From positions 1 to 52,668 of the IMG/VR virus record IMGVR_UViG_3300025886_000035: 52,668 nt of DNA; one strand, written 5' to 3'. This DNA is from a virus. Of the stretch, positions 1 to 52,668 are shown in pieces; position 1 is the first letter of the stretch, and every line of letters starts with the position of its first letter. The translations under genes were made by a program, and so were the position numbers. The notes under the pieces were generated by a model. It ran no database searches, was not told the DNA's origin, and saw only the letters and a list, made by a program, of their open reading frames with translations.

Positions 1-728
1 GTTGGACAGGATCAACCAACGTAACAACTTTAGGTACAATTGCTACAGGTACTTGGAACGGTTCAGTAATTGCTTCCGCTTATCTCGATACTGATACAGC
101 ACATCTTTCCGATACTCAAACTTTTAGTGGAGCAAAAACATTTAGTTTAGGAATAGTTGCAAGCGGAGGTATAAGCGGGCTTACTCTTGCAAACGGTGGT
201 ATTACTGGCACTAATTATGATATTTCAGGCGTTAATCAGTTAACCATCGCAGATCCAGGCGAAGGTATTGTATTTTCTAGTGGATCAAGCGGCGACATGA
301 GTCTTGCTATTGTTGACGACGCATCAGATAATATACTTCGTTACAGTGGCTCGAATGCAGTATTTGATGTCCAAGGAGATATTACCGCTAGTGGTACATT
401 AACTGCAACCTCAAAGTCCTTCGATATTGAACATCCCACTAAAGAAGGTATGAGACTACGTTATGGATCTTTGGAAGGACCGGAAAACGGCGTATACGTT
501 CGTGGAAGAATGGATGGAGAGCAAGTCATCGAACTTCCGGATTATTGGCTCGGTCTTGTACATGAAGATACAATTACAGTAAGTCTTACAGCGATTGGAC
601 CAGGTTCTGTATGGGTAGAAAGTATCGAAAATAATACTATCACCGTAGGCGGAAGTGAAAAGTTCTTCTATCATGTGTTTGCAGAACGTAAGGATATTGA
701 GAAATTAACTGTAGAGTATGATGTATGA
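1..728 (+). CDS. Tail fibre protein, C-terminal part (5' end outside window)
   Basis: The frame is open from base 3 with no stop before 726-728, so this is the 3' part of a longer gene; the internal ATG at 297 is not the start. The upstream part reads as low-complexity beta-rich fibre sequence (WTGSTNVTTLGTIATGTWNG, then a TFSGAKTF segment). The end, with motifs EHPTKEG, SLEGPENGVYVRGR and ELPDYW, matches the C-terminal domain seen on tail fibres of marine phages as I recall it. It heads a run of adhesin genes. Exact fibre identity is unknown. Confidence 0.75.
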   Translation, partial: WTGSTNVTTLGTIATGTWNGSVIASAYLDTDTAHLSDTQTFSGAKTFSLGIVASGGISGLTLANGGITGTNYDISGVNQLTIADPGEGIVFSSGSSGDMSLAIVDDASDNILRYSGSNAVFDVQGDITASGTLTATSKSFDIEHPTKEGMRLRYGSLEGPENGVYVRGRMDGEQVIELPDYWLGLVHEDTITVSLTAIGPGSVWVESIENNTITVGGSEKFFYHVFAERKDIEKLTVEYDV

Positions 729-826
729 GCTGCTTAAATTGTCATCAAGAATGTGAAGAAAATTTCTGCTCTACCGAATGCGAAGAGGAATTTGATCGCC
801 TGAACTCCGGAGTATTAGAAGAATGA
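725..826 (+). CDS. Very small cysteine-rich protein (33 aa)
   Basis: A 33-residue ORF starting MSCLNC. It overlaps the stop of the fibre gene (ATGA) and the start of the next gene (ATGA), the coupling typical of real phage genes. Five cysteines and one histidine within 20 residues (CLNCHQEC, FCSTEC) suggest a zinc knuckle or zinc ribbon. It has no recognisable family. Its place between adhesin genes hints at a structural or assembly role, but that is inference. Confidence 0.55.
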   Translation: MSCLNCHQECEENFCSTECEEEFDRLNSGVLEE

Positions 827-1527
827 GTATAGGATACCCTTCAAAAATTCCTACACACTTTCTTCGGTGTTTAGTAGACGCTAAAAATCCTAGTAGTTAT
901 TCAGGCTCTGGAACCACTTGGACAGATCTTTCAGGATATGGCAATAACTTTACATTAAATAGCGTGGCTTATGATACCGGAGGTTGGTTTTCTTTTAATG
1001 GCTCAACAAGTTTTGCTCAATCAAATCCATCGACACCTAATAGTTTTACAGCTGACAATGATGCGTCTACGGTTAGTGTTTGGTTTCGCCCAACTTCAAA
1101 TCAAGGTGGAGTAAACAAAGCTATTATTACCGATAATGCCGGACCCGAATATGGCATTTGGTACGATGGAACAAACGTAAGGTCTTATGTATACGCAGCA
1201 ACTAATTCAGTGGGTGCTACAGCAGTGAATGATTGGGTAAATGTGACAATGGTTGTTCCTTATGCGGCTCGCACAGGCGATGCTGGCAGTGGGTCAACAG
1301 GCGTATACCGAGTCAGACAATATATTAATGGAAAATTGTCTGGTAGTGATACTGCAACTACTGTGGGTAATGGGTTAAATGATTGGCCTCTAAGTATAGG
1401 CAGAGATCTAGCAGGTGGAGGAACAGCTTACTTTACGGGAGACATAGGATTTGTTGCTATCTGGCAAACAGCTCTCAATGATGCTGATATTATGAAAGTA
1501 TATAATGTACTCAGAGGTAGAGCATAA
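823..1527 (+). CDS. LamG/concanavalin-like adhesin
   Basis: 234 aa. The pattern WTDLSGYGNN, FSFNGSTSF, STVSVWFRP, YINGKLSG and LSIGRD, ending FTGDIGFVAIWQTALNDADI, is that of LamG-like jellyroll (concanavalin A-like lectin) domains, which bind glycans or proteins. The domain fills nearly the whole protein. Probably a virion tip or fibre-associated receptor-binding protein. Overlaps the next start by one base (TAATG). It resembles the C-terminal half of the next gene, so tandem duplication of the domain is likely. Confidence 0.7.
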   Translation: MSIGYPSKIPTHFLRCLVDAKNPSSYSGSGTTWTDLSGYGNNFTLNSVAYDTGGWFSFNGSTSFAQSNPSTPNSFTADNDASTVSVWFRPTSNQGGVNKAIITDNAGPEYGIWYDGTNVRSYVYAATNSVGATAVNDWVNVTMVVPYAARTGDAGSGSTGVYRVRQYINGKLSGSDTATTVGNGLNDWPLSIGRDLAGGGTAYFTGDIGFVAIWQTALNDADIMKVYNVLRGRA

Positions 1528-2918
1528 TGGCTATTAAAAATAGTATTGTTACTTCCGGACTCACTTTCATGTATGATATGTCCAGTGACAGAAGTTTTAA
1601 GGGCAAGCCCACGACAAACTATGCACATAATGCTAATCCAGAAAGATTTGGAGCAAATCCACTTCAAGGAAATACTTATTCAGCCACCGCTCTCGGCACT
1701 TGGGACTTGAGACACCAAGATGCTATAAGAGTGTTTAGTCACAGTGGGACTGAACTTACTAGTCATATCAATACTGGCGTGACTGATTGGACAAACACAT
1801 ATCACGGCATCTGGACCTTTGATGAAGAGCTTGGATATCCAGTTTCTACAATGAGAGATATTGGCAATGGATCATGGATGTATGCGGGATTTGGTTTTGA
1901 TGCTACTATCAATACACCTACGAAGCTGGGACTAACTACTGGAAGTAATTATGTTATCTCGTGGGACCAGTGGACTACCAACACAGGCAAGTCTGCACGC
2001 TGTGGATTATACGGACAAAATGCAACAAACACAGGAAACGGTTTTCATGATGGTTTGTCAAACACAGCAACCACTACCGCATTTAATACTAAAACCCATA
2101 CTTGGCAAAGACTATATGCAATTTTTACCGTTAGCGCAAATAGAGGATTAAATGCTACATGGAGTCAATACAATTATGGACACTATACCACCAGAGGAGT
2201 CACTAAAGTTGCAAACTTTCAACTTGAAGTAGGGAATACTCCCAGCAAGTTTCTCTACTCTACGAGCACCGGCGTAACGGACAGTCGTTCAACCAGTCAA
2301 GCTATTATTGACATAGCTGGTGGTCATACTATTACAGCGAATAGTTTAACCTACGATGCAACCGATCTAAATACTTTTGAGTTTGATGGAAGCAGTAGTT
2401 ATTTAGGATTGGCTTCGAATTTTATGTCGGGAAAGACTTCTGGTAGCTGGGAGTTTTGGTGTTATCCGGACACTATTCCTCCTTCCGGCCAGTATCATCA
2501 ACTATATGTTCAAGAAAGTAGTCAATGGATGGCGTTATATAATTTTAATGGAGGCATATTTTTTGGATTAGACTTACAAAAATCGGGTGTGGGCTGGTTC
2601 GATGGTAGCGGAGGCAGTACCACTGGAGCAACTACACTATCCGCTGGTGATATTACTGCAGGTAGTTGGTATCACGTAGCGTATACTTGGACAGGATCTA
2701 CTGCTAAAGTATATCTTAATGGAGTAGAAACGAGTTCCGTTAGTACAGGCTCTGTTGATACTTTATCCGCAGGAGCGACACCCAGAGAAATAGGAAGGCG
2801 AGGCGGTAGTACCACAGCTTGGGACGGCAAAATCGCCACAGCCAGAGTTTACGAGCGAGCACTAACAGCAGGCGAAGTCAAACAGAATTATAATGCTTCG
2901 AAAAGCAAGTACGTTTAG
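1527..2918 (+). CDS. Large LamG-like adhesin with N-terminal carbohydrate-binding-like region
   Basis: 463 aa. The N-terminal half (about 30-250) is a beta-rich segment (YVISWDQWTTNTG, VANFQLEVGNTPSKF) like the carbohydrate-binding-type modules found in phage structural proteins. The C-terminal half (about 255-460) is a LamG-like jellyroll: EFDGSSSYLGL, GSWEFWCYPD, WYHVAYTWTGSTAKVYLNG, REIGRRGG, ATARVYERALTAGEV. This suggests glycan binding at the virion surface. The start overlaps the previous stop. The split into two domains is read from motifs by eye. Confidence 0.7.
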   Translation: MAIKNSIVTSGLTFMYDMSSDRSFKGKPTTNYAHNANPERFGANPLQGNTYSATALGTWDLRHQDAIRVFSHSGTELTSHINTGVTDWTNTYHGIWTFDEELGYPVSTMRDIGNGSWMYAGFGFDATINTPTKLGLTTGSNYVISWDQWTTNTGKSARCGLYGQNATNTGNGFHDGLSNTATTTAFNTKTHTWQRLYAIFTVSANRGLNATWSQYNYGHYTTRGVTKVANFQLEVGNTPSKFLYSTSTGVTDSRSTSQAIIDIAGGHTITANSLTYDATDLNTFEFDGSSSYLGLASNFMSGKTSGSWEFWCYPDTIPPSGQYHQLYVQESSQWMALYNFNGGIFFGLDLQKSGVGWFDGSGGSTTGATTLSAGDITAGSWYHVAYTWTGSTAKVYLNGVETSSVSTGSVDTLSAGATPREIGRRGGSTTAWDGKIATARVYERALTAGEVKQNYNASKSKYV

Positions 2919-2930
2919 GAGGTACTTATA

Positions 2931-3632
2931 ATGGGATGTTTTACAGGAACAAGAGTAAAAAATGCTACTGAACTAAAAAGAGTATCGCCAGCGGCAGGAA
3001 ATCGAACTGTGATGATTCATCCGAAAGGAAAAAATGACTCATCTGAACGCTTTCTTGTGTACTGTGATATTACTACAGATACGGATGTAGGTTGGCATCT
3101 CGTATTCACAGCTTTTCCGAGAGCCACGTCTCCTTATGTGAATGCTGCAGTAAATACTTCAAATCGCACACCCGGAGGAACAGTGCCTTTGGAAACCGAC
3201 ACATCTCAACATAAATTTGCTGATGATGATATTCGTACAGTTTTAAATAATGGAATTAAACAAACACGAACTCAATGGTTTCATTCTAGTGTTGAATTCC
3301 CCGGTACAGTTTGGGCAACTGGTGTGATTTCAGGAACAGGTCGTAGCGCTCAGTACAATGAATTTGAGTTTCCAGATAACTGGCAATCTGGGGATAGGTC
3401 AGCGGGACAACGATTTAAAAGAAAGTGGGGACCTGACGGAGCTTGGACAGGCTGGATTACTAGTACAAGCGGCTTAGGTTGTTCTGGTGCTGTTGGTGGC
3501 TGGAGTAATTACTATGAACAAAGTTGTGTGCAGAGTTGGTATGCCAGCTGCGAAGGCGGTCCTGCAATCAATCATAAATGTGCTGGATCTGTTCAAGATC
3601 GTGCGGAAGAATTAAGGATTTGGGCAGCATGA
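2931..3632 (+). CDS. Fibrinogen-related (FReD-like) adhesin
   Basis: 233 aa. A strong AGGAGG-type site (taggaggtact) precedes the ATG. The N-terminal third has the fibrinogen-like layout: NATELKRVSP, then MIHPKG and FLVYCDITTDTDVGWHLVF (the YCD motif and following Gly-Trp). The C-terminal half is rich in Trp and Cys (GLGCSGAVGGW, SCVQSWYASCEGG, HKCAG), consistent with disulfides. Fibrinogen-related domains are lectin-like in animals; here a receptor-binding role is inferred from neighbours. Assignment to FReD rests on the first half only. Confidence 0.6.
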   Translation: MGCFTGTRVKNATELKRVSPAAGNRTVMIHPKGKNDSSERFLVYCDITTDTDVGWHLVFTAFPRATSPYVNAAVNTSNRTPGGTVPLETDTSQHKFADDDIRTVLNNGIKQTRTQWFHSSVEFPGTVWATGVISGTGRSAQYNEFEFPDNWQSGDRSAGQRFKRKWGPDGAWTGWITSTSGLGCSGAVGGWSNYYEQSCVQSWYASCEGGPAINHKCAGSVQDRAEELRIWAA

Positions 3633-3844
3633 GAGAATTAGTAGCATTAAAAGCAAGTGATGATGCATATTGGGATATTGTGTGGTGTATACATCATAGT
3701 CAAGGTTTTAACTATACGAATCCAGAAGATGTAATCGCAAAAGTAAAAGAAGTCTGGCCAGAAGTTGCTGATTGCGAATACGAAGTTGTAAATAATGAAA
3801 TATACTTTATAGATTGCAATATTGATACGGTCAATCCAGGATAA
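3629..3844 (+). CDS. Small hypothetical protein in tail operon
   Basis: 71 aa, starting at the ATG that overlaps the previous stop (ATGA); an upstream start at 3578 would lie inside the adhesin gene and is less likely. Acidic, one domain, with the pattern YWDIVWCIHHSQGFNYTNPEDV. Not recognised. Possibly an adhesin chaperone or accessory, judged from position only. A strong promoter follows it, so it ends the first tail transcription unit. Confidence 0.55.
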   Translation: MRELVALKASDDAYWDIVWCIHHSQGFNYTNPEDVIAKVKEVWPEVADCEYEVVNNEIYFIDCNIDTVNPG

Positions 3845-3863
3845 AACATGAAAAATTTAACTC

Positions 3864-3892
3864 TTGACAGTTTGGTCTTTTTAATTTATAAT
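3864..3892 (+). promoter_or_regulatory. Consensus sigma70 promoter for the collagen-like fibre gene
   Basis: TTGACA at 3864-3869, a 17-base spacer, TATAAT at 3887-3892: both boxes match consensus. Transcription would begin near 3899, 35 bases before the fibre ATG. A 28-codon ORF (3848-3934, MKNLTLDSLV...) runs through the promoter and overlaps the fibre start as TAATG; I treat it as fortuitous, but it could be a leader peptide. Confidence 0.8.
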
Positions 3893-3933
3893 ACAATCTT
3901 TGGAAACTTGTTTCCTAGCACCAGAGAAAAATA

Positions 3934-5586
3934 ATGGCAGATTCAGATAAAGACATACTTATTACCCCAAATACGAGCGCTGCTGCCGACCCTAAGATAG
4001 TATTCTCAAGCGGGGCAACGAGTGGCGATCCTATTACGTTATCCACAGTCGACGATGGTACAACGTCTACTTTAAGTTTCGAAGGCAGCGCAGGTCAGCT
4101 CTTTTCAATTTCAAATGATTTAACAGGAACAATCTTCTCTGTTGCGGATGGATCTGGAATACCTAGCATTGAAGTGGATGCCGGTGGCGAGGTTCGAATA
4201 GCAGAGTTCGGTGGTTCTATTAATGTAGGGGCTAGTATTATTCCGAACGTAAACTCAGACGGAACCACTGGTTTTGACCTAGGTAGCCCTACCTTTCAGT
4301 TCAGAGACTTATATTTAAGCGGTACTAGTTTAGTTATGGGCGGTACTACTTTAAGTATAGGGTCAGGTAAGCTAGAAGTTGCGGGGAGTGCTCTAGCTAC
4401 AGAAGCCTATGCAGCTTCTCAACCAGGTCCTCAAGGTGCTCAAGGTACTCAAGGTGCTAAAGGTGCTCAAGGTGCTACAGGTTCTAAAGGTGCTCAAGGT
4501 GCTGGAGGTGCTCAAGGTACTCAAGGTGCTACAGGTTCTAAAGGTGCTACAGGTTCTAAAGGTGCTACAGGTTCTAAAGGTGCTCAAGGTACTCAAGGTG
4601 CTACAGGTTCTAAAGGTGCTACAGGTTCTAAAGGTGCTCAAGGTACTCAAGGTGCTACAGGTACTAAAGGTGCTACAGGTTCTAAAGGTGCTCAAGGTAC
4701 TCAAGGTGCTACAGGTACTAAAGGTGCTACAGGTTCTAAAGGTGCTACAGGTTCTAAAGGTGCTACAGGTTCTAAAGGTGCTACAGGTTCTCAAGGTGCT
4801 ACAGGTTCTCAAGGTGCTACAGGTTCTAAAGGTGCTACAGGTTCTAAAGGTGCTACAGGTTCTAAAGGTGCTACAGGTTCTAAAGGTGCTACAGGTTCTC
4901 AAGGTGCTACAGGTTCTAAAGGTGCTACAGGTTCTAAAGGTGCTACAGGTTCTAAAGGTGCTACAGGTTCTAAAGGTGCTCAAGGTACTCAAGGTTCTAA
5001 AGGTGCTACAGGTACTAAAGGTGCTCAAGGTACTCAAGGTGCTCAAGGTACTCAAGGTGCTCAAGGTACTCAAGGTGCTACAGGTACTAAAGGTGCTCAA
5101 GGTACTCAAGGTGCTGGAGGTGGTGCTGGACCTCAAGGTGCTCAAGGTGCTCAAGGTGCTCAAGGAGCTACAGGAGGCTTTTCAACTAATTCTAACGCAC
5201 AAGTTAATTCTTTGGGTGTTGGGGTCATCGCGACCGGAGGAGCTGGGTCTATTAGAGCAACAGGGGATATTACTGCTTTCTACTCTTCAGACTCAAGATT
5301 TAAAGAAAATATCCTTCCTATAACCAACAGCATAGAAAAAGTAAAATCACTCTCTGGAATAACGTTTGATTGGACGGATGAGTACATGGTTGAGCATGGG
5401 GGAGAAGATCCTTATTTTATGAGGAAAAAAGATGTAGGGGTTATAGCACAAGAACTTAAAAAAGTTTTGCCCGAACTAGTGGTAGAGAGACCTGATGGAA
5501 CTTTAGCCGTTAAATATGACAGAATTAGTGCTCTACTTATTGAAGCGATCAAAGACTTGAATGAGATTGTGGAGAAAAAACAATGA
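3934..5586 (+). CDS. Collagen-like tail fibre with S74-type intramolecular chaperone end
   Basis: 550 aa in three parts. Residues 1-165 are beta-rich fibre sequence ([14 protein letters not shown]). Residues about 166-415 are an uninterrupted collagen-like Gly-X-Y tract, mainly [12 protein letters not shown] and GAT-GTK units with very little proline. The C-terminus (about 440-550) has [18 protein letters not shown] and the final helix of the S74 endosialidase-type chaperone domain, whose Ser-Lys pair cleaves the trimerised domain off. Probably a long trimeric fibre. Lys at many Y positions is notable because two 2OG oxygenases and a GT8-like enzyme are encoded nearby. Confidence 0.85.
4427..5166 (+). 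repeat. Tandem coding repeat (9/18-base units) of the collagen-like tract
   Basis: About 740 bases built from the 9-base modules ggtgctaca, ggttctaaa, ggtgctcaa and ggtactcaa, most often as an 18-base Gly-Ala-Thr-Gly-Ser-Lys unit. Codon choice is almost uniform, which keeps the DNA near-identical and makes unequal recombination and length change likely. The repeat also keeps two other frames open for hundreds of codons; those ORFs are by-products. Confidence 0.95.
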
Positions 5587-6401
5587 CAATAAAAGCTTCA
5601 GGGTCTTCGTTATCTTTTAGTGAAATTTTTACCGAGATGAATGGTCCGGTTTATGAAGGAGTTAAGACTCAAAGTAATGTAAGTATGAGATGGTGGATAG
5701 GACATCCATTAGACAGTGACTCTACTCCTGGAATGCCTCAAGATACTAATCTTAGTATGAGTGATTTTTATAGTAAAACACGGTATGGCTACGATGAAGA
5801 TTCTTTTAGTAATCGATTTATAACAACTTTTAGTAATGGAGATATGGCTGTTGAGTTACTAAGTGATTTTGGTTTTGTTACTGCTACAGTTTCTAGTTCG
5901 GCTACTGGAGGTACTATTCCTACCCTGGGGTATGGTTATGATGGAAATAACTTAGGTCCAAGCAATCTAAGTGTCCTCCAGGGTAGATTTGCAATATTTA
6001 CTATTCAGTATAAAAGTGCGTATACAGGCGGGAAGATTACAATGTCAGTCCAACCTCCTGGCTCGGGCTGGATTAATGGATCTTTAGTCAATCCAAGGAC
6101 CTTGAACAGATTTAATACTAATGGGGGCTCTGGAGCGAATTTTACCAACTACTGGAGTGTTGGCAATATACGTTTTTACAATGATAATGTTGAAAGAAAC
6201 CTTTTGAACTCCCTCATGACTAATCCTATGGATAGTGTATTCGGAGGAAGAAATTTTCAACTCTCTTTTAGAATTTTAATGGAAGAAGCTGTAATTTCAA
6301 ATACGAGTGCATCTTCACCCTTAATTTTTAGGACTAGAGAAACTGCAACAAGTCAACCAGATATTTATCGAGAAATTGGTATTTATTACGGGTTTGTTTA
6401 A
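5583..6401 (+). CDS. Virion (tail) structural protein
   Basis: 272 aa, start overlapping the collagen gene stop (ATGA). The N-terminus ([20 protein letters not shown], later [14 protein letters not shown]) follows the 'sigSeI...lslSDfY' pattern common in phage tail and fibre proteins that begin with short repeats. The rest is beta-rich, with no cysteine and no catalytic motif. Likely a fibre tip or fibre-associated protein co-expressed from the promoter at 3864-3892. Function is inferred from context. Confidence 0.6.
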
Positions 6402-6413
6402 TAGGATAATTTT

Positions 6414-6734
6414 ATGGAACCGACAGAAACAAAAATTTTACATATTTTAACATATACTAACCATGAGACATACCCAGATAACTTTGCGTATGCGGTTCAA
6501 TATGTTTATAACTTTGAGCACGAAGGAAAAAAAGTTAGTAGCGCATTTACAGCGGAACTAAACACTGATAATACAGATAACTATATTCTTTGGGAGGAGC
6601 TTACAGAAGAAACTGTTTGGGGCTGGATATCTGACGAAGAGCTGGCTAGTACAAAGGCTGTAGCCATGCAACAAGCTAATGATAGACTTTTCCCTAATTA
6701 TACCACTCACGAAGTATTTCCCTGGGGGTCATAA
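6414..6734 (+). CDS. Small protein of the tail module (possible fibre assembly family)
   Basis: 106 aa after the site aggataatttt. The sequence FAYAVQYVYNFEHEGKKVSSAFTAEL ... ILWEELTEETVWGWI resembles short proteins found beside phage tail genes (DUF7936-like in my recollection). No enzyme motif. It is the last gene of the rightward tail unit, 26 bases before the convergent gene, with a terminator between. Confidence 0.5.
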   Translation: MEPTETKILHILTYTNHETYPDNFAYAVQYVYNFEHEGKKVSSAFTAELNTDNTDNYILWEELTEETVWGWISDEELASTKAVAMQQANDRLFPNYTTHEVFPWGS

Positions 6735-6758
6735 AAAAGGGGCATATAGCCCCTTTTT
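6734..6758. terminator. Bidirectional intrinsic terminator between convergent arms
   Basis: A perfect palindrome: AAAAAGGGGC, loop ATATA, GCCCCTTTTT. The A and T runs give each strand a GC hairpin followed by uridines. It sits exactly between the end of the tail genes (+) and the end of the nrdB-side operon (-), so it should stop both transcripts. Confidence 0.9.
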
Positions 6759-6759
6759 A

Positions 6760-6981
6760 TTACTCTCCCACTTCTGGAGTTTTTTCTAGTTCTGTCTGAA
6801 GTAGTCCTTCGAAACCTCTGCGAGCAACTTCAACTTGATCAAGTCGTGCTTGAGTAGCTGTTTTCTGCTGCATTAAGTCCTGAATTTGTCCTACCAAATA
6901 TTTTGCATTATCTGATAAATCTTCAATAACGTAAGTCTGTTCATTAAATACCAGAGTGGGTTTTTCTTGAATATCAGTCAT
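6760..6981 (-). CDS. Small coiled-coil protein downstream of nrdB (DUF6447-like)
   Basis: 73 aa: TLVFNEQTYVIEDLSDNAKYLVGQIQDLMQQ followed by a long helix. Short proteins of this form (beta hairpin 'yei..Ls..ak' plus helix) are widespread in marine phages and are, as I recall, grouped as DUF6447. No known function. Last gene of the leftward operon, 8 bases after nrdB. Confidence 0.6.
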   Translation of the reverse strand: MTDIQEKPTLVFNEQTYVIEDLSDNAKYLVGQIQDLMQQKTATQARLDQVEVARRGFEGLLQTELEKTPEVGE

Positions 6982-6989
6982 TATATTTC

Positions 6990-7943
6990 CTATTTAAAAA
7001 TGTCTTGCCAGTTACCAGTAGTACTGGCTCTAGCGTATTCTGTAGAACGATTTTCGAAAAAGTTCGTATGTTCTACTGCGTTTATCATATAGTCTAACCA
7101 AGGAAGTGGATTACTTTCAGAATTGAAAATCTTCTTCATTCCTAGACCCATAAGTCTTTTGTCGGCAATATACCGAATGTATGCTTTTACTTCGGGAGCC
7201 TTTAAGTCTTTCACTTCAGCACTTCCAAAAGCAACATCAATAAATGCGTCCTCTAACTCTACCACTCTCTCGGCGGCACAGTAAATTTCATACTTTAATT
7301 CATCGTTCCATATTTCAGGGTTCTCTTGAATATAAGTTCTGAAAAGTTTTGACATTCCTTCAACGTGTAAGCTCTCATCTCGAATTGACCAAGTAACAAT
7401 CTGGCCCATATTCTTCATAAGATTGTGACGCGGAAAGTTCAATAGAATAGCAAAACTACTAAACAATTGTACTCCTTCCGTAAAGCCACTGTATACTGCT
7501 AGTGTTTTAGCAATATCTTTTTTAGTGTTCATATTAAAGTTAGTCAAGTATTCATGTTTATCGGACATCTCTTGGACTTCCATAAACATTTGATACTCTT
7601 CTTCAGGAAACCCAAGAGTTTCTAGAAGAGTAGAATATGCGTCCTGATGAACGGCTTCCATTGCTGCAAATGCAGACAACATCATTCGTACTTCAGGAGC
7701 TTTAAACGTAGGCAGATAATGCTTCGCATATCCACAGCAAACGTCTACATCACTTTGCGTGAAAAAACGAAAGATATGTCCAAGCAAACGCTTACTACTA
7801 TCATCCAAAGAACGATAATCTTTAAGGTCGTCTGCCATCGGGACTTCTTCTGGCATCCAATGAAGATGCTGTTGCGTCTTATACGCTTCATACGCCCAGT
7901 TATACTGAAACGGTTTGTAATAATTTCTTTCATCTGTAACCAT
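6990..7943 (-). CDS. nrdB: Ribonucleotide reductase class I small subunit
   Basis: 317 aa ferritin-like di-iron protein that supplies the tyrosyl radical for NrdA. The metal and radical motif EAVHQDAYS (Glu, His, radical Tyr) and the second-half ligands in WSIRDESLHVEGM are present. The C-terminus (STTGNWQDIFK) would dock into NrdA. It is four bases from nrdA and so co-translated. Together they reduce ribonucleotides to deoxynucleotides; the small glutaredoxin at 29172-29396 may be the electron donor. A second, class II enzyme lies at 50595-52514. Confidence 0.93.
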   Translation of the reverse strand: MVTDERNYYKPFQYNWAYEAYKTQQHLHWMPEEVPMADDLKDYRSLDDSSKRLLGHIFRFFTQSDVDVCCGYAKHYLPTFKAPEVRMMLSAFAAMEAVHQDAYSTLLETLGFPEEEYQMFMEVQEMSDKHEYLTNFNMNTKKDIAKTLAVYSGFTEGVQLFSSFAILLNFPRHNLMKNMGQIVTWSIRDESLHVEGMSKLFRTYIQENPEIWNDELKYEIYCAAERVVELEDAFIDVAFGSAEVKDLKAPEVKAYIRYIADKRLMGLGMKKIFNSESNPLPWLDYMINAVEHTNFFENRSTEYARASTTGNWQDIFK

Positions 7944-7946
7944 AAA

Positions 7947-9710
7947 CTACCCCTCACAAGCTAGACACGAATCTTCGTCGTCAAATATAAAATCTCTTAG
8001 TTTCTCGTCAGACACAACTTCTGCACGTTTGTATGCTTCACTTCTTGCATAGTACAATGTTTTCATACCACGTCGCCAAGCAAGCATATGAACATTGTGT
8101 AGTTCCTGCTTACTTACATCTGCGGGAAAGAATAAGTTTACAGATTGTGACTGGCAAATATGCTGCTGTCGGTCTGCTGCAAACTCTACAACCCAGCGCT
8201 GGTCAAGTTCAACGGCTGTTTTGAATACATCTTTCGTCCAAGTATCGAGAAAGTCAAGATGCTGAACGCTGCCTCCATGTGTCATAATATCTTTCCACAC
8301 TTCGTCTGTATCCATTCCTAGCTCGTCAAGAACATGCTCCAAGTATTCGTTTTTCAGAAGACTTGTACCAGACTTTGTTTTCTGAGTGAAAGCATTCGCA
8401 CGATAAGGCTCGATGCTCGGACTCGTGTTTCCACAAATAATACTACTACTAGCATTTGGGGCGATAGCAAGAAGATGAGCGTTACGCACTCGACCGCTTG
8501 CATCATCGGGGCAAGGGCCCCTTTCCTTTGCAAGCTGTTCTGTAGCCGCTACAGCTTCCGTCTTGATTTGAGAAAACATTCTCATATTAGCACTCTTTGC
8601 CATCGCACTTTCAAAAGCAATATTGTGTCGCTGAAGATAGGCATGAAAACCCATCGCTCCAAGACCAATTGAACGCTCTCTCATTGCACTAAACTTCGCT
8701 TTTTCAAGAGAAGAAGGTGCGTGCTGAATGAAGAATTCTAGTACATTATCTAGCATACGAACTAAGTCGGGAATGAACTCGGGAATATTCTTCCAGCTTT
8801 CATACTCTTCCAAATTCACACTAGAAAGACAACATACTGCCGTTCTTTCTTCGTTTGTAGGCAGAGTAATCTCTGAACACAGGTTAGAGTGGTGAACACG
8901 CAAGCCTAAGTTTCTTTGAAACTCGGGCAAGTCATTATTTACTGCGTCTTCAAACATAATGTAAGGTTCGCCAGTTTCTACACGGTTCTGAATGAGCTTC
9001 ACCCAGAGTGCTTTTGCAGCAACAGTATTCGTTACTTCCCCACTATGAGGGTCAACCAAATCCCAGCTATCATCAAATCCGGGCTCTTGTGTCGCTTGCG
9101 CGATTAGCTTCATAAAGCTATCAGGAATGACCACAGCATGATGAAGATTGGTAGACTTTCTATTGATATCGCCGCCAGTAGGCTTGCGTACATCGAGAAA
9201 CTCCTCAATCTCGGGATGAGAAATGTGTAAATAAGCTGCATATGAACCTCTCCTAGTTACTCCTTGTGAGAAAGCCAGCATCTCTGCGTCAACCACTTTC
9301 ATAAAAGGGATAACGCCGGTGCTTTCGCTTCCGTTACTTGTGCGTGAACCTACAGAGCGAATGCTGCTCCAGCTTCCGCCCACGCCACCACCTACGGAAG
9401 ACAAGAATGCATTCTCCGTATAGTGCCCTGTTAGCCCTTCTCTGCTATCTTCAACGTAGTTGAGAAAACAAGAAATAGGTAGTCCACGAGTAGTCCCTCC
9501 ATTCGAAAGAATTGGAGTAGAAAACATAAACCACAGATTGCTTGCGTAATCATACAATCGCTGTGCGTGAGCTTCGTCATCTGCAAAGGCTCTCGCCGCA
9601 CGTGCGAAAGCGTCTTGAGGCGACGATTCACCTTCAATAAAATATCTATCTTCTAGCGTTTGAATACCAAACTTAGATAGAAGACGATCTCTTCCATAAT
9701 CAATTAACAT
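7947..9710 (-). CDS. nrdA: Ribonucleotide reductase class I large subunit
   Basis: 587 aa. Core motifs: SNGGTTRGLPISCFLNY (first redox Cys), HHSNLCSEITLP with the radical-site Cys, VCCLSSVNLEEY, APNASSSIICG, and the C-terminal shuttle CLACEG. It is shorter than the usual 750 or so residues: it begins at the barrel-proximal region and lacks an N-terminal ATP-cone, so dATP activity control is probably lost. The start at 9710 overlaps the exonuclease gene stop by 11 bases. Function with NrdB is secure. Confidence 0.93.
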   Translation of the reverse strand: MLIDYGRDRLLSKFGIQTLEDRYFIEGESSPQDAFARAARAFADDEAHAQRLYDYASNLWFMFSTPILSNGGTTRGLPISCFLNYVEDSREGLTGHYTENAFLSSVGGGVGGSWSSIRSVGSRTSNGSESTGVIPFMKVVDAEMLAFSQGVTRRGSYAAYLHISHPEIEEFLDVRKPTGGDINRKSTNLHHAVVIPDSFMKLIAQATQEPGFDDSWDLVDPHSGEVTNTVAAKALWVKLIQNRVETGEPYIMFEDAVNNDLPEFQRNLGLRVHHSNLCSEITLPTNEERTAVCCLSSVNLEEYESWKNIPEFIPDLVRMLDNVLEFFIQHAPSSLEKAKFSAMRERSIGLGAMGFHAYLQRHNIAFESAMAKSANMRMFSQIKTEAVAATEQLAKERGPCPDDASGRVRNAHLLAIAPNASSSIICGNTSPSIEPYRANAFTQKTKSGTSLLKNEYLEHVLDELGMDTDEVWKDIMTHGGSVQHLDFLDTWTKDVFKTAVELDQRWVVEFAADRQQHICQSQSVNLFFPADVSKQELHNVHMLAWRRGMKTLYYARSEAYKRAEVVSDEKLRDFIFDDEDSCLACEG

Positions 9711-10527
9711 TTATATATTCCTTTACTCGTTCGTCTATTTCTAGTAGACTATGCCCAGGATGTTCAATTGCTTCAGCACAATAGCTTATCAAATCCATCA
9801 TCCTATAATTTTTTAGTATTAGATCCTTGCTCGCATTAAGAGACTGAATATATTTATACCTACTATCTATCGGTAAAGCATCATAAATATCAAATGCTGT
9901 ACCATACTGTTGAAGAAGTTCAGTAGCTCTTTTAGGGCCAATCCCTGGAACTCCATCAATATTATCTCCTTTATCTCCTGTCAAGACTTTAAAAGAGATA
10001 TAATCTTCTTGAGGAAAGTCGAAAAACTCATCCCAGTTAAATACTGTAGTCTCTTTACGAGTTACAGTAGAGAACCTAGACACATTTTCATTTACTAATA
10101 AATCCCAATCTCGGTCACTAGAAATTAGCCAGATATCATTGATACCGAACTTTTCTCTATGAACTGCAACATAAGACGCTAAATCGTCCGCTTCTACTTG
10201 GAAGTATCGAAGAACCAAAAACTTATCGTTTAAAGTTTCTAGTGTTCTTTCGTACTCTTCGAAGAAAAGTTTAATGTCTTCCTTCTCTTGCTCCGTTTGA
10301 TCTTTATATCTTTCCTTTCTGTTTTCTTTATACTGTGGGTCTATATGCTTTCTATATGCGCTACTTCCCCAGTCGCCTGCAATAATAATCTTACTACATT
10401 CGTATGATTGAGCTAGACTTTCCACTGTTCGCACATAGTCTAGTTCAAAATCTAGTTTTCCTTGATGCTTCCAACGAAATGCTAAATTCATTCCGTCAAC
10501 AATAAGAGCATTCTTATTTGGTTCCAT
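9700..10527 (-). CDS. 5'-3' exonuclease / flap endonuclease
   Basis: 275 aa from the ATG at 10527 (MEPNKNALIVDGMNLAF); the longer ORF start at 10572 would overlap the upstream nuclease gene. PIN-like N-terminal acidic residues (VDGMNLAF, AGDWGSSAYRK), VEADDLA and SSDRDWDLL, then the H3TH segment TGDKGDNIDGVPGIGPKRA: the FEN family, as in T5 D15 and T4 RNase H. It removes RNA primers and flaps during lagging-strand maturation, matching the stand-alone polymerase, which lacks this domain. Confidence 0.9.
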   Translation of the reverse strand: MEPNKNALIVDGMNLAFRWKHQGKLDFELDYVRTVESLAQSYECSKIIIAGDWGSSAYRKHIDPQYKENRKERYKDQTEQEKEDIKLFFEEYERTLETLNDKFLVLRYFQVEADDLASYVAVHREKFGINDIWLISSDRDWDLLVNENVSRFSTVTRKETTVFNWDEFFDFPQEDYISFKVLTGDKGDNIDGVPGIGPKRATELLQQYGTAFDIYDALPIDSRYKYIQSLNASKDLILKNYRMMDLISYCAEAIEHPGHSLLEIDERVKEYINVN

Positions 10528-10537
10528 TATTCTTTCT

Positions 10538-10981
10538 TTAAAGTTGGCCACGAGTCCACTCCATAGTTTCATTTTCTAGCCATTCTTCAGCTAACATTAC
10601 ATAGCAATCTAACCAAGAAATATACATATGTTTTGTACTTTCCGGTTTAATACTAGTTACTACGAATACTTTTGAGCGTGAGTACTTAAAGAATAACAAT
10701 GGTTGTTGTAGTTTAAGTTCCGCTTGTTTTACTATCTTTTCCCACCACAATAAAAGGTAATTAGTTTTATTTGTAAATACCTTATCACTTAGGGGGGATT
10801 TTTCATAATTCTTTACTTCTATACAAAACGCATTATTAGCGTCTGGTATATATAAATCGCCTTTCAAATAAGCGAGAGCCCCCGAACTGGGGACTCTCTC
10901 AAACTGTAGGCCAGAGGCATCACGAAGCATATCTCTTACAAGATACTCTCCTCGCTGTCCTTTCGCTCTCGAATCTACCAT
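10538..10981 (-). CDS. Hjc-like PD-(D/E)XK nuclease (Holliday junction resolvase candidate)
   Basis: 147 aa. The pattern SRAKGQRGEYLVRDMLRD ... FERVPSSGA ... KGDLYIPD ... FCIEVKNYE carries the Glu, Asp and ExK residues of archaeal-type Holliday junction resolvases and related VRR-like nucleases. It lies between SbcC and the flap exonuclease, so a role in resolving recombination or replication intermediates fits. The ATG overlaps the SbcC stop. It could instead be a general restriction-like nuclease. Confidence 0.7.
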   Translation of the reverse strand: MVDSRAKGQRGEYLVRDMLRDASGLQFERVPSSGALAYLKGDLYIPDANNAFCIEVKNYEKSPLSDKVFTNKTNYLLLWWEKIVKQAELKLQQPLLFFKYSRSKVFVVTSIKPESTKHMYISWLDCYVMLAEEWLENETMEWTRGQL

Positions 10982-12777
10982 TATGTTACCAACCTACTTA
11001 TACTTGAGCTTTTAATTACTTCTACTTTCTCTAGTAATGGATGAGACCACCCATGATTTACTAAATAAGTATTAAGCTCTTCCTCTAATAGAACTTCTAC
11101 CAGCTTTTCTTTTCCTACCTCATCCAGTACTGTCATAACTTCGTCTAGAAATAGAACATTAATACGACTAGAGGATAAACTGCTCATCAACTTGCGAATA
11201 GCAAGAAGAGTAGCCGTGTTTACTCTTGCCAATTCTCCACTCGAAAGTGCTAGAATATCTACTACGTTTCCATTATCTGTGATTTCTACATTGAGTTTAT
11301 CGTTATTCACGGCAAAGTTCAATGTAAAACGACCGTCTGAAAGTTCTGCGAGATATTCGCTCGTTAATTCTTCCAGTTCTTTAACAAGATTTTCGATCTT
11401 GTATGCAATGAGTCCGTTTGTACTAAAAGCTTTTTTCAATATTTCAAGATTACCTTTCTTAATTCCTAGAACATTATACCGAGATACTACTTCTTCGAGT
11501 TGTTTTTCAAACTCAGCCGTTTGTTCAGTTATAACTTCTATTTTAGCGTTATAAGCTGAACGAGCTTCGTTCTCTCTTTGCAATACATCTATTTCATTTT
11601 TCTGTGTTGCAATAGTATTCCGGATATTAGTAATGCGAACTTTGAGAACTTCTTCGTCAACTAATACAGTAGGAAGTGTACTATCAACCGAGCGATATAA
11701 CTCCTCCCACTCTTTCTGTTTCTTTGACTTTAGTGCGAAGTTTTCATTGTTCTCTTGAATCTCTTTAATTTTCTTCTGGATATTTGTGTGCTTGTCTTGC
11801 TCGATTTTAACTTTCTCTTCTTCTTCAGAGATGTGTTTTTTCTTAAAATCTTCTGTAACGGATTGTTCACAGGTAGGGCATACATTTTCCAAGTTCTCCA
11901 TCTTTTTGATGATTTTCTGTCCTGAACCGATAGACCCCGCTATAGCGCCTAGCTGTGACTGCAACTCATCGTATGAAATATGCTCGGAAGCTTCAATTGC
12001 TTGAATTTCCTGTATATTAATTTCTTTCAACATACTTTTATATTGATTATTTTGAGAAATTTGACGATTTGTTGATGAAATATTTTTAATTTCAGCCATA
12101 AGAGAACTCAATGCTTCCTCATCCTCATCTGAGATTTTCGGAAGATTTACAAGTTCTCGTGGGGTAGTATCCGTCAGTTTATTATTTTCCAACCATTTCT
12201 CAACAGTGGAAATACGACCTTCAAGCTGGGCATATTCTTGTTCAACCCCTCGCGAAGCTTCTTTAAAAACTTCAAAGAGATTTACATACTTTTCTAGACC
12301 AAGCAAGTCTATCAGGAACTTTTTACGGTTCGCATCGGTAGCAGTAAGAAAATTCAAACTAGCGTTAGGATGTTGATATACTACTTGTGTAAAAGTTTTA
12401 AAGTCTACGCCAAGCACTTCTTGAATAGTTTTATAAGTATTGGTAGCCGTATGACTACCAATATCTTCACCATTCTTAATGAACTTTACTTTTAAGTTAG
12501 ACTTTCTTTGAAGGTCGATCTCATACTCATCAGCTTCTTTACTGAACGTAAGGCTAATAGAGTATCCATTCTGCAACTCTCTATTTGGAATATCAGCTTT
12601 CTTAATACCTTTGGAGTTTTTATTAAATAGAACTTCTTCCAAAATGAGAGGAATAGAAGATTTTCCAGCGCCATTGTAACCCAAGATTTGGGTAAGTCTG
12701 GTGGAAGCTAAATCGAGTTCATTGCCTTCTCCATAAGAGAAACAATTACTCCATTTCAATATTTTTAGCGTAATCAT
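10981..12777 (-). CDS. SbcC/Rad50-like recombination ATPase (T4 gp46-like)
   Basis: 598 aa SMC-type ATPase. Walker A is in LGYNGAGKSS near residue 35, then long coiled coils around a zinc hook (VCPTCEQSV, near residue 297), with the signature segment ALSSGELARVN and Walker B INVLFLDEVMTVLD at the C-terminal end. It pairs with the nuclease gene at 12746-13702, overlapping by 32 bases, to process DNA ends for recombination-dependent replication and possibly host DNA degradation. Confidence 0.9.
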   Translation of the reverse strand: MITLKILKWSNCFSYGEGNELDLASTRLTQILGYNGAGKSSIPLILEEVLFNKNSKGIKKADIPNRELQNGYSISLTFSKEADEYEIDLQRKSNLKVKFIKNGEDIGSHTATNTYKTIQEVLGVDFKTFTQVVYQHPNASLNFLTATDANRKKFLIDLLGLEKYVNLFEVFKEASRGVEQEYAQLEGRISTVEKWLENNKLTDTTPRELVNLPKISDEDEEALSSLMAEIKNISSTNRQISQNNQYKSMLKEINIQEIQAIEASEHISYDELQSQLGAIAGSIGSGQKIIKKMENLENVCPTCEQSVTEDFKKKHISEEEEKVKIEQDKHTNIQKKIKEIQENNENFALKSKKQKEWEELYRSVDSTLPTVLVDEEVLKVRITNIRNTIATQKNEIDVLQRENEARSAYNAKIEVITEQTAEFEKQLEEVVSRYNVLGIKKGNLEILKKAFSTNGLIAYKIENLVKELEELTSEYLAELSDGRFTLNFAVNNDKLNVEITDNGNVVDILALSSGELARVNTATLLAIRKLMSSLSSSRINVLFLDEVMTVLDEVGKEKLVEVLLEEELNTYLVNHGWSHPLLEKVEVIKSSSISRLVT

Positions 12778-13702
12778 TATATAGTCCTAATATTTCGGGT
12801 ATTTTATCTTCAGCTATTTCTAGCACGTAAGTTAAGTATTCTACTAACTCTTCTCCAACGGAGAACTCTTTATCCAAAACAAGTGTCGCTTCAGAACTTC
12901 GTTTTACAACTTTCTTATCAAGAAGGTCGCTGGAGCCTACTTTTGCTAGGTCTCCGAGATCTCCCTCTAGTTCGTAAATAACATGGTCATATAGCCCCGT
13001 GGTCATTTCAGCAGGGTCACTGACTGTTTTACGAATAAGCTGTGGAAGTTCCATCTTCTCCCAATACCAGTCCCAGTCTTCAAGTATAACTAGAACTCCG
13101 GTTTCTACTTTCGATCTATGAAAGCTAGTAGTCATCGGACTTCCTGGGTATACTATATTTTTCTGGCAATTAGAATGGGAATGCAAGTCTCCCGCAAATA
13201 CTTTTGGAAACCTTGCAAATCTTTCTAAGTCTACTTCCGGCTGAACATGAGGGGGTATTTCACCCCTCACATGAGTAAAGACCGGAAAGTTCTTATTCAG
13301 CATCTCAATAGAATTCTTCTTGTGTAAATCACAGTAAGGAAGAATACTAAAACCTCTTTCATCTTCGTATGCTTCGTCAATAATAGTAACCTTATCATTT
13401 AAGGAATGGGTTACTTCTTTTAACGCCGTAAAGAATGTTTTATTCTTTCTAGTCGCCTCATGATTACCGTCATAAATGAGAGTTTCAATCTGACAACCTT
13501 TTACAAAAGTGAAGTATAATTCTAGTTCTTCAATAGTTGGAACTCTATCAAAGATATCGCCGCCAATAATATGCAAGTCGGCATCATCTTCCAACAGATA
13601 AATCTGATGAAAGAAGCTGTCATAGCGAGCACGTGCCCAATTGACGGGTACGTTCTTCTGACCTAATTTTATGTGCCAATCGGCGGAGAATAGTATTTTC
13701 AT
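12746..13702 (-). CDS. SbcD/Mre11-like exonuclease subunit (T4 gp47-like)
   Basis: 318 aa calcineurin-like phosphoesterase. Metal motifs in order: FSADWHIKLG, IIGGDIFDR, YDGNHEA, FAGDLHSHSN. These are the D-x-H, G-D, G-N-H-E and H-x-H elements of Mre11/SbcD nucleases. It forms the end-processing complex with the adjacent SbcC-like ATPase. It overlaps the YkgJ-like gene by four bases. Confidence 0.9.
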   Translation of the reverse strand: MKILFSADWHIKLGQKNVPVNWARARYDSFFHQIYLLEDDADLHIIGGDIFDRVPTIEELELYFTFVKGCQIETLIYDGNHEATRKNKTFFTALKEVTHSLNDKVTIIDEAYEDERGFSILPYCDLHKKNSIEMLNKNFPVFTHVRGEIPPHVQPEVDLERFARFPKVFAGDLHSHSNCQKNIVYPGSPMTTSFHRSKVETGVLVILEDWDWYWEKMELPQLIRKTVSDPAEMTTGLYDHVIYELEGDLGDLAKVGSSDLLDKKVVKRSSEATLVLDKEFSVGEELVEYLTYVLEIAEDKIPEILGLYNDYAKNIEME

Positions 13703-14097
13703 TCTTTATGTATTAACTCTAATTCTTTTAAATAACTACAGACATATTGTCTGCAGGATAAAGGCCTAACGTCATATATAGTACAGCTTCTAATTTCTTC
13801 AGAATAAAAAATACAAGGAAGAGATTCTTTAGTTCTATCCAATTTTATAGCTGGATAAGACCCCGAATCTTGATAAGTATTTTTATCTGGAAATAGTCGT
13901 GAACCTTCTTCGTAGGAGTATAAAACATCTTCAAATTTTATGTTTCTATTATTATAGAAATGTTTTAAATGTTCTATAAACTGATAAGAATCTACAATAG
14001 GTCCTATTATATAGTTTCTAGAACCTACCGTACAGCAGCCTCCGTAGTTTCCCTCAAAACCTTGACATTTTTGGCTACAAATACTAGAAGTATCCAT
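13699..14097 (-). CDS. YkgJ-like cysteine-cluster protein
   Basis: 132 aa with nine cysteines in the YkgJ order: CSQKCQGF...GGCCTV, then PCIFYSEEIRSCTIYDVRPLSCRQYVC. YkgJ-family proteins are thought to bind zinc or an iron-sulfur cluster and their activity is unknown. Embedded between SSB and SbcD with overlapping ends, so it is expressed with the recombination genes. One of several predicted iron-sulfur or cysteine-cluster proteins in this window. Confidence 0.75.
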   Translation of the reverse strand: MDTSSICSQKCQGFEGNYGGCCTVGSRNYIIGPIVDSYQFIEHLKHFYNNRNIKFEDVLYSYEEGSRLFPDKNTYQDSGSYPAIKLDRTKESLPCIFYSEEIRSCTIYDVRPLSCRQYVCSYLKELELIHKE

Positions 14098-14741
14098 TAG
14101 CTAATGTCAAACTCGTCTTCAATTGAGGAATCGACTTCATCCTTCCCAGAACCGCCAGTAGCAATTCGTTCCAGTAACTCTTTCTGAGCGTCTGGAGTTG
14201 GTCTAGGAAGTAACTCATCAATAGAAGTAGCACCAGCTACAGCAGCTCTCTCGTCATCATTTAAAGGACGAATACCTTTCTGACATTTGAGAGTTTGAAG
14301 AGTATATTCAACATTATATACGTTTGGTCCAGTCTTGGTACGCTTAAAGTGAATGTCCCAACCAGCATCTAAGTCGGTAGGGTCGCCCAAGTCTTCAGCA
14401 GCAACTAGAATCTGATCCATTAATTTTTTCTTTAGATTAAATACTTTGGTTTTACCGTCTGAAGGATCAATACACTGTACAGAGTAAGACCAACCGCATT
14501 TTAAATCAGGGTAGAAGTCTCTAACCCAATCTTTTTCTACGTTTACAAATGCTTCTTTCTGTCGATCAAAAGATAAACACTCCATAGGAATGTTCTTTTC
14601 GTTTTCGCCTTTCACCCAGTAGATATACCGAGGAAGAAGATCTCCAAAAATACGAACGCAGTTATCGCCGTTCTTGTAAGTGAATTGTTCTAGTGAGGAC
14701 TTCTTAGCCCCACCAGCAGATGATGTAAATTTAATACCCAT
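14097..14741 (-). CDS. Phage single-stranded DNA-binding protein
   Basis: 214 aa. Central OB-like region (about 20-160) with many aromatics and lysines (GDNCVRIFGDLLPRYIYWVKGE, KVFNLKKKLMDQI, GWDIHFKRTKTGPNVYNVEYTL) and an acidic tail ending SIEDEFDIS, the hallmark of SSBs that recruit replication partners. Similar in layout to SSBs of T4-like and T7-like marine phages. The gene sits in the replication arm. Family inferred from layout; no closer homolog named. Confidence 0.8.
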   Translation of the reverse strand: MGIKFTSSAGGAKKSSLEQFTYKNGDNCVRIFGDLLPRYIYWVKGENEKNIPMECLSFDRQKEAFVNVEKDWVRDFYPDLKCGWSYSVQCIDPSDGKTKVFNLKKKLMDQILVAAEDLGDPTDLDAGWDIHFKRTKTGPNVYNVEYTLQTLKCQKGIRPLNDDERAAVAGATSIDELLPRPTPDAQKELLERIATGGSGKDEVDSSIEDEFDIS

Positions 14742-14752
14742 AGTTTTTTCCT

Positions 14753-15142
14753 TTAGTGTGTGACTTCTTCCCAGCAGAAGAATACTTCCTCTTCTATTCT
14801 AGATAGTAGCCTGTTGTTGTCAATAAGTTCAGTAGGAATCGGTGCTAAGAACAGATTCAAACTGCGTTTAGTTGTGGCTTCATATTCAGCATAGCTGCGA
14901 AAGCTGGCCAGTGCCACATACTGGGCCAACTCATTATCACCGAACTTGCTTCGGTTTGATATTATTTTTTCTGGGTGCAGTATAAAACTATTGCCTGACC
15001 AGTCTTGTTGTGACAAGCGATAGATAGAGTCGTACCTATTTCTAGGTAGAGTAGGATATGTTAAATAGGCAATCAGCGTAACTATGGAAGAAGAATCTCC
15101 ACGCGTTGCCGCATACATTTTTGCCCAGTTAAAAAGAATCAC
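14753..15142 (-). CDS. Hypothetical protein of replication arm
   Basis: 129 aa (MILFNWAKMYAATRGDSSSIVTLIAYLTYP...). No motif I can name; alpha-helical with a Leu-rich C-terminal half. It is the first gene behind a consensus promoter (15169-15197) and lies directly before SSB, so it is probably expressed strongly and early. Function unknown. Confidence 0.6.
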   Translation of the reverse strand: MILFNWAKMYAATRGDSSSIVTLIAYLTYPTLPRNRYDSIYRLSQQDWSGNSFILHPEKIISNRSKFGDNELAQYVALASFRSYAEYEATTKRSLNLFLAPIPTELIDNNRLLSRIEEEVFFCWEEVTH

Positions 15143-15168
15143 TGCTATGTTCTCGAAGTCAAGTGTAT

Positions 15169-15197
15169 ATTATACGGGGAAATAGCTCCCGTGTCAA
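15169..15197 (-). promoter_or_regulatory. Consensus sigma70 promoter (leftward, SSB unit)
   Basis: Read on the minus strand: TTGACA at 15197-15192, a 17-base spacer, TATAAT at 15174-15169. It would start transcription about 20 bases before the gene at 14753-15142 and drive SSB, SbcD/SbcC and the following genes. Confidence 0.8.
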
Positions 15198-15207
15198 GAA
15201 ATTTTTT

Positions 15208-16497
15208 TCACATGTCCTTAAAGAAAACATTATACCCTTGCTGAAGGTAATGACCTAACCGAAGTTTGGCTTGCTTCTCAGCCGTCTTTCCTTTAAGATT
15301 AATATCTACTACTACAGGATCTATCTTTCCTGGATACTCTCTAATAACTCTCCCTACAAGCTGGGTTAGTAGAGGTGTGTTGCTTACTGGAGTGGCAAGT
15401 ATTAAACAACTTAAAGGATTAACACTAATGCCTTCCGAGAAAATACTTTGAGTCCCTAGGAGTATGTCTACTTTTCCACTTTGAACTCGTTCTATTTTCT
15501 TTTCCCTCTCTGCTAGAGGTACTTCTCCAGTAATCAACTCACAATGTTCGCCTAGGGTTTCTTTTACTCTCTTTAGAAAGTAAACTCGGTCAGACAACAA
15601 GAGAACTTTATGTCCTTGCTTTCTATACGCCGCAGCAAGAAAACAAATTAACTTTCCATACTCTTCTTGCCTAACCAAATCATTAATACGGTTCGCCCAA
15701 GGTATTTTAGCCCCATCCATAAATCTTATCTTTGTTTGGATAACCTCTATAGTTGGTTCCATATAGTTTTCTTTGGGTGGAGTAAACTTAGTATGCCCAA
15801 AATAATCAGGCATAATAACATGTTTTCCATCCTTTCTTTGAACCGTACCAGACAACCCTATTTTATATCTAGCATAACTAGCATCTACTAGCTTACTGAA
15901 AGTGTTAGCGGGTATATGATGACACTCATCAATAATAATGGTTCCGAATTCTTTTTCTATTTTTCCACGCAACTTGTAAAGTGTTTGTATATTGCCAACG
16001 ACTATAGGAGGAGAAATGTCGTACTTCCCAGACCCTATAATCCCTGGCTCTATACCAAATACCTTCCTTATCTCCTTCTCCCACTGGGTTCGTAGAGACA
16101 CTGTATGCGTAACTACTAGAGTTTTTTGCCCAAGCTTTGCAGCAACGGCTAATGCAGTAAAAGTCTTCCCCCAAGATACAAAAGCATTGATAATAGCATT
16201 ATCTTCTATAGCGTCATATACATCCTGCTGACTTTCCCGAAGGTCAAATCCGAACTTTGGAAAATCTACGGGCAGTAGTACTCGCTTATCTTTTATTTCA
16301 TACCCTTCAGGAATTAAGTCGAAGCGTCCAACAGGTATAGATACTAACCCATTTCGTATCTTCCTAACATTTTTAATCATGGTAGGAGCTACGTCTGATC
16401 TATATGAATCTATTTTATAGGTCAAAGCTTTATCCAAGGCATTAAAAGCCTGGGGATCAATGTCCATATAAATTCTGTTGGATACTACCGCTTTCAA
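15208..16497 (-). CDS. Superfamily II helicase (UvsW-like)
   Basis: 429 aa. SF2 motifs: I at FVSWGKTFTALAVA (unusual Ser-Trp before GKT), Ia VVTHTVSL, II IIDECHH (DECH type), III GLSGTVQRKDG, V LGTQSIFSEGISV, VI QLVGRVIRE. The N-terminal region before motif I is short, as in T4 UvsW, which remodels branched DNA and supports the switch from origin- to recombination-dependent replication. That specific role is inference from family and from neighbouring SbcCD. Confidence 0.85.
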   Translation of the reverse strand: MKAVVSNRIYMDIDPQAFNALDKALTYKIDSYRSDVAPTMIKNVRKIRNGLVSIPVGRFDLIPEGYEIKDKRVLLPVDFPKFGFDLRESQQDVYDAIEDNAIINAFVSWGKTFTALAVAAKLGQKTLVVTHTVSLRTQWEKEIRKVFGIEPGIIGSGKYDISPPIVVGNIQTLYKLRGKIEKEFGTIIIDECHHIPANTFSKLVDASYARYKIGLSGTVQRKDGKHVIMPDYFGHTKFTPPKENYMEPTIEVIQTKIRFMDGAKIPWANRINDLVRQEEYGKLICFLAAAYRKQGHKVLLLSDRVYFLKRVKETLGEHCELITGEVPLAEREKKIERVQSGKVDILLGTQSIFSEGISVNPLSCLILATPVSNTPLLTQLVGRVIREYPGKIDPVVVDINLKGKTAEKQAKLRLGHYLQQGYNVFFKDM

Positions 16498-16500
16498 CTT

Positions 16501-17055
16501 TTATTCATCCCAATTAGACCTTTTTGTCCAGAGAACAAAACTATGTTTTACTCCCTCTATTAACGGTAGAGATTCGTGCGGGTGCGTAACTTGTCCTGGC
16601 CATAAAAGAAGATCCCCTATTTCTGTCTTCCTATTACTATAGTTTTGTCTAGGGAAAAATAAATCTCCTCCTACATAAGAATCGCTAAGCTTTATACTGC
16701 CAGTAACCAAGGAGTGGTCATGGTGTAAATCCAGCGAGGTCTGAGTCTCTGTAGTATATTTTATTATAAAACAGTCTCGTATACCCCACAAAGTTAGTTT
16801 TTTCCAATATTTTTCAGAAATATAAACTATAACATCATTGTACATATCTTCAAACTGTTTGTATAGCTCAGGTAATTTATTTAATCTTATTTCTTGCCCA
16901 GGGTACGAATCATTATCTACACTTCTCCAGCTAGATAGTTTTTCACACTCTTTAATTATTTCGGAACAAAGCTCTTTGCGCATAAAGTTTTTTACTAGTA
17001 TTATTTCATTCGATACTTCGTAAATTTTATGAGTTCCTATATATTTTAAGATCAT
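16501..17055 (-). CDS. 2-oxoglutarate/Fe(II)-dependent oxygenase
   Basis: 184 aa double-stranded beta-helix enzyme. Metal ligands: H111-x-D113 in LHHDHSL and distal H160 in HPHESLP; K170 in KHSFVLW fits the 2-oxoglutarate carboxylate site. GGDLFF and GDLLLWPG are typical strands of the prolyl-4-hydroxylase-like group common in marine phages. Substrate unknown; candidates are a virion protein such as the Lys-rich collagen-like fibre, or a nucleobase. Overlaps the small gene upstream (ATGA). Confidence 0.8.
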   Translation of the reverse strand: MILKYIGTHKIYEVSNEIILVKNFMRKELCSEIIKECEKLSSWRSVDNDSYPGQEIRLNKLPELYKQFEDMYNDVIVYISEKYWKKLTLWGIRDCFIIKYTTETQTSLDLHHDHSLVTGSIKLSDSYVGGDLFFPRQNYSNRKTEIGDLLLWPGQVTHPHESLPLIEGVKHSFVLWTKRSNWDE

Positions 17056-17219
17056 TTAGACCACATCTCTTCTTCTAGCTTTCTTTTTTGATACTCTTCT
17101 TTTCTTTTATGAACTACGAAGTTTTCTACCCAGGCTAATCTATCAGTCAAAGTGTCTAATCTACTTAGCGTTTGGTCCAACTTTCGAGTTAGCTCATCAA
17201 TAACTACGTCTTGTTTCAT
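17052..17219 (-). CDS. Small coiled-coil protein
   Basis: 55 aa (MKQDVVIDELTRKLDQTLSRLDTLTDRL...), almost entirely heptad-patterned helix with a Lys/Glu-rich tail. ATG overlaps the PhoH stop (ATGA) and its stop overlaps the oxygenase start, so it is translated with them. Unknown function; small phage coiled coils of this type often resemble SlyX-like proteins. Confidence 0.6.
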   Translation of the reverse strand: MKQDVVIDELTRKLDQTLSRLDTLTDRLAWVENFVVHKRKEEYQKRKLEEEMWSK

Positions 17220-17890
17220 ATGATACCTTTTGTATATTTCTCAGTAAGGTAACTTCTTACAAAATCACTTCTTACAATATCAGGTATGCCAAACTCAATA
17301 AAATCAAACTCGTACATACCATTGATTATCTTAATAAAATCTTTCAATCCACTATTTTTAAGGTCAGACTGGAAGAAATCACCACAGAAAATAATCCTAC
17401 AATTCTTGCCTACCCTAGTGATAATGCTATCTAGCTCATGGAAAGTCATATTTTGACATTCATCCACAATGATCACACTATCATTAAAAGTTGTTCCTCT
17501 TATGTAAGAAGTAGTTAAAAAATTGATAACTCCTTTTTGCTTTAGCTGTCCATAGGGATTATCTCCACGACTAAACAGCTCTTGCATAATACTTACATAA
17601 GGAGCCTCATAGACTTTAGATTTTTCATCTTCTGTTCCAGGAAGAAACCCCATTTCCCTTGTGGGGACGGCACTTCTAACTAGAACTATTCTACTGTACT
17701 CTTCTTTTTGTAGGTCATCTAATGCTAGATATAGTGAGATAAAGGTTTTACCCGTTCCTGCACATCCATGTAACATTAGGTGCTTGTCAGAATCAAAGAC
17801 TGCAACTTGAGACTTTGTTAAAGGCTCTATCTCTTTTAAATAAAAGTTAAGCGCTGATAGAGCATCTCTTTTTTGATTCCTTCTTCCCAT
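17216..17890 (-). CDS. phoH: PhoH-like ATPase
   Basis: 224 aa P-loop protein. Walker A HGCAGTGKTF (residues 41-50), RSAVPTREMGFLPG, Walker B VIIVDECQNM, sensor-like IIFCGDFFQSD. This is the PhoH family widely used as a marker of marine phages; the biochemical role in phage is not settled (RNA helicase/nuclease-associated in bacteria). Near the polymerase gene and overlapping its neighbours by four bases or fewer. Confidence 0.9.
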   Translation of the reverse strand: MGRRNQKRDALSALNFYLKEIEPLTKSQVAVFDSDKHLMLHGCAGTGKTFISLYLALDDLQKEEYSRIVLVRSAVPTREMGFLPGTEDEKSKVYEAPYVSIMQELFSRGDNPYGQLKQKGVINFLTTSYIRGTTFNDSVIIVDECQNMTFHELDSIITRVGKNCRIIFCGDFFQSDLKNSGLKDFIKIINGMYEFDFIEFGIPDIVRSDFVRSYLTEKYTKGII

Positions 17891-18387
17891 TAAATTTTCC
17901 TCCTGCTATCTTCTAGCTTATCCTCTGATAAACTATATAATAGCCACGGGCGAGAGTTTAAATGTAAAACTTGAGCCCAGTCCATAGCTAATGGAGGTTC
18001 TTTTACTATAAAAGCGAAGTTTACTCCTTTTAGCCAAATTCTTGAATGAGTATTTTGTAAGTCTTTTCTTACAATTTTTATTGATTTTATTTTCTGAAAC
18101 TTTGTCTTTTCGTATGAGAATATAACTCCGTTATTGTCTATCAACACTGTAGTTTTATTTTTTACAATGTCTAGAAACTCTTCATATACGACAATCAGTC
18201 TTCTCTTTTTATGTGGTGTCTGTAGTCTCCTTTTTCCAAGAGTATCTCCAGGCTGGTTTCTATCATCTACTACTAGGTCATTGACAAGTAGCAAGCCATC
18301 TCGAAGATAGAAATCCTCAGTGCCTAGAGAATACACAGGAAACTTTATAGATCGAAGTATCTGTTTATATGTTAACGATATTACCAT
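17890..18387 (-). CDS. Hypothetical protein following DNA polymerase
   Basis: 165 aa from ATG 18387 (MVISLTYKQILRSIKFPVYSLG). The open frame extends to 18438 but that would overlap the polymerase more deeply; either start is possible. Lys/Arg-rich central part (GKRRLQTPHKKRRLIVVYEEF). No recognised domain. It overlaps the end of the polymerase gene by 23 bases, so coupling to DNA replication is likely. Confidence 0.55.
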   Translation of the reverse strand: MVISLTYKQILRSIKFPVYSLGTEDFYLRDGLLLVNDLVVDDRNQPGDTLGKRRLQTPHKKRRLIVVYEEFLDIVKNKTTVLIDNNGVIFSYEKTKFQKIKSIKIVRKDLQNTHSRIWLKGVNFAFIVKEPPLAMDWAQVLHLNSRPWLLYSLSEDKLEDSRRKI

Positions 18388-20647
18388 ACTTTTTACTGAA
18401 CTTACCCATTGAGTAATCCTCGCCAATCTCAAAGTCACAACCTACAGGAGCGCCGGAGATATAAATACCTCTGTCTCTTTGTATTTCGGTTTGTAATATC
18501 GAACAATATTCTTCTACTTCATCGTTCGGAACTTCTGCAAGCACGGAATCGTGAACCAGTGCGAAGATTTTACTCTTCATCTTCTTCTGGTTTAGTATTC
18601 CGTGAGCTTCTATAGCCCCGATTAAGTTTATGTCGGAAGCAGCAGATTGAACTAGGAAGTTAAGTCCAGATCTAATGGCATGTCCTTGAACTCCTTTGTT
18701 ATCAGACTTAACATCAGGTAATCTTCTCTTTCTACCGAAATGAGAATAGATACTTCCATTCTTTCTGATAAGCTCTTTCTGAACCTCAATCCACTCCTCT
18801 AGCTTCCAGAAAGCACCAAAGTATTCTTTGATGATTTGTCTAGCCTGGACAACTGAAAGCTTGCCTCCATCTTTAGTAACCTGCTCACTGATTTTATTTG
18901 CACCGGCTCCGTACATAATACCAAAGGTTACTGCTTTTGCTGCTTGACGATAGGTCGTATACTTCTCTGCCACATCTTCGACTTCACAGTCTAGTTTAAA
19001 TACTTTGTGTGCAATCGTAGAGTGAAAGTTTCCTCCAGAACGAAATACGTCCTGAAGCTCCAAGTCATCTGCCAATACGGCAGCGACATATACTTCGGCA
19101 GTTGTTAAATCCATTGCAACAATCTGATGGCCTTCGGGAGCACGAATACACCCTTTCACAATCGGATTGTCTCTAGGAAGTTGCTGCATATTCAATTTAC
19201 CACTAGAAGATAGTCTTCCAGATGTAGTTCCATGAATATTGAAGTTGGTCCGTAAGTGACCGTCCCTATCAAGCTGTGGAATAATCTTATCGAGATAAGT
19301 ATTCTTAATCTTAGTTTTCTTACGAACATCTAAAATTAACTGTGGAATCTCATGTTGAAGAGCGAGCTTCTCTAATACTTCAGCATTAGTTGAGTTTTCT
19401 CCCTTCTCCGTCTTAATTCCAGTAGGCTCTAGCCCAACATAGTCGAACAATAACTTACGCAATTGTAGAACACTGTTTGGATTAAAGTCTTTACCTTCTG
19501 CTGCTTGGAAAGCGGCCACACCAGGATGGCTTTGCAATTTACCAACAGCATCAGTAATTTCCTCTAGCATAAGATCTTGACTCGCTATGAGCCTTTCCTT
19601 ATCAAAAGGAACTCCGTTATCTTGAACAGCCATAAGGAACCTACAAGCGGGCAACAAGATAGTCTTGTACACACGCATCAAGTTAGGATTACCCTTCTTC
19701 AGTGCTCTTTCAAACTTCTCAAAGATTGTGAAAGTAGCACAGGCATCGATAGCAGCATAAGTCTGCATAACTTCAAAAGGAATCCACTCCCATTTGAAAT
19801 CATCTTTTAGCACACCATTCTGCTTACGATACTCGTCCATCCAAGTATACATAGGTTTTTCATAATCGCCGTAGTCTGTATACTTCATAGCGAGCATCTT
19901 CAGGCCGTGAGTGCCTGGGTTCTCGTCAAGCATATAATGCATGAGCATTGTATCTTCAAACTGTGAGAGTTTCACATTGAAATGATACTCAAACATTGGA
20001 ATATCGAACTTAGCGTTATGGAATACCATTCGCTTCTTATCAAATAACTCCTGAAGTTTCTCTTCTACAGACTCATCAATAGTATCGGCATTAATATAAG
20101 CACCTGAATCAGGTTTATAGCATAAGCTAATACCAAGAATATACCCATTCCGAGGATACAGACCAGTAGTCTCTGAGTCGATTCCGATAAAGTCGTAGGG
20201 CGAGTCAATACATCTTTGAATGTAATCCAAAGTCCCTTCAGTTGTTGTAATACCGACAAATTTTTCGTCATTTATTTCGGCCTTCTTCTTGTCGCCAGAA
20301 ATATACCCGATGATATTGTTTCTAGCATCTTCCCAAGTCTTCTTAGCCTCTGGCTTAAAAGATAGCATTGCAGGATTAATAGTAGGAAGAAATTTATCGT
20401 CTACTATAGTTCCGGCATATTGCATAACTTGAGTTACTTTCGTGTAATATTTTAGTGGTTCTGAGCCAATTAGAATTATCCATTCATAGGCATCAGGGTC
20501 AAACTCCAGATCTACGTCCTTCATTAAAACTTTGGATAGCGTAGGGTCTGAAGCAAGAGAGAATCGGTCAAATTCAAACTCATTCTCGAATAAGCGAACG
20601 TAATCGTTTCTACTTGGTTTTGATTCAATCAAGGCTATACTAGCCAT
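18365..20647 (-). CDS. polA: Family A DNA polymerase with 3'-5' exonuclease
   Basis: 760 aa. Exonuclease domain: Exo I IDSET (D157, E159), Exo II HNAKFD, Exo III Y297-AAI-D301. Polymerase: motif A VAMDLTTAEVY (D513, instead of DYSxIE), motif B R567...K571...F575GxxY579, motif C VHDS (D700, Ser replacing the usual Glu of HDE). Phe at the position equivalent to E. coli 762. No 5' nuclease domain; that function is the separate gene at 9700-10527. Main replicative polymerase, coupled to primase by an 8-base overlap. Confidence 0.93.
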   Translation of the reverse strand: MASIALIESKPSRNDYVRLFENEFEFDRFSLASDPTLSKVLMKDVDLEFDPDAYEWIILIGSEPLKYYTKVTQVMQYAGTIVDDKFLPTINPAMLSFKPEAKKTWEDARNNIIGYISGDKKKAEINDEKFVGITTTEGTLDYIQRCIDSPYDFIGIDSETTGLYPRNGYILGISLCYKPDSGAYINADTIDESVEEKLQELFDKKRMVFHNAKFDIPMFEYHFNVKLSQFEDTMLMHYMLDENPGTHGLKMLAMKYTDYGDYEKPMYTWMDEYRKQNGVLKDDFKWEWIPFEVMQTYAAIDACATFTIFEKFERALKKGNPNLMRVYKTILLPACRFLMAVQDNGVPFDKERLIASQDLMLEEITDAVGKLQSHPGVAAFQAAEGKDFNPNSVLQLRKLLFDYVGLEPTGIKTEKGENSTNAEVLEKLALQHEIPQLILDVRKKTKIKNTYLDKIIPQLDRDGHLRTNFNIHGTTSGRLSSSGKLNMQQLPRDNPIVKGCIRAPEGHQIVAMDLTTAEVYVAAVLADDLELQDVFRSGGNFHSTIAHKVFKLDCEVEDVAEKYTTYRQAAKAVTFGIMYGAGANKISEQVTKDGGKLSVVQARQIIKEYFGAFWKLEEWIEVQKELIRKNGSIYSHFGRKRRLPDVKSDNKGVQGHAIRSGLNFLVQSAASDINLIGAIEAHGILNQKKMKSKIFALVHDSVLAEVPNDEVEEYCSILQTEIQRDRGIYISGAPVGCDFEIGEDYSMGKFSKKYGNIVNI

Positions 20648-21467
20648 ATAGTTTTCTCCGCAGTCCAGTTACTTGGTTTTGTCCGAGTGAGCCTGGATCT
20701 CCAGACTTTAAACTAATTACTCGAACGGGAAAGTCTCTCGCTAATTTCTTTACGTGTTCTGCTGCTTGAACTCCTGCTTGGTCAGCATCGAAAATCAAGT
20801 CAAGGCCCGTAACGCCTGAAATCTTTAAATAATTAAACTTTGTTTCGTTAAAATTCTTAACACCGAAACAACATACTGCATTCTCTAGTCCTTTGTCGTG
20901 AAGATTTATCATATCAAAGATACCTTCTACGAGAATAACACGCCCCTGTAGTGGGCGAACTTGTGGAAACAGAGGTAGCTTTACCCCACTAGGGTAGAAC
21001 ATATACTTATTGTCTAAGGTTCCTGTTTCATCACGACCTTGGAAAGCGACTATTCTTCCACTGGCGTCCTTAATAGGAAAGTTAATCCTCCCTATAAACT
21101 GCTTATCATGATGACGAAACGCTTCAAATTTTCTATAAGTTTCTGGCTTTATGTCTCTCCAGTTTCCGATATAAGACATAAATCCTTCGGGCATCGAGAG
21201 ACCTACACCAGCAGCTCGTAAGTTATTGATAAGTCTTTTTAGTTTTTCCCTACGCATTTCTGTTTCACTATAATCTACATTATAGTGGCGGAATAAACTA
21301 CCTTTGTAGCCGCAAGAGAAACAATTGAACACCCCAAGAACTTTGTCAATCCTCATACTAGGATTGCCATCGTCATGTTCTGGATTGAGGCAGCGAATTA
21401 AAACATCTCTGCCAGAGAGTTTGTAATAAATACCTCTCTCTTCAAGTAGTTCAATTACTGCACTCAT
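20640..21467 (-). CDS. DnaG-type primase
   Basis: 275 aa. CHC2-type zinc site: CLNPEHDDGNPSMRID ... FNCFSCGYKG. TOPRIM domain: VEGIFDMINLHDKG and LIFDADQAGVQAAEHVKKL, with the acidic metal residues present. Shorter than bacterial DnaG; lacks the helicase-binding C-terminal domain. It overlaps the helicase gene by four bases and the polymerase by eight, forming a compact replisome operon. Confidence 0.9.
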   Translation of the reverse strand: MSAVIELLEERGIYYKLSGRDVLIRCLNPEHDDGNPSMRIDKVLGVFNCFSCGYKGSLFRHYNVDYSETEMRREKLKRLINNLRAAGVGLSMPEGFMSYIGNWRDIKPETYRKFEAFRHHDKQFIGRINFPIKDASGRIVAFQGRDETGTLDNKYMFYPSGVKLPLFPQVRPLQGRVILVEGIFDMINLHDKGLENAVCCFGVKNFNETKFNYLKISGVTGLDLIFDADQAGVQAAEHVKKLARDFPVRVISLKSGDPGSLGQNQVTGLRRKLYG

Positions 21468-22798
21468 AGTTCGTATACCTCTTCATCGGGACCGTCTTTG
21501 TCTTTAATATAACCCGTCTCAGGGCCAATAGCTAAAGACGCCCAGTCCATAGTAGAAGTAAAACTTACTTCATCAGAGTTTCTCATTTTTGCACAATTAA
21601 AGCTAATGATATTATCTTCTTTAGCATGTGCGTCAAGAGTAAAGGCTGCATCCGCAGCATCTAATATACCCTTAGCAAATCGAGCTTCGCCGGAAGCATC
21701 AATCTGATAAGGAGACACCATAATAAAACCATAGTCTTGTGCATAAGTTTTCAACGCCTTACTTACTTCTATCTGTTCTGTCCAGTCATACTGACCCATA
21801 CGCCCATTGGAAACCATAGAACGCTTTACTTGGTTGATATAGTCAACGATTACAACTCGTGGCTGTAGTCTTGCTATCTTCTTATCTAGCTCTGTACGAA
21901 TATTTGCTAGAGTAAGAGACGGTGAATATACAACGTCAATCTGCTTCTCTCGCAAAGGCTTCGCTGTAAGCTCATTGTGATAAACATCAAAATCACGATG
22001 TGAAAGATAGCGAGAAAGTGCTCTCTCGCCGTCTTCAAATCGTTGAGACCACCAACGAGCAACCTGTTCCCACTCACCTATAGATAGGTTACGGTTACGT
22101 ATTGCAGCCGCAGGAACGCCAGTAGATATACTACATATCCTCTGCATAGTTGCTCGTGATGACATTTCTATCGTAAAATACATTACGGAATGACCGGCTT
22201 CATAAGTGCTAGAAGCAATATTAGCGCAAGCAATAGACTTACCAGCACCACGCTTACCACCAATAAGTACAAGATCGGACGGGCCAAAGGTTTGAATACG
22301 GTCGAAATCGTGATTCAATCCTAAAGGAACATTCTTCTCCAACTCTTCAATCGGGTCAAACAGTTCCATTTTTCTCATGTTTGTACTTGTATCTTTGAGG
22401 TCAACTTTTTCCTCTACGGATAATACAATATTCTGTAGGCTCTCAATATTTTCCTGTGCGGATTCCATTGCAATCGAGTCAGCAAGATAGGTTTCTAACT
22501 GATTCATGATTTCAATTTGAGTGTATTCATTCTTGAGATACTCTAGTAGAGTAGCACCGTCTATATCTACTTCATCTACTTTCTCCAAGGCGAAGAAACG
22601 GTCACGAAGGGTCGCGTCTCTTACGGAAAGTCGTAAGTCATCAAAAGTAGGAATGATACTATGAGTTTCTACATACTTATTTATGTAAGACCATATAGAG
22701 GCAAACTCAGTTGGAAAGTAGTGCTTTTGGCAGTTCGACCAAGTTTCTATATCGCTTTGCGCGATAATAGTCTTGAAAAGAACGCTTGCCAGGTTCAC
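21464..22798 (-). CDS. Replicative DNA helicase (DnaB-like)
   Basis: 444 aa. RecA-like core: Walker A GGKRGAGKSIACANIA, MYFTIEMSS, Walker B RVVIVDYINQVKR, and FIMVSPYQIDASGEARFAKGI. The N-terminal half is a helical region like T4 gp41. It unwinds the fork and pairs with the overlapping primase gene. Preceded by a terminator-like hairpin, so expression may depend on partial readthrough or a promoter I did not find. Confidence 0.9.
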   Translation of the reverse strand: MNLASVLFKTIIAQSDIETWSNCQKHYFPTEFASIWSYINKYVETHSIIPTFDDLRLSVRDATLRDRFFALEKVDEVDIDGATLLEYLKNEYTQIEIMNQLETYLADSIAMESAQENIESLQNIVLSVEEKVDLKDTSTNMRKMELFDPIEELEKNVPLGLNHDFDRIQTFGPSDLVLIGGKRGAGKSIACANIASSTYEAGHSVMYFTIEMSSRATMQRICSISTGVPAAAIRNRNLSIGEWEQVARWWSQRFEDGERALSRYLSHRDFDVYHNELTAKPLREKQIDVVYSPSLTLANIRTELDKKIARLQPRVVIVDYINQVKRSMVSNGRMGQYDWTEQIEVSKALKTYAQDYGFIMVSPYQIDASGEARFAKGILDAADAAFTLDAHAKEDNIISFNCAKMRNSDEVSFTSTMDWASLAIGPETGYIKDKDGPDEEVYEL

Positions 22799-22830
22799 TA
22801 TTGGTCATCTCCGTAATAAGTATTAAGCGA

Positions 22831-22861
22831 TAAAAAGCCAGAGTGGGGCACTACACCCCAC
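22831..22861 (-). terminator. Intrinsic terminator between HTH-repeat gene and helicase gene
   Basis: On the minus strand: GTGGGG, loop of seven, CCCCAC, then CTCTGG and a run of five T (bases 22836-22832). It lies between the stop of the HTH-repeat gene (22883) and the DnaB-like start, so it could attenuate readthrough and set a high ratio of the HTH protein to replisome proteins. Confidence 0.6.
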
Positions 22862-22882
22862 CCCAGCAGGGGGAACTAGGGA

Positions 22883-23605
22883 TTAGCCCGCAGCTTTAGC
22901 TGCTTTTGCTGCACCATCATAGTTAGAGGCAGTAAGACCACGACGAGTCAACATAGTCTTGACACCTCGGGCAGTTTTGCCAATTTGCTCTGCGATTTCT
23001 TCGACAGACAAAGAAGCTACATCTACACCTTCGAGAGGATCAGCTTTAGCCGCAGCCTTGCTTTCCTTTTGTGCAGGAATAGAAGCAATAGAGCCTTGAC
23101 GTAACAAAGATAAAGCTTTACCACGAATTTGATTAACGGTTCGGCCAAGAGCCTCTGCGATATCTTCGAGGTATGCGCCGTTAGAGGCGTGCTTAACAAA
23201 CTCTGCTTCTTCAGCATCGCTAAAGGTACGAACACTTTCTACTTTAGGAGTAGGTTTGACGTGCTCGGTCAATTGCATAGACAGCAATTTACCTTGGATT
23301 TGCTTGGAAGAAAACTCGCCACCTTCAAAGGCTTCAGCGATTTGGCCGTAAGTATACTGGCCAGAGTTATCAGTTACGAAACTATTCAGAGTAGTTTCTT
23401 GTGCATCGGAGAACGCACGAGTAGTTACAGAAGCAGAAGATTCTACTTCGTGACCCATTTTACGCAGCTTAGAGGCTACAGAACGGGGTGATGTTTCGAG
23501 CTGGTCAGCAGCTTCGACAACAGTTGCGTAAGTTACTGGGGATTCAGAACCTACGAAATTGGTAAGAGCGGAAGTTCGCTCGTCAGTCCACTTTGGAATT
23601 GCCAT
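22883..23605 (-). CDS. Protein with several helix-turn-helix-like repeats
   Basis: 240 aa made of about four repeats with the pattern 'W/F-T/S-D-...-F...-YxxIxEA...SxxxVxxKLRKMG' (for example PRSVASKLRKMG, SKQIQGKLLSM, VNQIRGKALSL, ARGVKTMLTRRG), linked by Ala/Lys-rich spacers. Each looks like a small DNA-binding HTH. Homologs occur in marine phages as far as I recall. It may coat or organise DNA or act as a transcription factor. The terminator behind it suggests high expression. Confidence 0.65.
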   Translation of the reverse strand: MAIPKWTDERTSALTNFVGSESPVTYATVVEAADQLETSPRSVASKLRKMGHEVESSASVTTRAFSDAQETTLNSFVTDNSGQYTYGQIAEAFEGGEFSSKQIQGKLLSMQLTEHVKPTPKVESVRTFSDAEEAEFVKHASNGAYLEDIAEALGRTVNQIRGKALSLLRQGSIASIPAQKESKAAAKADPLEGVDVASLSVEEIAEQIGKTARGVKTMLTRRGLTASNYDGAAKAAKAAG

Positions 23606-23609
23606 AAAA

Positions 23610-24362
23610 TTAATTTCCTAATAATTGGTTAAGGTTAGTTGTGATAGAGACCCCACTATCTCTAGCTTTCTTGGTTTTTGAAGATTCTAGTCCACTCTCA
23701 TTCACTAGGATTGTTACTTCTCTTGTTAAGGAGGATTTCACAATATATCCCTTGCTAATGAGAACTTTCTCTGCTTCTGCTTTAGTTTTAAAGGATGTCA
23801 GTTTTCCACTAATGCAGACAACACCCTTAGGCTCAATAACAGAAACAACTTCATTTGACTCAAATGAAAAAGGTAGCCACTTGTACTCGCGGAGAAACAT
23901 GGTATTGTACCAGGTTAGCAAATTATTGCTCGCCTTAGGGCCAAGCCCCGCCTTAGTACAAGCCTCCTCGTTCAGGTCATAAATACTACTTACTACAGAA
24001 CATAACTTTGATGATGCCGATTTACCTATTAGTGGAATAGAGAAAGCGGGTAGGATTTCAGAAAGACTAACTTTCTTGGAATCTTGAATCTCTTCAAAGA
24101 GTTTTGCTGCAAGTTTTTCAGAATTAAGAGCCTCTACCATCTCACCCAAACTCAGTTCATAGATTTGAGGTATTGAAGTTATTCTGAGTTTCTGAATAGA
24201 TGATGGCCCTAGTCCCTTAATTTTCAAAGTAGAGGAAAAGTGTTCGATTAACTTATAAGTCTTAGACTCACAAGAAGTATTATAGCAGAACAACTGATCG
24301 TTTTCCCACACCAAAGGTGAAGAACAACTCGGGCAGTGTGTTGGTGCTACAATTTCTCTCAA
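23610..24362 (-). CDS. ligB: NAD-dependent DNA ligase, C-terminal half (zinc finger, HhH, BRCT)
   Basis: 250 aa from a TTG at 24362 with AGGAGA upstream; the longer frame to 24551 overlaps the promoter and the upstream gene. Four-Cys zinc finger (CPSC ... CYNTSC, residues 10-31), helix-hairpin-helix segments (IKGLGPSSIQKL, LGPKASNNLL) and a BRCT-like end (GVVCISGKLTSFKTKAEAEKVL). This is the DNA-binding half of LigA; the adenylation half is at 25067-26017. T5 also encodes its NAD-dependent ligase as two subunits. Here two genes lie between the halves. Confidence 0.85.
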   Translation of the reverse strand: MREIVAPTHCPSCSSPLVWENDQLFCYNTSCESKTYKLIEHFSSTLKIKGLGPSSIQKLRITSIPQIYELSLGEMVEALNSEKLAAKLFEEIQDSKKVSLSEILPAFSIPLIGKSASSKLCSVVSSIYDLNEEACTKAGLGPKASNNLLTWYNTMFLREYKWLPFSFESNEVVSVIEPKGVVCISGKLTSFKTKAEAEKVLISKGYIVKSSLTREVTILVNESGLESSKTKKARDSGVSITTNLNQLLGN

Positions 24363-24389
24363 AAGACTTTCTCCTACATTTGAATAGAT

Positions 24390-24418
24390 ATTATACGGGG
24401 TTTGAGTTGAAAAGTCAA
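24390..24418 (-). promoter_or_regulatory. Near-consensus sigma70 promoter for the ligase C-terminal half
   Basis: Minus strand: TTGACT at 24418-24413, 17-base spacer, TATAAT at 24395-24390. It would give a start near 24383, about 20 bases before the TTG start of the ligase fragment, letting this half be made independently of the adenylation half. Confidence 0.75.
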
Positions 24419-24421
24419 GAA

Positions 24422-24781
24422 TTATTTTTTCGGAATAGCTAAAATAATCTCCTTCTTTATTTCGAAACACTCTGTATATCCACCGAACTTTTGTTGGGGT
24501 ATATACTTGAATTGTTTGTATTCTTCGTGTAATGCTTGTTCTAGCGTCCACACATTAAAAAGTGAGTCGTGGTAAGTTCTCTGTATACGAATTTCGTAGC
24601 CATTAAACCCACGACTCCTTTTCAAAACGTCTTTCCAATTTCTTCCTGAAGCGATGCCTATCTTGAGACATTCTCGTTTCATAGTAAGTTTATTAACTAA
24701 TACTACGCAGTAGAGTACCCCTTCGCGGGTAGCTTCTTCAGGATGATTTTCAAAATAAGTAAGGTTATAAACTCCACTCAT
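24422..24781 (-). CDS. GIY-YIG-like nuclease between the two ligase halves
   Basis: 119 aa. GVLYCVVLV (residues 21-29, in the place of GIY), KIGIASGRNWKDVLKRSRG (YIG-like with conserved Arg), E81 in TLEQALHEEY and GGYTECF near the end follow the T5orf172/GIY-YIG order. Such genes are often homing endonucleases. Its position between the split ligase genes suggests that a mobile nuclease accompanied the split. The catalytic Tyr of GIY appears as LYC, so activity is uncertain. Confidence 0.65.
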   Translation of the reverse strand: MSGVYNLTYFENHPEEATREGVLYCVVLVNKLTMKRECLKIGIASGRNWKDVLKRSRGFNGYEIRIQRTYHDSLFNVWTLEQALHEEYKQFKYIPQQKFGGYTECFEIKKEIILAIPKK

Positions 24782-25074
24782 CTTATAATTTTAGGAAAAG
24801 GGATGATATTACCACTTGGTTTATCTTCTACCGAATCTGCTGACTCGGATATATAGATAATACCGTCTTCGGATTCTTCCATTCGTTCCTCGAATCCTGG
24901 GTCAAGATATGCTTCTAGAGCAGTAATCCATCCTTCCAGAATCTTGTCACGAGTTTCTTTTTTGATAGCAAAGAAATAATCATATAAGCCTGCGGCAGAT
25001 ACATAATGACTTCCATTGTCTTTCAAACCAATCCACCCAAAGATGTTTTCGTCTTCTATACTATCATCAAACAT
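24778..25074 (-). CDS. Hypothetical acidic protein
   Basis: 98 aa, strongly acidic (MFDDSIEDENIFGWIG, then EERMEESEDG), ending GNIIPFPKIIR. No recognised family. It overlaps the ligase adenylation gene by eight bases and the GIY-YIG gene by four, so all three are translated together. Aromatic N-terminal half (HYVSAAGLYDYFFAIKK) could be a small fold. Function unknown. Confidence 0.55.
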   Translation of the reverse strand: MFDDSIEDENIFGWIGLKDNGSHYVSAAGLYDYFFAIKKETRDKILEGWITALEAYLDPGFEERMEESEDGIIYISESADSVEDKPSGNIIPFPKIIR

Positions 25075-26017
25075 TTACTTCCCCTTCTATGCGTCTCACG
25101 ACTCTTGGTATAATTTCACCGGATCGAATTACTTCGACAGTACAACCTATTTCAAGGTTAAGCTCGTTAATATACCGCATATTATGTAATGTGGCACGAC
25201 CAACAGTAGCTTCTCCAATGAGCACAGGCTCTAGGATAGCAACAGGGGAAACCACACCGGATTTACCCACTTGCCAGATCACATCAAGTAGTCGCGTAAC
25301 GACACCTGGAGGTCTTTCTTTCAAAGCAAAGGCACCACGAGGGTGGTGAGCGGTGTAACCCATCTCTTCATATTTCGCATTGTTATCAACACGGAACACT
25401 AGACCATCCTGCGGGTATCCTGCCCAGTTAGACGCAAGAACAGTGTCGAAATTGTCCGAAGAGAGATTCGACATGTCTTCCGTCCACAACTTTTCCACAC
25501 GAGGCTGAATATCATAAGCTACGAATCGAACTTCTCTAGTGAGAAACTCTTCTTCGGACTTGAGATTCAGCGCACCAGAAGCATAGTTTCTAGCGTTAGG
25601 AATAGTCTCGGGGGCAACAACTTCTCCTGTAATCTGAACAACACCCTTGCGAGTAATGCTAGTAGGAACAAGATGTTTAACTTTATTCATAATATTTCTA
25701 CCCTTCTTACCATTACCCCGAGTAAGAGCCAGCACTAATTCACCATCGTAGTAGCCCAGCGAAACCGCTGCTCCATCTAACTTGGGTGTGATTACTGTTG
25801 CTCCAGTAGCGTGGTCGTAAGGAGGATGTTCTTCACCTACAAATGCTTTCTGTAAACTGTACATAGGGTACAAGTGATCGAACTCGAAGAATTCGTCAGA
25901 ATATCCTACGTCAGTATAGTTAGCATCAGCGGCAAGAACATCAAACTCAGCATCAGAAATTATGGGGTTGCCCTCATAATAAGCCTTGGCTGCTTTGGCA
26001 AGAAACATATTAGTCAT
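25067..26017 (-). CDS. ligA: NAD-dependent DNA ligase, N-terminal half (adenylation and OB domains)
   Basis: 316 aa. Part of domain Ia (YYEGNPIISDAEFDVL, SDEFFEFDHLYPMYSLQKAF), the active-site motif TPKLDG with K79 as the AMP-accepting lysine, TRGNGKKGRNI, GEVVAP, and the OB segment IGEATVGRATLHN with GCTVEVIRSGEIIPRV. It ends after the OB fold, exactly where the zinc finger would begin. Needs the second half at 23610-24362 for tight DNA binding. Closes nicks during replication. Confidence 0.9.
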   Translation of the reverse strand: MTNMFLAKAAKAYYEGNPIISDAEFDVLAADANYTDVGYSDEFFEFDHLYPMYSLQKAFVGEEHPPYDHATGATVITPKLDGAAVSLGYYDGELVLALTRGNGKKGRNIMNKVKHLVPTSITRKGVVQITGEVVAPETIPNARNYASGALNLKSEEEFLTREVRFVAYDIQPRVEKLWTEDMSNLSSDNFDTVLASNWAGYPQDGLVFRVDNNAKYEEMGYTAHHPRGAFALKERPPGVVTRLLDVIWQVGKSGVVSPVAILEPVLIGEATVGRATLHNMRYINELNLEIGCTVEVIRSGEIIPRVVRRIEGEVNV

Positions 26018-26041
26018 AAATACCTTTGATTTAAAAAGAAC

Positions 26042-26070
26042 ATTATGAGGCCATTTCGTTAAAATGTCAA
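26042..26070 (-). promoter_or_regulatory. Sigma70 promoter upstream of ligase N-terminal half
   Basis: Minus strand: TTGACA at 26070-26065, 17-base spacer, CATAAT at 26047-26042 (one mismatch in the -10). It lies just after the PC4-like gene and about 25 bases before the ligase start. Confidence 0.7.
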
Positions 26071-26073
26071 GAA

Positions 26074-26355
26074 CTATTTTTGATATAGGTCTCGAATAGT
26101 TTCTCCGAAATGTTCCTCCAATACTTGTTTACTCTCGGCTAAAGATAGTATCTCCGCCATAGCAATAAACAATTCTTTTGAGGTTTCAACTTCAAGAGGA
26201 ATAGAGAGACCCTTATTAGAGGGCTTCCATTCTTCTTCAAAGTCAAGATAGTATTCCCGAAAATGAAGATATTCTTCTTCTCGGAACTCATTCACCGTTA
26301 GTCGAACCTGTCTATAAGGTTCTGATACGATAATTTTTGAGTATGCTTCCATCAT
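26074..26355 (-). CDS. PC4-like single-stranded DNA-binding transcription coactivator
   Basis: 93 aa. VSEPYRQVRLTVNEFREEEYLHFREYY followed by EEWKPSNKGLSIPLE is the PC4/YdbC beta-sheet signature ('vrls...fkg..yldiReyy......w.ptkkGisl'). PC4-fold proteins bind single-stranded DNA; phage T5 has one implicated in late transcription. Overlaps the upstream gene by four bases. A plausible regulator of phage transcription or of ssDNA handling. Confidence 0.8.
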   Translation of the reverse strand: MMEAYSKIIVSEPYRQVRLTVNEFREEEYLHFREYYLDFEEEWKPSNKGLSIPLEVETSKELFIAMAEILSLAESKQVLEEHFGETIRDLYQK

Positions 26356-26615
26356 TCATTCCTTAACACGTTGGATAAGGGAACGACTGAGGTAACATTG
26401 TCAGCTTTCATAAGGCGAAAAGAATCCGTGTCCCAACAAAACATTAGGACAGTATCGTCATCTTCTTTCGCTCTATTTTTCTTGTCTTGAATGTAAGGCG
26501 TGCTGAAGTCAATCGTACATACATTGTACTTTGTCTTACGGGAGTTGGGACTCCTGTAAGTTATAATTGCATCTCCAGCACTATTTACTTTCTTCTTTAG
26601 CTCTTCTTTTTTCAC
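26352..26615 (-). CDS. Hypothetical protein paired with PC4-like gene
   Basis: 87 aa, GTG start at 26615 preceded by TGGAG. TYRSPNSRKTKYNVCTIDF and VLMFCWDTDSFRLMKADNVTSVVPLSNVL suggest a small beta-barrel with a basic N-terminus. Not a family I can name. Four-base overlap with the PC4-like gene implies a shared role. Confidence 0.55.
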   Translation of the reverse strand: MKKEELKKKVNSAGDAIITYRSPNSRKTKYNVCTIDFSTPYIQDKKNRAKEDDDTVLMFCWDTDSFRLMKADNVTSVVPLSNVLRNE

Positions 26616-26735
26616 TAATTAGCTCCAGTATTACATTGAGCAAAACCTCTTTTGTCTTTGTAATTTTTGGACTATTAGTGGTTGCCTCACGAGGGTGAAT
26701 ACGCGGCTAAGCATACTCAACCCCCGTGTGGACTT
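26616..26735 (-). other. Intergenic stretch with long-range hairpin
   Basis: 120 bases without a convincing gene. On the minus strand CACGGGGGT (26724-26716) can pair with ACCCTCGTG (26692-26684), nine pairs including one G-U, around a 23-base loop, just after the stop of the upstream gene. No U-run follows, so it may be an mRNA 3'-end stabiliser or processing site. A 27-codon ORF in the loop is not convincing. Confidence 0.35.
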
Positions 26736-27098
26736 TTAAGAAGCTACTTTATTCATAGCATCTGCGAAGTATTGTGCAGCTTTACCAGTGAGCTTTGAAA
26801 CAATATCCTCATCAATAGCTACACCAGCATCATTAAGAGCTGCTGTGAGTGCTTCCTGTGCGGCAGCTTTGCTGATTCGAGTTCCGCCAGTTGAAGCGGC
26901 TTTAGCACCGCCACTAGAAGCAGCAGGAGTTTTCTTTACATATACTCCAGCTTTGGTTAGAATCATTCGCACACCATTAGGGCTCTCACCCATGTCTTCT
27001 GCGATAGCTTTTACAATCTCCATAGAGTTCTCTGGAGTTGGTTCTTCACTTGTGTAGGCATCAATTGCCTGTTGCTTGGATTCGTCAGTCCACGCCAT
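26736..27098 (-). CDS. Small HTH-like DNA-binding protein
   Basis: 120 aa from ATG 27098 (MAWTDESKQQAIDAY), which has AGGAG eight bases upstream; the longer frame to 27182 has no such site. One HTH unit (MEIVKAIAEDMGESPNGVRMILTKAG) like the repeats in the gene at 22883-23605, then an Ala/Gly linker and a C-terminal helical region (ISKAAAQEALTAALNDAGV). Probably a DNA-binding or transcription protein. It stands behind its own strong promoter. Confidence 0.65.
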   Translation of the reverse strand: MAWTDESKQQAIDAYTSEEPTPENSMEIVKAIAEDMGESPNGVRMILTKAGVYVKKTPAASSGGAKAASTGGTRISKAAAQEALTAALNDAGVAIDEDIVSKLTGKAAQYFADAMNKVAS

Positions 27099-27205
27099 TT
27101 TCTTTCTCCTGTTTGGTTTAAAAGGTAGACCGGCAGCATTGCCAGTCGCTTCAAGTTGTCGCATGTAAAAATTATATCCCATACTTTCCTCAATTTCAAA
27201 AACAT

Positions 27206-27234
27206 ATTATACTAGCTTTCGTCATCTGAGTCAA
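27206..27234 (-). promoter_or_regulatory. Near-consensus sigma70 promoter for the HTH protein
   Basis: Minus strand: TTGACT at 27234-27229, 17-base spacer, TATAAT at 27211-27206, overlapping the end of the membrane protein gene. The transcript would have a leader of about 100 bases before ATG 27098. Confidence 0.75.
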
Positions 27235-27484
27235 CATATATTTCGGTGATATAGTTAATTAAACTTTCGTAGTAAACATCGCTTCTAAAGATAAAAACAA
27301 TGAAAAATGCGGGAGCACCCACTAATACTATAGGTATTGTGGTTCCATAATAAATGAGACCACCCGTAAAATTCCATCTGAAACCTACTTCTCGAAATGC
27401 TTTTACATTGAGGTAGATTATACAGATGACAGTTGTTAAACAAAATATGGCATAATAACTAAACTCTAGCGGTATTGATTCCAT
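27212..27484 (-). CDS. Small membrane protein
   Basis: 90 aa with two predicted membrane helices (about 9-28, FSYYAIFCLTTVICIIYLNV; about 42-66, GLIYYGTTIPIVLVGAPAFFIVFIF) and an acidic tail (VDSDDES). No family recognised. Overlaps the upstream regulator gene by 26 bases. Could be a host-takeover or superinfection-exclusion membrane protein; that is speculation. Confidence 0.5.
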   Translation of the reverse strand: MESIPLEFSYYAIFCLTTVICIIYLNVKAFREVGFRWNFTGGLIYYGTTIPIVLVGAPAFFIVFIFRSDVYYESLINYITEIYVDSDDES

Positions 27485-28106
27485 AAGTTTTCAAATGCTC
27501 CAATTTACCGAGGTCATATGCGGGAACAAAAGCATTATAGCCTCCCCCAAGATTGTCCTCATTACTAACCTCTCTTATCCACACACGATAACAGGGGCCG
27601 TAGCCTTGTTCGTGTGTGGCGTCAAGAGTTGCCATTACTTCACACGAAGTGTGGTACTTGGCTGACCAAGCAACTTCTCCAACAGCAAAGCTATCGGATA
27701 CACACTCATCGGGCAAGTATTCCATTTCATATCGTTCATCACCAGCGACCCTTCCTGGGACTCCCAGTTTCTCAACGATAGTTTTGACAAAAGCAACAGA
27801 GCGAAATATTCTTCTAGCAATATCGGTAAAGCTTTCTCCCGTAAGGTAAGACTCTACGATTTCTGCAATTTCAGCATTGTCAGCGGGTCTGCCACGCTTC
27901 TGTGCTTTTCGGGTTCTTCGGTACTCTTGGTCGCTCTCATAATCTTCAATAACTTTAGAAAGGCGACTGGTATTATAGCTAATATTAAGAATACTACACG
28001 CTTCTTTTTTTGTAATCGGCTTTTCCGCTGACAAAAGTCGTATAACCTTTTTAATGTTTGCATCAGTTAGATTTTCTCCTTCTTGTTTTTTAATACCTCT
28101 TCTCAT
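27459..28106 (-). CDS. Helix-turn-helix regulator-like protein
   Basis: 215 aa. First HTH: ITKKEACSILNISYNTSRLSKVIEDY (about 33-60). Second HTH-like: GESFTDIARRIFRSVAFVKTIVEKLG (about 91-116), the pattern of sigma-like or transposase-like DNA binders. A basic stretch RRTRKAQKRGRP lies between. The C-terminal part (VGEVAWSAKYHTSCEVMATLD) is a separate beta-rich domain. Likely a DNA-binding transcription factor of the phage. Overlaps the upstream gene by four bases. Confidence 0.6.
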   Translation of the reverse strand: MRRGIKKQEGENLTDANIKKVIRLLSAEKPITKKEACSILNISYNTSRLSKVIEDYESDQEYRRTRKAQKRGRPADNAEIAEIVESYLTGESFTDIARRIFRSVAFVKTIVEKLGVPGRVAGDERYEMEYLPDECVSDSFAVGEVAWSAKYHTSCEVMATLDATHEQGYGPCYRVWIREVSNEDNLGGGYNAFVPAYDLGKLEHLKTYGINTARV

Positions 28107-28705
28107 GCTACCCTCGTAATTCGTTGTTGATAATCTGCAAAATCTTCATCCCACCAGTAAGGCTTGTCTCTATACTTCCAGCTTGCAAAAGTAGCTTTGT
28201 CAAGGTGATAGTAGCGTCGATAAGATTCTACTGGGTCGTCATAATCTTTTAGTTCTTCTGGCATGGCTAACCCGAAAGTAGTAAAACCTACACGCTCCAT
28301 TCTTTGAGGTTCTGGTAGGTTATTTACTACTTGGGCTATAGACTTATGATCTTTTCCGTAACGGTAACGATACTCCTCATTAAGAGCATTACCGTAGCAG
28401 TGAGTCCATTCGTGATTGTCGAGAGAGGAGCGAGCCCATATCGTACAAGGATGATTATACATCATTGGTAGATAGGGGGTCAAAGGTCTTTCCTCTGGTG
28501 GAAGATGTTTGATTTCTGCCTTGAGACCGTTAAGATAGTCTCGTTCATTCTTGTCAAGTGCGCGAGGCACAAAGCCAAGGTACTCGTCAATCCAGACTGA
28601 GGTACACAATATCTGAGCTACTTCTAAAGGCATTTTAACAATGTGTTTGTCGACATGAAACTCGGCACAACGGTCGAGGTCGTCGTCAAGATAAAATAAA
28701 TTCAT
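28103..28705 (-). CDS. Conserved phage protein, 'HVDKH' family (often annotated DNA glycosylase-like)
   Basis: 200 aa. Begins MNLFYLDDDLDRCAEFHVDKHIVKMPLEVAQIL; this N-terminus and the later YNHPCTIWARSSLDNHEWT recur in T4-like and other marine phages, where it is sometimes labelled pyrimidine dimer glycosylase. I see no proof of that activity. Conserved His, Asp and Cys residues suggest an enzyme. It is the first gene behind the promoter at 28732-28760. Confidence 0.6.
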   Translation of the reverse strand: MNLFYLDDDLDRCAEFHVDKHIVKMPLEVAQILCTSVWIDEYLGFVPRALDKNERDYLNGLKAEIKHLPPEERPLTPYLPMMYNHPCTIWARSSLDNHEWTHCYGNALNEEYRYRYGKDHKSIAQVVNNLPEPQRMERVGFTTFGLAMPEELKDYDDPVESYRRYYHLDKATFASWKYRDKPYWWDEDFADYQQRITRVA

Positions 28706-28731
28706 AACACACTCTTTTCACAATTTCCATT

Positions 28732-28760
28732 ATTATAACAGCAGAAGAAAAAAATGTCAA
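28732..28760 (-). promoter_or_regulatory. Consensus sigma70 promoter (leftward)
   Basis: Minus strand: TTGACA at 28760-28755, 17-base spacer, TATAAT at 28737-28732; both boxes match consensus. It lies about 20 bases before the gene at 28103-28705 and drives the regulator genes after it. Confidence 0.8.
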
Positions 28761-28779
28761 GATTTATTTTTGCCCTCAA

Positions 28780-28941
28780 CTACCAATGACGCAGTGTATT
28801 AGCAATTATGAAGAAGCAGGTAACAAAGTTTACTAGAACGAGAATGCTACGAAACGCCATAACGTAGTTGTCGTAGCCCTCTGTTTTGTCGTCGCTAAAA
28901 GAACCAATTGCAAACTTCCAGATTGTTATTAGCTTACGCAT
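28780..28941 (-). CDS. Small membrane protein
   Basis: 53 aa (MRKLITIWKFAIGSFSDDKTEGYDNYVMAF...) with one membrane helix near the end (SILVLVNFVTCFFIIANTL). ATG at 28941 overlaps the end of the MazG-like gene by eight bases. Not recognised. Confidence 0.5.
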   Translation of the reverse strand: MRKLITIWKFAIGSFSDDKTEGYDNYVMAFRSILVLVNFVTCFFIIANTLRHW

Positions 28942-29185
28942 AATCCTGCCGCTTCATTTTTGTCAGTCTTTTCTGAACTAAATCTTCTAAGGTACTACTA
29001 TCTATATGGTAAGATGTTCTAAGGATGCGTGTCATAGCGATGACATCTGCTATTTCTTCAGTAAGATTTTGTAGATACTTAGGGTCCTCTTCAGTTCCGT
29101 GTCTCAACACTTTGGAGCAGGCACGAATTAATTCACCACATTCTTCCATAGTAATTACTAATTGTTTCAACTTATTCAATTCCAT
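28934..29185 (-). CDS. MazG-like NTP pyrophosphohydrolase
   Basis: 83 aa. Metal-binding helices EECGELIRACSKVL and LTEEIADVIAM match the ExxE...ExxD pattern of all-alpha NTP pyrophosphohydrolases. Phage MazG proteins are thought to alter nucleotide pools or alarmone levels; the substrate here is unknown. A second MazG-like protein is at 34363-34695. Overlaps the glutaredoxin gene by 14 bases. Confidence 0.75.
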   Translation of the reverse strand: MELNKLKQLVITMEECGELIRACSKVLRHGTEEDPKYLQNLTEEIADVIAMTRILRTSYHIDSSTLEDLVQKRLTKMKRQDYA

Positions 29186-29396
29186 TCGTGTATTCCATTA
29201 GTTCGTCAAACCCTCCGATACATACATCATCTACAAAAATCTGAGGAAAGGTTTTAAATTTAACCTTTGCCCAGAGTTCCATAATAGTATAATGATCGTC
29301 CAAGTGATAATATTTATAATCTAGTTTAAGGTTTTTACATACGTTCTGTGCTTCTACACAATAGTTGCAATCCATCTTTCCATAAATTTCTATCAC
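29172..29396 (-). CDS. Glutaredoxin
   Basis: 74 aa, GTG start at 29396 (overlaps the stop of the small gene upstream as GTGA). IEIYGKMDCNYCVEAQNVC has the thioredoxin-fold site CNYC; TFPQIFVDDVCIGGFDELM has the conserved cis-Pro and GG glutathione site. Likely donor of electrons to NrdAB, or a helper in iron-sulfur handling given IscU/IscA in the same genome. Confidence 0.88.
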   Translation of the reverse strand: MIEIYGKMDCNYCVEAQNVCKNLKLDYKYYHLDDHYTIMELWAKVKFKTFPQIFVDDVCIGGFDELMEYTNGIE

Positions 29397-29527
29397 AGAT
29401 TCTTAACCTTATAAAAATTAATATGGTCGGTCCAACCCTGAAAGGATTGCCGAATATGGCACCAGAACTGCCCATTATAGGGTGGCTGGTTAGTGTCTTT
29501 AGGGAAGTTTAAGTTAGTTTGTTTCAT
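29393..29527 (-). CDS. Very small hypothetical protein
   Basis: 44 aa (MKQTNLNFPKDTNQPPYNGQFWCHIRQ...), preceded by AAGGAAAAA and overlapping the glutaredoxin start. Tryptophan and aromatic rich (FWCHIRQSFQGWTDHINFYK), so a folded mini-protein is possible. Not recognised. Confidence 0.5.
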   Translation of the reverse strand: MKQTNLNFPKDTNQPPYNGQFWCHIRQSFQGWTDHINFYKVKNL

Positions 29528-29540
29528 TTACTTTTTCCTT

Positions 29541-29563
29541 ATCGTTATAAATAGCTACTCGCA
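29541..29563. repeat. Direct repeat, copy 1, flanking the glycan cassette
   Basis: 23 bases, ending ...ataaatagctactcgca, identical at 22 of 23 positions to 32221-32243 and in the same orientation. On the minus strand it encodes MRVAIYND, the start of the pyruvyl transferase, here followed by eight codons and a stop (mini-ORF 29514-29564). It looks like a broken or duplicated gene start left by recombination. Confidence 0.75.
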
Positions 29564-29579
29564 TATTTGTTTCTTTATA

Positions 29580-30248
29580 TTAGTACCAAGTTACGCTACG
29601 TGGCTTGCTCGGCTCTATTTTATAATAATAGAAAGCCAAACTGATTCTATCCAAGTCATTTTCAATAGGTTCGGGATGTCCATGAATTGAAATACTATTT
29701 GTTTCAAAGTATACTGCCTTATTAAACTCCGGAGAAATTCTCTCTATAGTTTTTGTACCTTCTTTGAGTAGTAAATCTCCGCCTGGATCGTTCCAATCAG
29801 GGGTTAGATAAATCAATAAATTAGATACTCTAGTTAGTCCTTTATTTAAGGAAGCAGATTGTTTAAAATCTGTGTGTAAGTTTAAATAACCTCCTTTCTT
29901 TGTGATATGAACCCCCCCTCCTTCCATGGTAGGGTCTGGTACTATATTTCCTAAAGGAATTATAGAGTTTAAAATATTCAAATTTTCTAGGCTTGAAAAA
30001 TAGTTTAAAGTATTAAACAAAGGATTATAAGGTAACTCTGAGTAATTTCTTACATAATATTTTTGTGGAGAAGCAAGGACTCCTTGCTGGGTTGTGTCTG
30101 GTACGGCCCTAAAATTATTACCACAGTAAAAAGAATTAATCTGTTTATAAATTAATTTAGCTATAGGTATGCTTAAGAAATTTTCCATAATAACGTAGTT
30201 AAAAGGCTCTTTGCACTTTTTTAGTATTTTAAAATTATGGTTTATCAT
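29580..30248 (-). CDS. 2-oxoglutarate/Fe(II)-dependent oxygenase (prolyl-hydroxylase-like)
   Basis: 222 aa from ATG 30248, which overlaps the previous stop (ATGA); the frame runs open to 30317. Ligands: H125-x-D127 in NLHTDF, distal H189 in SIHGHPEPI, R201 in DRISLAFYYY for 2-oxoglutarate. NLLIYLTPDWNDPGGDLLL is the typical strand pair of the prolyl-4-hydroxylase-like group. The setting next to glycan genes suggests oxidation of a sugar or of a virion protein side chain. Substrate unproven. Confidence 0.8.
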   Translation of the reverse strand: MINHNFKILKKCKEPFNYVIMENFLSIPIAKLIYKQINSFYCGNNFRAVPDTTQQGVLASPQKYYVRNYSELPYNPLFNTLNYFSSLENLNILNSIIPLGNIVPDPTMEGGGVHITKKGGYLNLHTDFKQSASLNKGLTRVSNLLIYLTPDWNDPGGDLLLKEGTKTIERISPEFNKAVYFETNSISIHGHPEPIENDLDRISLAFYYYKIEPSKPRSVTWY

Positions 30249-30865
30249 GCTGTTTTTATCATCTCTGTCTCCAAGTCTCCAATTCTGAAACATTCTAAAG
30301 CAGTATTGGGCGTACAATTAACTATTCTAGCAGCTATTTCTGGCTGTACATCGGCTACATATTGGAAACTCTTCTTAAAACTATCCCAAGGACTCGCTTG
30401 CAAACATTGCTCAGGGTGGTCCCCAAAAAAGTGTTTTTTCTCCCCTTCTTTTACACCCATATTAAACCCAACCATAATAAACTCTGAACAACCCATTAAA
30501 ACAGCTAAATTTAAAACTTGAAATCCGGAGTTATCCCCCCAATGTATGCTCCTAGGGTCTAAACTTAGTCCTTCTCTATCTCTACCGTGTATATACTGTA
30601 AGTTTAAATCATCACATATATCTCGCCACCCACACCAGGACACTCCCTTATAAATATCCTTCACGGAATTTCCGTGGTAGTCCCACCAAGCATGATCTAA
30701 CGCGTAATGTTCATTTAAAAAATTAACTTTTCTATAAGCATCGTTACACCCGAAAAAAACATGGGAGTTCTTATACTTTGAAATAATTTCTACAGTTTCA
30801 TCTGTTAGTGACGGTCCTGTAGCAATTATTACCGCAGGTTTATTTCTATACCTTATATCTATCAT
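30245..30865 (-). CDS. DUF115/MptE-like protein of glycan cassette (paralog 1)
   Basis: 206 aa. Begins with the Rossmann-like strand and loop PAVIIATGPSLTDE, then VFFGCNDAYRK, SIHWGDNSGFQVLNLAVLMGC and FIMVGFNMG. This is the DUF115/6-hydroxymethylpterin pyrophosphokinase-like fold found in glycan and flagellar glycosylation loci. It aligns throughout with the protein at 32235-32834, so the two arose by duplication. The exact reaction is unknown. Confidence 0.65.
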   Translation of the reverse strand: MIDIRYRNKPAVIIATGPSLTDETVEIISKYKNSHVFFGCNDAYRKVNFLNEHYALDHAWWDYHGNSVKDIYKGVSWCGWRDICDDLNLQYIHGRDREGLSLDPRSIHWGDNSGFQVLNLAVLMGCSEFIMVGFNMGVKEGEKKHFFGDHPEQCLQASPWDSFKKSFQYVADVQPEIAARIVNCTPNTALECFRIGDLETEMIKTA

Positions 30866-31521
30866 AATATTGAAAAAGCCTCTTCTCTATGTTTTTTCCA
30901 TAACTCTACTAAGTCTTGTCTAGGGTGATCTTCAAAAGGTTCGTCAAACCAGGAGGGCTTCCAAGGCTGCCACTTAACTTCCGTAAAATGAATGTGCCAA
31001 GCATCTTCTAGCAAAATATTATTACTGTATACAAAATCTACGTTGTCAAGAGCATTCCATCGGGTATCTAAGTCCCCCCTTTGTATATCGAACTTATCAT
31101 AGTTAGTTCTATGATAGCTAGGTTGTTGTTTTTGCTCGCTTATAGGAGCAAAAATATTCTCGCAGGCGGCACAATCAAATAAAATAACACAGCTTCTAGC
31201 TTTTCTAGAAAGAAAGGGTTTATTATTCAGGTCTAAAGTGTACAATTCTGTTATGTCTCTCAGATTTAGTTGATCAACATCCATATAAATAGCTCTGCTT
31301 TTAAAATTACAGTACTCTGGTATAGCCCATCTCATACCCGCAAAAGGAGTAGCCCACTGAGAAGAATCAAATTCTCCCATTATACCCTCTTCCTTATTTT
31401 TAAGATAGTGTATTTTTATAGGGGAAGAGGAGTACTTACGCAAAGAATACTCTAAGGTTATTTCTGCCTCCCTATCTTCGTCGTCCACCGAGGTACCTAC
31501 AAATATATTTATTGTTTCCAC
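30862..31521 (-). CDS. Glycosyltransferase, GT8-like
   Basis: 219 aa. INIFVGTSVDDEDREAEITLEYSLRKYSS is the N-terminal nucleotide-binding strand and helix of GT8-like enzymes; RAIYMDVDQLNLRDI carries the DxD metal motif; HIHFTEVKWQPWKPSW stands where GT8 enzymes have their C-terminal H-x(n)-K site. Predicted to move a sugar from a nucleotide-sugar. Acceptor unknown: host surface glycan, virion protein or DNA. Overlaps the DUF115-like gene by four bases. Confidence 0.72.
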   Translation of the reverse strand: METINIFVGTSVDDEDREAEITLEYSLRKYSSSPIKIHYLKNKEEGIMGEFDSSQWATPFAGMRWAIPEYCNFKSRAIYMDVDQLNLRDITELYTLDLNNKPFLSRKARSCVILFDCAACENIFAPISEQKQQPSYHRTNYDKFDIQRGDLDTRWNALDNVDFVYSNNILLEDAWHIHFTEVKWQPWKPSWFDEPFEDHPRQDLVELWKKHREEAFSIL

Positions 31522-31536
31522 TTAATACGTCCCTTT

Positions 31537-32244
31537 TTAGGTAAATGAGTGTAAATTTTCAAATAGAGCATTGACTTTATGCCTGCCAGTTTCTAAATAG
31601 TTTTCGTTCATTTCAATGTCTTTAGCTACAGAGCTTGTCTTCCACAAGACTCCTGACCCAGGCAAAATATTGGTGCAAGGTATTCCTAATATGTAGGATA
31701 CTAGTATTCCATGAAAGCTTTCCGAAGTTACTGAAGAGTATTGGCATAATTCAGGAAGAAATTTATCCAATATCTGTAGAGTTTTTATTCCAGAATGATG
31801 TCTAATATTTCCTACTCCTTTTCCTTGTATTACTCGTTTCTGTTTTATAGTTTCTAATATATTAGATGTGACTATTATATCCGGAATAATATCGCAGTTT
31901 AAATTTTTTGCGCTAATAGTTTCTCTAGCGGATATGTATTTGAATTTAGTAAGATCGACCGAGTTATCTTCAAAAACAGTATTTATAAGTATACTAGGAA
32001 AGTAATGAGATACCTCAGCCAAGTCATTTCTTCTATTGTGGTGAAAGGAGCCCTCTCCATTTACAATCACCAAATCAGCTTTTTCTAGGGTCTTGCTATG
32101 AGGATTTTTATCGTTTACTTTAACCGTACCAACTAGCTCTATACCCACTCTATCTAACTGTTCTTTGAATGTTTTCATCACAAGCTCGCAGCCAAAATGA
32201 GGGCTAGCAGGGAGAAAAGCATCATTATAAATAGCTACTCGCAC
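31537..32244 (-). CDS. Polysaccharide pyruvyl transferase-like protein
   Basis: 235 aa, GTG start at 32244. MRVAIYNDAFLPASPHFGCELVMKTF, then DLVIVNGEGSFHHN and, near the end, SVTSESFHGILVSYILGIPCTNI follow the polysaccharide pyruvyl transferase (CsaB/WcaK) pattern: N-terminal strand, GEGS loop and S.R.HG-like loop. Shorter than the bacterial enzymes. Overlaps the upstream DUF115-like gene by ten bases. Its first eight codons lie in the 23-base repeat. Confidence 0.7.
   Translation of the reverse strand: MRVAIYNDAFLPASPHFGCELVMKTFKEQLDRVGIELVGTVKVNDKNPHSKTLEKADLVIVNGEGSFHHNRRNDLAEVSHYFPSILINTVFEDNSVDLTKFKYISARETISAKNLNCDIIPDIIVTSNILETIKQKRVIQGKGVGNIRHHSGIKTLQILDKFLPELCQYSSVTSESFHGILVSYILGIPCTNILPGSGVLWKTSSVAKDIEMNENYLETGRHKVNALFENLHSFT
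32221..32243. repeat. Direct repeat, copy 2, flanking the glycan cassette
   Basis: Second copy of the 23-base repeat (one mismatch to 29541-29563), here forming the intact start of the pyruvyl transferase gene. Recombination between copies would remove about 2.7 kb including the oxygenase, one DUF115-like gene and the GT8-like gene. Confidence 0.75.
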
Positions 32245-32834
32245 AGAACTTCCCTTAAATCTTTCTGTTTAAACATTGTTAGAGCACTGTTGGGTGTACA
32301 ATTTATTATTAATTCTTTTATTTCTGGTTGTATTGTATTAAAGGCTGTAACAAACTTATTGTAGGGACTATTTTTACTTAATCCTGGGGGGTGTTCTCCA
32401 AAGTAATGTTTTTTACCTTTTATTGCTCGCATATTATACCCAACTAAAATAAACTTACTACAACCCATTAGAAATGCTATATTTAATAGTTGATAGCCAG
32501 AGTTACTTCCCCAATGAATTAAAGAAGGGTCTAAACTCAATCCTTTAGCTGACTTTCCTTTTATTATGGTAAGTTTATCTTGATATTCCTTTGCTTGAGT
32601 CCAAGCCTGTAGATGAGGGTACTTTTCTTTAAAAGTATCATAGTGAAACCCCCACCACTTATTATCGCAGGCATAATGAAAATCTAAAAAGTCTACTACT
32701 TTGTAGCTATCATTGCAGCCAAAAATAACAAAATCATCTTTATAGGGACGAATAGTTTCAATAACCTCTTCAGTAAGAGAAGGTCCTGTAGCTATTAAAA
32801 TGGCTTTCTTATTTTTGTATTGTTGTTGAATCAT
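32235..32834 (-). CDS. DUF115/MptE-like protein of glycan cassette (paralog 2)
   Basis: 199 aa. KAILIATGPSLTEE, VIFGCNDSYK, LIHWGSNSGYQLLNIAFLMGC, FILVGYNMR, KKHYFGEHPP and INCTPNSALTMF align with paralog 1. Start ATG at 32834, right after a terminator, so this gene opens the cassette; no strong promoter is visible upstream of it. Role in glycan synthesis is inferred from family and context. Confidence 0.65.
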   Translation of the reverse strand: MIQQQYKNKKAILIATGPSLTEEVIETIRPYKDDFVIFGCNDSYKVVDFLDFHYACDNKWWGFHYDTFKEKYPHLQAWTQAKEYQDKLTIIKGKSAKGLSLDPSLIHWGSNSGYQLLNIAFLMGCSKFILVGYNMRAIKGKKHYFGEHPPGLSKNSPYNKFVTAFNTIQPEIKELIINCTPNSALTMFKQKDLREVLCE

Positions 32835-32861
32835 AATAAAAAAGGGGTCTCGAAAGACCCC
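32834..32861 (-). terminator. Intrinsic terminator after the heat shock unit
   Basis: Minus strand: GGGGTCT, loop TTCG, AGACCCC, then six T and ATTAT. It lies between the small membrane gene (32870-32980) and the glycan cassette and should end the Hsp20 transcript. Confidence 0.85.
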
Positions 32862-32869
32862 CTCCCGCT

Positions 32870-32980
32870 TTAAGCTGAGATATAGCTAAGAGCTGCAAAG
32901 ACAACAGGGGTACATAGTACCAAACCAAGTTGCATTACTGCCCCTAGTACATCCCACTTTTCATTTACGAAGTTCTTCAT
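32870..32980 (-). CDS. Very small membrane protein
   Basis: 36 aa (MKNFVNEKWDVLGAVMQLGLVLCTPVVFAALSYISA): a short polar start and one membrane helix. Follows Hsp20 closely and is closed by a terminator. Possible single-pass membrane toxin, holin-like or accessory protein; no family known. Confidence 0.5.
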   Translation of the reverse strand: MKNFVNEKWDVLGAVMQLGLVLCTPVVFAALSYISA

Positions 32981-32992
32981 TGAATCTCCAAT

Positions 32993-33382
32993 TTACCCAA
33001 TAGGTATTGACGTGGGCTTACTAGAGGGCGAATACGATAACTCTATTGTTAACATACCATTTTCCATGGAAGCAGAAGAGACCTCTAAGGTGTTGTCAAG
33101 CTTTAGATGTTTCTCGAAACTTTTTCCTGATATACCTTTGTGCACCCAGCTTCTACCATCGTTATTTTCTTTTTTCTCACCCTTAATGGTAAGAATATTT
33201 TTGTGAACGTTCACTGAAATTTGGTTTTTGTTCCATCCCGGAACAGCTACTTGAACTACGTAGCCGTGTTCTACTTTTTCAATGTTATAACGAGGATATT
33301 CTGGCGCCTGTTGAGTATACAATGGGCTGTTAACTAAATTGTCGAAACCGACAAAGAATTTTTCTAGATTTACTGCATTCAT
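32993..33382 (-). CDS. Small heat shock protein (Hsp20/IbpA-like)
   Basis: 129 aa alpha-crystallin domain protein: GYVVQVAVPGWNKNQISVNVHKNILTIKGEKKEN, then EKHLKLDNTLEVSSASMENGMLTIELSY, with the classic A-x-x-x-n-G-v-L motif (ASMENGMLTI). Binds unfolding proteins without ATP and is common in marine myoviruses, probably aiding virion assembly. Own promoter at 33495-33523 and a leader hairpin over the ribosome site. Confidence 0.92.
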   Translation of the reverse strand: MNAVNLEKFFVGFDNLVNSPLYTQQAPEYPRYNIEKVEHGYVVQVAVPGWNKNQISVNVHKNILTIKGEKKENNDGRSWVHKGISGKSFEKHLKLDNTLEVSSASMENGMLTIELSYSPSSKPTSIPIG

Positions 33383-33412
33383 AAGTTTTCTCCTTTTAAG
33401 AAAGATGAACTT
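33383..33412 (-). promoter_or_regulatory. Leader hairpin sequestering the hsp20 ribosome site (candidate RNA thermometer)
   Basis: In the minus-strand RNA, AAGUU (33412-33408) pairs with AACUU just before the AUG, and UCUUU pairs with GGAGA through two G-U pairs, so GGAG of the AAGGAG site is buried in a weak stem with a six-base loop. This layout resembles fourU/ROSE-type thermometers of small heat shock genes. Structure is drawn by hand. Confidence 0.45.
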
Positions 33413-33494
33413 GCCCCTTTCGGAAGCGTAACAATCGTTTTAATTTACGGATTTTGAAAAAGACACAGTTAGACTGGTATCAATTTCAGGGTAT

Positions 33495-33523
33495 ATTATA
33501 TCACCTACACCAAATTGTGTCAA
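33495..33523 (-). promoter_or_regulatory. Consensus sigma70 promoter for hsp20
   Basis: Minus strand: TTGACA at 33523-33518, 17-base spacer, TATAAT at 33500-33495. Divergent from the thyX promoter 39 bases away. The leader to the hsp20 AUG is about 105 bases, long for this genome. Confidence 0.8.
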
Positions 33524-33561
33524 GAAACTTTTTTGCTCAACTACCATCGGCTAAATAATTC

Positions 33562-33590
33562 TTGACATAAAAGCCTTAACATCGTATAAT
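33562..33590 (+). promoter_or_regulatory. Consensus sigma70 promoter for thyX and lysis operon
   Basis: TTGACA at 33562-33567, 17-base spacer, TATAAT at 33585-33590, then AGAGGAGA before the thyX ATG at 33615. The genes from thyX to 37130 overlap or nearly touch and could be one transcript. Confidence 0.82.
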
Positions 33591-33614
33591 ATACACTTAA
33601 TCAGAGGAGATTGT

Positions 33615-34244
33615 ATGAAAGTAAACCTAGTTTGGATTACCCCCGAAGCCATGAAAGTCATCGCCTATTGTGCGAGAGTTAGTAATCCTGCAAATCAAGA
33701 CAACGAGAGAACAGCACCGAAGTTGTTGAAGTACCTTAAAAAAGAAGCACACTTCAGCCCATTCGAAATGGCAAGTGCTTGCATTGAAATCGAGACTACG
33801 AGAGACATTGCTCGCCAGATTCTGCGGCATCGCTCTTTTAGTTTTCAGGAATTTAGTCAACGCTATGCAGACCCTACTCAAGCATTAGATTTCTCTACTA
33901 GAGAGGCTAGGCTGCAAGACCCGCGTAACCGACAGAATAGTATTCCTGCGGATAATGATGGGCTGGAAATTGCTTGGCACGCTAAACAGAGAGAAGTAAT
34001 CGATGTCTCTACTGAAGCCTACAAATGGGCTATAAGTATGGGTATTGCAAAAGAACAGGCGAGGGCAGTATTGCCCGAGGGTAACACTCATTCTCGATTA
34101 TATATGACTGGTACACTTCGTTCGTGGATGCACTTCTGCGACCTACGAGGTGGGAACGGCACTCAAAAAGAGTGTTCAGAAATTGCAGTAGCCTGCAAAG
34201 AGATTCTCTGCCAAAACGGTGGAGACGTCTGGGGAGACTCATGA
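33615..34244 (+). CDS. thyX: FAD-dependent thymidylate synthase
   Basis: 209 aa. Signature RHRSFSFQEFSQRYADP (RHRx7SxR type) near residue 73, and C-terminal AISMGIAKEQARAVLPEGNTHSRLYMTGTLRSW for dUMP binding. Makes dTMP from dUMP with methylene-tetrahydrofolate and FADH2, without dihydrofolate reductase. With NrdAB/NrdJ and MazG proteins it supplies DNA precursors. Ends in an ATGA overlap with a small membrane gene. Confidence 0.93.
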   Translation: MKVNLVWITPEAMKVIAYCARVSNPANQDNERTAPKLLKYLKKEAHFSPFEMASACIEIETTRDIARQILRHRSFSFQEFSQRYADPTQALDFSTREARLQDPRNRQNSIPADNDGLEIAWHAKQREVIDVSTEAYKWAISMGIAKEQARAVLPEGNTHSRLYMTGTLRSWMHFCDLRGGNGTQKECSEIAVACKEILCQNGGDVWGDS

Positions 34245-34366
34245 AACGTATTAGAAATACAATTTTAACTATAGCAATTCTAGCTGGATTGTTATATACT
34301 AACTGGCAAAGCAGTATGATGCTTGTCAAACACCCTGAAATGTATCAAGGAAATCCTTACTTATGA
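34241..34366 (+). CDS. Very small membrane protein
   Basis: 41 aa: MKRIRNTILTIAILAGLLYTNW..., a signal-anchor helix then a short polar tail. Start overlaps the thyX stop (ATGA) and its stop overlaps the MazG-like start. Because lysozyme and spanins follow, it could be a pinholin or other lysis accessory, but evidence is only position and one helix. Confidence 0.5.
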   Translation: MKRIRNTILTIAILAGLLYTNWQSSMMLVKHPEMYQGNPYL

Positions 34367-34695
34367 ATGATGTTTGGAATGGAGAGTCAAGAGGAAACAG
34401 TGATGTTATGCAAGAGCGCATACGAATCTGGCATAGAGACCGCAATTTGATTGATGGTAGTACCGATAAAGATCAGTTCTGTAAGTTGATTCAAGAGTGT
34501 GGGGAACTGTCAGACAATATGTGTAAGGGCAGAGACATGAAAGACGACATTGGCGATATTATGGTTGTGCTTATTAATATTATGGAACGTAATGGATACT
34601 CTATGATGGATTGTCTAGAGACTGCGTGGATTGACATTAAAGACCGCAAAGGAAAGATGGTTGATGGCATCTTTGTAAAGGAAGCAGATTTGTGA
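34363..34695 (+). CDS. MazG-like NTP pyrophosphohydrolase
   Basis: 110 aa. KLIQECGELSDNMCKGRDMKDDIGDIMVVLINIM gives the ExxE and DxxxD metal sites of MazG-like enzymes. Different in sequence from the one at 28934-29185, so probably a separate acquisition with its own substrate (dNTP sanitation or alarmone control). Confidence 0.75.
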   Translation: MNDVWNGESRGNSDVMQERIRIWHRDRNLIDGSTDKDQFCKLIQECGELSDNMCKGRDMKDDIGDIMVVLINIMERNGYSMMDCLETAWIDIKDRKGKMVDGIFVKEADL

Positions 34696-34907
34696 AACTT
34701 GTTGAGGCATTGAGAAAAGGCAATGTCGATATAACGTATGAAAGTTTAAACAGCGGAAAAGAGATTACAAAAACATATACATTAAAAACTATATTTAAAG
34801 TAAATTTTAGTCTCTTGTCAAACAAACTTATTGCTTATGATGTAGAAGCAAGAGAATGGGAAGACATTGAAAAGTCTACCATTAAAAAATGGAGTATAAA
34901 TGAATAG
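34692..34907 (+). CDS. Hypothetical protein
   Basis: 71 aa, GTG-or-ATG coupled start overlapping the MazG-like stop. Short beta-rich protein (VDITYESLNSGKEITKTYTLKTIFKVN ... YDVEAREWEDIEKSTIKKW). Resembles the small 'modulating' SH3-like phage proteins placed before structural genes; no firm family. Ends eight bases inside the lysozyme gene. Confidence 0.55.
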   Translation: MKLVEALRKGNVDITYESLNSGKEITKTYTLKTIFKVNFSLLSNKLIAYDVEAREWEDIEKSTIKKWSINE

Positions 34908-35346
34908 AGAAGAAGTGTTTGAGCAATTAAAGGAGGACGAAGGTGTCAAGTATGAAATCTATAATGACCATCTTGGCCTGGCTACTTTTGGTGTTGGTCA
35001 TCTTGTTATTGAGAGCGATTCGGAATTTGGTTCGCCCTTGGGTACGTCGGTATCAGAGGAGCGAGTTTGGGAAGCGTTTGAGAAAGATCTGGACACATCT
35101 ATTGATGAGTGCGAAGTTCTTTTTGGCCCCAAATGGCATGACTTTCCTGGAGAAGTTCAAGAAATTGTGGTAAACATGATGTTCAATATGGGGCGTCCTC
35201 GTTTGTCAAAGTTTAAGAACTTCTGCGCTGCACTAGAGGAAGGCGATTGGCCGAAGGCTGCTGTCGAAGGACGAGACTCTCGCTGGCATAAGCAAGTGAC
35301 GAATCGTGCGGAACGCCTCATGGTACGACTAGAAAATGTATCTTAA
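34900..35346 (+). CDS. T4-type lysozyme (endolysin)
   Basis: 148 aa glycoside hydrolase 24. The catalytic triad has T4 spacing: E14 (EDEGVKY), D23 (IYNDHLG), T29 (ATFGVGHL). Later motifs MMFNMGRPRLSKFKNF and SRWHKQVTNRAERL match the C-terminal lobe. No signal peptide, so a holin is needed to release it. Cleaves peptidoglycan MurNAc-GlcNAc bonds. Overlaps the inner spanin gene by 11 bases. Confidence 0.93.
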   Translation: MNREEVFEQLKEDEGVKYEIYNDHLGLATFGVGHLVIESDSEFGSPLGTSVSEERVWEAFEKDLDTSIDECEVLFGPKWHDFPGEVQEIVVNMMFNMGRPRLSKFKNFCAALEEGDWPKAAVEGRDSRWHKQVTNRAERLMVRLENVS

Positions 35347-35755
35347 ACTCATACTTGTTCTAGGTATAGTCGGAGCTGCTGGTGGTGCATACGCGTATCA
35401 CCAAGTCACTGTTGCAAAGTTAGAGAATGCGGTCATTCAGTTAGAAGCTAATAATCGTACTCTAAAAGAGAACAACAATGTATTACAGGCAGCGGCCGAA
35501 AACAATGCGACGAAGGTCGCGGAACTAGAGGCTCGAAGAGAGGAACAGCAGGCTCAGGTAACTGAACTCACTGCTGTAACAGCCTCTTTACAAGCGGAGA
35601 AGTCTAGGTTTATGAAAGTATTTAAAGACCACAATCTTACTCGCCTCGCAAGAGCAAAGCCTGGCTTAATTGAAAAAAGAGTAAATAAAGCCACCGCAGG
35701 TATCTTTAGAACAATAGAGGAAGAGTCAAAGGAGGTTGAAAATGCGGACGATTAG
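35336..35755 (+). CDS. Inner-membrane spanin-like protein (copy 1)
   Basis: 139 aa. N-terminal membrane anchor (MYLKLILVLGIVGAAGGAYAYHQVTV), then a long coiled coil (about 25-90: NAVIQLEANNRTLKENN...) and a charged end. Typical i-spanin (Rz-like) architecture, and it lies after lysozyme and overlaps an o-spanin-like lipoprotein. A paralog with matching anchor and AKLEANNRTLKEN is at 49702-50211. Confidence 0.7.
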   Translation: MYLKLILVLGIVGAAGGAYAYHQVTVAKLENAVIQLEANNRTLKENNNVLQAAAENNATKVAELEARREEQQAQVTELTAVTASLQAEKSRFMKVFKDHNLTRLARAKPGLIEKRVNKATAGIFRTIEEESKEVENADD

Positions 35756-36191
35756 TATAGCATCATTACTACTTGTTAGTGGATGTTCTTGGTTTGGTGG
35801 TAAAGACATGCCACCACCATATGTAATGCCGGAGCCTGTTGTAATTACTAAAATAGAGACAGTTCCTATTCGTATTTATCAGCCGCCTCTGCCTCGTGAA
35901 ATAGACATGCTCGATGTTAACTTCTGGATAATAACTGAAGAAAACTATCAGGAGAAACGAGCAGAGATTGAAAAGATGCTTGATGGACAGTTTGTAGTAT
36001 TTGCTCTGACGCCAGACGGGTACGAGAAGATGTCCGAAAATTTACAAGAGTTGCGCAGATACTTTAAAGAAACAAAAGAAATTATTCTATACTATAAAAA
36101 GGCCACTACTTATGAGACTGAAACAGAAAATCAATCACAGAATGGACAAGCTCCAGGAGATGATGGAAAGCAATCAACACCTGGAGAATGA
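35736..36191 (+). CDS. Outer-membrane spanin-like lipoprotein (copy 1)
   Basis: 151 aa. Lipoprotein signal with lipobox LLVSGC (Cys at about 17), then Pro-rich linker (MPPPYVMPEPVV), RIYQPPLPREIDML and DGQFVVFALTPDGYEKM, and a helical end. Overlaps the i-spanin-like gene by 20 bases in another frame. Larger than most Rz1 proteins, so the o-spanin call rests on lipobox and position. Paralog at 50084-50509. Confidence 0.65.
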   Translation: MKMRTISIASLLLVSGCSWFGGKDMPPPYVMPEPVVITKIETVPIRIYQPPLPREIDMLDVNFWIITEENYQEKRAEIEKMLDGQFVVFALTPDGYEKMSENLQELRRYFKETKEIILYYKKATTYETETENQSQNGQAPGDDGKQSTPGE

Positions 36192-36315
36192 AGAAGCGGC
36201 CTACGATCTTACTCTCGAAGTAAGTAGGTTTTGGTCTATATTAGATGAAGCGGATAAAGACTACATACAAATGTGTCAAATGGCTATTGAAGAACAAAAG
36301 GAGTGGAATGTATGA
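36112..36315 (+). CDS. Small hypothetical protein
   Basis: 67 aa, helical and acidic (NHRMDKLQEMMESNQHLENEEAAYDLTLEVSRFWSILDEADKDYIQMC). The start at 36112 overlaps the lipoprotein gene by 80 bases; ATG at 36142 is an alternative. The helical pattern WSILDEADKDYIQMCQMAIEE recurs in marine phages near DUF3310 genes as I recall. Unknown function. Confidence 0.5.
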   Translation: MRLKQKINHRMDKLQEMMESNQHLENEEAAYDLTLEVSRFWSILDEADKDYIQMCQMAIEEQKEWNV

Positions 36316-37130
36316 GCGCGTGGGACAGGCAGATTGGTGGAGACCACTATAAGAAGTATGCTATTCAACCTACGGAGTTTGCGGAGAGAAATGGACTTAC
36401 TTTCTCTGAAGGTTGTATAGTAAAGTATATTACTCGCTGGCGTGATAAGGGTGGTATTGATGACTTGCGAAAAGTTATTCACTATGCCGAACTCTTAATC
36501 GATCTAGAGATAAATTATAAGGGAAATACTGAAAAAGTTCCTGATAAGTTAGTTGCAATAGCACCTTCTGTAGAAAGAGAAGTACAAGATACTTCTATAA
36601 CTCTTTACTCTCCAGAGTATGAACAACAACTTAAAACCTTACACAATACTGATCAAGGTTGGGGCTCCTGCCCTTATGCTAGAATTGATGAGGTTTTGTC
36701 TTTATTAAAAGACACACCAGTAAAAGAAATACTAGATTATGGTTCTGGAAAAGGATCTTTCCAAAGAAAATTATTAGAAAGAGATGATAGCATTTCCTTT
36801 GAAATTACTGAGTACGACCCTGGGATTCTGTCTAAAGAAAATAATAATATCCCTAAAGAGTTTGTTATATGTTTAGATGTTCTGGAACATATAGAGCCTC
36901 TGTACCTACAAAATGTACTAGAAGATTTGGTAAGAGTAACTTTAGATAAAGGATATTTTTGTATTTCCTGTAGACCTGCGATAAAAAAGTTACCCGACGG
37001 AAGAAATGCTCATTTAATTATCAAACCTGTAGAATGGTGGCATAAAAAAATTCAGAATTATTTTTCAATAGAGTTTTTTGATTATGATGGTGAAGATCAA
37101 CTTGGAAAATTCTACGTTTCAAAGAAGTAA
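36312..37130 (+). CDS. DUF3310 domain fused to SAM-dependent methyltransferase
   Basis: 272 aa from ATG 36312 (AAGGAG eight bases upstream, ATGA overlap with the previous gene). Residues 1-60 are DUF3310 (DRQIGGDHYKKYAIQPTEFAERNGLTF, KYITRWRDKGGIDDLRKVIHYAELLI). Residues about 120-270 are a class I methyltransferase: ILDYGSGKGSFQRKL (SAM loop), ITEYDPG, FVICLDVLEHIEP (motif 4). The two are usually separate phage proteins; the fusion is unusual. Methyl acceptor unknown. Confidence 0.8.
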   Translation: MSAWDRQIGGDHYKKYAIQPTEFAERNGLTFSEGCIVKYITRWRDKGGIDDLRKVIHYAELLIDLEINYKGNTEKVPDKLVAIAPSVEREVQDTSITLYSPEYEQQLKTLHNTDQGWGSCPYARIDEVLSLLKDTPVKEILDYGSGKGSFQRKLLERDDSISFEITEYDPGILSKENNNIPKEFVICLDVLEHIEPLYLQNVLEDLVRVTLDKGYFCISCRPAIKKLPDGRNAHLIIKPVEWWHKKIQNYFSIEFFDYDGEDQLGKFYVSKK

Positions 37131-37137
37131 ATAGTAT

Positions 37138-37166
37138 TTGACACAAGAAGCTTTAGCCCGTATAAT
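37138..37166 (+). promoter_or_regulatory. Consensus sigma70 promoter
   Basis: TTGACA at 37138-37143, 17-base spacer, TATAAT at 37161-37166. Transcription from about 37173 excludes the in-frame ATG at 37167 and supports ATG 37203 for the next gene. Confidence 0.82.
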
Positions 37167-37202
37167 ATGCACATCTTAAAAGAAACAAAGGAAAAATATA
37201 AA

Positions 37203-37406
37203 ATGTCAGTAAAATTCAAGCCTAATGAAATTGTTGTGGATCGAGCTACGAAAGTAAAGACGAAGAAAGTATTCCCAATTGCGGGAGTGAAAACTTCAGA
37301 GCTTGTAGAACTGTGCACAAAATCTGACTCTGATTTACGTCGGGGTGAAAGGAAAACCCGTGCGAAGGCACGAAACGAACTAGCAAAACGAGGAGTAGCG
37401 CTATGA
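37203..37406 (+). CDS. Small basic protein
   Basis: 67 aa from ATG 37203 (AAAGGA upstream). MSVKFKPNEIVVDRATKVKTKKVFPIAGVKTSELVELC ... DLRRGERKTRAKARNELAKRG; the C-terminal half is a basic helix. Resembles small marine phage proteins of unknown role. Likely made early behind its strong promoter; nucleic-acid binding is possible. Confidence 0.55.
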   Translation: MSVKFKPNEIVVDRATKVKTKKVFPIAGVKTSELVELCTKSDSDLRRGERKTRAKARNELAKRGVAL

Positions 37407-37699
37407 GAAATTTTAATTTTAGTATGAGAGATCGAGACCATAACGATGAGTCTATCTCTTTTGACTTTGATAGTAAGAATGACGCTGATGTACGACATAA
37501 ACTGCGTAAGTTTTTCAAGGCTTGTGAAATGTCTGTAAATGATGAATTTACAGATGAGTTGTTTGAACGTCGAACAATGGTCGCTATAAAACTAGAAGCA
37601 GTTTGCGCTGAGGGTACTGACCCTTCCGCAGAAGAAGAGCTTTACGACTTACAAGAAGCTTTTGATCTGGTGATTGCACATGTCGAATCCGAACTATAG
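37403..37699 (+). CDS. Hypothetical protein
   Basis: 98 aa, ATGA overlap with the previous gene. Beta strand start (RNFNFSMRDRDHNDESISFDFDSKNDADVRHKLRKFFKACEM) then helices. Acidic. No recognised domain; it belongs to the early-type operon from 37203 to 37922. Confidence 0.5.
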   Translation: MRNFNFSMRDRDHNDESISFDFDSKNDADVRHKLRKFFKACEMSVNDEFTDELFERRTMVAIKLEAVCAEGTDPSAEEELYDLQEAFDLVIAHVESEL

Positions 37700-37922
37700 A
37701 CTACTTCAGCAGGCGTTAACCGAACTGAATGCAGACGGTAACGAAGAACGTGGGCGAGAAGGAGAAGAACTCAAGATAACGTCTGACGGCTATGTGAATA
37801 CAGCCCCGTCGGGCGAACTTCCAGTATGGAAAAAGGTAACAGCTCCGGGCCATCACGCAGGTGTTACAGAGGAACAGTGGGCAGAAGTATTAAAAGCACT
37901 ACATCAGGAAAATAATTCTTGA
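37680..37922 (+). CDS. Hypothetical protein
   Basis: 80 aa from ATG 37680, overlapping the previous gene by 20 bases (a TTG at 37674 is also in frame). MSNPNYRLLQQALTELNADGNEERGREGEELKITSDGYVNTAPSGELPVW. No family recognised. Its stop codon lies within the -35 box of the next promoter. Confidence 0.5.
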   Translation: MSNPNYRLLQQALTELNADGNEERGREGEELKITSDGYVNTAPSGELPVWKKVTAPGHHAGVTEEQWAEVLKALHQENNS

Positions 37923-37947
37923 CAAGAATCCTCTTTGCCAGTATAAT
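37919..37947 (+). promoter_or_regulatory. Consensus sigma70 promoter
   Basis: TTGACA at 37919-37924, 17-base spacer, TATAAT at 37942-37947, followed by AGAGGGA before ATG 37971. Drives the unit containing the first IscU gene. Confidence 0.82.
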
Positions 37948-37970
37948 TATATTTCAAAAGAGGGAAAACT

Positions 37971-38249
37971 ATGATAATTTCAGGAAGTATTGATTATTCT
38001 TACTCAGGTAGGAAGCGTAGTGTGAAAAGGACTCGGAAGACCGAACCAGTGTTTCGCCCCGCTTCCAAGCCTTTGTTAGTAGGTCGAGAGGATAAATACT
38101 ATCCTTCTGCTCCTATGACGAAGTATAAGCCACCAGCGGATGTTTCGTACAAGCGGGAGGAAAGTAAGAATTATACTGTAGCAATCGCCTATAATAAAGG
38201 TGGTTACATGGTAATTGGCAAAGATAACATTAAGGATATTGGTAAGTGA
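37971..38249 (+). CDS. Hypothetical protein
   Basis: 92 aa, strongly basic in its first half (SYSGRKRSVKRTRKTEPVFRPASK), then Pro/Tyr-rich, ending in a beta-hairpin-like NYTVAIAYNKGGYMVIGKDNIKDIGK. The last part resembles short C-terminal motifs of phage proteins ('vav.ynKg.y.vi...ei..i'). Function unknown; the first gene of its unit. Confidence 0.5.
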   Translation: MIISGSIDYSYSGRKRSVKRTRKTEPVFRPASKPLLVGREDKYYPSAPMTKYKPPADVSYKREESKNYTVAIAYNKGGYMVIGKDNIKDIGK

Positions 38250-38524
38250 TTCATACACCGCTATTTAGAGCCAAGGAAAGACATATACAAGATAAGCTTG
38301 TTATGGTGTGCCTTGAATTTATTGAGCTGAACTACGATAAAAAGTTAGCACAGCTCAGTAGAGAGGAAATGAAAGAGTTGGATGATTTTGCTTTTCGTAA
38401 TGTTAACTCTGTAATGTGCTATGGAATACGAGAAAATATTAAAAGGTGGGAAAGAGCACACGAAACCACCGTAGAGGGAGGCGAATACTTGAAAGAGTTA
38501 AACCTTCGAGAAGGAGAGGACTAA
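38246..38524 (+). CDS. Hypothetical helical protein
   Basis: 92 aa, GTG start overlapping the previous stop. Helical, charged (ERHIQDKLVMVCLEFIELNYDKKLAQLSREEMKELDDFAFRNVNSVMCYGI). No family recognised. Immediately precedes IscU, so it may act with it, but this is only position. Confidence 0.5.
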   Translation: MIHTPLFRAKERHIQDKLVMVCLEFIELNYDKKLAQLSREEMKELDDFAFRNVNSVMCYGIRENIKRWERAHETTVEGGEYLKELNLREGED

Positions 38525-38902
38525 GTGGCATACAGCGAACAGGTTATGGATCATTATGAAAACCCACGGAATGTGGGAAAACTCGACAAAGATTCCCAGA
38601 CTGTTGGCACGGGCTTAGTGGGTGCGCCTTCGTGCGGTGACGTAATGGTTCTACAGATAGACGTAGAAGATAATATTATCTTAGACGCTAAATTTAAAAC
38701 TTATGGGTGTGGAAGCGCTATTGCTTCCAGCTCACTATTAAGTGAGTGGGTAAAGGGTAAGAGCTTAGAAGAGGCGGGTAATATAAAAAATACGGACTTA
38801 GCTAATGAACTTGCACTTCCACCTGTTAAGATTCATTGTAGCGTATTAGCAGAAGATGCTATAAAAGCTGCGATAAAGGATTACAAAGAGAAACAAGTAT
38901 GA
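38525..38902 (+). CDS. iscU: IscU-type iron-sulfur cluster scaffold (copy 1)
   Basis: 125 aa, GTG start. Full IscU fold with its three ligand cysteines: C37 in GAPSCGDVM (with D39), C62 in TYGCGSAIASS, C105 in KIHCSVLAEDA; start SEQVMDHYENPRNVG is typical. It receives sulfur from a cysteine desulfurase, which is not in this window, so host IscS is the probable partner. A close paralog is at 45405-45788. Confidence 0.93.
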   Translation: MAYSEQVMDHYENPRNVGKLDKDSQTVGTGLVGAPSCGDVMVLQIDVEDNIILDAKFKTYGCGSAIASSSLLSEWVKGKSLEEAGNIKNTDLANELALPPVKIHCSVLAEDAIKAAIKDYKEKQV

Positions 38903-39156
38903 TGATGGATAGGTTGTATCAGGAAGCAGAAAGCATTGTTTTAGCAATGTGGGACGAAGAACCTGAAGAGATGGCAGCAGAAATTTCTGTTCAGCTTTCA
39001 ATTAGCGCAGATTATGCGTGGGAGTTAGTCCAACAAGTTATTGTAAACGAAATTCGTATTGAAGAAGGTTACAATGATGGAGACAATGATTTATTTGATT
39101 GGGACGGAGACGCATTAGCCTCCGCAGGATTCGGAACTGATGAAGACTACTTCTAA
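38899..39156 (+). CDS. Hypothetical acidic protein
   Basis: 85 aa, very acidic, especially at the end (GYNDGDNDLFDWDGDALASAGFGTDEDYF). Overlaps IscU by four bases. DNA-mimic behaviour is conceivable for so acidic a protein, or iron-related partnering with IscU, but neither is shown. Confidence 0.5.
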   Translation: MMMDRLYQEAESIVLAMWDEEPEEMAAEISVQLSISADYAWELVQQVIVNEIRIEEGYNDGDNDLFDWDGDALASAGFGTDEDYF

Positions 39157-39325
39157 TATTATTGATTTCGCAAAGTATAAGAAAGCTAAACAGAGAGCAA
39201 TCTCTGTAGTAGTAAATGACAGTTTTGACACTGCTACTTTTACTTATACCGTAACAAATGATATTGGAGAAATGTTTGAGTTTGAGATACCTTACCCAAA
39301 TTATGATGATTTTTTCGACAGTTAA
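39140..39325 (+). CDS. Small hypothetical protein
   Basis: 61 aa, overlapping the previous gene by 17 bases. Begins MKTTSNIIDFAKYKKAKQRAISVVVNDSF and continues as a beta hairpin. Last gene before the large RNA region; its stop is 14 bases before that region's promoter. Confidence 0.5.
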   Translation: MKTTSNIIDFAKYKKAKQRAISVVVNDSFDTATFTYTVTNDIGEMFEFEIPYPNYDDFFDS

Positions 39326-39338
39326 TAAAAAATAGTTC

Positions 39339-39367
39339 TTGACACTTAACCTATTTACCGTTATAAT
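39339..39367 (+). promoter_or_regulatory. Consensus sigma70 promoter driving the large RNA region
   Basis: TTGACA at 39339-39344, 17-base spacer, TATAAT at 39362-39367. No coding sequence follows for over 500 bases, which is exceptional in this genome. Confidence 0.83.
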
Positions 39368-39373
39368 TGTATT

Positions 39374-39888
39374 CATAAAAGAGAGGAAGCTCTTTAAAAA
39401 TCCACTAGAGATACCCCCTAGTTATTTGGAGTATCGCCCATACCCCTCAGGCGTAAATGAGTGGAGGATTCTAACTTCCTCCTAGTTAGACGGCGTAGTT
39501 GCTACGATAAGTGACTCTTCGGCAGGCAGTCCGATGCGGATATAAACTGCCCTTGGGGAGCTAATGACCCCGTTGCCCCATAAACTGGTACCGATTCCTA
39601 TGGGCACGTCGAGTCTTTCAGGCTAGAGACGACGTTAAAACATAAACCCCTGCCGAGAAGAGAACTCGTAGACCATCTCCGTGTATGCACGCCACGTTAA
39701 TCAAAAGGATCTAATCCGGGTGTAGGTTTTAAGGCTTTTTTCCTGATAATAAAAGGCCACTATTTCTGAGATGAGGCAAACTGTCATGGAGTAGATAAGA
39801 CTTCCCCGAAGAAGCACTACACCTCATCGAACACCTGGGGGTGAGCAATCAGCCTTAAAGCGTAACGCGCCCCCGCCTATTTTAGAGG
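39374..39888 (+). ncRNA. Large structured non-coding RNA (class not identified)
   Basis: About 515 bases with no gene, higher GC than its surroundings, and many helices: GATAC/GTATC (39412, 39439), CGCC/GGCG, GGAGG/CCTCC, CGTAG-TTG-CTACG (39494-39506), a long-range helix CTCTTCGGCAGG (39515-39526) with CCTGCCGA..AGAG (39649-39662), GGGG/CCCC, CGTCG..TCT/AGA..CGACG with an AG/GA internal loop, GATGAGG/CCTCATC (39770s, 39820s) and GGGGG/CCCCC near the end. No tRNA, tmRNA, RNase P or group I intron landmarks. It may be a free RNA or a giant leader of the Bfd-like gene. Confidence 0.7.
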
Positions 39889-39893
39889 TCTTT

Positions 39894-40115
39894 ATGTATG
39901 TATGTATTTGCAATAATATATCAACTAAAGACTTAGAAAGAGACCCGTCCCTTATTGATAAGGTGGGTTCAAAATGTGGTAAATGTATTGCGCCAATGGT
40001 TGCGCAGAGCTTTATAAACGGAGTTTATACATGCCAGCAGGAAAAGGTACTTACGGTAAAAAAAGAGGTCGTCCCGCCAAAAAAGGTAAGCAAAAGCTGC
40101 CAATGTCTTTCATGA
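39894..40115 (+). CDS. Bfd-like [2Fe-2S] protein
   Basis: 73 aa. MYVCICNNISTKDLE and VGSKCGKCIAPM place cysteines as C4, C6, C28 and C31, the CxC...CxxC order of bacterioferritin-associated ferredoxin domains, with a shorter middle than E. coli Bfd. A Lys-rich tail with CQCLS follows. Bfd releases iron from bacterioferritin; here it may draw on host iron stores or regulate. AGAGG precedes the ATG right after the large RNA. Confidence 0.7.
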   Translation: MYVCICNNISTKDLERDPSLIDKVGSKCGKCIAPMVAQSFINGVYTCQQEKVLTVKKEVVPPKKVSKSCQCLS

Positions 40116-40159
40116 AGAACATGAAGAAAAAGAAAAAATCAAAGAAGAAACGTAAATAA
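40031..40159 (+). CDS. Very basic small protein (42 aa)
   Basis: MPAGKGTYGKKRGRPAKKGKQKLPMSFMKNM followed by an almost pure Lys/Arg tail. About half of its residues are basic. It overlaps the Bfd-like gene by 85 bases in another frame and ends in a TAATG overlap with the next basic gene. GKKRGRPAKK recalls AT-hook or histone-tail sequences. Likely binds DNA or RNA. Confidence 0.6.
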   Translation: MPAGKGTYGKKRGRPAKKGKQKLPMSFMKNMKKKKKSKKKRK

Positions 40160-40323
40160 TGGCTGCTCGTGGATTGTATGCAAATATAAACCGCCGAAAA
40201 AAGAAGGGTACTAGTAGAACGAAGAAAAAGTCTACTATCTCGCCCAAAGCTTATTCCCTGATGAAAGCAGGGTTTAAGAAGAAGAGAAAGAAAAGTGGCA
40301 GCAAAAAAACGAAGAAGCGTTAG
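40159..40323 (+). CDS. Very basic small protein (54 aa)
   Basis: MAARGLYANINRRKKKGTSRTKKKSTISPKAYSLMKAGFKKK... This 'GLYaNIn.rk' start is widespread in marine phage genomes in my memory, without known function. Start overlaps the previous stop; the end overlaps the next basic gene by 29 bases. Candidate DNA-condensing or head-associated protein. Confidence 0.65.
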   Translation: MAARGLYANINRRKKKGTSRTKKKSTISPKAYSLMKAGFKKKRKKSGSKKTKKR

Positions 40324-40603
40324 AAAGAAAGATCCCCGCCTTAAAAGAGCAGGAGTTTCTGGTTTCAATAAACCAAAAAGAACTCCCAAGCATCCCAAAA
40401 AATCCCATGTTGTCGTAGCAAAAGCTGGCGGCAAGGTAAAAACAATTCGATTCGGTCAGCAAGGTGTCTCAGGTTCTCCCAAGAAAGCGGGTGAGTCCAA
40501 GGCAGCTGCTGCTCGTCGTCGTTCATTTAAAGCCCGTCATGCAGCTAACATCGCCAGAGGGAAGTTGTCCGCAGCGTACTGGGCCAATAAGGTGAAATGG
40601 TAA
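40295..40603 (+). CDS. Basic conserved phage protein (102 aa, DUF5872-like)
   Basis: GTG start at 40295. MAAKKRRSVRKKDPRLKRAGVSGFNKPKRTPKHP, then KTIRFGQQGVSGSPKKAGESKAAAARRRSFKARHAANIARGKLSAAYWANKVKW. The second half, with RRSFKARHAANI and AAYWANKVKW, is a well-conserved viral module I recall from marine phages. Strongly basic; a DNA-binding or internal virion role is likely but not shown. Confidence 0.7.
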   Translation: MAAKKRRSVRKKDPRLKRAGVSGFNKPKRTPKHPKKSHVVVAKAGGKVKTIRFGQQGVSGSPKKAGESKAAAARRRSFKARHAANIARGKLSAAYWANKVKW

Positions 40604-41319
40604 TGATACTAGGAATAAACGGTTTCTCTGCTACTAAAAAACGAACTGATGGGAAATTTTGGACTCATGTTCATAAGTTTGGATCGAATTCGGCAATAGG
40701 AGGATCTGCGGAAAGTATTTGGTCTGCCGGAGGTCTATATCCATGGAGCGCTTTAACTAATCCCGAAATAATTTATGTTTCTAGTTCTGATGCAGCGGAT
40801 GGTGGAAATATTACTATAGAAGGTCTGGGAGCAAGTTGGAAGACACAAAAAGAAACTGTGGATCTGGGTGGAAGCCCTTCTGAAGTTGCTACTACCCTCA
40901 CTTTTCGCAGGGTTTATAGAATGACTTATAGCGAGACAAATACTGGGGTTATTTCCGCGAAGACGGTAAGCCACGCAGGAACAGTCGTTGCACAAATTCC
41001 AGTGGGTAAAGCTCAAACATTGTTAGGGGTTTATACAGTTCCTGAAGGGTGTATTGGCTATTTGGTCTCGTATACGGCTGGCGTAGGTAAACTAGATGAT
41101 GCTCTTATAGAGCTTTATGTAAGAGAAAAAGCTACAGGGGCTTTTCGTATAAAAAGTGAGATGGATATCTATCAAAGCGTTCAGAGACAAGAATTTAGTG
41201 TACCGTTGGAATTACCCCCACGAACTGATATTGATTTTCGTGCTACAGGCAGTAGCGGAAACAGTATTTGTACTATTAATTTTGATATAGTTTTACATAA
41301 CTATTTAAGAGACCAATAA
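40603..41319 (+). CDS. Virion structural protein
   Basis: 238 aa from ATG 40603, eight bases after AAGGTG; ATG 40597 is in frame but too close to that site. Beta-rich: GSNSAIGGSAESIWSAGGLYPW, FRRVYRMTYSETNTG, VGKAQTLLGVYTVPEGCIGYLVSY, DIDFRATGSS. This pattern (viral jellyroll with 'tllg.ytVP.g.tgyl..y') fits head-decoration or fibre proteins seen in marine podo- and myoviruses. It follows the basic proteins and precedes the exported module. Confidence 0.65.
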   Translation: MILGINGFSATKKRTDGKFWTHVHKFGSNSAIGGSAESIWSAGGLYPWSALTNPEIIYVSSSDAADGGNITIEGLGASWKTQKETVDLGGSPSEVATTLTFRRVYRMTYSETNTGVISAKTVSHAGTVVAQIPVGKAQTLLGVYTVPEGCIGYLVSYTAGVGKLDDALIELYVREKATGAFRIKSEMDIYQSVQRQEFSVPLELPPRTDIDFRATGSSGNSICTINFDIVLHNYLRDQ

Positions 41320-41886
41320 ATGATAAGAATTTTACTGTTACTACTAGCCTTCCCCGTATTTGCGGAAGAAGCCCCGATTATTGAGGACAATACTATTCGT
41401 ACTGACTCTACTACTAATAGTACGGTTACTACAAGATCAGATACATCAACAACTTTAAGAGCCCCTCCTGCGTCTGCTATTACGCCTACTATCAACACTT
41501 CAAACAGCGATTTGTGTACTTTTGGAGTTGCGGGGGCTGTTCAGACGCAGATTCTGGGTATCTCTATGGGTTCTCAGATAACTGATTCAAACTGTGAGCG
41601 GTTAAAACTTTCGAAAACTCTGTATGATATGGGAATGAAAGTTGCAGCAGTATCTACACTGTGTCAGGATGAACGAGTATTCGACGCAATGCTAATGGCT
41701 GGAACTCCTTGTCCTTTCGAAGGTTTGATTGGCAATGAAGCAAAAGCAGCTTGGGCAGCAAATGAGGAACTGGAACCGTCCGTGGATGAAACGACGGAAG
41801 AAAAGGAAAAAGGACTCGGTGATGGTACTAAGACACTCATGGGTAGTGCCGGTGTTGTTAGCCTACTGCTCTTACTCGTACTCTAG
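41320..41886 (+). CDS. Exported protein with C-terminal membrane anchor
   Basis: 188 aa. Sec signal peptide MIRILLLLLAFPVFAEE, a Thr/Ser-rich low-complexity segment (DNTIRTDSTTNSTVTTRSDTS), a Cys-containing core (DLCTFGVAG ... DSNCERLKLSKTLYDMGMKVAAVSTLC ... GTPCPFEG), an acidic linker and a terminal hydrophobic stretch (AGVVSLLLLLVL). Exported proteins are rare in phages, and this one opens a run of five. Possibly envelope-anchored. No family named. Confidence 0.65.
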   Translation: MIRILLLLLAFPVFAEEAPIIEDNTIRTDSTTNSTVTTRSDTSTTLRAPPASAITPTINTSNSDLCTFGVAGAVQTQILGISMGSQITDSNCERLKLSKTLYDMGMKVAAVSTLCQDERVFDAMLMAGTPCPFEGLIGNEAKAAWAANEELEPSVDETTEEKEKGLGDGTKTLMGSAGVVSLLLLLVL

Positions 41887-42694
41887 CGAAGAGGTATACG
41901 GAACAACCACCAACGCCGCGAATATTGGGTTGAATTGGGTCATGTCTAATATCTTACCACAAGCGACAGGATTGACCGTAAACAATGTAATCTATAGATA
42001 TACCACTGAGAAAGACCCAGAAGATGATATGTTGGTTCACGTTCAAAATGAGAATGCTCAAGGAAACGGATATATCTTTAGAAGCACAGACGACTGGTCA
42101 GGTTTGCCAGGCAATACGATTAACAAAACAATTCCTGTAGGGGGTATAGGAATTGATTTTTGGGGTGATGGTTCTATCGAAGTGGAAGGCTTCGGAACAG
42201 TTTTAGATCCAGAGGTTTATTACACATATCAGTATGTTCCGTGTGATAATCCTCAGTCGGACCCAGAATGCCCAGGTTATATTGACCCGCTCACGCTAAT
42301 TCAAGAGCCTGAAATAGATACCTCGAGTGAAGAGTATATTCAGGCAGAGTTAGATCGTGAAACGAACATGAAAGCACAGAAAGAGGAAGAAGAGAAGGAA
42401 GAACGAGAGAAATTTGCTAAAGCCACTGAAGAGAAAGTAAGAGATAGTTTAGAGAAGATGTTAGGTTTATCCCTCGGAGCAAGCCTACAAGAAGCACAAG
42501 ATACATTATTGCATAACGCATTAGTGTCAACGAATTATTTGCCTAGAGGTTACTTTGGGCAAATAAAAGGGGGAGAGTATCCGGATGCAGAGATGCTGAA
42601 AGATTCTGACCTACCTGACAATGCAAATGGTCGCCGTGTAAACTTTGCGCAGCAACTTTTGCACCAAAAAATGGTTCAATCGCAGTATGATTGA
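41822..42694 (+). CDS. Exported protein with coiled-coil segment
   Basis: 290 aa from ATG 41822, chosen because it gives a signal peptide (MVLRHSWVVPVLLAYCSYSYSSEE); upstream in-frame starts give a Lys/Arg-rich head. A beta-rich core (IGLNWVMSNILPQATGLTVNNVIYRYTTEKD, GYIFRSTDDWSGLPGNTINK, GDGSIEVEGFG, YQYVPCDNPQSDPECPGY) precedes a charged coiled coil and helical end. Overlaps the previous gene by 65 bases. Homologs exist in marine phages in my recollection; function unknown. Confidence 0.65.
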   Translation: MVLRHSWVVPVLLAYCSYSYSSEEVYGTTTNAANIGLNWVMSNILPQATGLTVNNVIYRYTTEKDPEDDMLVHVQNENAQGNGYIFRSTDDWSGLPGNTINKTIPVGGIGIDFWGDGSIEVEGFGTVLDPEVYYTYQYVPCDNPQSDPECPGYIDPLTLIQEPEIDTSSEEYIQAELDRETNMKAQKEEEEKEEREKFAKATEEKVRDSLEKMLGLSLGASLQEAQDTLLHNALVSTNYLPRGYFGQIKGGEYPDAEMLKDSDLPDNANGRRVNFAQQLLHQKMVQSQYD

Positions 42695-42719
42695 CAGAGT
42701 ATAGAGGGGGAACTCTATT

Positions 42720-43208
42720 ATGAAAAAATTAGTTATTTTACTATTTTGCGCCTTTAGTGCGCAAGCGGAGGAAATGGAAGTAGTAGGGAATGTTGCTTCG
42801 AAATGTGTAGTAACTCCTGATACCGCAGGTGTATTTGGTAACCCAACATCAGATGTGTTAAGCACTGATCCTACGGACGGTGGAGTTGATCCTGTCGTTC
42901 GATTTGACGTAATTGAAGCGAGCAGCTATAAAGCTAGGATTTCGTATCCTACATCCTTTTCGGAATCACCTACATTGAATGACACTGTAGTATGGACGGG
43001 CGACGTTGCTACATCTCAAGTATCAGATACTGGCATGTCTGGGTATGACGCAGCAAAGGTTGAGTTTGATAATGTTACTGAATTCAGTTTGACCGTTGCT
43101 GGTAGCACCTGGTTCAAAACAGAATCACAAGCAGATTATGGCTACGGCAAAGCATTTCCTGGCGGCGTATATCGTGCGATAGTAAGTGCTGAATGCATCG
43201 CTATCTAA
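42720..43208 (+). CDS. Exported pilin/spore-coat-U-like protein
   Basis: 162 aa. Signal peptide MKKLVILLFCAFSAQAEE. Mature domain: VVGNVASKCVVTPDTAGVFGNP, VVRFDVIEASSYKARISYPTSFSESP, AGSTWFKTESQADYGYGKAFPGGVYRAIVSAECIA. Two cysteines near the ends could form the pilin-type disulfide, and the 'G.Y.a.V.aec' end recalls fimbrial subunit and spore coat U domains. The chaperone-like gene next to it supports this. Family is by resemblance only. Confidence 0.55.
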   Translation: MKKLVILLFCAFSAQAEEMEVVGNVASKCVVTPDTAGVFGNPTSDVLSTDPTDGGVDPVVRFDVIEASSYKARISYPTSFSESPTLNDTVVWTGDVATSQVSDTGMSGYDAAKVEFDNVTEFSLTVAGSTWFKTESQADYGYGKAFPGGVYRAIVSAECIAI

Positions 43209-43564
43209 TTTTATTACTGGTGATGAGTGGGTACGCAAGTGCCCATGAATTCACCCCAACTTATCCAAAGTTGAAAAATTCTTACGTTGAGGGTGTATTA
43301 TATACTACAATGACCCTTTTCAATATGCGAAAAGATGTAGAGTATTATGAGTTTGGTGTTTTTAATGCGGAGTGGGAGAAAGTACCCTTTGCTATGCAGC
43401 AGAAAGTTATGCGTTTCAAACACCTTGAAAAAAAGAAGGTTGACATTTACATAAGGGAGAAGGACAAGGAAGAAGTGGTTTTCATCTGTTCAAAATCAAA
43501 ATTGGTTGTAACAGGTACAGCAAAAACATCCGTATCTTCTAGGATTTGTTCAAAAGTTAAATGA
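43193..43564 (+). CDS. Exported fimbrial-chaperone-like protein
   Basis: 123 aa. Signal peptide MHRYLILLLVMSGYASAHEF. The remainder (KLKNSYVEGVLYTTMTLFNMRKDVEYYEFGVFNAEWEKVPF ... KKKVDIYIREKDKEEVVFICSKS) has the strand order of the N-terminal Ig-like domain of PapD-type periplasmic chaperones, but the second domain is missing. Overlaps the pilin-like gene by 16 bases, so chaperone-subunit pairing is plausible. Tentative. Confidence 0.5.
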   Translation: MHRYLILLLVMSGYASAHEFTPTYPKLKNSYVEGVLYTTMTLFNMRKDVEYYEFGVFNAEWEKVPFAMQQKVMRFKHLEKKKVDIYIREKDKEEVVFICSKSKLVVTGTAKTSVSSRICSKVK

Positions 43565-43989
43565 GATTTATATTATTAATGCTAGTGTCAGCTTACGCAA
43601 TGGCGGACTCTAGTTCTTTGAATTTAAATTTACCTAGCACTCCGGGTTCTTATGCGAGTGATAGAATAAGAACAAATGGCAACGTCGAGTGTTCCATGGC
43701 GATTGGCGGAAGCGTGAATTTAGAGTTTGGTGTAGTCGGAGTTCTAAATCAGAATGGGCCCTACACTAGCAATATAGGGAGCTACTCAGAAGACTACGAT
43801 GAGGAAGGTTTAGTAAAAGATGTTGGAGTGTATGCGAAGATTATCATACCACTCAATGCACCGAAAACGAGATTAGATTGTAATCAGCTTTATAAATTGG
43901 AGCTGACAAGACAGAGAATAGAACTACAAAAATTACAGCAAGAGGTAAATAACCTAAGAGCATTAAAATTCGAGGACGATGATGGATAA
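43561..43989 (+). CDS. Exported protein with C-terminal coiled coil
   Basis: 142 aa. Signal peptide MRFILLMLVSAYAMADSSS; mature start LNLNLPSTPGSYASDRIRTNGNVECSMAIGGSVNLEFGVVG suggests a small beta domain with Cys pairing (second Cys in TRLDCNQLYKL); it ends in a helix (LTRQRIELQKLQQEVNNLRALK). The order 'beta domain plus heptads' could mediate oligomers in the periplasm. Fourth consecutive overlapping exported gene of the pilin/chaperone set. Confidence 0.6.
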   Translation: MRFILLMLVSAYAMADSSSLNLNLPSTPGSYASDRIRTNGNVECSMAIGGSVNLEFGVVGVLNQNGPYTSNIGSYSEDYDEEGLVKDVGVYAKIIIPLNAPKTRLDCNQLYKLELTRQRIELQKLQQEVNNLRALKFEDDDG

Positions 43990-44398
43990 AGTAGAAGCGG
44001 TTGCTAAAGTAAACAACGTATTTGAATATCAGTACGATAGTGATCAGTATCAAGTTGCTGACTATTGGCGTGTACTTGATATGAGTCAGGATAAAGACCA
44101 AGGAGATTGTGAAGATTATGCACTTACTGTAGGCTGGATGCTTGCAGGGCAGAGTCGTATGAAGTTTCTTTGGATGATTCTCACAAAAAAGATTAAGATT
44201 TGCTTTATTAGTTATGTGGATGGTGGTCATGCAGTACTAGAATACGAAGGATTATTGGTCGACAACTGGAAGAAAGAGTGGACTCCTCGTAGCACATATG
44301 AAAAAGATTACGCACAGTATAAGTGGGAATATAAATTTTACTATAACCCTCTAGTTGTAGTAAAGAAACTCATTCAAGGTAAGTTCTGGAAAAAATAA
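43979..44398 (+). CDS. LapG-like transglutaminase-type cysteine peptidase
   Basis: 139 aa. QGDCEDYAL (C44), GGHAVLEYEG (H84) and LLVDNW (D95) give the Cys-His-Asp triad in the order of bacterial transglutaminase-like cysteine peptidases (BTLCP/LapG, COG3672). LapG cuts a large adhesin from the cell surface; here the target might be a host adhesin or the phage exported proteins next door. No signal peptide is seen. Overlaps the exported gene by 11 bases. Confidence 0.72.
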   Translation: MMDKVEAVAKVNNVFEYQYDSDQYQVADYWRVLDMSQDKDQGDCEDYALTVGWMLAGQSRMKFLWMILTKKIKICFISYVDGGHAVLEYEGLLVDNWKKEWTPRSTYEKDYAQYKWEYKFYYNPLVVVKKLIQGKFWKK

Positions 44399-44877
44399 TG
44401 GCAGAGTTCGAATTTGCGGGTACAACATTTCGTGGTGGCAAGATGGCAGTTATATTGACTGCACTCTCTACACTGGGTGGTGGTGCATGGGGTGCGTTTG
44501 AGTTCTATAAAGACTACATGGACATGAAAGAGATCATTGCTAACATAGACACTGACGCAATAGAAGTAAGAAACAATGAGATAGAAGTAAAACTTGATAA
44601 CGTGTTGATGACTGTGGATGAAGCCATAGACTACTCTCGCAGTATCAAGAATGATCTAAGAGACGATTTCAACAGAATGGAAAAGAATGTTGATCGGATT
44701 GAAGATCAAAACAGAGAGATGCAAGATGATGTCAGAGCAATGATTGACAAAGCATCCGAACGTTTTGACACAAAGAGAGAGAGTTTACAAACTGACACTG
44801 AACTGAAGATCAATGCTCTTGAAGATCGCCTTAATAAAAAAATACAGAATGTGCTTGATAATCCTTTAACAGACTAA
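44398..44877 (+). CDS. Membrane-anchored coiled-coil protein
   Basis: 159 aa. N-terminal hydrophobic segment (KMAVILTALSTLGGGAWGAF, about 15-34), then long heptad-patterned helices to the end. Similar anchor-plus-coil proteins occur in T4-like marine phages as I recall. It could be a holin-type or tail-associated membrane protein; holin function is only a guess, although no better holin candidate exists in this stretch. Confidence 0.6.
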   Translation: MAEFEFAGTTFRGGKMAVILTALSTLGGGAWGAFEFYKDYMDMKEIIANIDTDAIEVRNNEIEVKLDNVLMTVDEAIDYSRSIKNDLRDDFNRMEKNVDRIEDQNREMQDDVRAMIDKASERFDTKRESLQTDTELKINALEDRLNKKIQNVLDNPLTD

Positions 44878-44887
44878 GGAGAGAGAC

Positions 44888-45106
44888 ATGAGAGTTAAAG
44901 TAACATTTACGAATACAACATCGATGTTTGGTACACTGCCGCATGATGATTACACAGGCACTTTAAATGCAGAACATTTTTTGCCTTGGGTTATGAACGA
45001 TGAAAGAAATTTTATTCCCTTCATACAACCCAACGGAAAGGAAATTCTGTTGAGCAAGAACGCAATCGCATATATAGTAGAAGACACAGTAGAAGACATA
45101 TATTGA
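44888..45106 (+). CDS. Small hypothetical protein
   Basis: 72 aa behind AGGAGAGAGAC. MRVKVTFTNTTSMFGTLPHDDYTGTLNAEHFLPWVMNDERNFIPF..., an SH3-like small beta protein. It ends in a TTGA overlap with IscA, so it belongs to the iron-sulfur pair that follows. Unknown function. Confidence 0.5.
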   Translation: MRVKVTFTNTTSMFGTLPHDDYTGTLNAEHFLPWVMNDERNFIPFIQPNGKEILLSKNAIAYIVEDTVEDIY

Positions 45107-45390
45107 ACATAACTGATAAAGCGAGGGAACGCCTAGACTACTACTTAGACGAACGAGGTAAAGGCGGTGGTGTGTATGTTACAATTAAAACAACTGGCTG
45201 TTCTGGATATGCATATCATCTAGAGTTTGCTAATGATCAGGAAAGTATACTGGAGGTTGATGCTAAATATCAACACATGTTCGAAGGAGTGACTCTGGAT
45301 TATATTAGGCGGGGTCTTAACGAAGGATTTGAATTTGACAACCCAAACGAGAAAGCGAAATGTGGTTGTGGAGAATCCTTTACGGTTTAA
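45103..45390 (+). CDS. iscA: IscA/SufA-type iron-sulfur carrier
   Basis: 95 aa, TTG start at 45103 overlapping the previous stop. The three cluster cysteines are present: C33 in KTTGCSGYAY, C87 and C89 in KCGCGESF. A-type carriers pass clusters from IscU to target proteins. The IscU gene starts 15 bases downstream, so both are made together. Confidence 0.92.
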   Translation: MNITDKARERLDYYLDERGKGGGVYVTIKTTGCSGYAYHLEFANDQESILEVDAKYQHMFEGVTLDYIRRGLNEGFEFDNPNEKAKCGCGESFTV

Positions 45391-45404
45391 CCGGATTATA
45401 AATT

Positions 45405-45788
45405 ATGGCATATTCTGAACAAGTTTTAGATCATTACGAAAACCCACGCAATGTGGGAAAAATGGATGAGACTAATGACAACGTAGGCACTGGTATGGTG
45501 GGTGCACCGGCGTGTGGTGATGTGATGAGATTGCAAATTGAGGTGAATGATGATGGAATTATCAAAGATGCTAAATTTAAAACCTACGGATGCGGAAGTG
45601 CTATCGCGTCTTCCTCATTGCTTACCGAATGGGTTAAAGGTCGCAGTCTTGATGAAGCTGGGAGTATTACCAACTCCGAAATTGCAGACGAACTCGCGCT
45701 CCCACCCGTCAAAATCCATTGTAGTGTCCTTGCAGAAGATGCGATCAAAGCTGCGATAAACAATTACCGCAATAAACACGCCGTATAA
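45405..45788 (+). CDS. iscU: IscU-type iron-sulfur cluster scaffold (copy 2)
   Basis: 127 aa. Cysteines C37, C63 and C106 in GAPACGDVM, YGCGSAIASS and KIHCSVLAEDA; nearly the same protein as copy 1 over most of its length, with differences between the conserved blocks. Directly after IscA. Why one phage would keep two IscU genes is unclear; either differential expression or a composite sequence. Confidence 0.93.
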   Translation: MAYSEQVLDHYENPRNVGKMDETNDNVGTGMVGAPACGDVMRLQIEVNDDGIIKDAKFKTYGCGSAIASSSLLTEWVKGRSLDEAGSITNSEIADELALPPVKIHCSVLAEDAIKAAINNYRNKHAV

Positions 45789-45816
45789 ATAACAAAAACA
45801 ACAAAGGAGATCTAAA

Positions 45817-46428
45817 ATGGATCTAGTAGTGGAGTTAGTAACAACTTTCTGGCAGTGGGCAATCCTTGCTGTGCTAGTATTGGTTGGTTTTGTAGTCAGT
45901 CACTTTGATGGACAAGGCGAACTACGTGTAGGGTTTACTTACAAGAATATGCCTAAGATGTCACCTATGCCTATCGAGACCAAAGACAAAGGATTCTTCA
46001 AAGGAGTCTGGATGTGGTTGATGGGTTCGCGTCATTGGGAAATCGTAGAAGATTGGCATTACGAGTTAGACGGTACCAAGTTTGTTGTTCCTGCTGGATT
46101 TCAGTTTGATGGTGCATCAGTGCCTAAGTTTCTCGCAACGTTCTTATCACCCGTGGGTGTGTTGTTGATGGGTGGATTGGTACACGACTATGCTTACAAA
46201 TATGCAGGATTAAAAACAGCAGGAACTAAGAAACAACAGCTCGTTGAGTGGGAACTCGATCAAAAGATGTCAGACGAACTTTTCCGTGACATCTGTATTG
46301 AAGTCAACGGTTTTAAAGTACTGAACTATCTCGCATACTGGTCGCTCCGTCTTGCTGGATTCGTAGCATGGAATGGTCATCGTAGTCGAGATGAATTTGA
46401 TCTCAAAGGTAAGAGGATTGTACCATGA
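45817..46428 (+). CDS. DUF1353 membrane-anchored protein
   Basis: 203 aa. One N-terminal membrane helix (WQWAILAVLVLVGFVVSH, about 12-29), then DUF1353: WHYELDGTKFVVPAGFQFDGASVPKF, LVHDYAY, and the SDELFRDICIEVNG and YWSLRLAG helices. DUF1353 proteins are frequent in phages; conserved Asp and His residues (DGAS, HDYAY) look like a metal or catalytic site. Reaction unknown. Overlaps the next small gene by four bases. Confidence 0.75.
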   Translation: MDLVVELVTTFWQWAILAVLVLVGFVVSHFDGQGELRVGFTYKNMPKMSPMPIETKDKGFFKGVWMWLMGSRHWEIVEDWHYELDGTKFVVPAGFQFDGASVPKFLATFLSPVGVLLMGGLVHDYAYKYAGLKTAGTKKQQLVEWELDQKMSDELFRDICIEVNGFKVLNYLAYWSLRLAGFVAWNGHRSRDEFDLKGKRIVP

Positions 46429-46586
46429 AATATGTAAAGAAACTTATGGGTGAACGTACAACTATGGACGGTGTGGTAATCTGCGCTGTCTGTGGTATGG
46501 TCATTCTCTTTGGTGGTCTTGCTAAGATGCTTGCATGGGGCGGATTAGCATATGGTTTATGGACATTGTTTAAATCTGAATCTTAA
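46425..46586 (+). CDS. Small membrane protein
   Basis: 53 aa (MKYVKKLMGERTTMDGVVICAVCGMVILFGGLAKMLAWGGLAYGLWTLFKSES) with a hydrophobic, Gly-rich segment from about 16 to 48 that could form one or two helices. ATGA overlap with the DUF1353 gene. Similar tiny proteins occur in T4-like marine phages as I recall. Function unknown; holin-like character is possible. Confidence 0.55.
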   Translation: MKYVKKLMGERTTMDGVVICAVCGMVILFGGLAKMLAWGGLAYGLWTLFKSES

Positions 46587-46592
46587 CATTAT

Positions 46593-48338
46593 GTGAGATG
46601 TGTTGTGGCACCAAATCCGAAAAGACCTACAGAAGAAAACTATGCGGCGTTTTACGGTGGCCATGATGCGTCTCTTTGCATCTATAATAAACCCACAGAC
46701 ACTTTTCATACCATAGAGTTAGAAAAACTTGTTGGTGTTAAACACGCTCGCTGGCCAGCTCGACCAGACCCAGGATTTTATACTAGAGACTTCTATCGCG
46801 GGGATCCTAGGTCGATGGTTTTTGCCTTAAAGCTTGAAATGGAGCGTTTAGGCCTAAGAGCCGAGTTTAGACATGTTGTAATAGGCTCTACTTGGGGAGA
46901 AGTTAGTGATGCTTATACACAATGGATGCCTCTGGATCTACTCCTTCAAGAATTCAAAGTAGATAATTTTTCATATCATAAAGGGCATCATATGGCCCAC
47001 GCTTGGTGTGCAGTAATGCAATCGCCTTATAGCCGAGGTGTGTGGGTAGTGACTGACGGTGGTGGTGATGATGCTTACTTTAGTGTAGGTGTTTATGATC
47101 GTACCGCCAATAAATTTAAACGTATTAATTTCACACAACTAGAAGAACACAATCTAGGTGGGTGGTATGAAAGAAAGGCTGGGTTCTATTGTGATTCGTT
47201 AACACAGAAAACACCTATGGTTAATGACTTGTCTGGTAAAGTCATGGGTGCTGCGGGGTTTGGTATACCTGGAACTGAGTTAAAACCTAAACGATGGCAC
47301 GAATTAACAGATCTTGGACCACACCCTTTAGCCTTGGCCGCTAGATCGTATATTGGTGAAAATAATAGAACTAGATTTGCAAATAAAGAACACTTGACTT
47401 GGCAAGAAGAGTGTAACATATGTTATACGATTCAGAATGAGCTAGAAAAAGAGTTTATGCACTCATTATATGATCTGATGCCTGATATAGAACAAAATTT
47501 ATCTGTCTATGGTAATAATCTAATTATGTCGGGTGGTGTATCATTAAACATATTAAATAATAAGAAGATACAAGAAGAATTAGGCGTTAACGTCTGGGTA
47601 CCGCCTAATCCAGCGGATAATGGATTATCATTTGGTATGCTGATGAAATGGTTAGTAGAAAATAGACCTAATCTAGTCGCTTACAAGTGGAATGATCCCA
47701 ACGCCAAAGTATATGATCTTACGTTCTCAGGTCCTAGTATACGAGATTTAACTGATATTAACCGATATAAAGATCTTTATAAAACAACTCACTCAGAAAT
47801 AACATTGGATGAGTTAGTAACATGTATTAAAGATGGTGAGATTATTGCTCTGATGCAAGGTAATTCAGAGGTTGGATTTAGATCTTTGGGCGCTCGCTCA
47901 ATACTGTGTGACGCCAGTATAACAGGAATAAAAGATAAAGTCAACCTAACTAAACGAAGAGAGGCTTATCGCCCGTTTGCACCTGTGTGCTTATGGAAAG
48001 ATGCAAGCCAATATTTTGAAGTAGGCGAACATAATATATACAAGCATATGAACATGGCGGTTATGGTAAAAGAAGAGTGGCGAGAAAAACTGTCATCGAT
48101 AACGCATGTAGATAATACTGCGAGATTACAGGCGGTTGAAGAGCAAGACGGTTTTATGTTTGACTTACTGACCAAGCATGGTGGTGTCTTACTTAACACT
48201 TCATTGAATCTCAGTGGTAAACCTATCTGTAACTCGTTATATGAGGCTCTCCACATACTAGAACGGTCCGATATAGATAAGTTGGTGGTAAGTGATTTAA
48301 ACAATAAACTAGTGTGTTTTGAAAAGTATAAAGAATGA
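46593..48338 (+). CDS. Carbamoyltransferase (NodU/CmcH family)
   Basis: 581 aa, GTG start. N-terminal Kae1-like part: YGGHDASLCIY, YHKGHHMAHAWCAVMQSP (metal-binding His pair), WVVTDGGGDD, MSGGVSLNILNNKKI and PPNPADNGLSFG. C-terminal YrdC-like part: MQGNSEVGFRSLGARSILCDAS and NLTKRREAYRPFAP. Transfers carbamoyl from carbamoyl phosphate and ATP to a hydroxyl group, of a sugar in known bacterial enzymes. Present in several T4-like marine phages as I recall. Target unknown. Confidence 0.9.
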   Translation: MRCVVAPNPKRPTEENYAAFYGGHDASLCIYNKPTDTFHTIELEKLVGVKHARWPARPDPGFYTRDFYRGDPRSMVFALKLEMERLGLRAEFRHVVIGSTWGEVSDAYTQWMPLDLLLQEFKVDNFSYHKGHHMAHAWCAVMQSPYSRGVWVVTDGGGDDAYFSVGVYDRTANKFKRINFTQLEEHNLGGWYERKAGFYCDSLTQKTPMVNDLSGKVMGAAGFGIPGTELKPKRWHELTDLGPHPLALAARSYIGENNRTRFANKEHLTWQEECNICYTIQNELEKEFMHSLYDLMPDIEQNLSVYGNNLIMSGGVSLNILNNKKIQEELGVNVWVPPNPADNGLSFGMLMKWLVENRPNLVAYKWNDPNAKVYDLTFSGPSIRDLTDINRYKDLYKTTHSEITLDELVTCIKDGEIIALMQGNSEVGFRSLGARSILCDASITGIKDKVNLTKRREAYRPFAPVCLWKDASQYFEVGEHNIYKHMNMAVMVKEEWREKLSSITHVDNTARLQAVEEQDGFMFDLLTKHGGVLLNTSLNLSGKPICNSLYEALHILERSDIDKLVVSDLNNKLVCFEKYKE

Positions 48339-48706
48339 AACTATTTGAAAATATTAACGATTCGAACTTTATGCTATATGCGGCGAGAAATTATCATAAT
48401 CCTACATGTATTGACGCAGAAGAATTTCATGAGGATTTAAAAAGATTTAAGTATATTAAACGATTGCTGACAAGATATAAAGATACCGATTTGCTATCTG
48501 TAAATCTGATTTTAAATCATTTAATAGTTATCTTCAATGTGTTTGGATATGACGCTGGGTTGAGGCTATTAGAGTATAAATTGCCTTCTGATACTAGCTG
48601 GTCTATAATTAAACCGTTTTTAGTCTATCTTAAAGTAATAGAAAATGATAAATACACTGGTATACCAATGAACGATGATGTTATTCAGGCCTTAAGGAAA
48701 ATATAG
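48335..48706 (+). CDS. Conserved myovirus-type hypothetical protein
   Basis: 123 aa. KLFENINDSNFMLYAARNYHNPTCIDAEEFHEDLKRFKYIKRLLTRY..., helical, with LLSVNLILNHLIVIFNVFG. This pattern ('n..dfm.yA...y.np.c.d.eEF..D..r.kyikrll..y') is conserved in marine T4-like phages, in my memory without a function. Overlaps the carbamoyltransferase stop by four bases. Confidence 0.65.
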   Translation: MKLFENINDSNFMLYAARNYHNPTCIDAEEFHEDLKRFKYIKRLLTRYKDTDLLSVNLILNHLIVIFNVFGYDAGLRLLEYKLPSDTSWSIIKPFLVYLKVIENDKYTGIPMNDDVIQALRKI

Positions 48707-49290
48707 TGTCTTTAGCAAGCAGAGCCGGTGATTTATATTTCACCTTTAGATTTTTAAAATTACTAACTACGCCTTGGGAAGAAACCGATGCTTTTAAGTT
48801 GGGTCTTTTGGATGAAAAGGGTGCTAGAATCAAAAGCAAGAAAGCGCAGAGTGACGCTGAGAAATCTGCCTATACTCCTTTTCATCGTTTGGTGTACAAC
48901 GTAAAACGATTGATCAACAAAGTTCCTGGTGGTAGCAGCAAGATTGCTAGTTATGCAGCAGCCCTATTTCTATTGAAAGAAGAAGTAGGAGTCACGGATA
49001 AAGCTATTCTAAAGATTGTTGAGGGTAGTGATATGGACGTTGGTTCTTTCATCACTGAGCAAAGCGAATGGTATTTGTTAGAGGATAAGCAGTTATCTCC
49101 TGGTATATACAAAGTCCGCAACGAGAAGATCACCACACGGTCGCATTGTGTGGTCAAATCAGGTGATAAAATTAGAATACTAGATGAATCCTATCCTGAA
49201 GGTGAACTGTTTGGATTAGATGTATATAAAGCGGTTCATCTAAACACAGAGCACGAAGTGTTTGTCACCCTAGGGGAGATATACAAATGA
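48706..49290 (+). CDS. Conserved T4-like marine phage protein
   Basis: 194 aa, GTG start. RAGDLYFTFRFLKLLTTPWEETDAFKLGLLDEKG, then SAYTPFHRLVYNVKRLINKVPGGSSKIASYAAALFLLKE is a distinctive sequence I associate with cyanophages and other T4-like marine viruses, where it is unassigned. The C-terminal part (LEDKQLSPGIYKVRNEKIT) is a short beta domain. It supports a myovirus ancestry for the 44-50 kb stretch. Confidence 0.65.
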   Translation: MSLASRAGDLYFTFRFLKLLTTPWEETDAFKLGLLDEKGARIKSKKAQSDAEKSAYTPFHRLVYNVKRLINKVPGGSSKIASYAAALFLLKEEVGVTDKAILKIVEGSDMDVGSFITEQSEWYLLEDKQLSPGIYKVRNEKITTRSHCVVKSGDKIRILDESYPEGELFGLDVYKAVHLNTEHEVFVTLGEIYK

Positions 49291-49448
49291 AAACGTTTAA
49301 ACAAATGTATGAGGATGCTATGACCGCAGGTGATGCGGGTATTCCTCAGGACACCAAAGACATGGGTCCAAAGAAAAAGAAGAACTATAAAGTTATTACC
49401 CGCAACTATATCGAAGTTAATGGTAAAAGAAAAAGACAGGTTCAGTAA
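49287..49448 (+). CDS. Very small conserved phage protein
   Basis: 53 aa: MKTFKQMYEDAMTAGDAGIPQDTKDMGPKKKKNYKVITRNYIEVNGKRKRQVQ. The 'aMTaGDAGIPqDTkdMGP' segment is one I remember from small T4-like marine phage proteins, often near packaging or virion genes. Overlaps the previous stop (ATGA) and touches the HNH gene (TAATG). Confidence 0.55.
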   Translation: MKTFKQMYEDAMTAGDAGIPQDTKDMGPKKKKNYKVITRNYIEVNGKRKRQVQ

Positions 49449-49702
49449 TGATTTCATTTAAAACCTTTACAGAAGAGCGAGACTACGCAAAAGAATACGC
49501 CAACTATCACTCTCGCCCAGACCAAGTAGAACGTAGAACAGCACGTAATGCTGCGAGAAGGAAACTGCGAGGGCGCAAGGATCTTACTGATGAGATGGAT
49601 GTGCATCATAAAGATAATGACCCATTGAACAACGATCCTAAGAACTTAGCGATTGTTACACAGCACTATAATAGACGAGAGCCCAGACTCAGGGATAAAT
49701 AA
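49448..49702 (+). CDS. HNH endonuclease
   Basis: 84 aa. Arg-rich head (RPDQVERRTARNAARRKLRGRKDL) and a compact HNH: MDVHHKDNDPLNNDPKNLAIVTQHYNRR (HH...N...H). Probably nicks or cuts DNA; small free-standing HNH proteins in phages are often homing nucleases, sometimes packaging helpers. Sits just before the second spanin pair and might have carried that region in. Confidence 0.8.
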   Translation: MISFKTFTEERDYAKEYANYHSRPDQVERRTARNAARRKLRGRKDLTDEMDVHHKDNDPLNNDPKNLAIVTQHYNRREPRLRDK

Positions 49703-50211
49703 TGTTTAAAATGTATTTGATAGTGGCTTTTATTGGGGCTATCGGTGGTGGTTACGCTTATCATCAAGTTACAGTCTCTAAGTTTGAAACAGGTATTGCC
49801 AAACTAGAAGCAAACAACCGAACTCTCAAAGAAAACCAAGTGCAGTTGGATATTGCCATCAACACGGCAGAAGCATCGCTCAAAGCGGCAGAAGAAAACG
49901 CTAAGAAATCTGAAGCAGCAATGAGTGCCCTCACTTCTCGCAACCAAGAGTTGAATCGTGAGAAGCAAACCTACTTGAAGATCTTCAAGGATCACAACCT
50001 TACCCGTCTTGCTCGCGCCAAACCTGGCATGATTGAGAAACGAATAAATAATGGAACACAGAAAGTGTTTGAGGCATTAGAAAATGATACGAAAGAACTT
50101 ATGGATATTGATGATACCGATGCTGGCGAGTTGCCAGATGCTCCCAAGACTGGAGTGGGGTCCGAAACCGATAGTGGTTCAACCAGAACCACAGATAGTA
50201 ACGGTAACTGA
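49702..50211 (+). CDS. Inner-membrane spanin-like protein (copy 2)
   Basis: 169 aa. Membrane anchor MFKMYLIVAFIGAIGGGYAYHQVTV, coiled coil (FETGIAKLEANNRTLKEN ... LNREKQTYLKIFKDHNLTRLARAKPG), then an acidic Thr/Ser-rich tail that copy 1 lacks. The FKDHNLTRLARAKPG block is shared with copy 1. It overlaps the lipoprotein gene by 128 bases in another frame, the embedded Rz/Rz1-style arrangement. Confidence 0.7.
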   Translation: MFKMYLIVAFIGAIGGGYAYHQVTVSKFETGIAKLEANNRTLKENQVQLDIAINTAEASLKAAEENAKKSEAAMSALTSRNQELNREKQTYLKIFKDHNLTRLARAKPGMIEKRINNGTQKVFEALENDTKELMDIDDTDAGELPDAPKTGVGSETDSGSTRTTDSNGN

Positions 50212-50509
50212 GAAGGTTCCTTTACGGATCTACCAACCACCTCTTCCTCAAGAGATTGATTTACTCAACGTAAACTTTTTTGTCATCACCGAAGAAAACA
50301 TCGAAGAACAAGTCAAAAAGATCGAGAAGATGCTCGATGGGCAGTTCGTTGTCTTTGCTCTGACCCCCGATGGTTACGAGAAGATGGCAGAGAACTTCCA
50401 AGAAGTTCGACGTTACGTGAGACAACAGAAAGAGTTGATCATTTATTACCGTGAAGCAACCACCGAGTCCGAAGGGACTACTGCAAAAGAATGGCAAGAA
50501 AATAACTAA
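50084..50509 (+). CDS. Outer-membrane spanin-like lipoprotein (copy 2)
   Basis: 141 aa. Lipoprotein signal with lipobox MLASC (Cys at about 17), linker with VVQPEPQIV, then RIYQPPLPQEIDLL, FVITEENIEEQ and DGQFVVFALTPDGYEKM as in copy 1. Starts inside the i-spanin gene. The two lipoproteins align end to end, but their DNA has diverged, so this is not a recent duplication. Confidence 0.65.
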   Translation: MIRKNLWILMIPMLASCQMLPRLEWGPKPIVVQPEPQIVTVTEKVPLRIYQPPLPQEIDLLNVNFFVITEENIEEQVKKIEKMLDGQFVVFALTPDGYEKMAENFQEVRRYVRQQKELIIYYREATTESEGTTAKEWQENN

Positions 50510-50517
50510 AGTATCTC

Positions 50518-50546
50518 TTGCTTAACCTGCCAGTTTGATATATAAT
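50518..50546 (+). promoter_or_regulatory. Sigma70-like promoter for nrdJ
   Basis: TTGCTT at 50518-50523 (two mismatches to TTGACA), 17-base spacer, TATAAT at 50541-50546. Followed by GAGGAAG before ATG 50595, a leader of about 40 bases. Confidence 0.65.
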
Positions 50547-50594
50547 AGTTCCACTGAAACAAACATAAACCTTGACGAATGAGGAAGTCTAAAC

Positions 50595-52514
50595 ATGCCC
50601 AGTAATTATCTACCCACCAGTTACCAAGAATTTATCCACCTGTCACGTTACTCAAGGTGGTTACCAGAAGAAGGGAGGCGAGAAACGTGGGAAGAAACAA
50701 TCGGGCGTTACTTTGATTTTTTCACCGAACATCTCTGGGATACGTGTGAATACAGGCTACCTGCAAAAGTCCGCAACGAATTAGAAGAAGCAGTACTGAC
50801 TCAGAAGGTCATGCCATCTATGCGGTGTCTAATGACTGCGGGTGAAGCACTCAAGCGCGAGAACATCGCTGGTTATAACTGTTCATACATTGCAGTTGAC
50901 AAACCTTCATCGTTTGATGAGATCCTCTATGTGCTGATGAACGGTACTGGTGTTGGATTCTCGGTAGAACGACAACACATCTCATTATTGCCTGTTGTAG
51001 CAGATGAGTTTCACAGTACCGATACCACTATCGTTGTTGGAGACAGCAAACTCGCTTGGGCAAAAGCAATGAAAGAACTTGTTGGTCTGTTGTATGCGGG
51101 GCAAGTACCTGCATGGGATATGAGCAAAGTTCGTGCAGCAGGAGAACCGCTAAAGACTTTTGGTGGTCGTGCGTCTGGTCCACAGCCATTGGTCGATCTC
51201 TTTCAATTCTGTGTTGAGACTTTCAAGAGTGCTGCCGGTCGTAAGTTGACTTCAGTAGAGTGTCACGATATTGTCTGTAAGATTGCAGAGGTTGTCGTAG
51301 TGGGTGGTGTTCGACGTTCTGCGTTGATCTCACTGTCTAACCTGTCAGATGATCGTATGCGACATGCTAAAGCAGGGCAGTGGTGGAATGACTACGGGCA
51401 CAGGGCACTAGCAAATAACAGTGCGGCATACACAGAGAAGCCTGATATCGGTATCTTCATGGACGAGTGGAAAGCACTGTATGACTCCAAGTCTGGTGAA
51501 CGTGGTATTTTCAATCGTCAGTCTGCAAATCTAATTTCAGAAAAGTCTGGTCGCCGCGAGGTGGGTAACCATGAGTTTGGTACCAACCCTTGTTCGGAGA
51601 TCATCCTTCGCTCTCGTGAATTCTGTAACCTATCAGAGGTTGTGGTTCGTGCGAGTGACAACCGCGAGACGCTACTTGAGAAAGTCCGTCTCGCAACTAT
51701 TCTAGGAACGTTCCAATCTACTCTCGTGAACTTCAAGTATGTCTCTAAGGGATGGGTCAAGAACTGTGAAGAGGAACGTTTGCTTGGTGTGTCTATGACT
51801 GGTATCATGGACAACAAGTACACCAATGGTAAGTTGGGTGATCTACCCTCTCTGTTAGAAGAACTCAAAGCAGAAGCGGTCAAGGTGAACAAAGAACTTG
51901 CTACTAAACTTGGAATCAACCAATCTGTAGCAATCACCTGTGTTAAACCCTCTGGTACCGTCTCACAGCTCGTTGACGCCGCTTCTGGCATACATGCTCG
52001 ACATAACCCCTACTATATTCGTACTGTACGCGGAGACAAGAAAGATCCACTAACCAACTTCATGATTGATAAGGGCTTCCCTGCTGAAGACGATGCGATG
52101 AATCCATCACAGACTGTGGTATTTTCTTTCCCTGTTAAAGTAGACAAGGGTGCTGTATTCCGCACTGATATGACTGCTATTGAACAGTTAGAGATGTGGT
52201 TGATCTACCAGAAGCACTGGTGCGAACATAAGCCTTCTGTTACTATCTCTGTCAAAGAGCATGAGTGGATGGACGTAGGCGCATGGACGTATAATAACTT
52301 TGACTACATGAGTGGTGTATCATTCTTGCCTTTCAGTGATCACACGTACAAGCAAGCACCTTATCAGGATACTGATGAAGCAGGATACAAAGAGTTGCTG
52401 AAGATTATGCCGAAAGATGTAAACTGGGCAGATCTGAGCCAGTATGAAATGACTGATATGACGATTGGTTCTCAGGAACTTGCGTGTGCCGCAGGCAACT
52501 GTGAGATACAATAA
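50595..52514 (+). CDS. nrdJ: Class II (adenosylcobalamin-dependent) ribonucleotide reductase
   Basis: 639 aa monomeric ribonucleoside-triphosphate reductase type. MPSMRCLMTAG, IAGYNCSY (redox Cys near 96), NGTGVGFSVERQ, NPCSEIILRSREFCNLSEVV (redox and radical Cys), KPSGTVSQLVDAASGIHARH, and C-terminal shuttle ELACAAGNC. Works without a second subunit but needs vitamin B12 from the host. No cobalamin genes in the window. It seems redundant with NrdAB at 6990-9710 and has visibly more GC-rich codon choice than the genes on the minus arm. Confidence 0.93.
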   Translation: MPSNYLPTSYQEFIHLSRYSRWLPEEGRRETWEETIGRYFDFFTEHLWDTCEYRLPAKVRNELEEAVLTQKVMPSMRCLMTAGEALKRENIAGYNCSYIAVDKPSSFDEILYVLMNGTGVGFSVERQHISLLPVVADEFHSTDTTIVVGDSKLAWAKAMKELVGLLYAGQVPAWDMSKVRAAGEPLKTFGGRASGPQPLVDLFQFCVETFKSAAGRKLTSVECHDIVCKIAEVVVVGGVRRSALISLSNLSDDRMRHAKAGQWWNDYGHRALANNSAAYTEKPDIGIFMDEWKALYDSKSGERGIFNRQSANLISEKSGRREVGNHEFGTNPCSEIILRSREFCNLSEVVVRASDNRETLLEKVRLATILGTFQSTLVNFKYVSKGWVKNCEEERLLGVSMTGIMDNKYTNGKLGDLPSLLEELKAEAVKVNKELATKLGINQSVAITCVKPSGTVSQLVDAASGIHARHNPYYIRTVRGDKKDPLTNFMIDKGFPAEDDAMNPSQTVVFSFPVKVDKGAVFRTDMTAIEQLEMWLIYQKHWCEHKPSVTISVKEHEWMDVGAWTYNNFDYMSGVSFLPFSDHTYKQAPYQDTDEAGYKELLKIMPKDVNWADLSQYEMTDMTIGSQELACAAGNCEIQ

Positions 52515-52654
52515 TGGACGAGTTTAATTACACACTCGTATGTCCTTCTTGTGAAGTGAGTGTGGAATTAAAAGTTTATGTTGAGGACGAGTTACCTGTC
52601 TATTGCTCTATGTGCGGCGAAGATGTCAACGAGGAGTGGACTATAGCCGACTGA
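52514..52654 (+). CDS. Small zinc ribbon protein
   Basis: 46 aa: MDEFNYTLVCPSCEVSVELKVYVEDELPVYCSMCGEDV. Two CxxC pairs make a zinc ribbon. Start overlaps the nrdJ stop (TAATG). Such small zinc ribbons follow RNR or replication genes in marine phages as I recall; nucleic-acid or protein binding is likely. TATAAT and an ATG follow at the very end of the window. Confidence 0.65.
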   Translation: MDEFNYTLVCPSCEVSVELKVYVEDELPVYCSMCGEDVNEEWTIAD

Positions 52655-52668
52655 TATATAATACCATG

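Follow-up and report, generated by a model that had tools for sequence, protein, structure and literature searches.

A phage gene cassette with pilin-like and chaperone-like proteins, tentatively an usher-less relative of chaperone-usher systems

Introduction

Work on chaperone-usher (CU) pili has treated them as systems of three parts that include an outer-membrane pore. In phage T5, superinfection is excluded by a phage-encoded lipoprotein, Llp, which occupies the FhuA receptor (PMC9586334). In the part of the literature covered, we found no description of the cassette reported here, whether under phage-encoded pilin/chaperone systems or under usher-independent ones, and the papers searched contained no carrier-phage proteome.

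Here, we analyze a run of genes in IMGVR_UViG_3300025886_000035, a complete linear IMG/VR virus record of 52.7 kb. The window, i.e., the whole stretch of DNA analyzed (52,668 nt), spans all of this record. Three of the genes, C, D, and E, belong to a type of set that is carried by hundreds of marine and Vibrio phages and by some soil bacteria.

Results

A cassette of exported proteins in a marine-type phage

By gene content, the window belongs to a tailed phage of marine type, with genes for DNA polymerase, primase, a DnaB-like helicase, PhoH, RNR, and a tail fiber, and no integrase was found among the window proteins scanned. The same genome has two IscU-like genes and one IscA/HesB-like gene (38525-38902, 45405-45788, and 45103-45390; named by eye); IscU copies flank the cassette in differing relatives. 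It also holds a NodU-like carbamoyltransferase gene (46593-48338; phrog_1601, PF16861/PF02543), three tandem genes for small, very basic, protamine-like proteins (39983-40603; 58, 54, and 102 aa, the last being phrog_7595), two genes that make up a split NAD-dependent DNA ligase (23610-24551 and 25067-26017), two ribonucleotide reductase systems (6990-9710 and 50595-52514; a class I pair and a single-gene RNR, phrog_367), and Rz-like spanin genes at two separate sites (35336-36191 and 49702-50211; phrog_739 twice, phrog_812).

The cassette starts with A, the first gene of an A-B-C-D-E-G unit (Table 1). Adjacent genes overlap at A/B, C/D (16 nt), D/E (4 nt), and E/F, and 25 nt separate B from C. 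An earlier note on this DNA had counted four consecutive overlapping genes with signal peptides; there are five (A to E), their N termini are indeed signal-like, and the overlaps hold except at B/C. We scored N termini with a simple hydropathy/A-x-A test, which was positive for distinct relatives of A (79/92), B (88/92), C (80/83), D (83/84), and E (82/89), compared with 17/97 background ORFs of the window; for F, it was positive in 0/13. Chance ORFs are ruled out because the cassette proteins are conserved in relatives down to 44-60% identity. When the window proteins were scanned, C, D, and E matched no informative family in Pfam, PHROGs, or NCBIfam, and searching the sequences of the PDB gave no match. 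The A family is common to pelagiphages, roseophage CRP-207, and JWAlpha. B gave no match in the phage collection (tblastn) and is found alongside A and C in related loci. Pelagiphages carry A and B without C-D-E, B being placed there by position and eye with no significant match.

Table 1. Cassette genes, the predicted donor strand, and the upstream flanking gene in the window
Feature	Position	Strand	Description
Upstream virion/fiber-like gene	40597..41319	+	phrog_8198; cyanophage relatives annotated "virion"/"tail fiber"; variable flank
A	41320..41886	+	Signal-peptide protein with hydrophobic C-terminal segment; phrog_20531
B	~41822..42694	+	Signal-peptide protein; apparently a beta-rich region and a charged coiled-coil-like region (by eye)
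C	42720..43208	+	Exported protein, predicted pilin fold (AF2, Foldseek)
Predicted N-terminal donor strand of mature C, to first Cys (EEMEVVGNVASKC)	42768..42806	+	Model and motif
D	43193..43564	+	Predicted single-domain PapD/FimC-like periplasmic chaperone (AF2, Foldseek, HHalign)
E	43561..43989	+	Third exported protein, phrog_37374; invariant Cys pair, helical-looking C terminus
F	43979..44398	+	Putative cysteine peptidase resembling BTLCP/LapG, no signal peptide; optional insertion
G	44398..44877	+	N-terminal TM segment and coiled coil (by eye)

Conservation of the unit

We retrieved ~176 related loci, many of them redundant and some the same contig fetched repeatedly. The commonest order was A-B-C-D-E-G (106 of the ~176 loci); F was inserted after E in 30 and lay upstream of A in 10, and G followed E in 61/61 distinct loci. 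Genes upstream of A-B-C-D-E-G vary widely among relatives, and the phrog_8198 gene is not part of the conserved unit. The idea that phages of the window's group need an upstream fiber gene as a partner was rejected because the flanks vary. In IMG/VR, D relatives are encoded by at least 356 matching stretches and C relatives by at least 204, and some of the contigs with C or D relatives are 100-160 kb long. Matches to the E family also occur in four Klebsiella phage records and one Stenotrophomonas phage record of the phage collection.

The earlier note had included in the set a LapG-like protease with a C44-H84-D95 triad. The residues are as described, and with them F keeps the C-H-D arrangement of LapG/BTLCP (PF06035); it differs in scoring below the Pfam cut-off for Peptidase_C93/BTLCP (E = 2.5e-5; 24.5 bits against 27) and far below the NCBIfam LapG cut-off, and its membership did not hold up. 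F is missing from most loci, lies elsewhere in some, and has no signal peptide (0/13), whereas LapG acts in the periplasm; a LapG-like protease is therefore unsupported as a member of the set. F is thus not a periplasmic BTLCP protease with a signal peptide, and LapG-type adhesin release was rejected on the same grounds. We judge F to be a passenger outside the module.

Predicted folds of C and D

Structure prediction followed by Foldseek searching for pilin and PapD folds, a check proposed in the earlier note, led from D to CU chaperones and, modestly, from C to CU pilins. For the AlphaFold2 (AF2) model of D (pLDDT 92.9, pTM 0.82; alignment of 64 relatives), about 35 best PDB matches were all CU chaperones (FaeE, PapD, FimC, DraB, SafB, and Caf1M; TM to query at most 0.71). 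D resembles the chaperone N-domains, with one of the two PapD domains present, and two invariant Cys lie close to its last two strands. In HHalign, the whole D family scored 87-88% against the PapD_N set and 2% against the fimbrial set; window-type D alone scored 8% against PapD_N, the family signal coming from bacterial and Vibrio members. At the level of predicted fold, D is a PapD-like chaperone, in keeping with its first description as a one-domain PapD-type protein. In rhizobial D proteins, the motif TPMR has an Arg that aligns (HHalign) with an Arg in the first strand of chaperones that we take to be PapD Arg8; the position holds Arg in most rhizobial D proteins and Tyr in the phage D proteins shown. 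Because Pfam PapD_N scored in none of the 11 trio genomes apart from G613, we regard D as a single-domain family too diverged for Pfam to detect. A copper-type N-terminal His in D (mature HxxTPTYP) was rejected since it is not general (Vibrio D proteins and most rhizobial ones do not have it), and DUF4402, seen in 2/120 genomes and below cut-off in both, was not used as a source family.

The AF2 model of C (pLDDT 94.3, pTM 0.84; alignment of 59 relatives) has CU pilins as its best PDB matches, namely CfaB (E = 9e-4), the PapG pilin domain, FimF, CS17, CsuA/B, and HdaB. These scores are modest (TM about 0.4-0.5), and further beta-sandwich proteins are mixed in and rank close behind. The C family scored 36-38% against the fimbrial set and 1% against PapD_N in HHalign, and window-type C sequences alone scored 1% against the fimbrial set. 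Conserved Cys lie near both termini. Confidence in the model is lowest over the N terminus of mature C, a stretch outside the folded strands. A motif of the form hydrophobic-x-G-x-hydrophobic-x3-C is present in 59/59 distinct window-type C proteins (0.8 expected in shuffles), and with x4-C spacing it is present in 5/17 sampled fimbrial subunits. The idea that C is a fimbrial subunit with terminal cysteines is supported for the cysteines and, by the modest model matches, for the fold; profile support is weak, and Pfam and NCBIfam miss C. Strand donation is a prediction from the modest fold match and the motif.

Might C and D be unrelated secreted beta-sandwich proteins, similar to pilins and chaperones in general fold and without donor-strand chemistry? 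Ig-like folds are common, and the matches of C are modest. The chaperone-specific Foldseek ranking of D, its PapD_N profile match with low cross-controls, the donor-strand motif in C, and a C-D adjacency conserved in phages and bacteria all argue against this explanation, to which we give a small chance. On the models, a pilin-like fold for C and a chaperone-like fold for D are highly probable, and it is probable, to a lesser degree, that the two proteins pair by donor-strand complementation.

The trio in Vibrio phages

Homologous trios are encoded by Vibrio phage pVp-1 (Demerecviridae; gp077-079) and podovirus 252E42.2 (p33-35). They have the window's gene order and an identical 16-nt C/D overlap, at 28% (C) and 27% (D) against window-type members by tblastn, and 179 Vibrio phage records contain D relatives. 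In 5/5 unrelated Vibrio phages examined (111, 59, 83, 79, and 59 kb), the trio lies downstream of a large fiber-type protein, which is phrog_10818 in the two that were scanned, and a small lipoprotein-like gene then follows the trio in at least 4/5. The fiber neighbor recurs at every Vibrio locus seen, but is not constant in the window's group.

This position behind fiber-type genes would suit a virion component, i.e., exported C, with or without E, that is assembled by D and joins the particles at lysis as an Ig-like decoration aiding adsorption. In K251 g3, moreover, the trio block is flanked by the genes for the major head protein and the head-tail adaptor, and the Peru-2 capsid bears Ig-like vertex decorations (PMC13320782); the Peru-2 protein was set aside as a relative and serves as an analogy only. 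Assembly of tailed phages is cytoplasmic, however, and the signal-like N termini of C, D, and E argue against incorporation before lysis. We regard a virion role as unlikely; the site of action is probably the envelope of the infected cell.

Bacterial operons and the usher

C-D-E is present in 6/297 Hyphomicrobiales genomes, and no usher was found in any of these six. E occurs in 10/398 genomes of a Pseudomonadota sample, where D adjoins it in all except one (G513), usually together with C; across phages and at most of the bacterial loci, E is found together with C and D. Three C-D-E triplets stand in tandem in Nitratireductor soli (1286-6375 of the retrieved locus). Four other rhizobia-like genomes have C-D-E-C', in which C', a second copy of C, begins immediately after the signal peptide and has no N-terminal extension, so that C' appears to lack a donor strand, as a tip subunit of a CU pilus would. 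At the E match on a Mesorhizobium plasmid, four genes annotated "hypothetical" lie in a row, and FJ970_RS31865-31880 of Mesorhizobium sp. B2-1-8 is a candidate C-D-E-C' operon. We did not find usher PF00577 in eight trio genomes; an usher is encoded elsewhere in three others (G002, G355, and G613), and G499 has a sub-threshold match. For the phages, where the conserved genes of the cassette were considered, none of these is an usher.

The bacterial operons bear on a further possibility, that A-B-C-D-E-G destabilizes the envelope late in infection as an aid to lysis. G is a TM/coiled-coil protein, HTVC023P and CRP-207 have their A-family gene close to one for an M15 peptidase or putative lysozyme, and the pVp-1 trio is directly upstream of holin and endolysin. 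Yet the Rz-like spanin genes sit elsewhere in the window, no role in lysis is known for a pilin/chaperone pair, and the C-D-E operon is carried by bacterial genomes among what we take to be ordinary metabolic genes, all of which makes a lysis aid improbable. That C and D act as decoys, capping or poisoning CU fibers of the host and so removing a receptor for other phages, would fit the likeness of D to FimC/PapD and the existence of FimI-like terminator subunits, but is very improbable given trios in bacteria without a detected usher, where there is nothing to poison.

Discussion

C, D, and E keep their order, are conserved, and carry signal-like N termini, and this gene anatomy supports an usher-less chaperone-subunit module. 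Our preferred reading, which we hold tentatively, is that C-D-E is a minimal, usher-less relative of the chaperone-subunit system of CU pili and has an envelope-modifying product. The C, D, and E made by the phage would leave the cytoplasm by their Sec signals, and single-domain D would complete the fold of pilin-like C in the periplasm. The free N-terminal strand of C might then complement another C or a cap, yielding a small donor-strand complex or short fiber, which E, with its helical-looking C terminus, may anchor or position in the envelope; in the phage group of the window, A, B, and G would share this task. Progeny and rival phages would fail to re-adsorb to the altered surface of the dying host.

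The Vibrio trio, beside fiber-type and small lipoprotein-like genes, recalls T5 Llp and therefore favors envelope remodeling against re-adsorption. By that analogy, superinfection exclusion or receptor blocking is the specific function that we favor, though at less than even odds. Lysogenic conversion is unlikely and the module would act within one infection, because carriers such as pVp-1 are lytic. A broader proposal, which we consider unlikely as a whole, is that the usher-independent donor-strand trio of chaperone, subunit, and E is undescribed so far, is common to lytic phages and bacterial chromosomes, forms a structure on the surface with no usher, and was captured by phages for remodeling the host envelope in lytic infection. 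An usher-less chaperone-subunit pair with E, found in lytic phages and usher-negative bacteria, suggests that donor-strand assembly may not be confined to the usher pathway and that pilus-type parts may serve some lytic phages in remodeling the host surface. Three uncharacterized PHROGs (25895, 25455, and 37374) thereby gain functional hypotheses and testable partners.

How does the cassette compare with the systems described so far? Like T5 Llp, it is a phage product destined for export, with the host envelope as its proposed site of action, and in Vibrio phages it adjoins fiber-type genes and a small lipoprotein-like gene. Unlike Llp, which is one lipoprotein, it has at least three pilin/chaperone-type proteins. 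From CU pili (PapD/FimC, FaeE, DraB, and Caf1M; FimA/PapA, CfaB, and CsuA/B), it differs in having no usher, a one-domain chaperone, and a third protein, E, in its occurrence in several kinds of phage, and in the spacing of the motif (x3-C in C, x4-C in the sampled fimbrial subunits that have it). With the same pili, it shares a Sec-exported subunit of predicted pilin fold with an N-terminal strand motif, an Ig-like chaperone encoded as the partner gene of the subunit, and, in the rhizobia-like operons, a tip-like second subunit without a donor strand.
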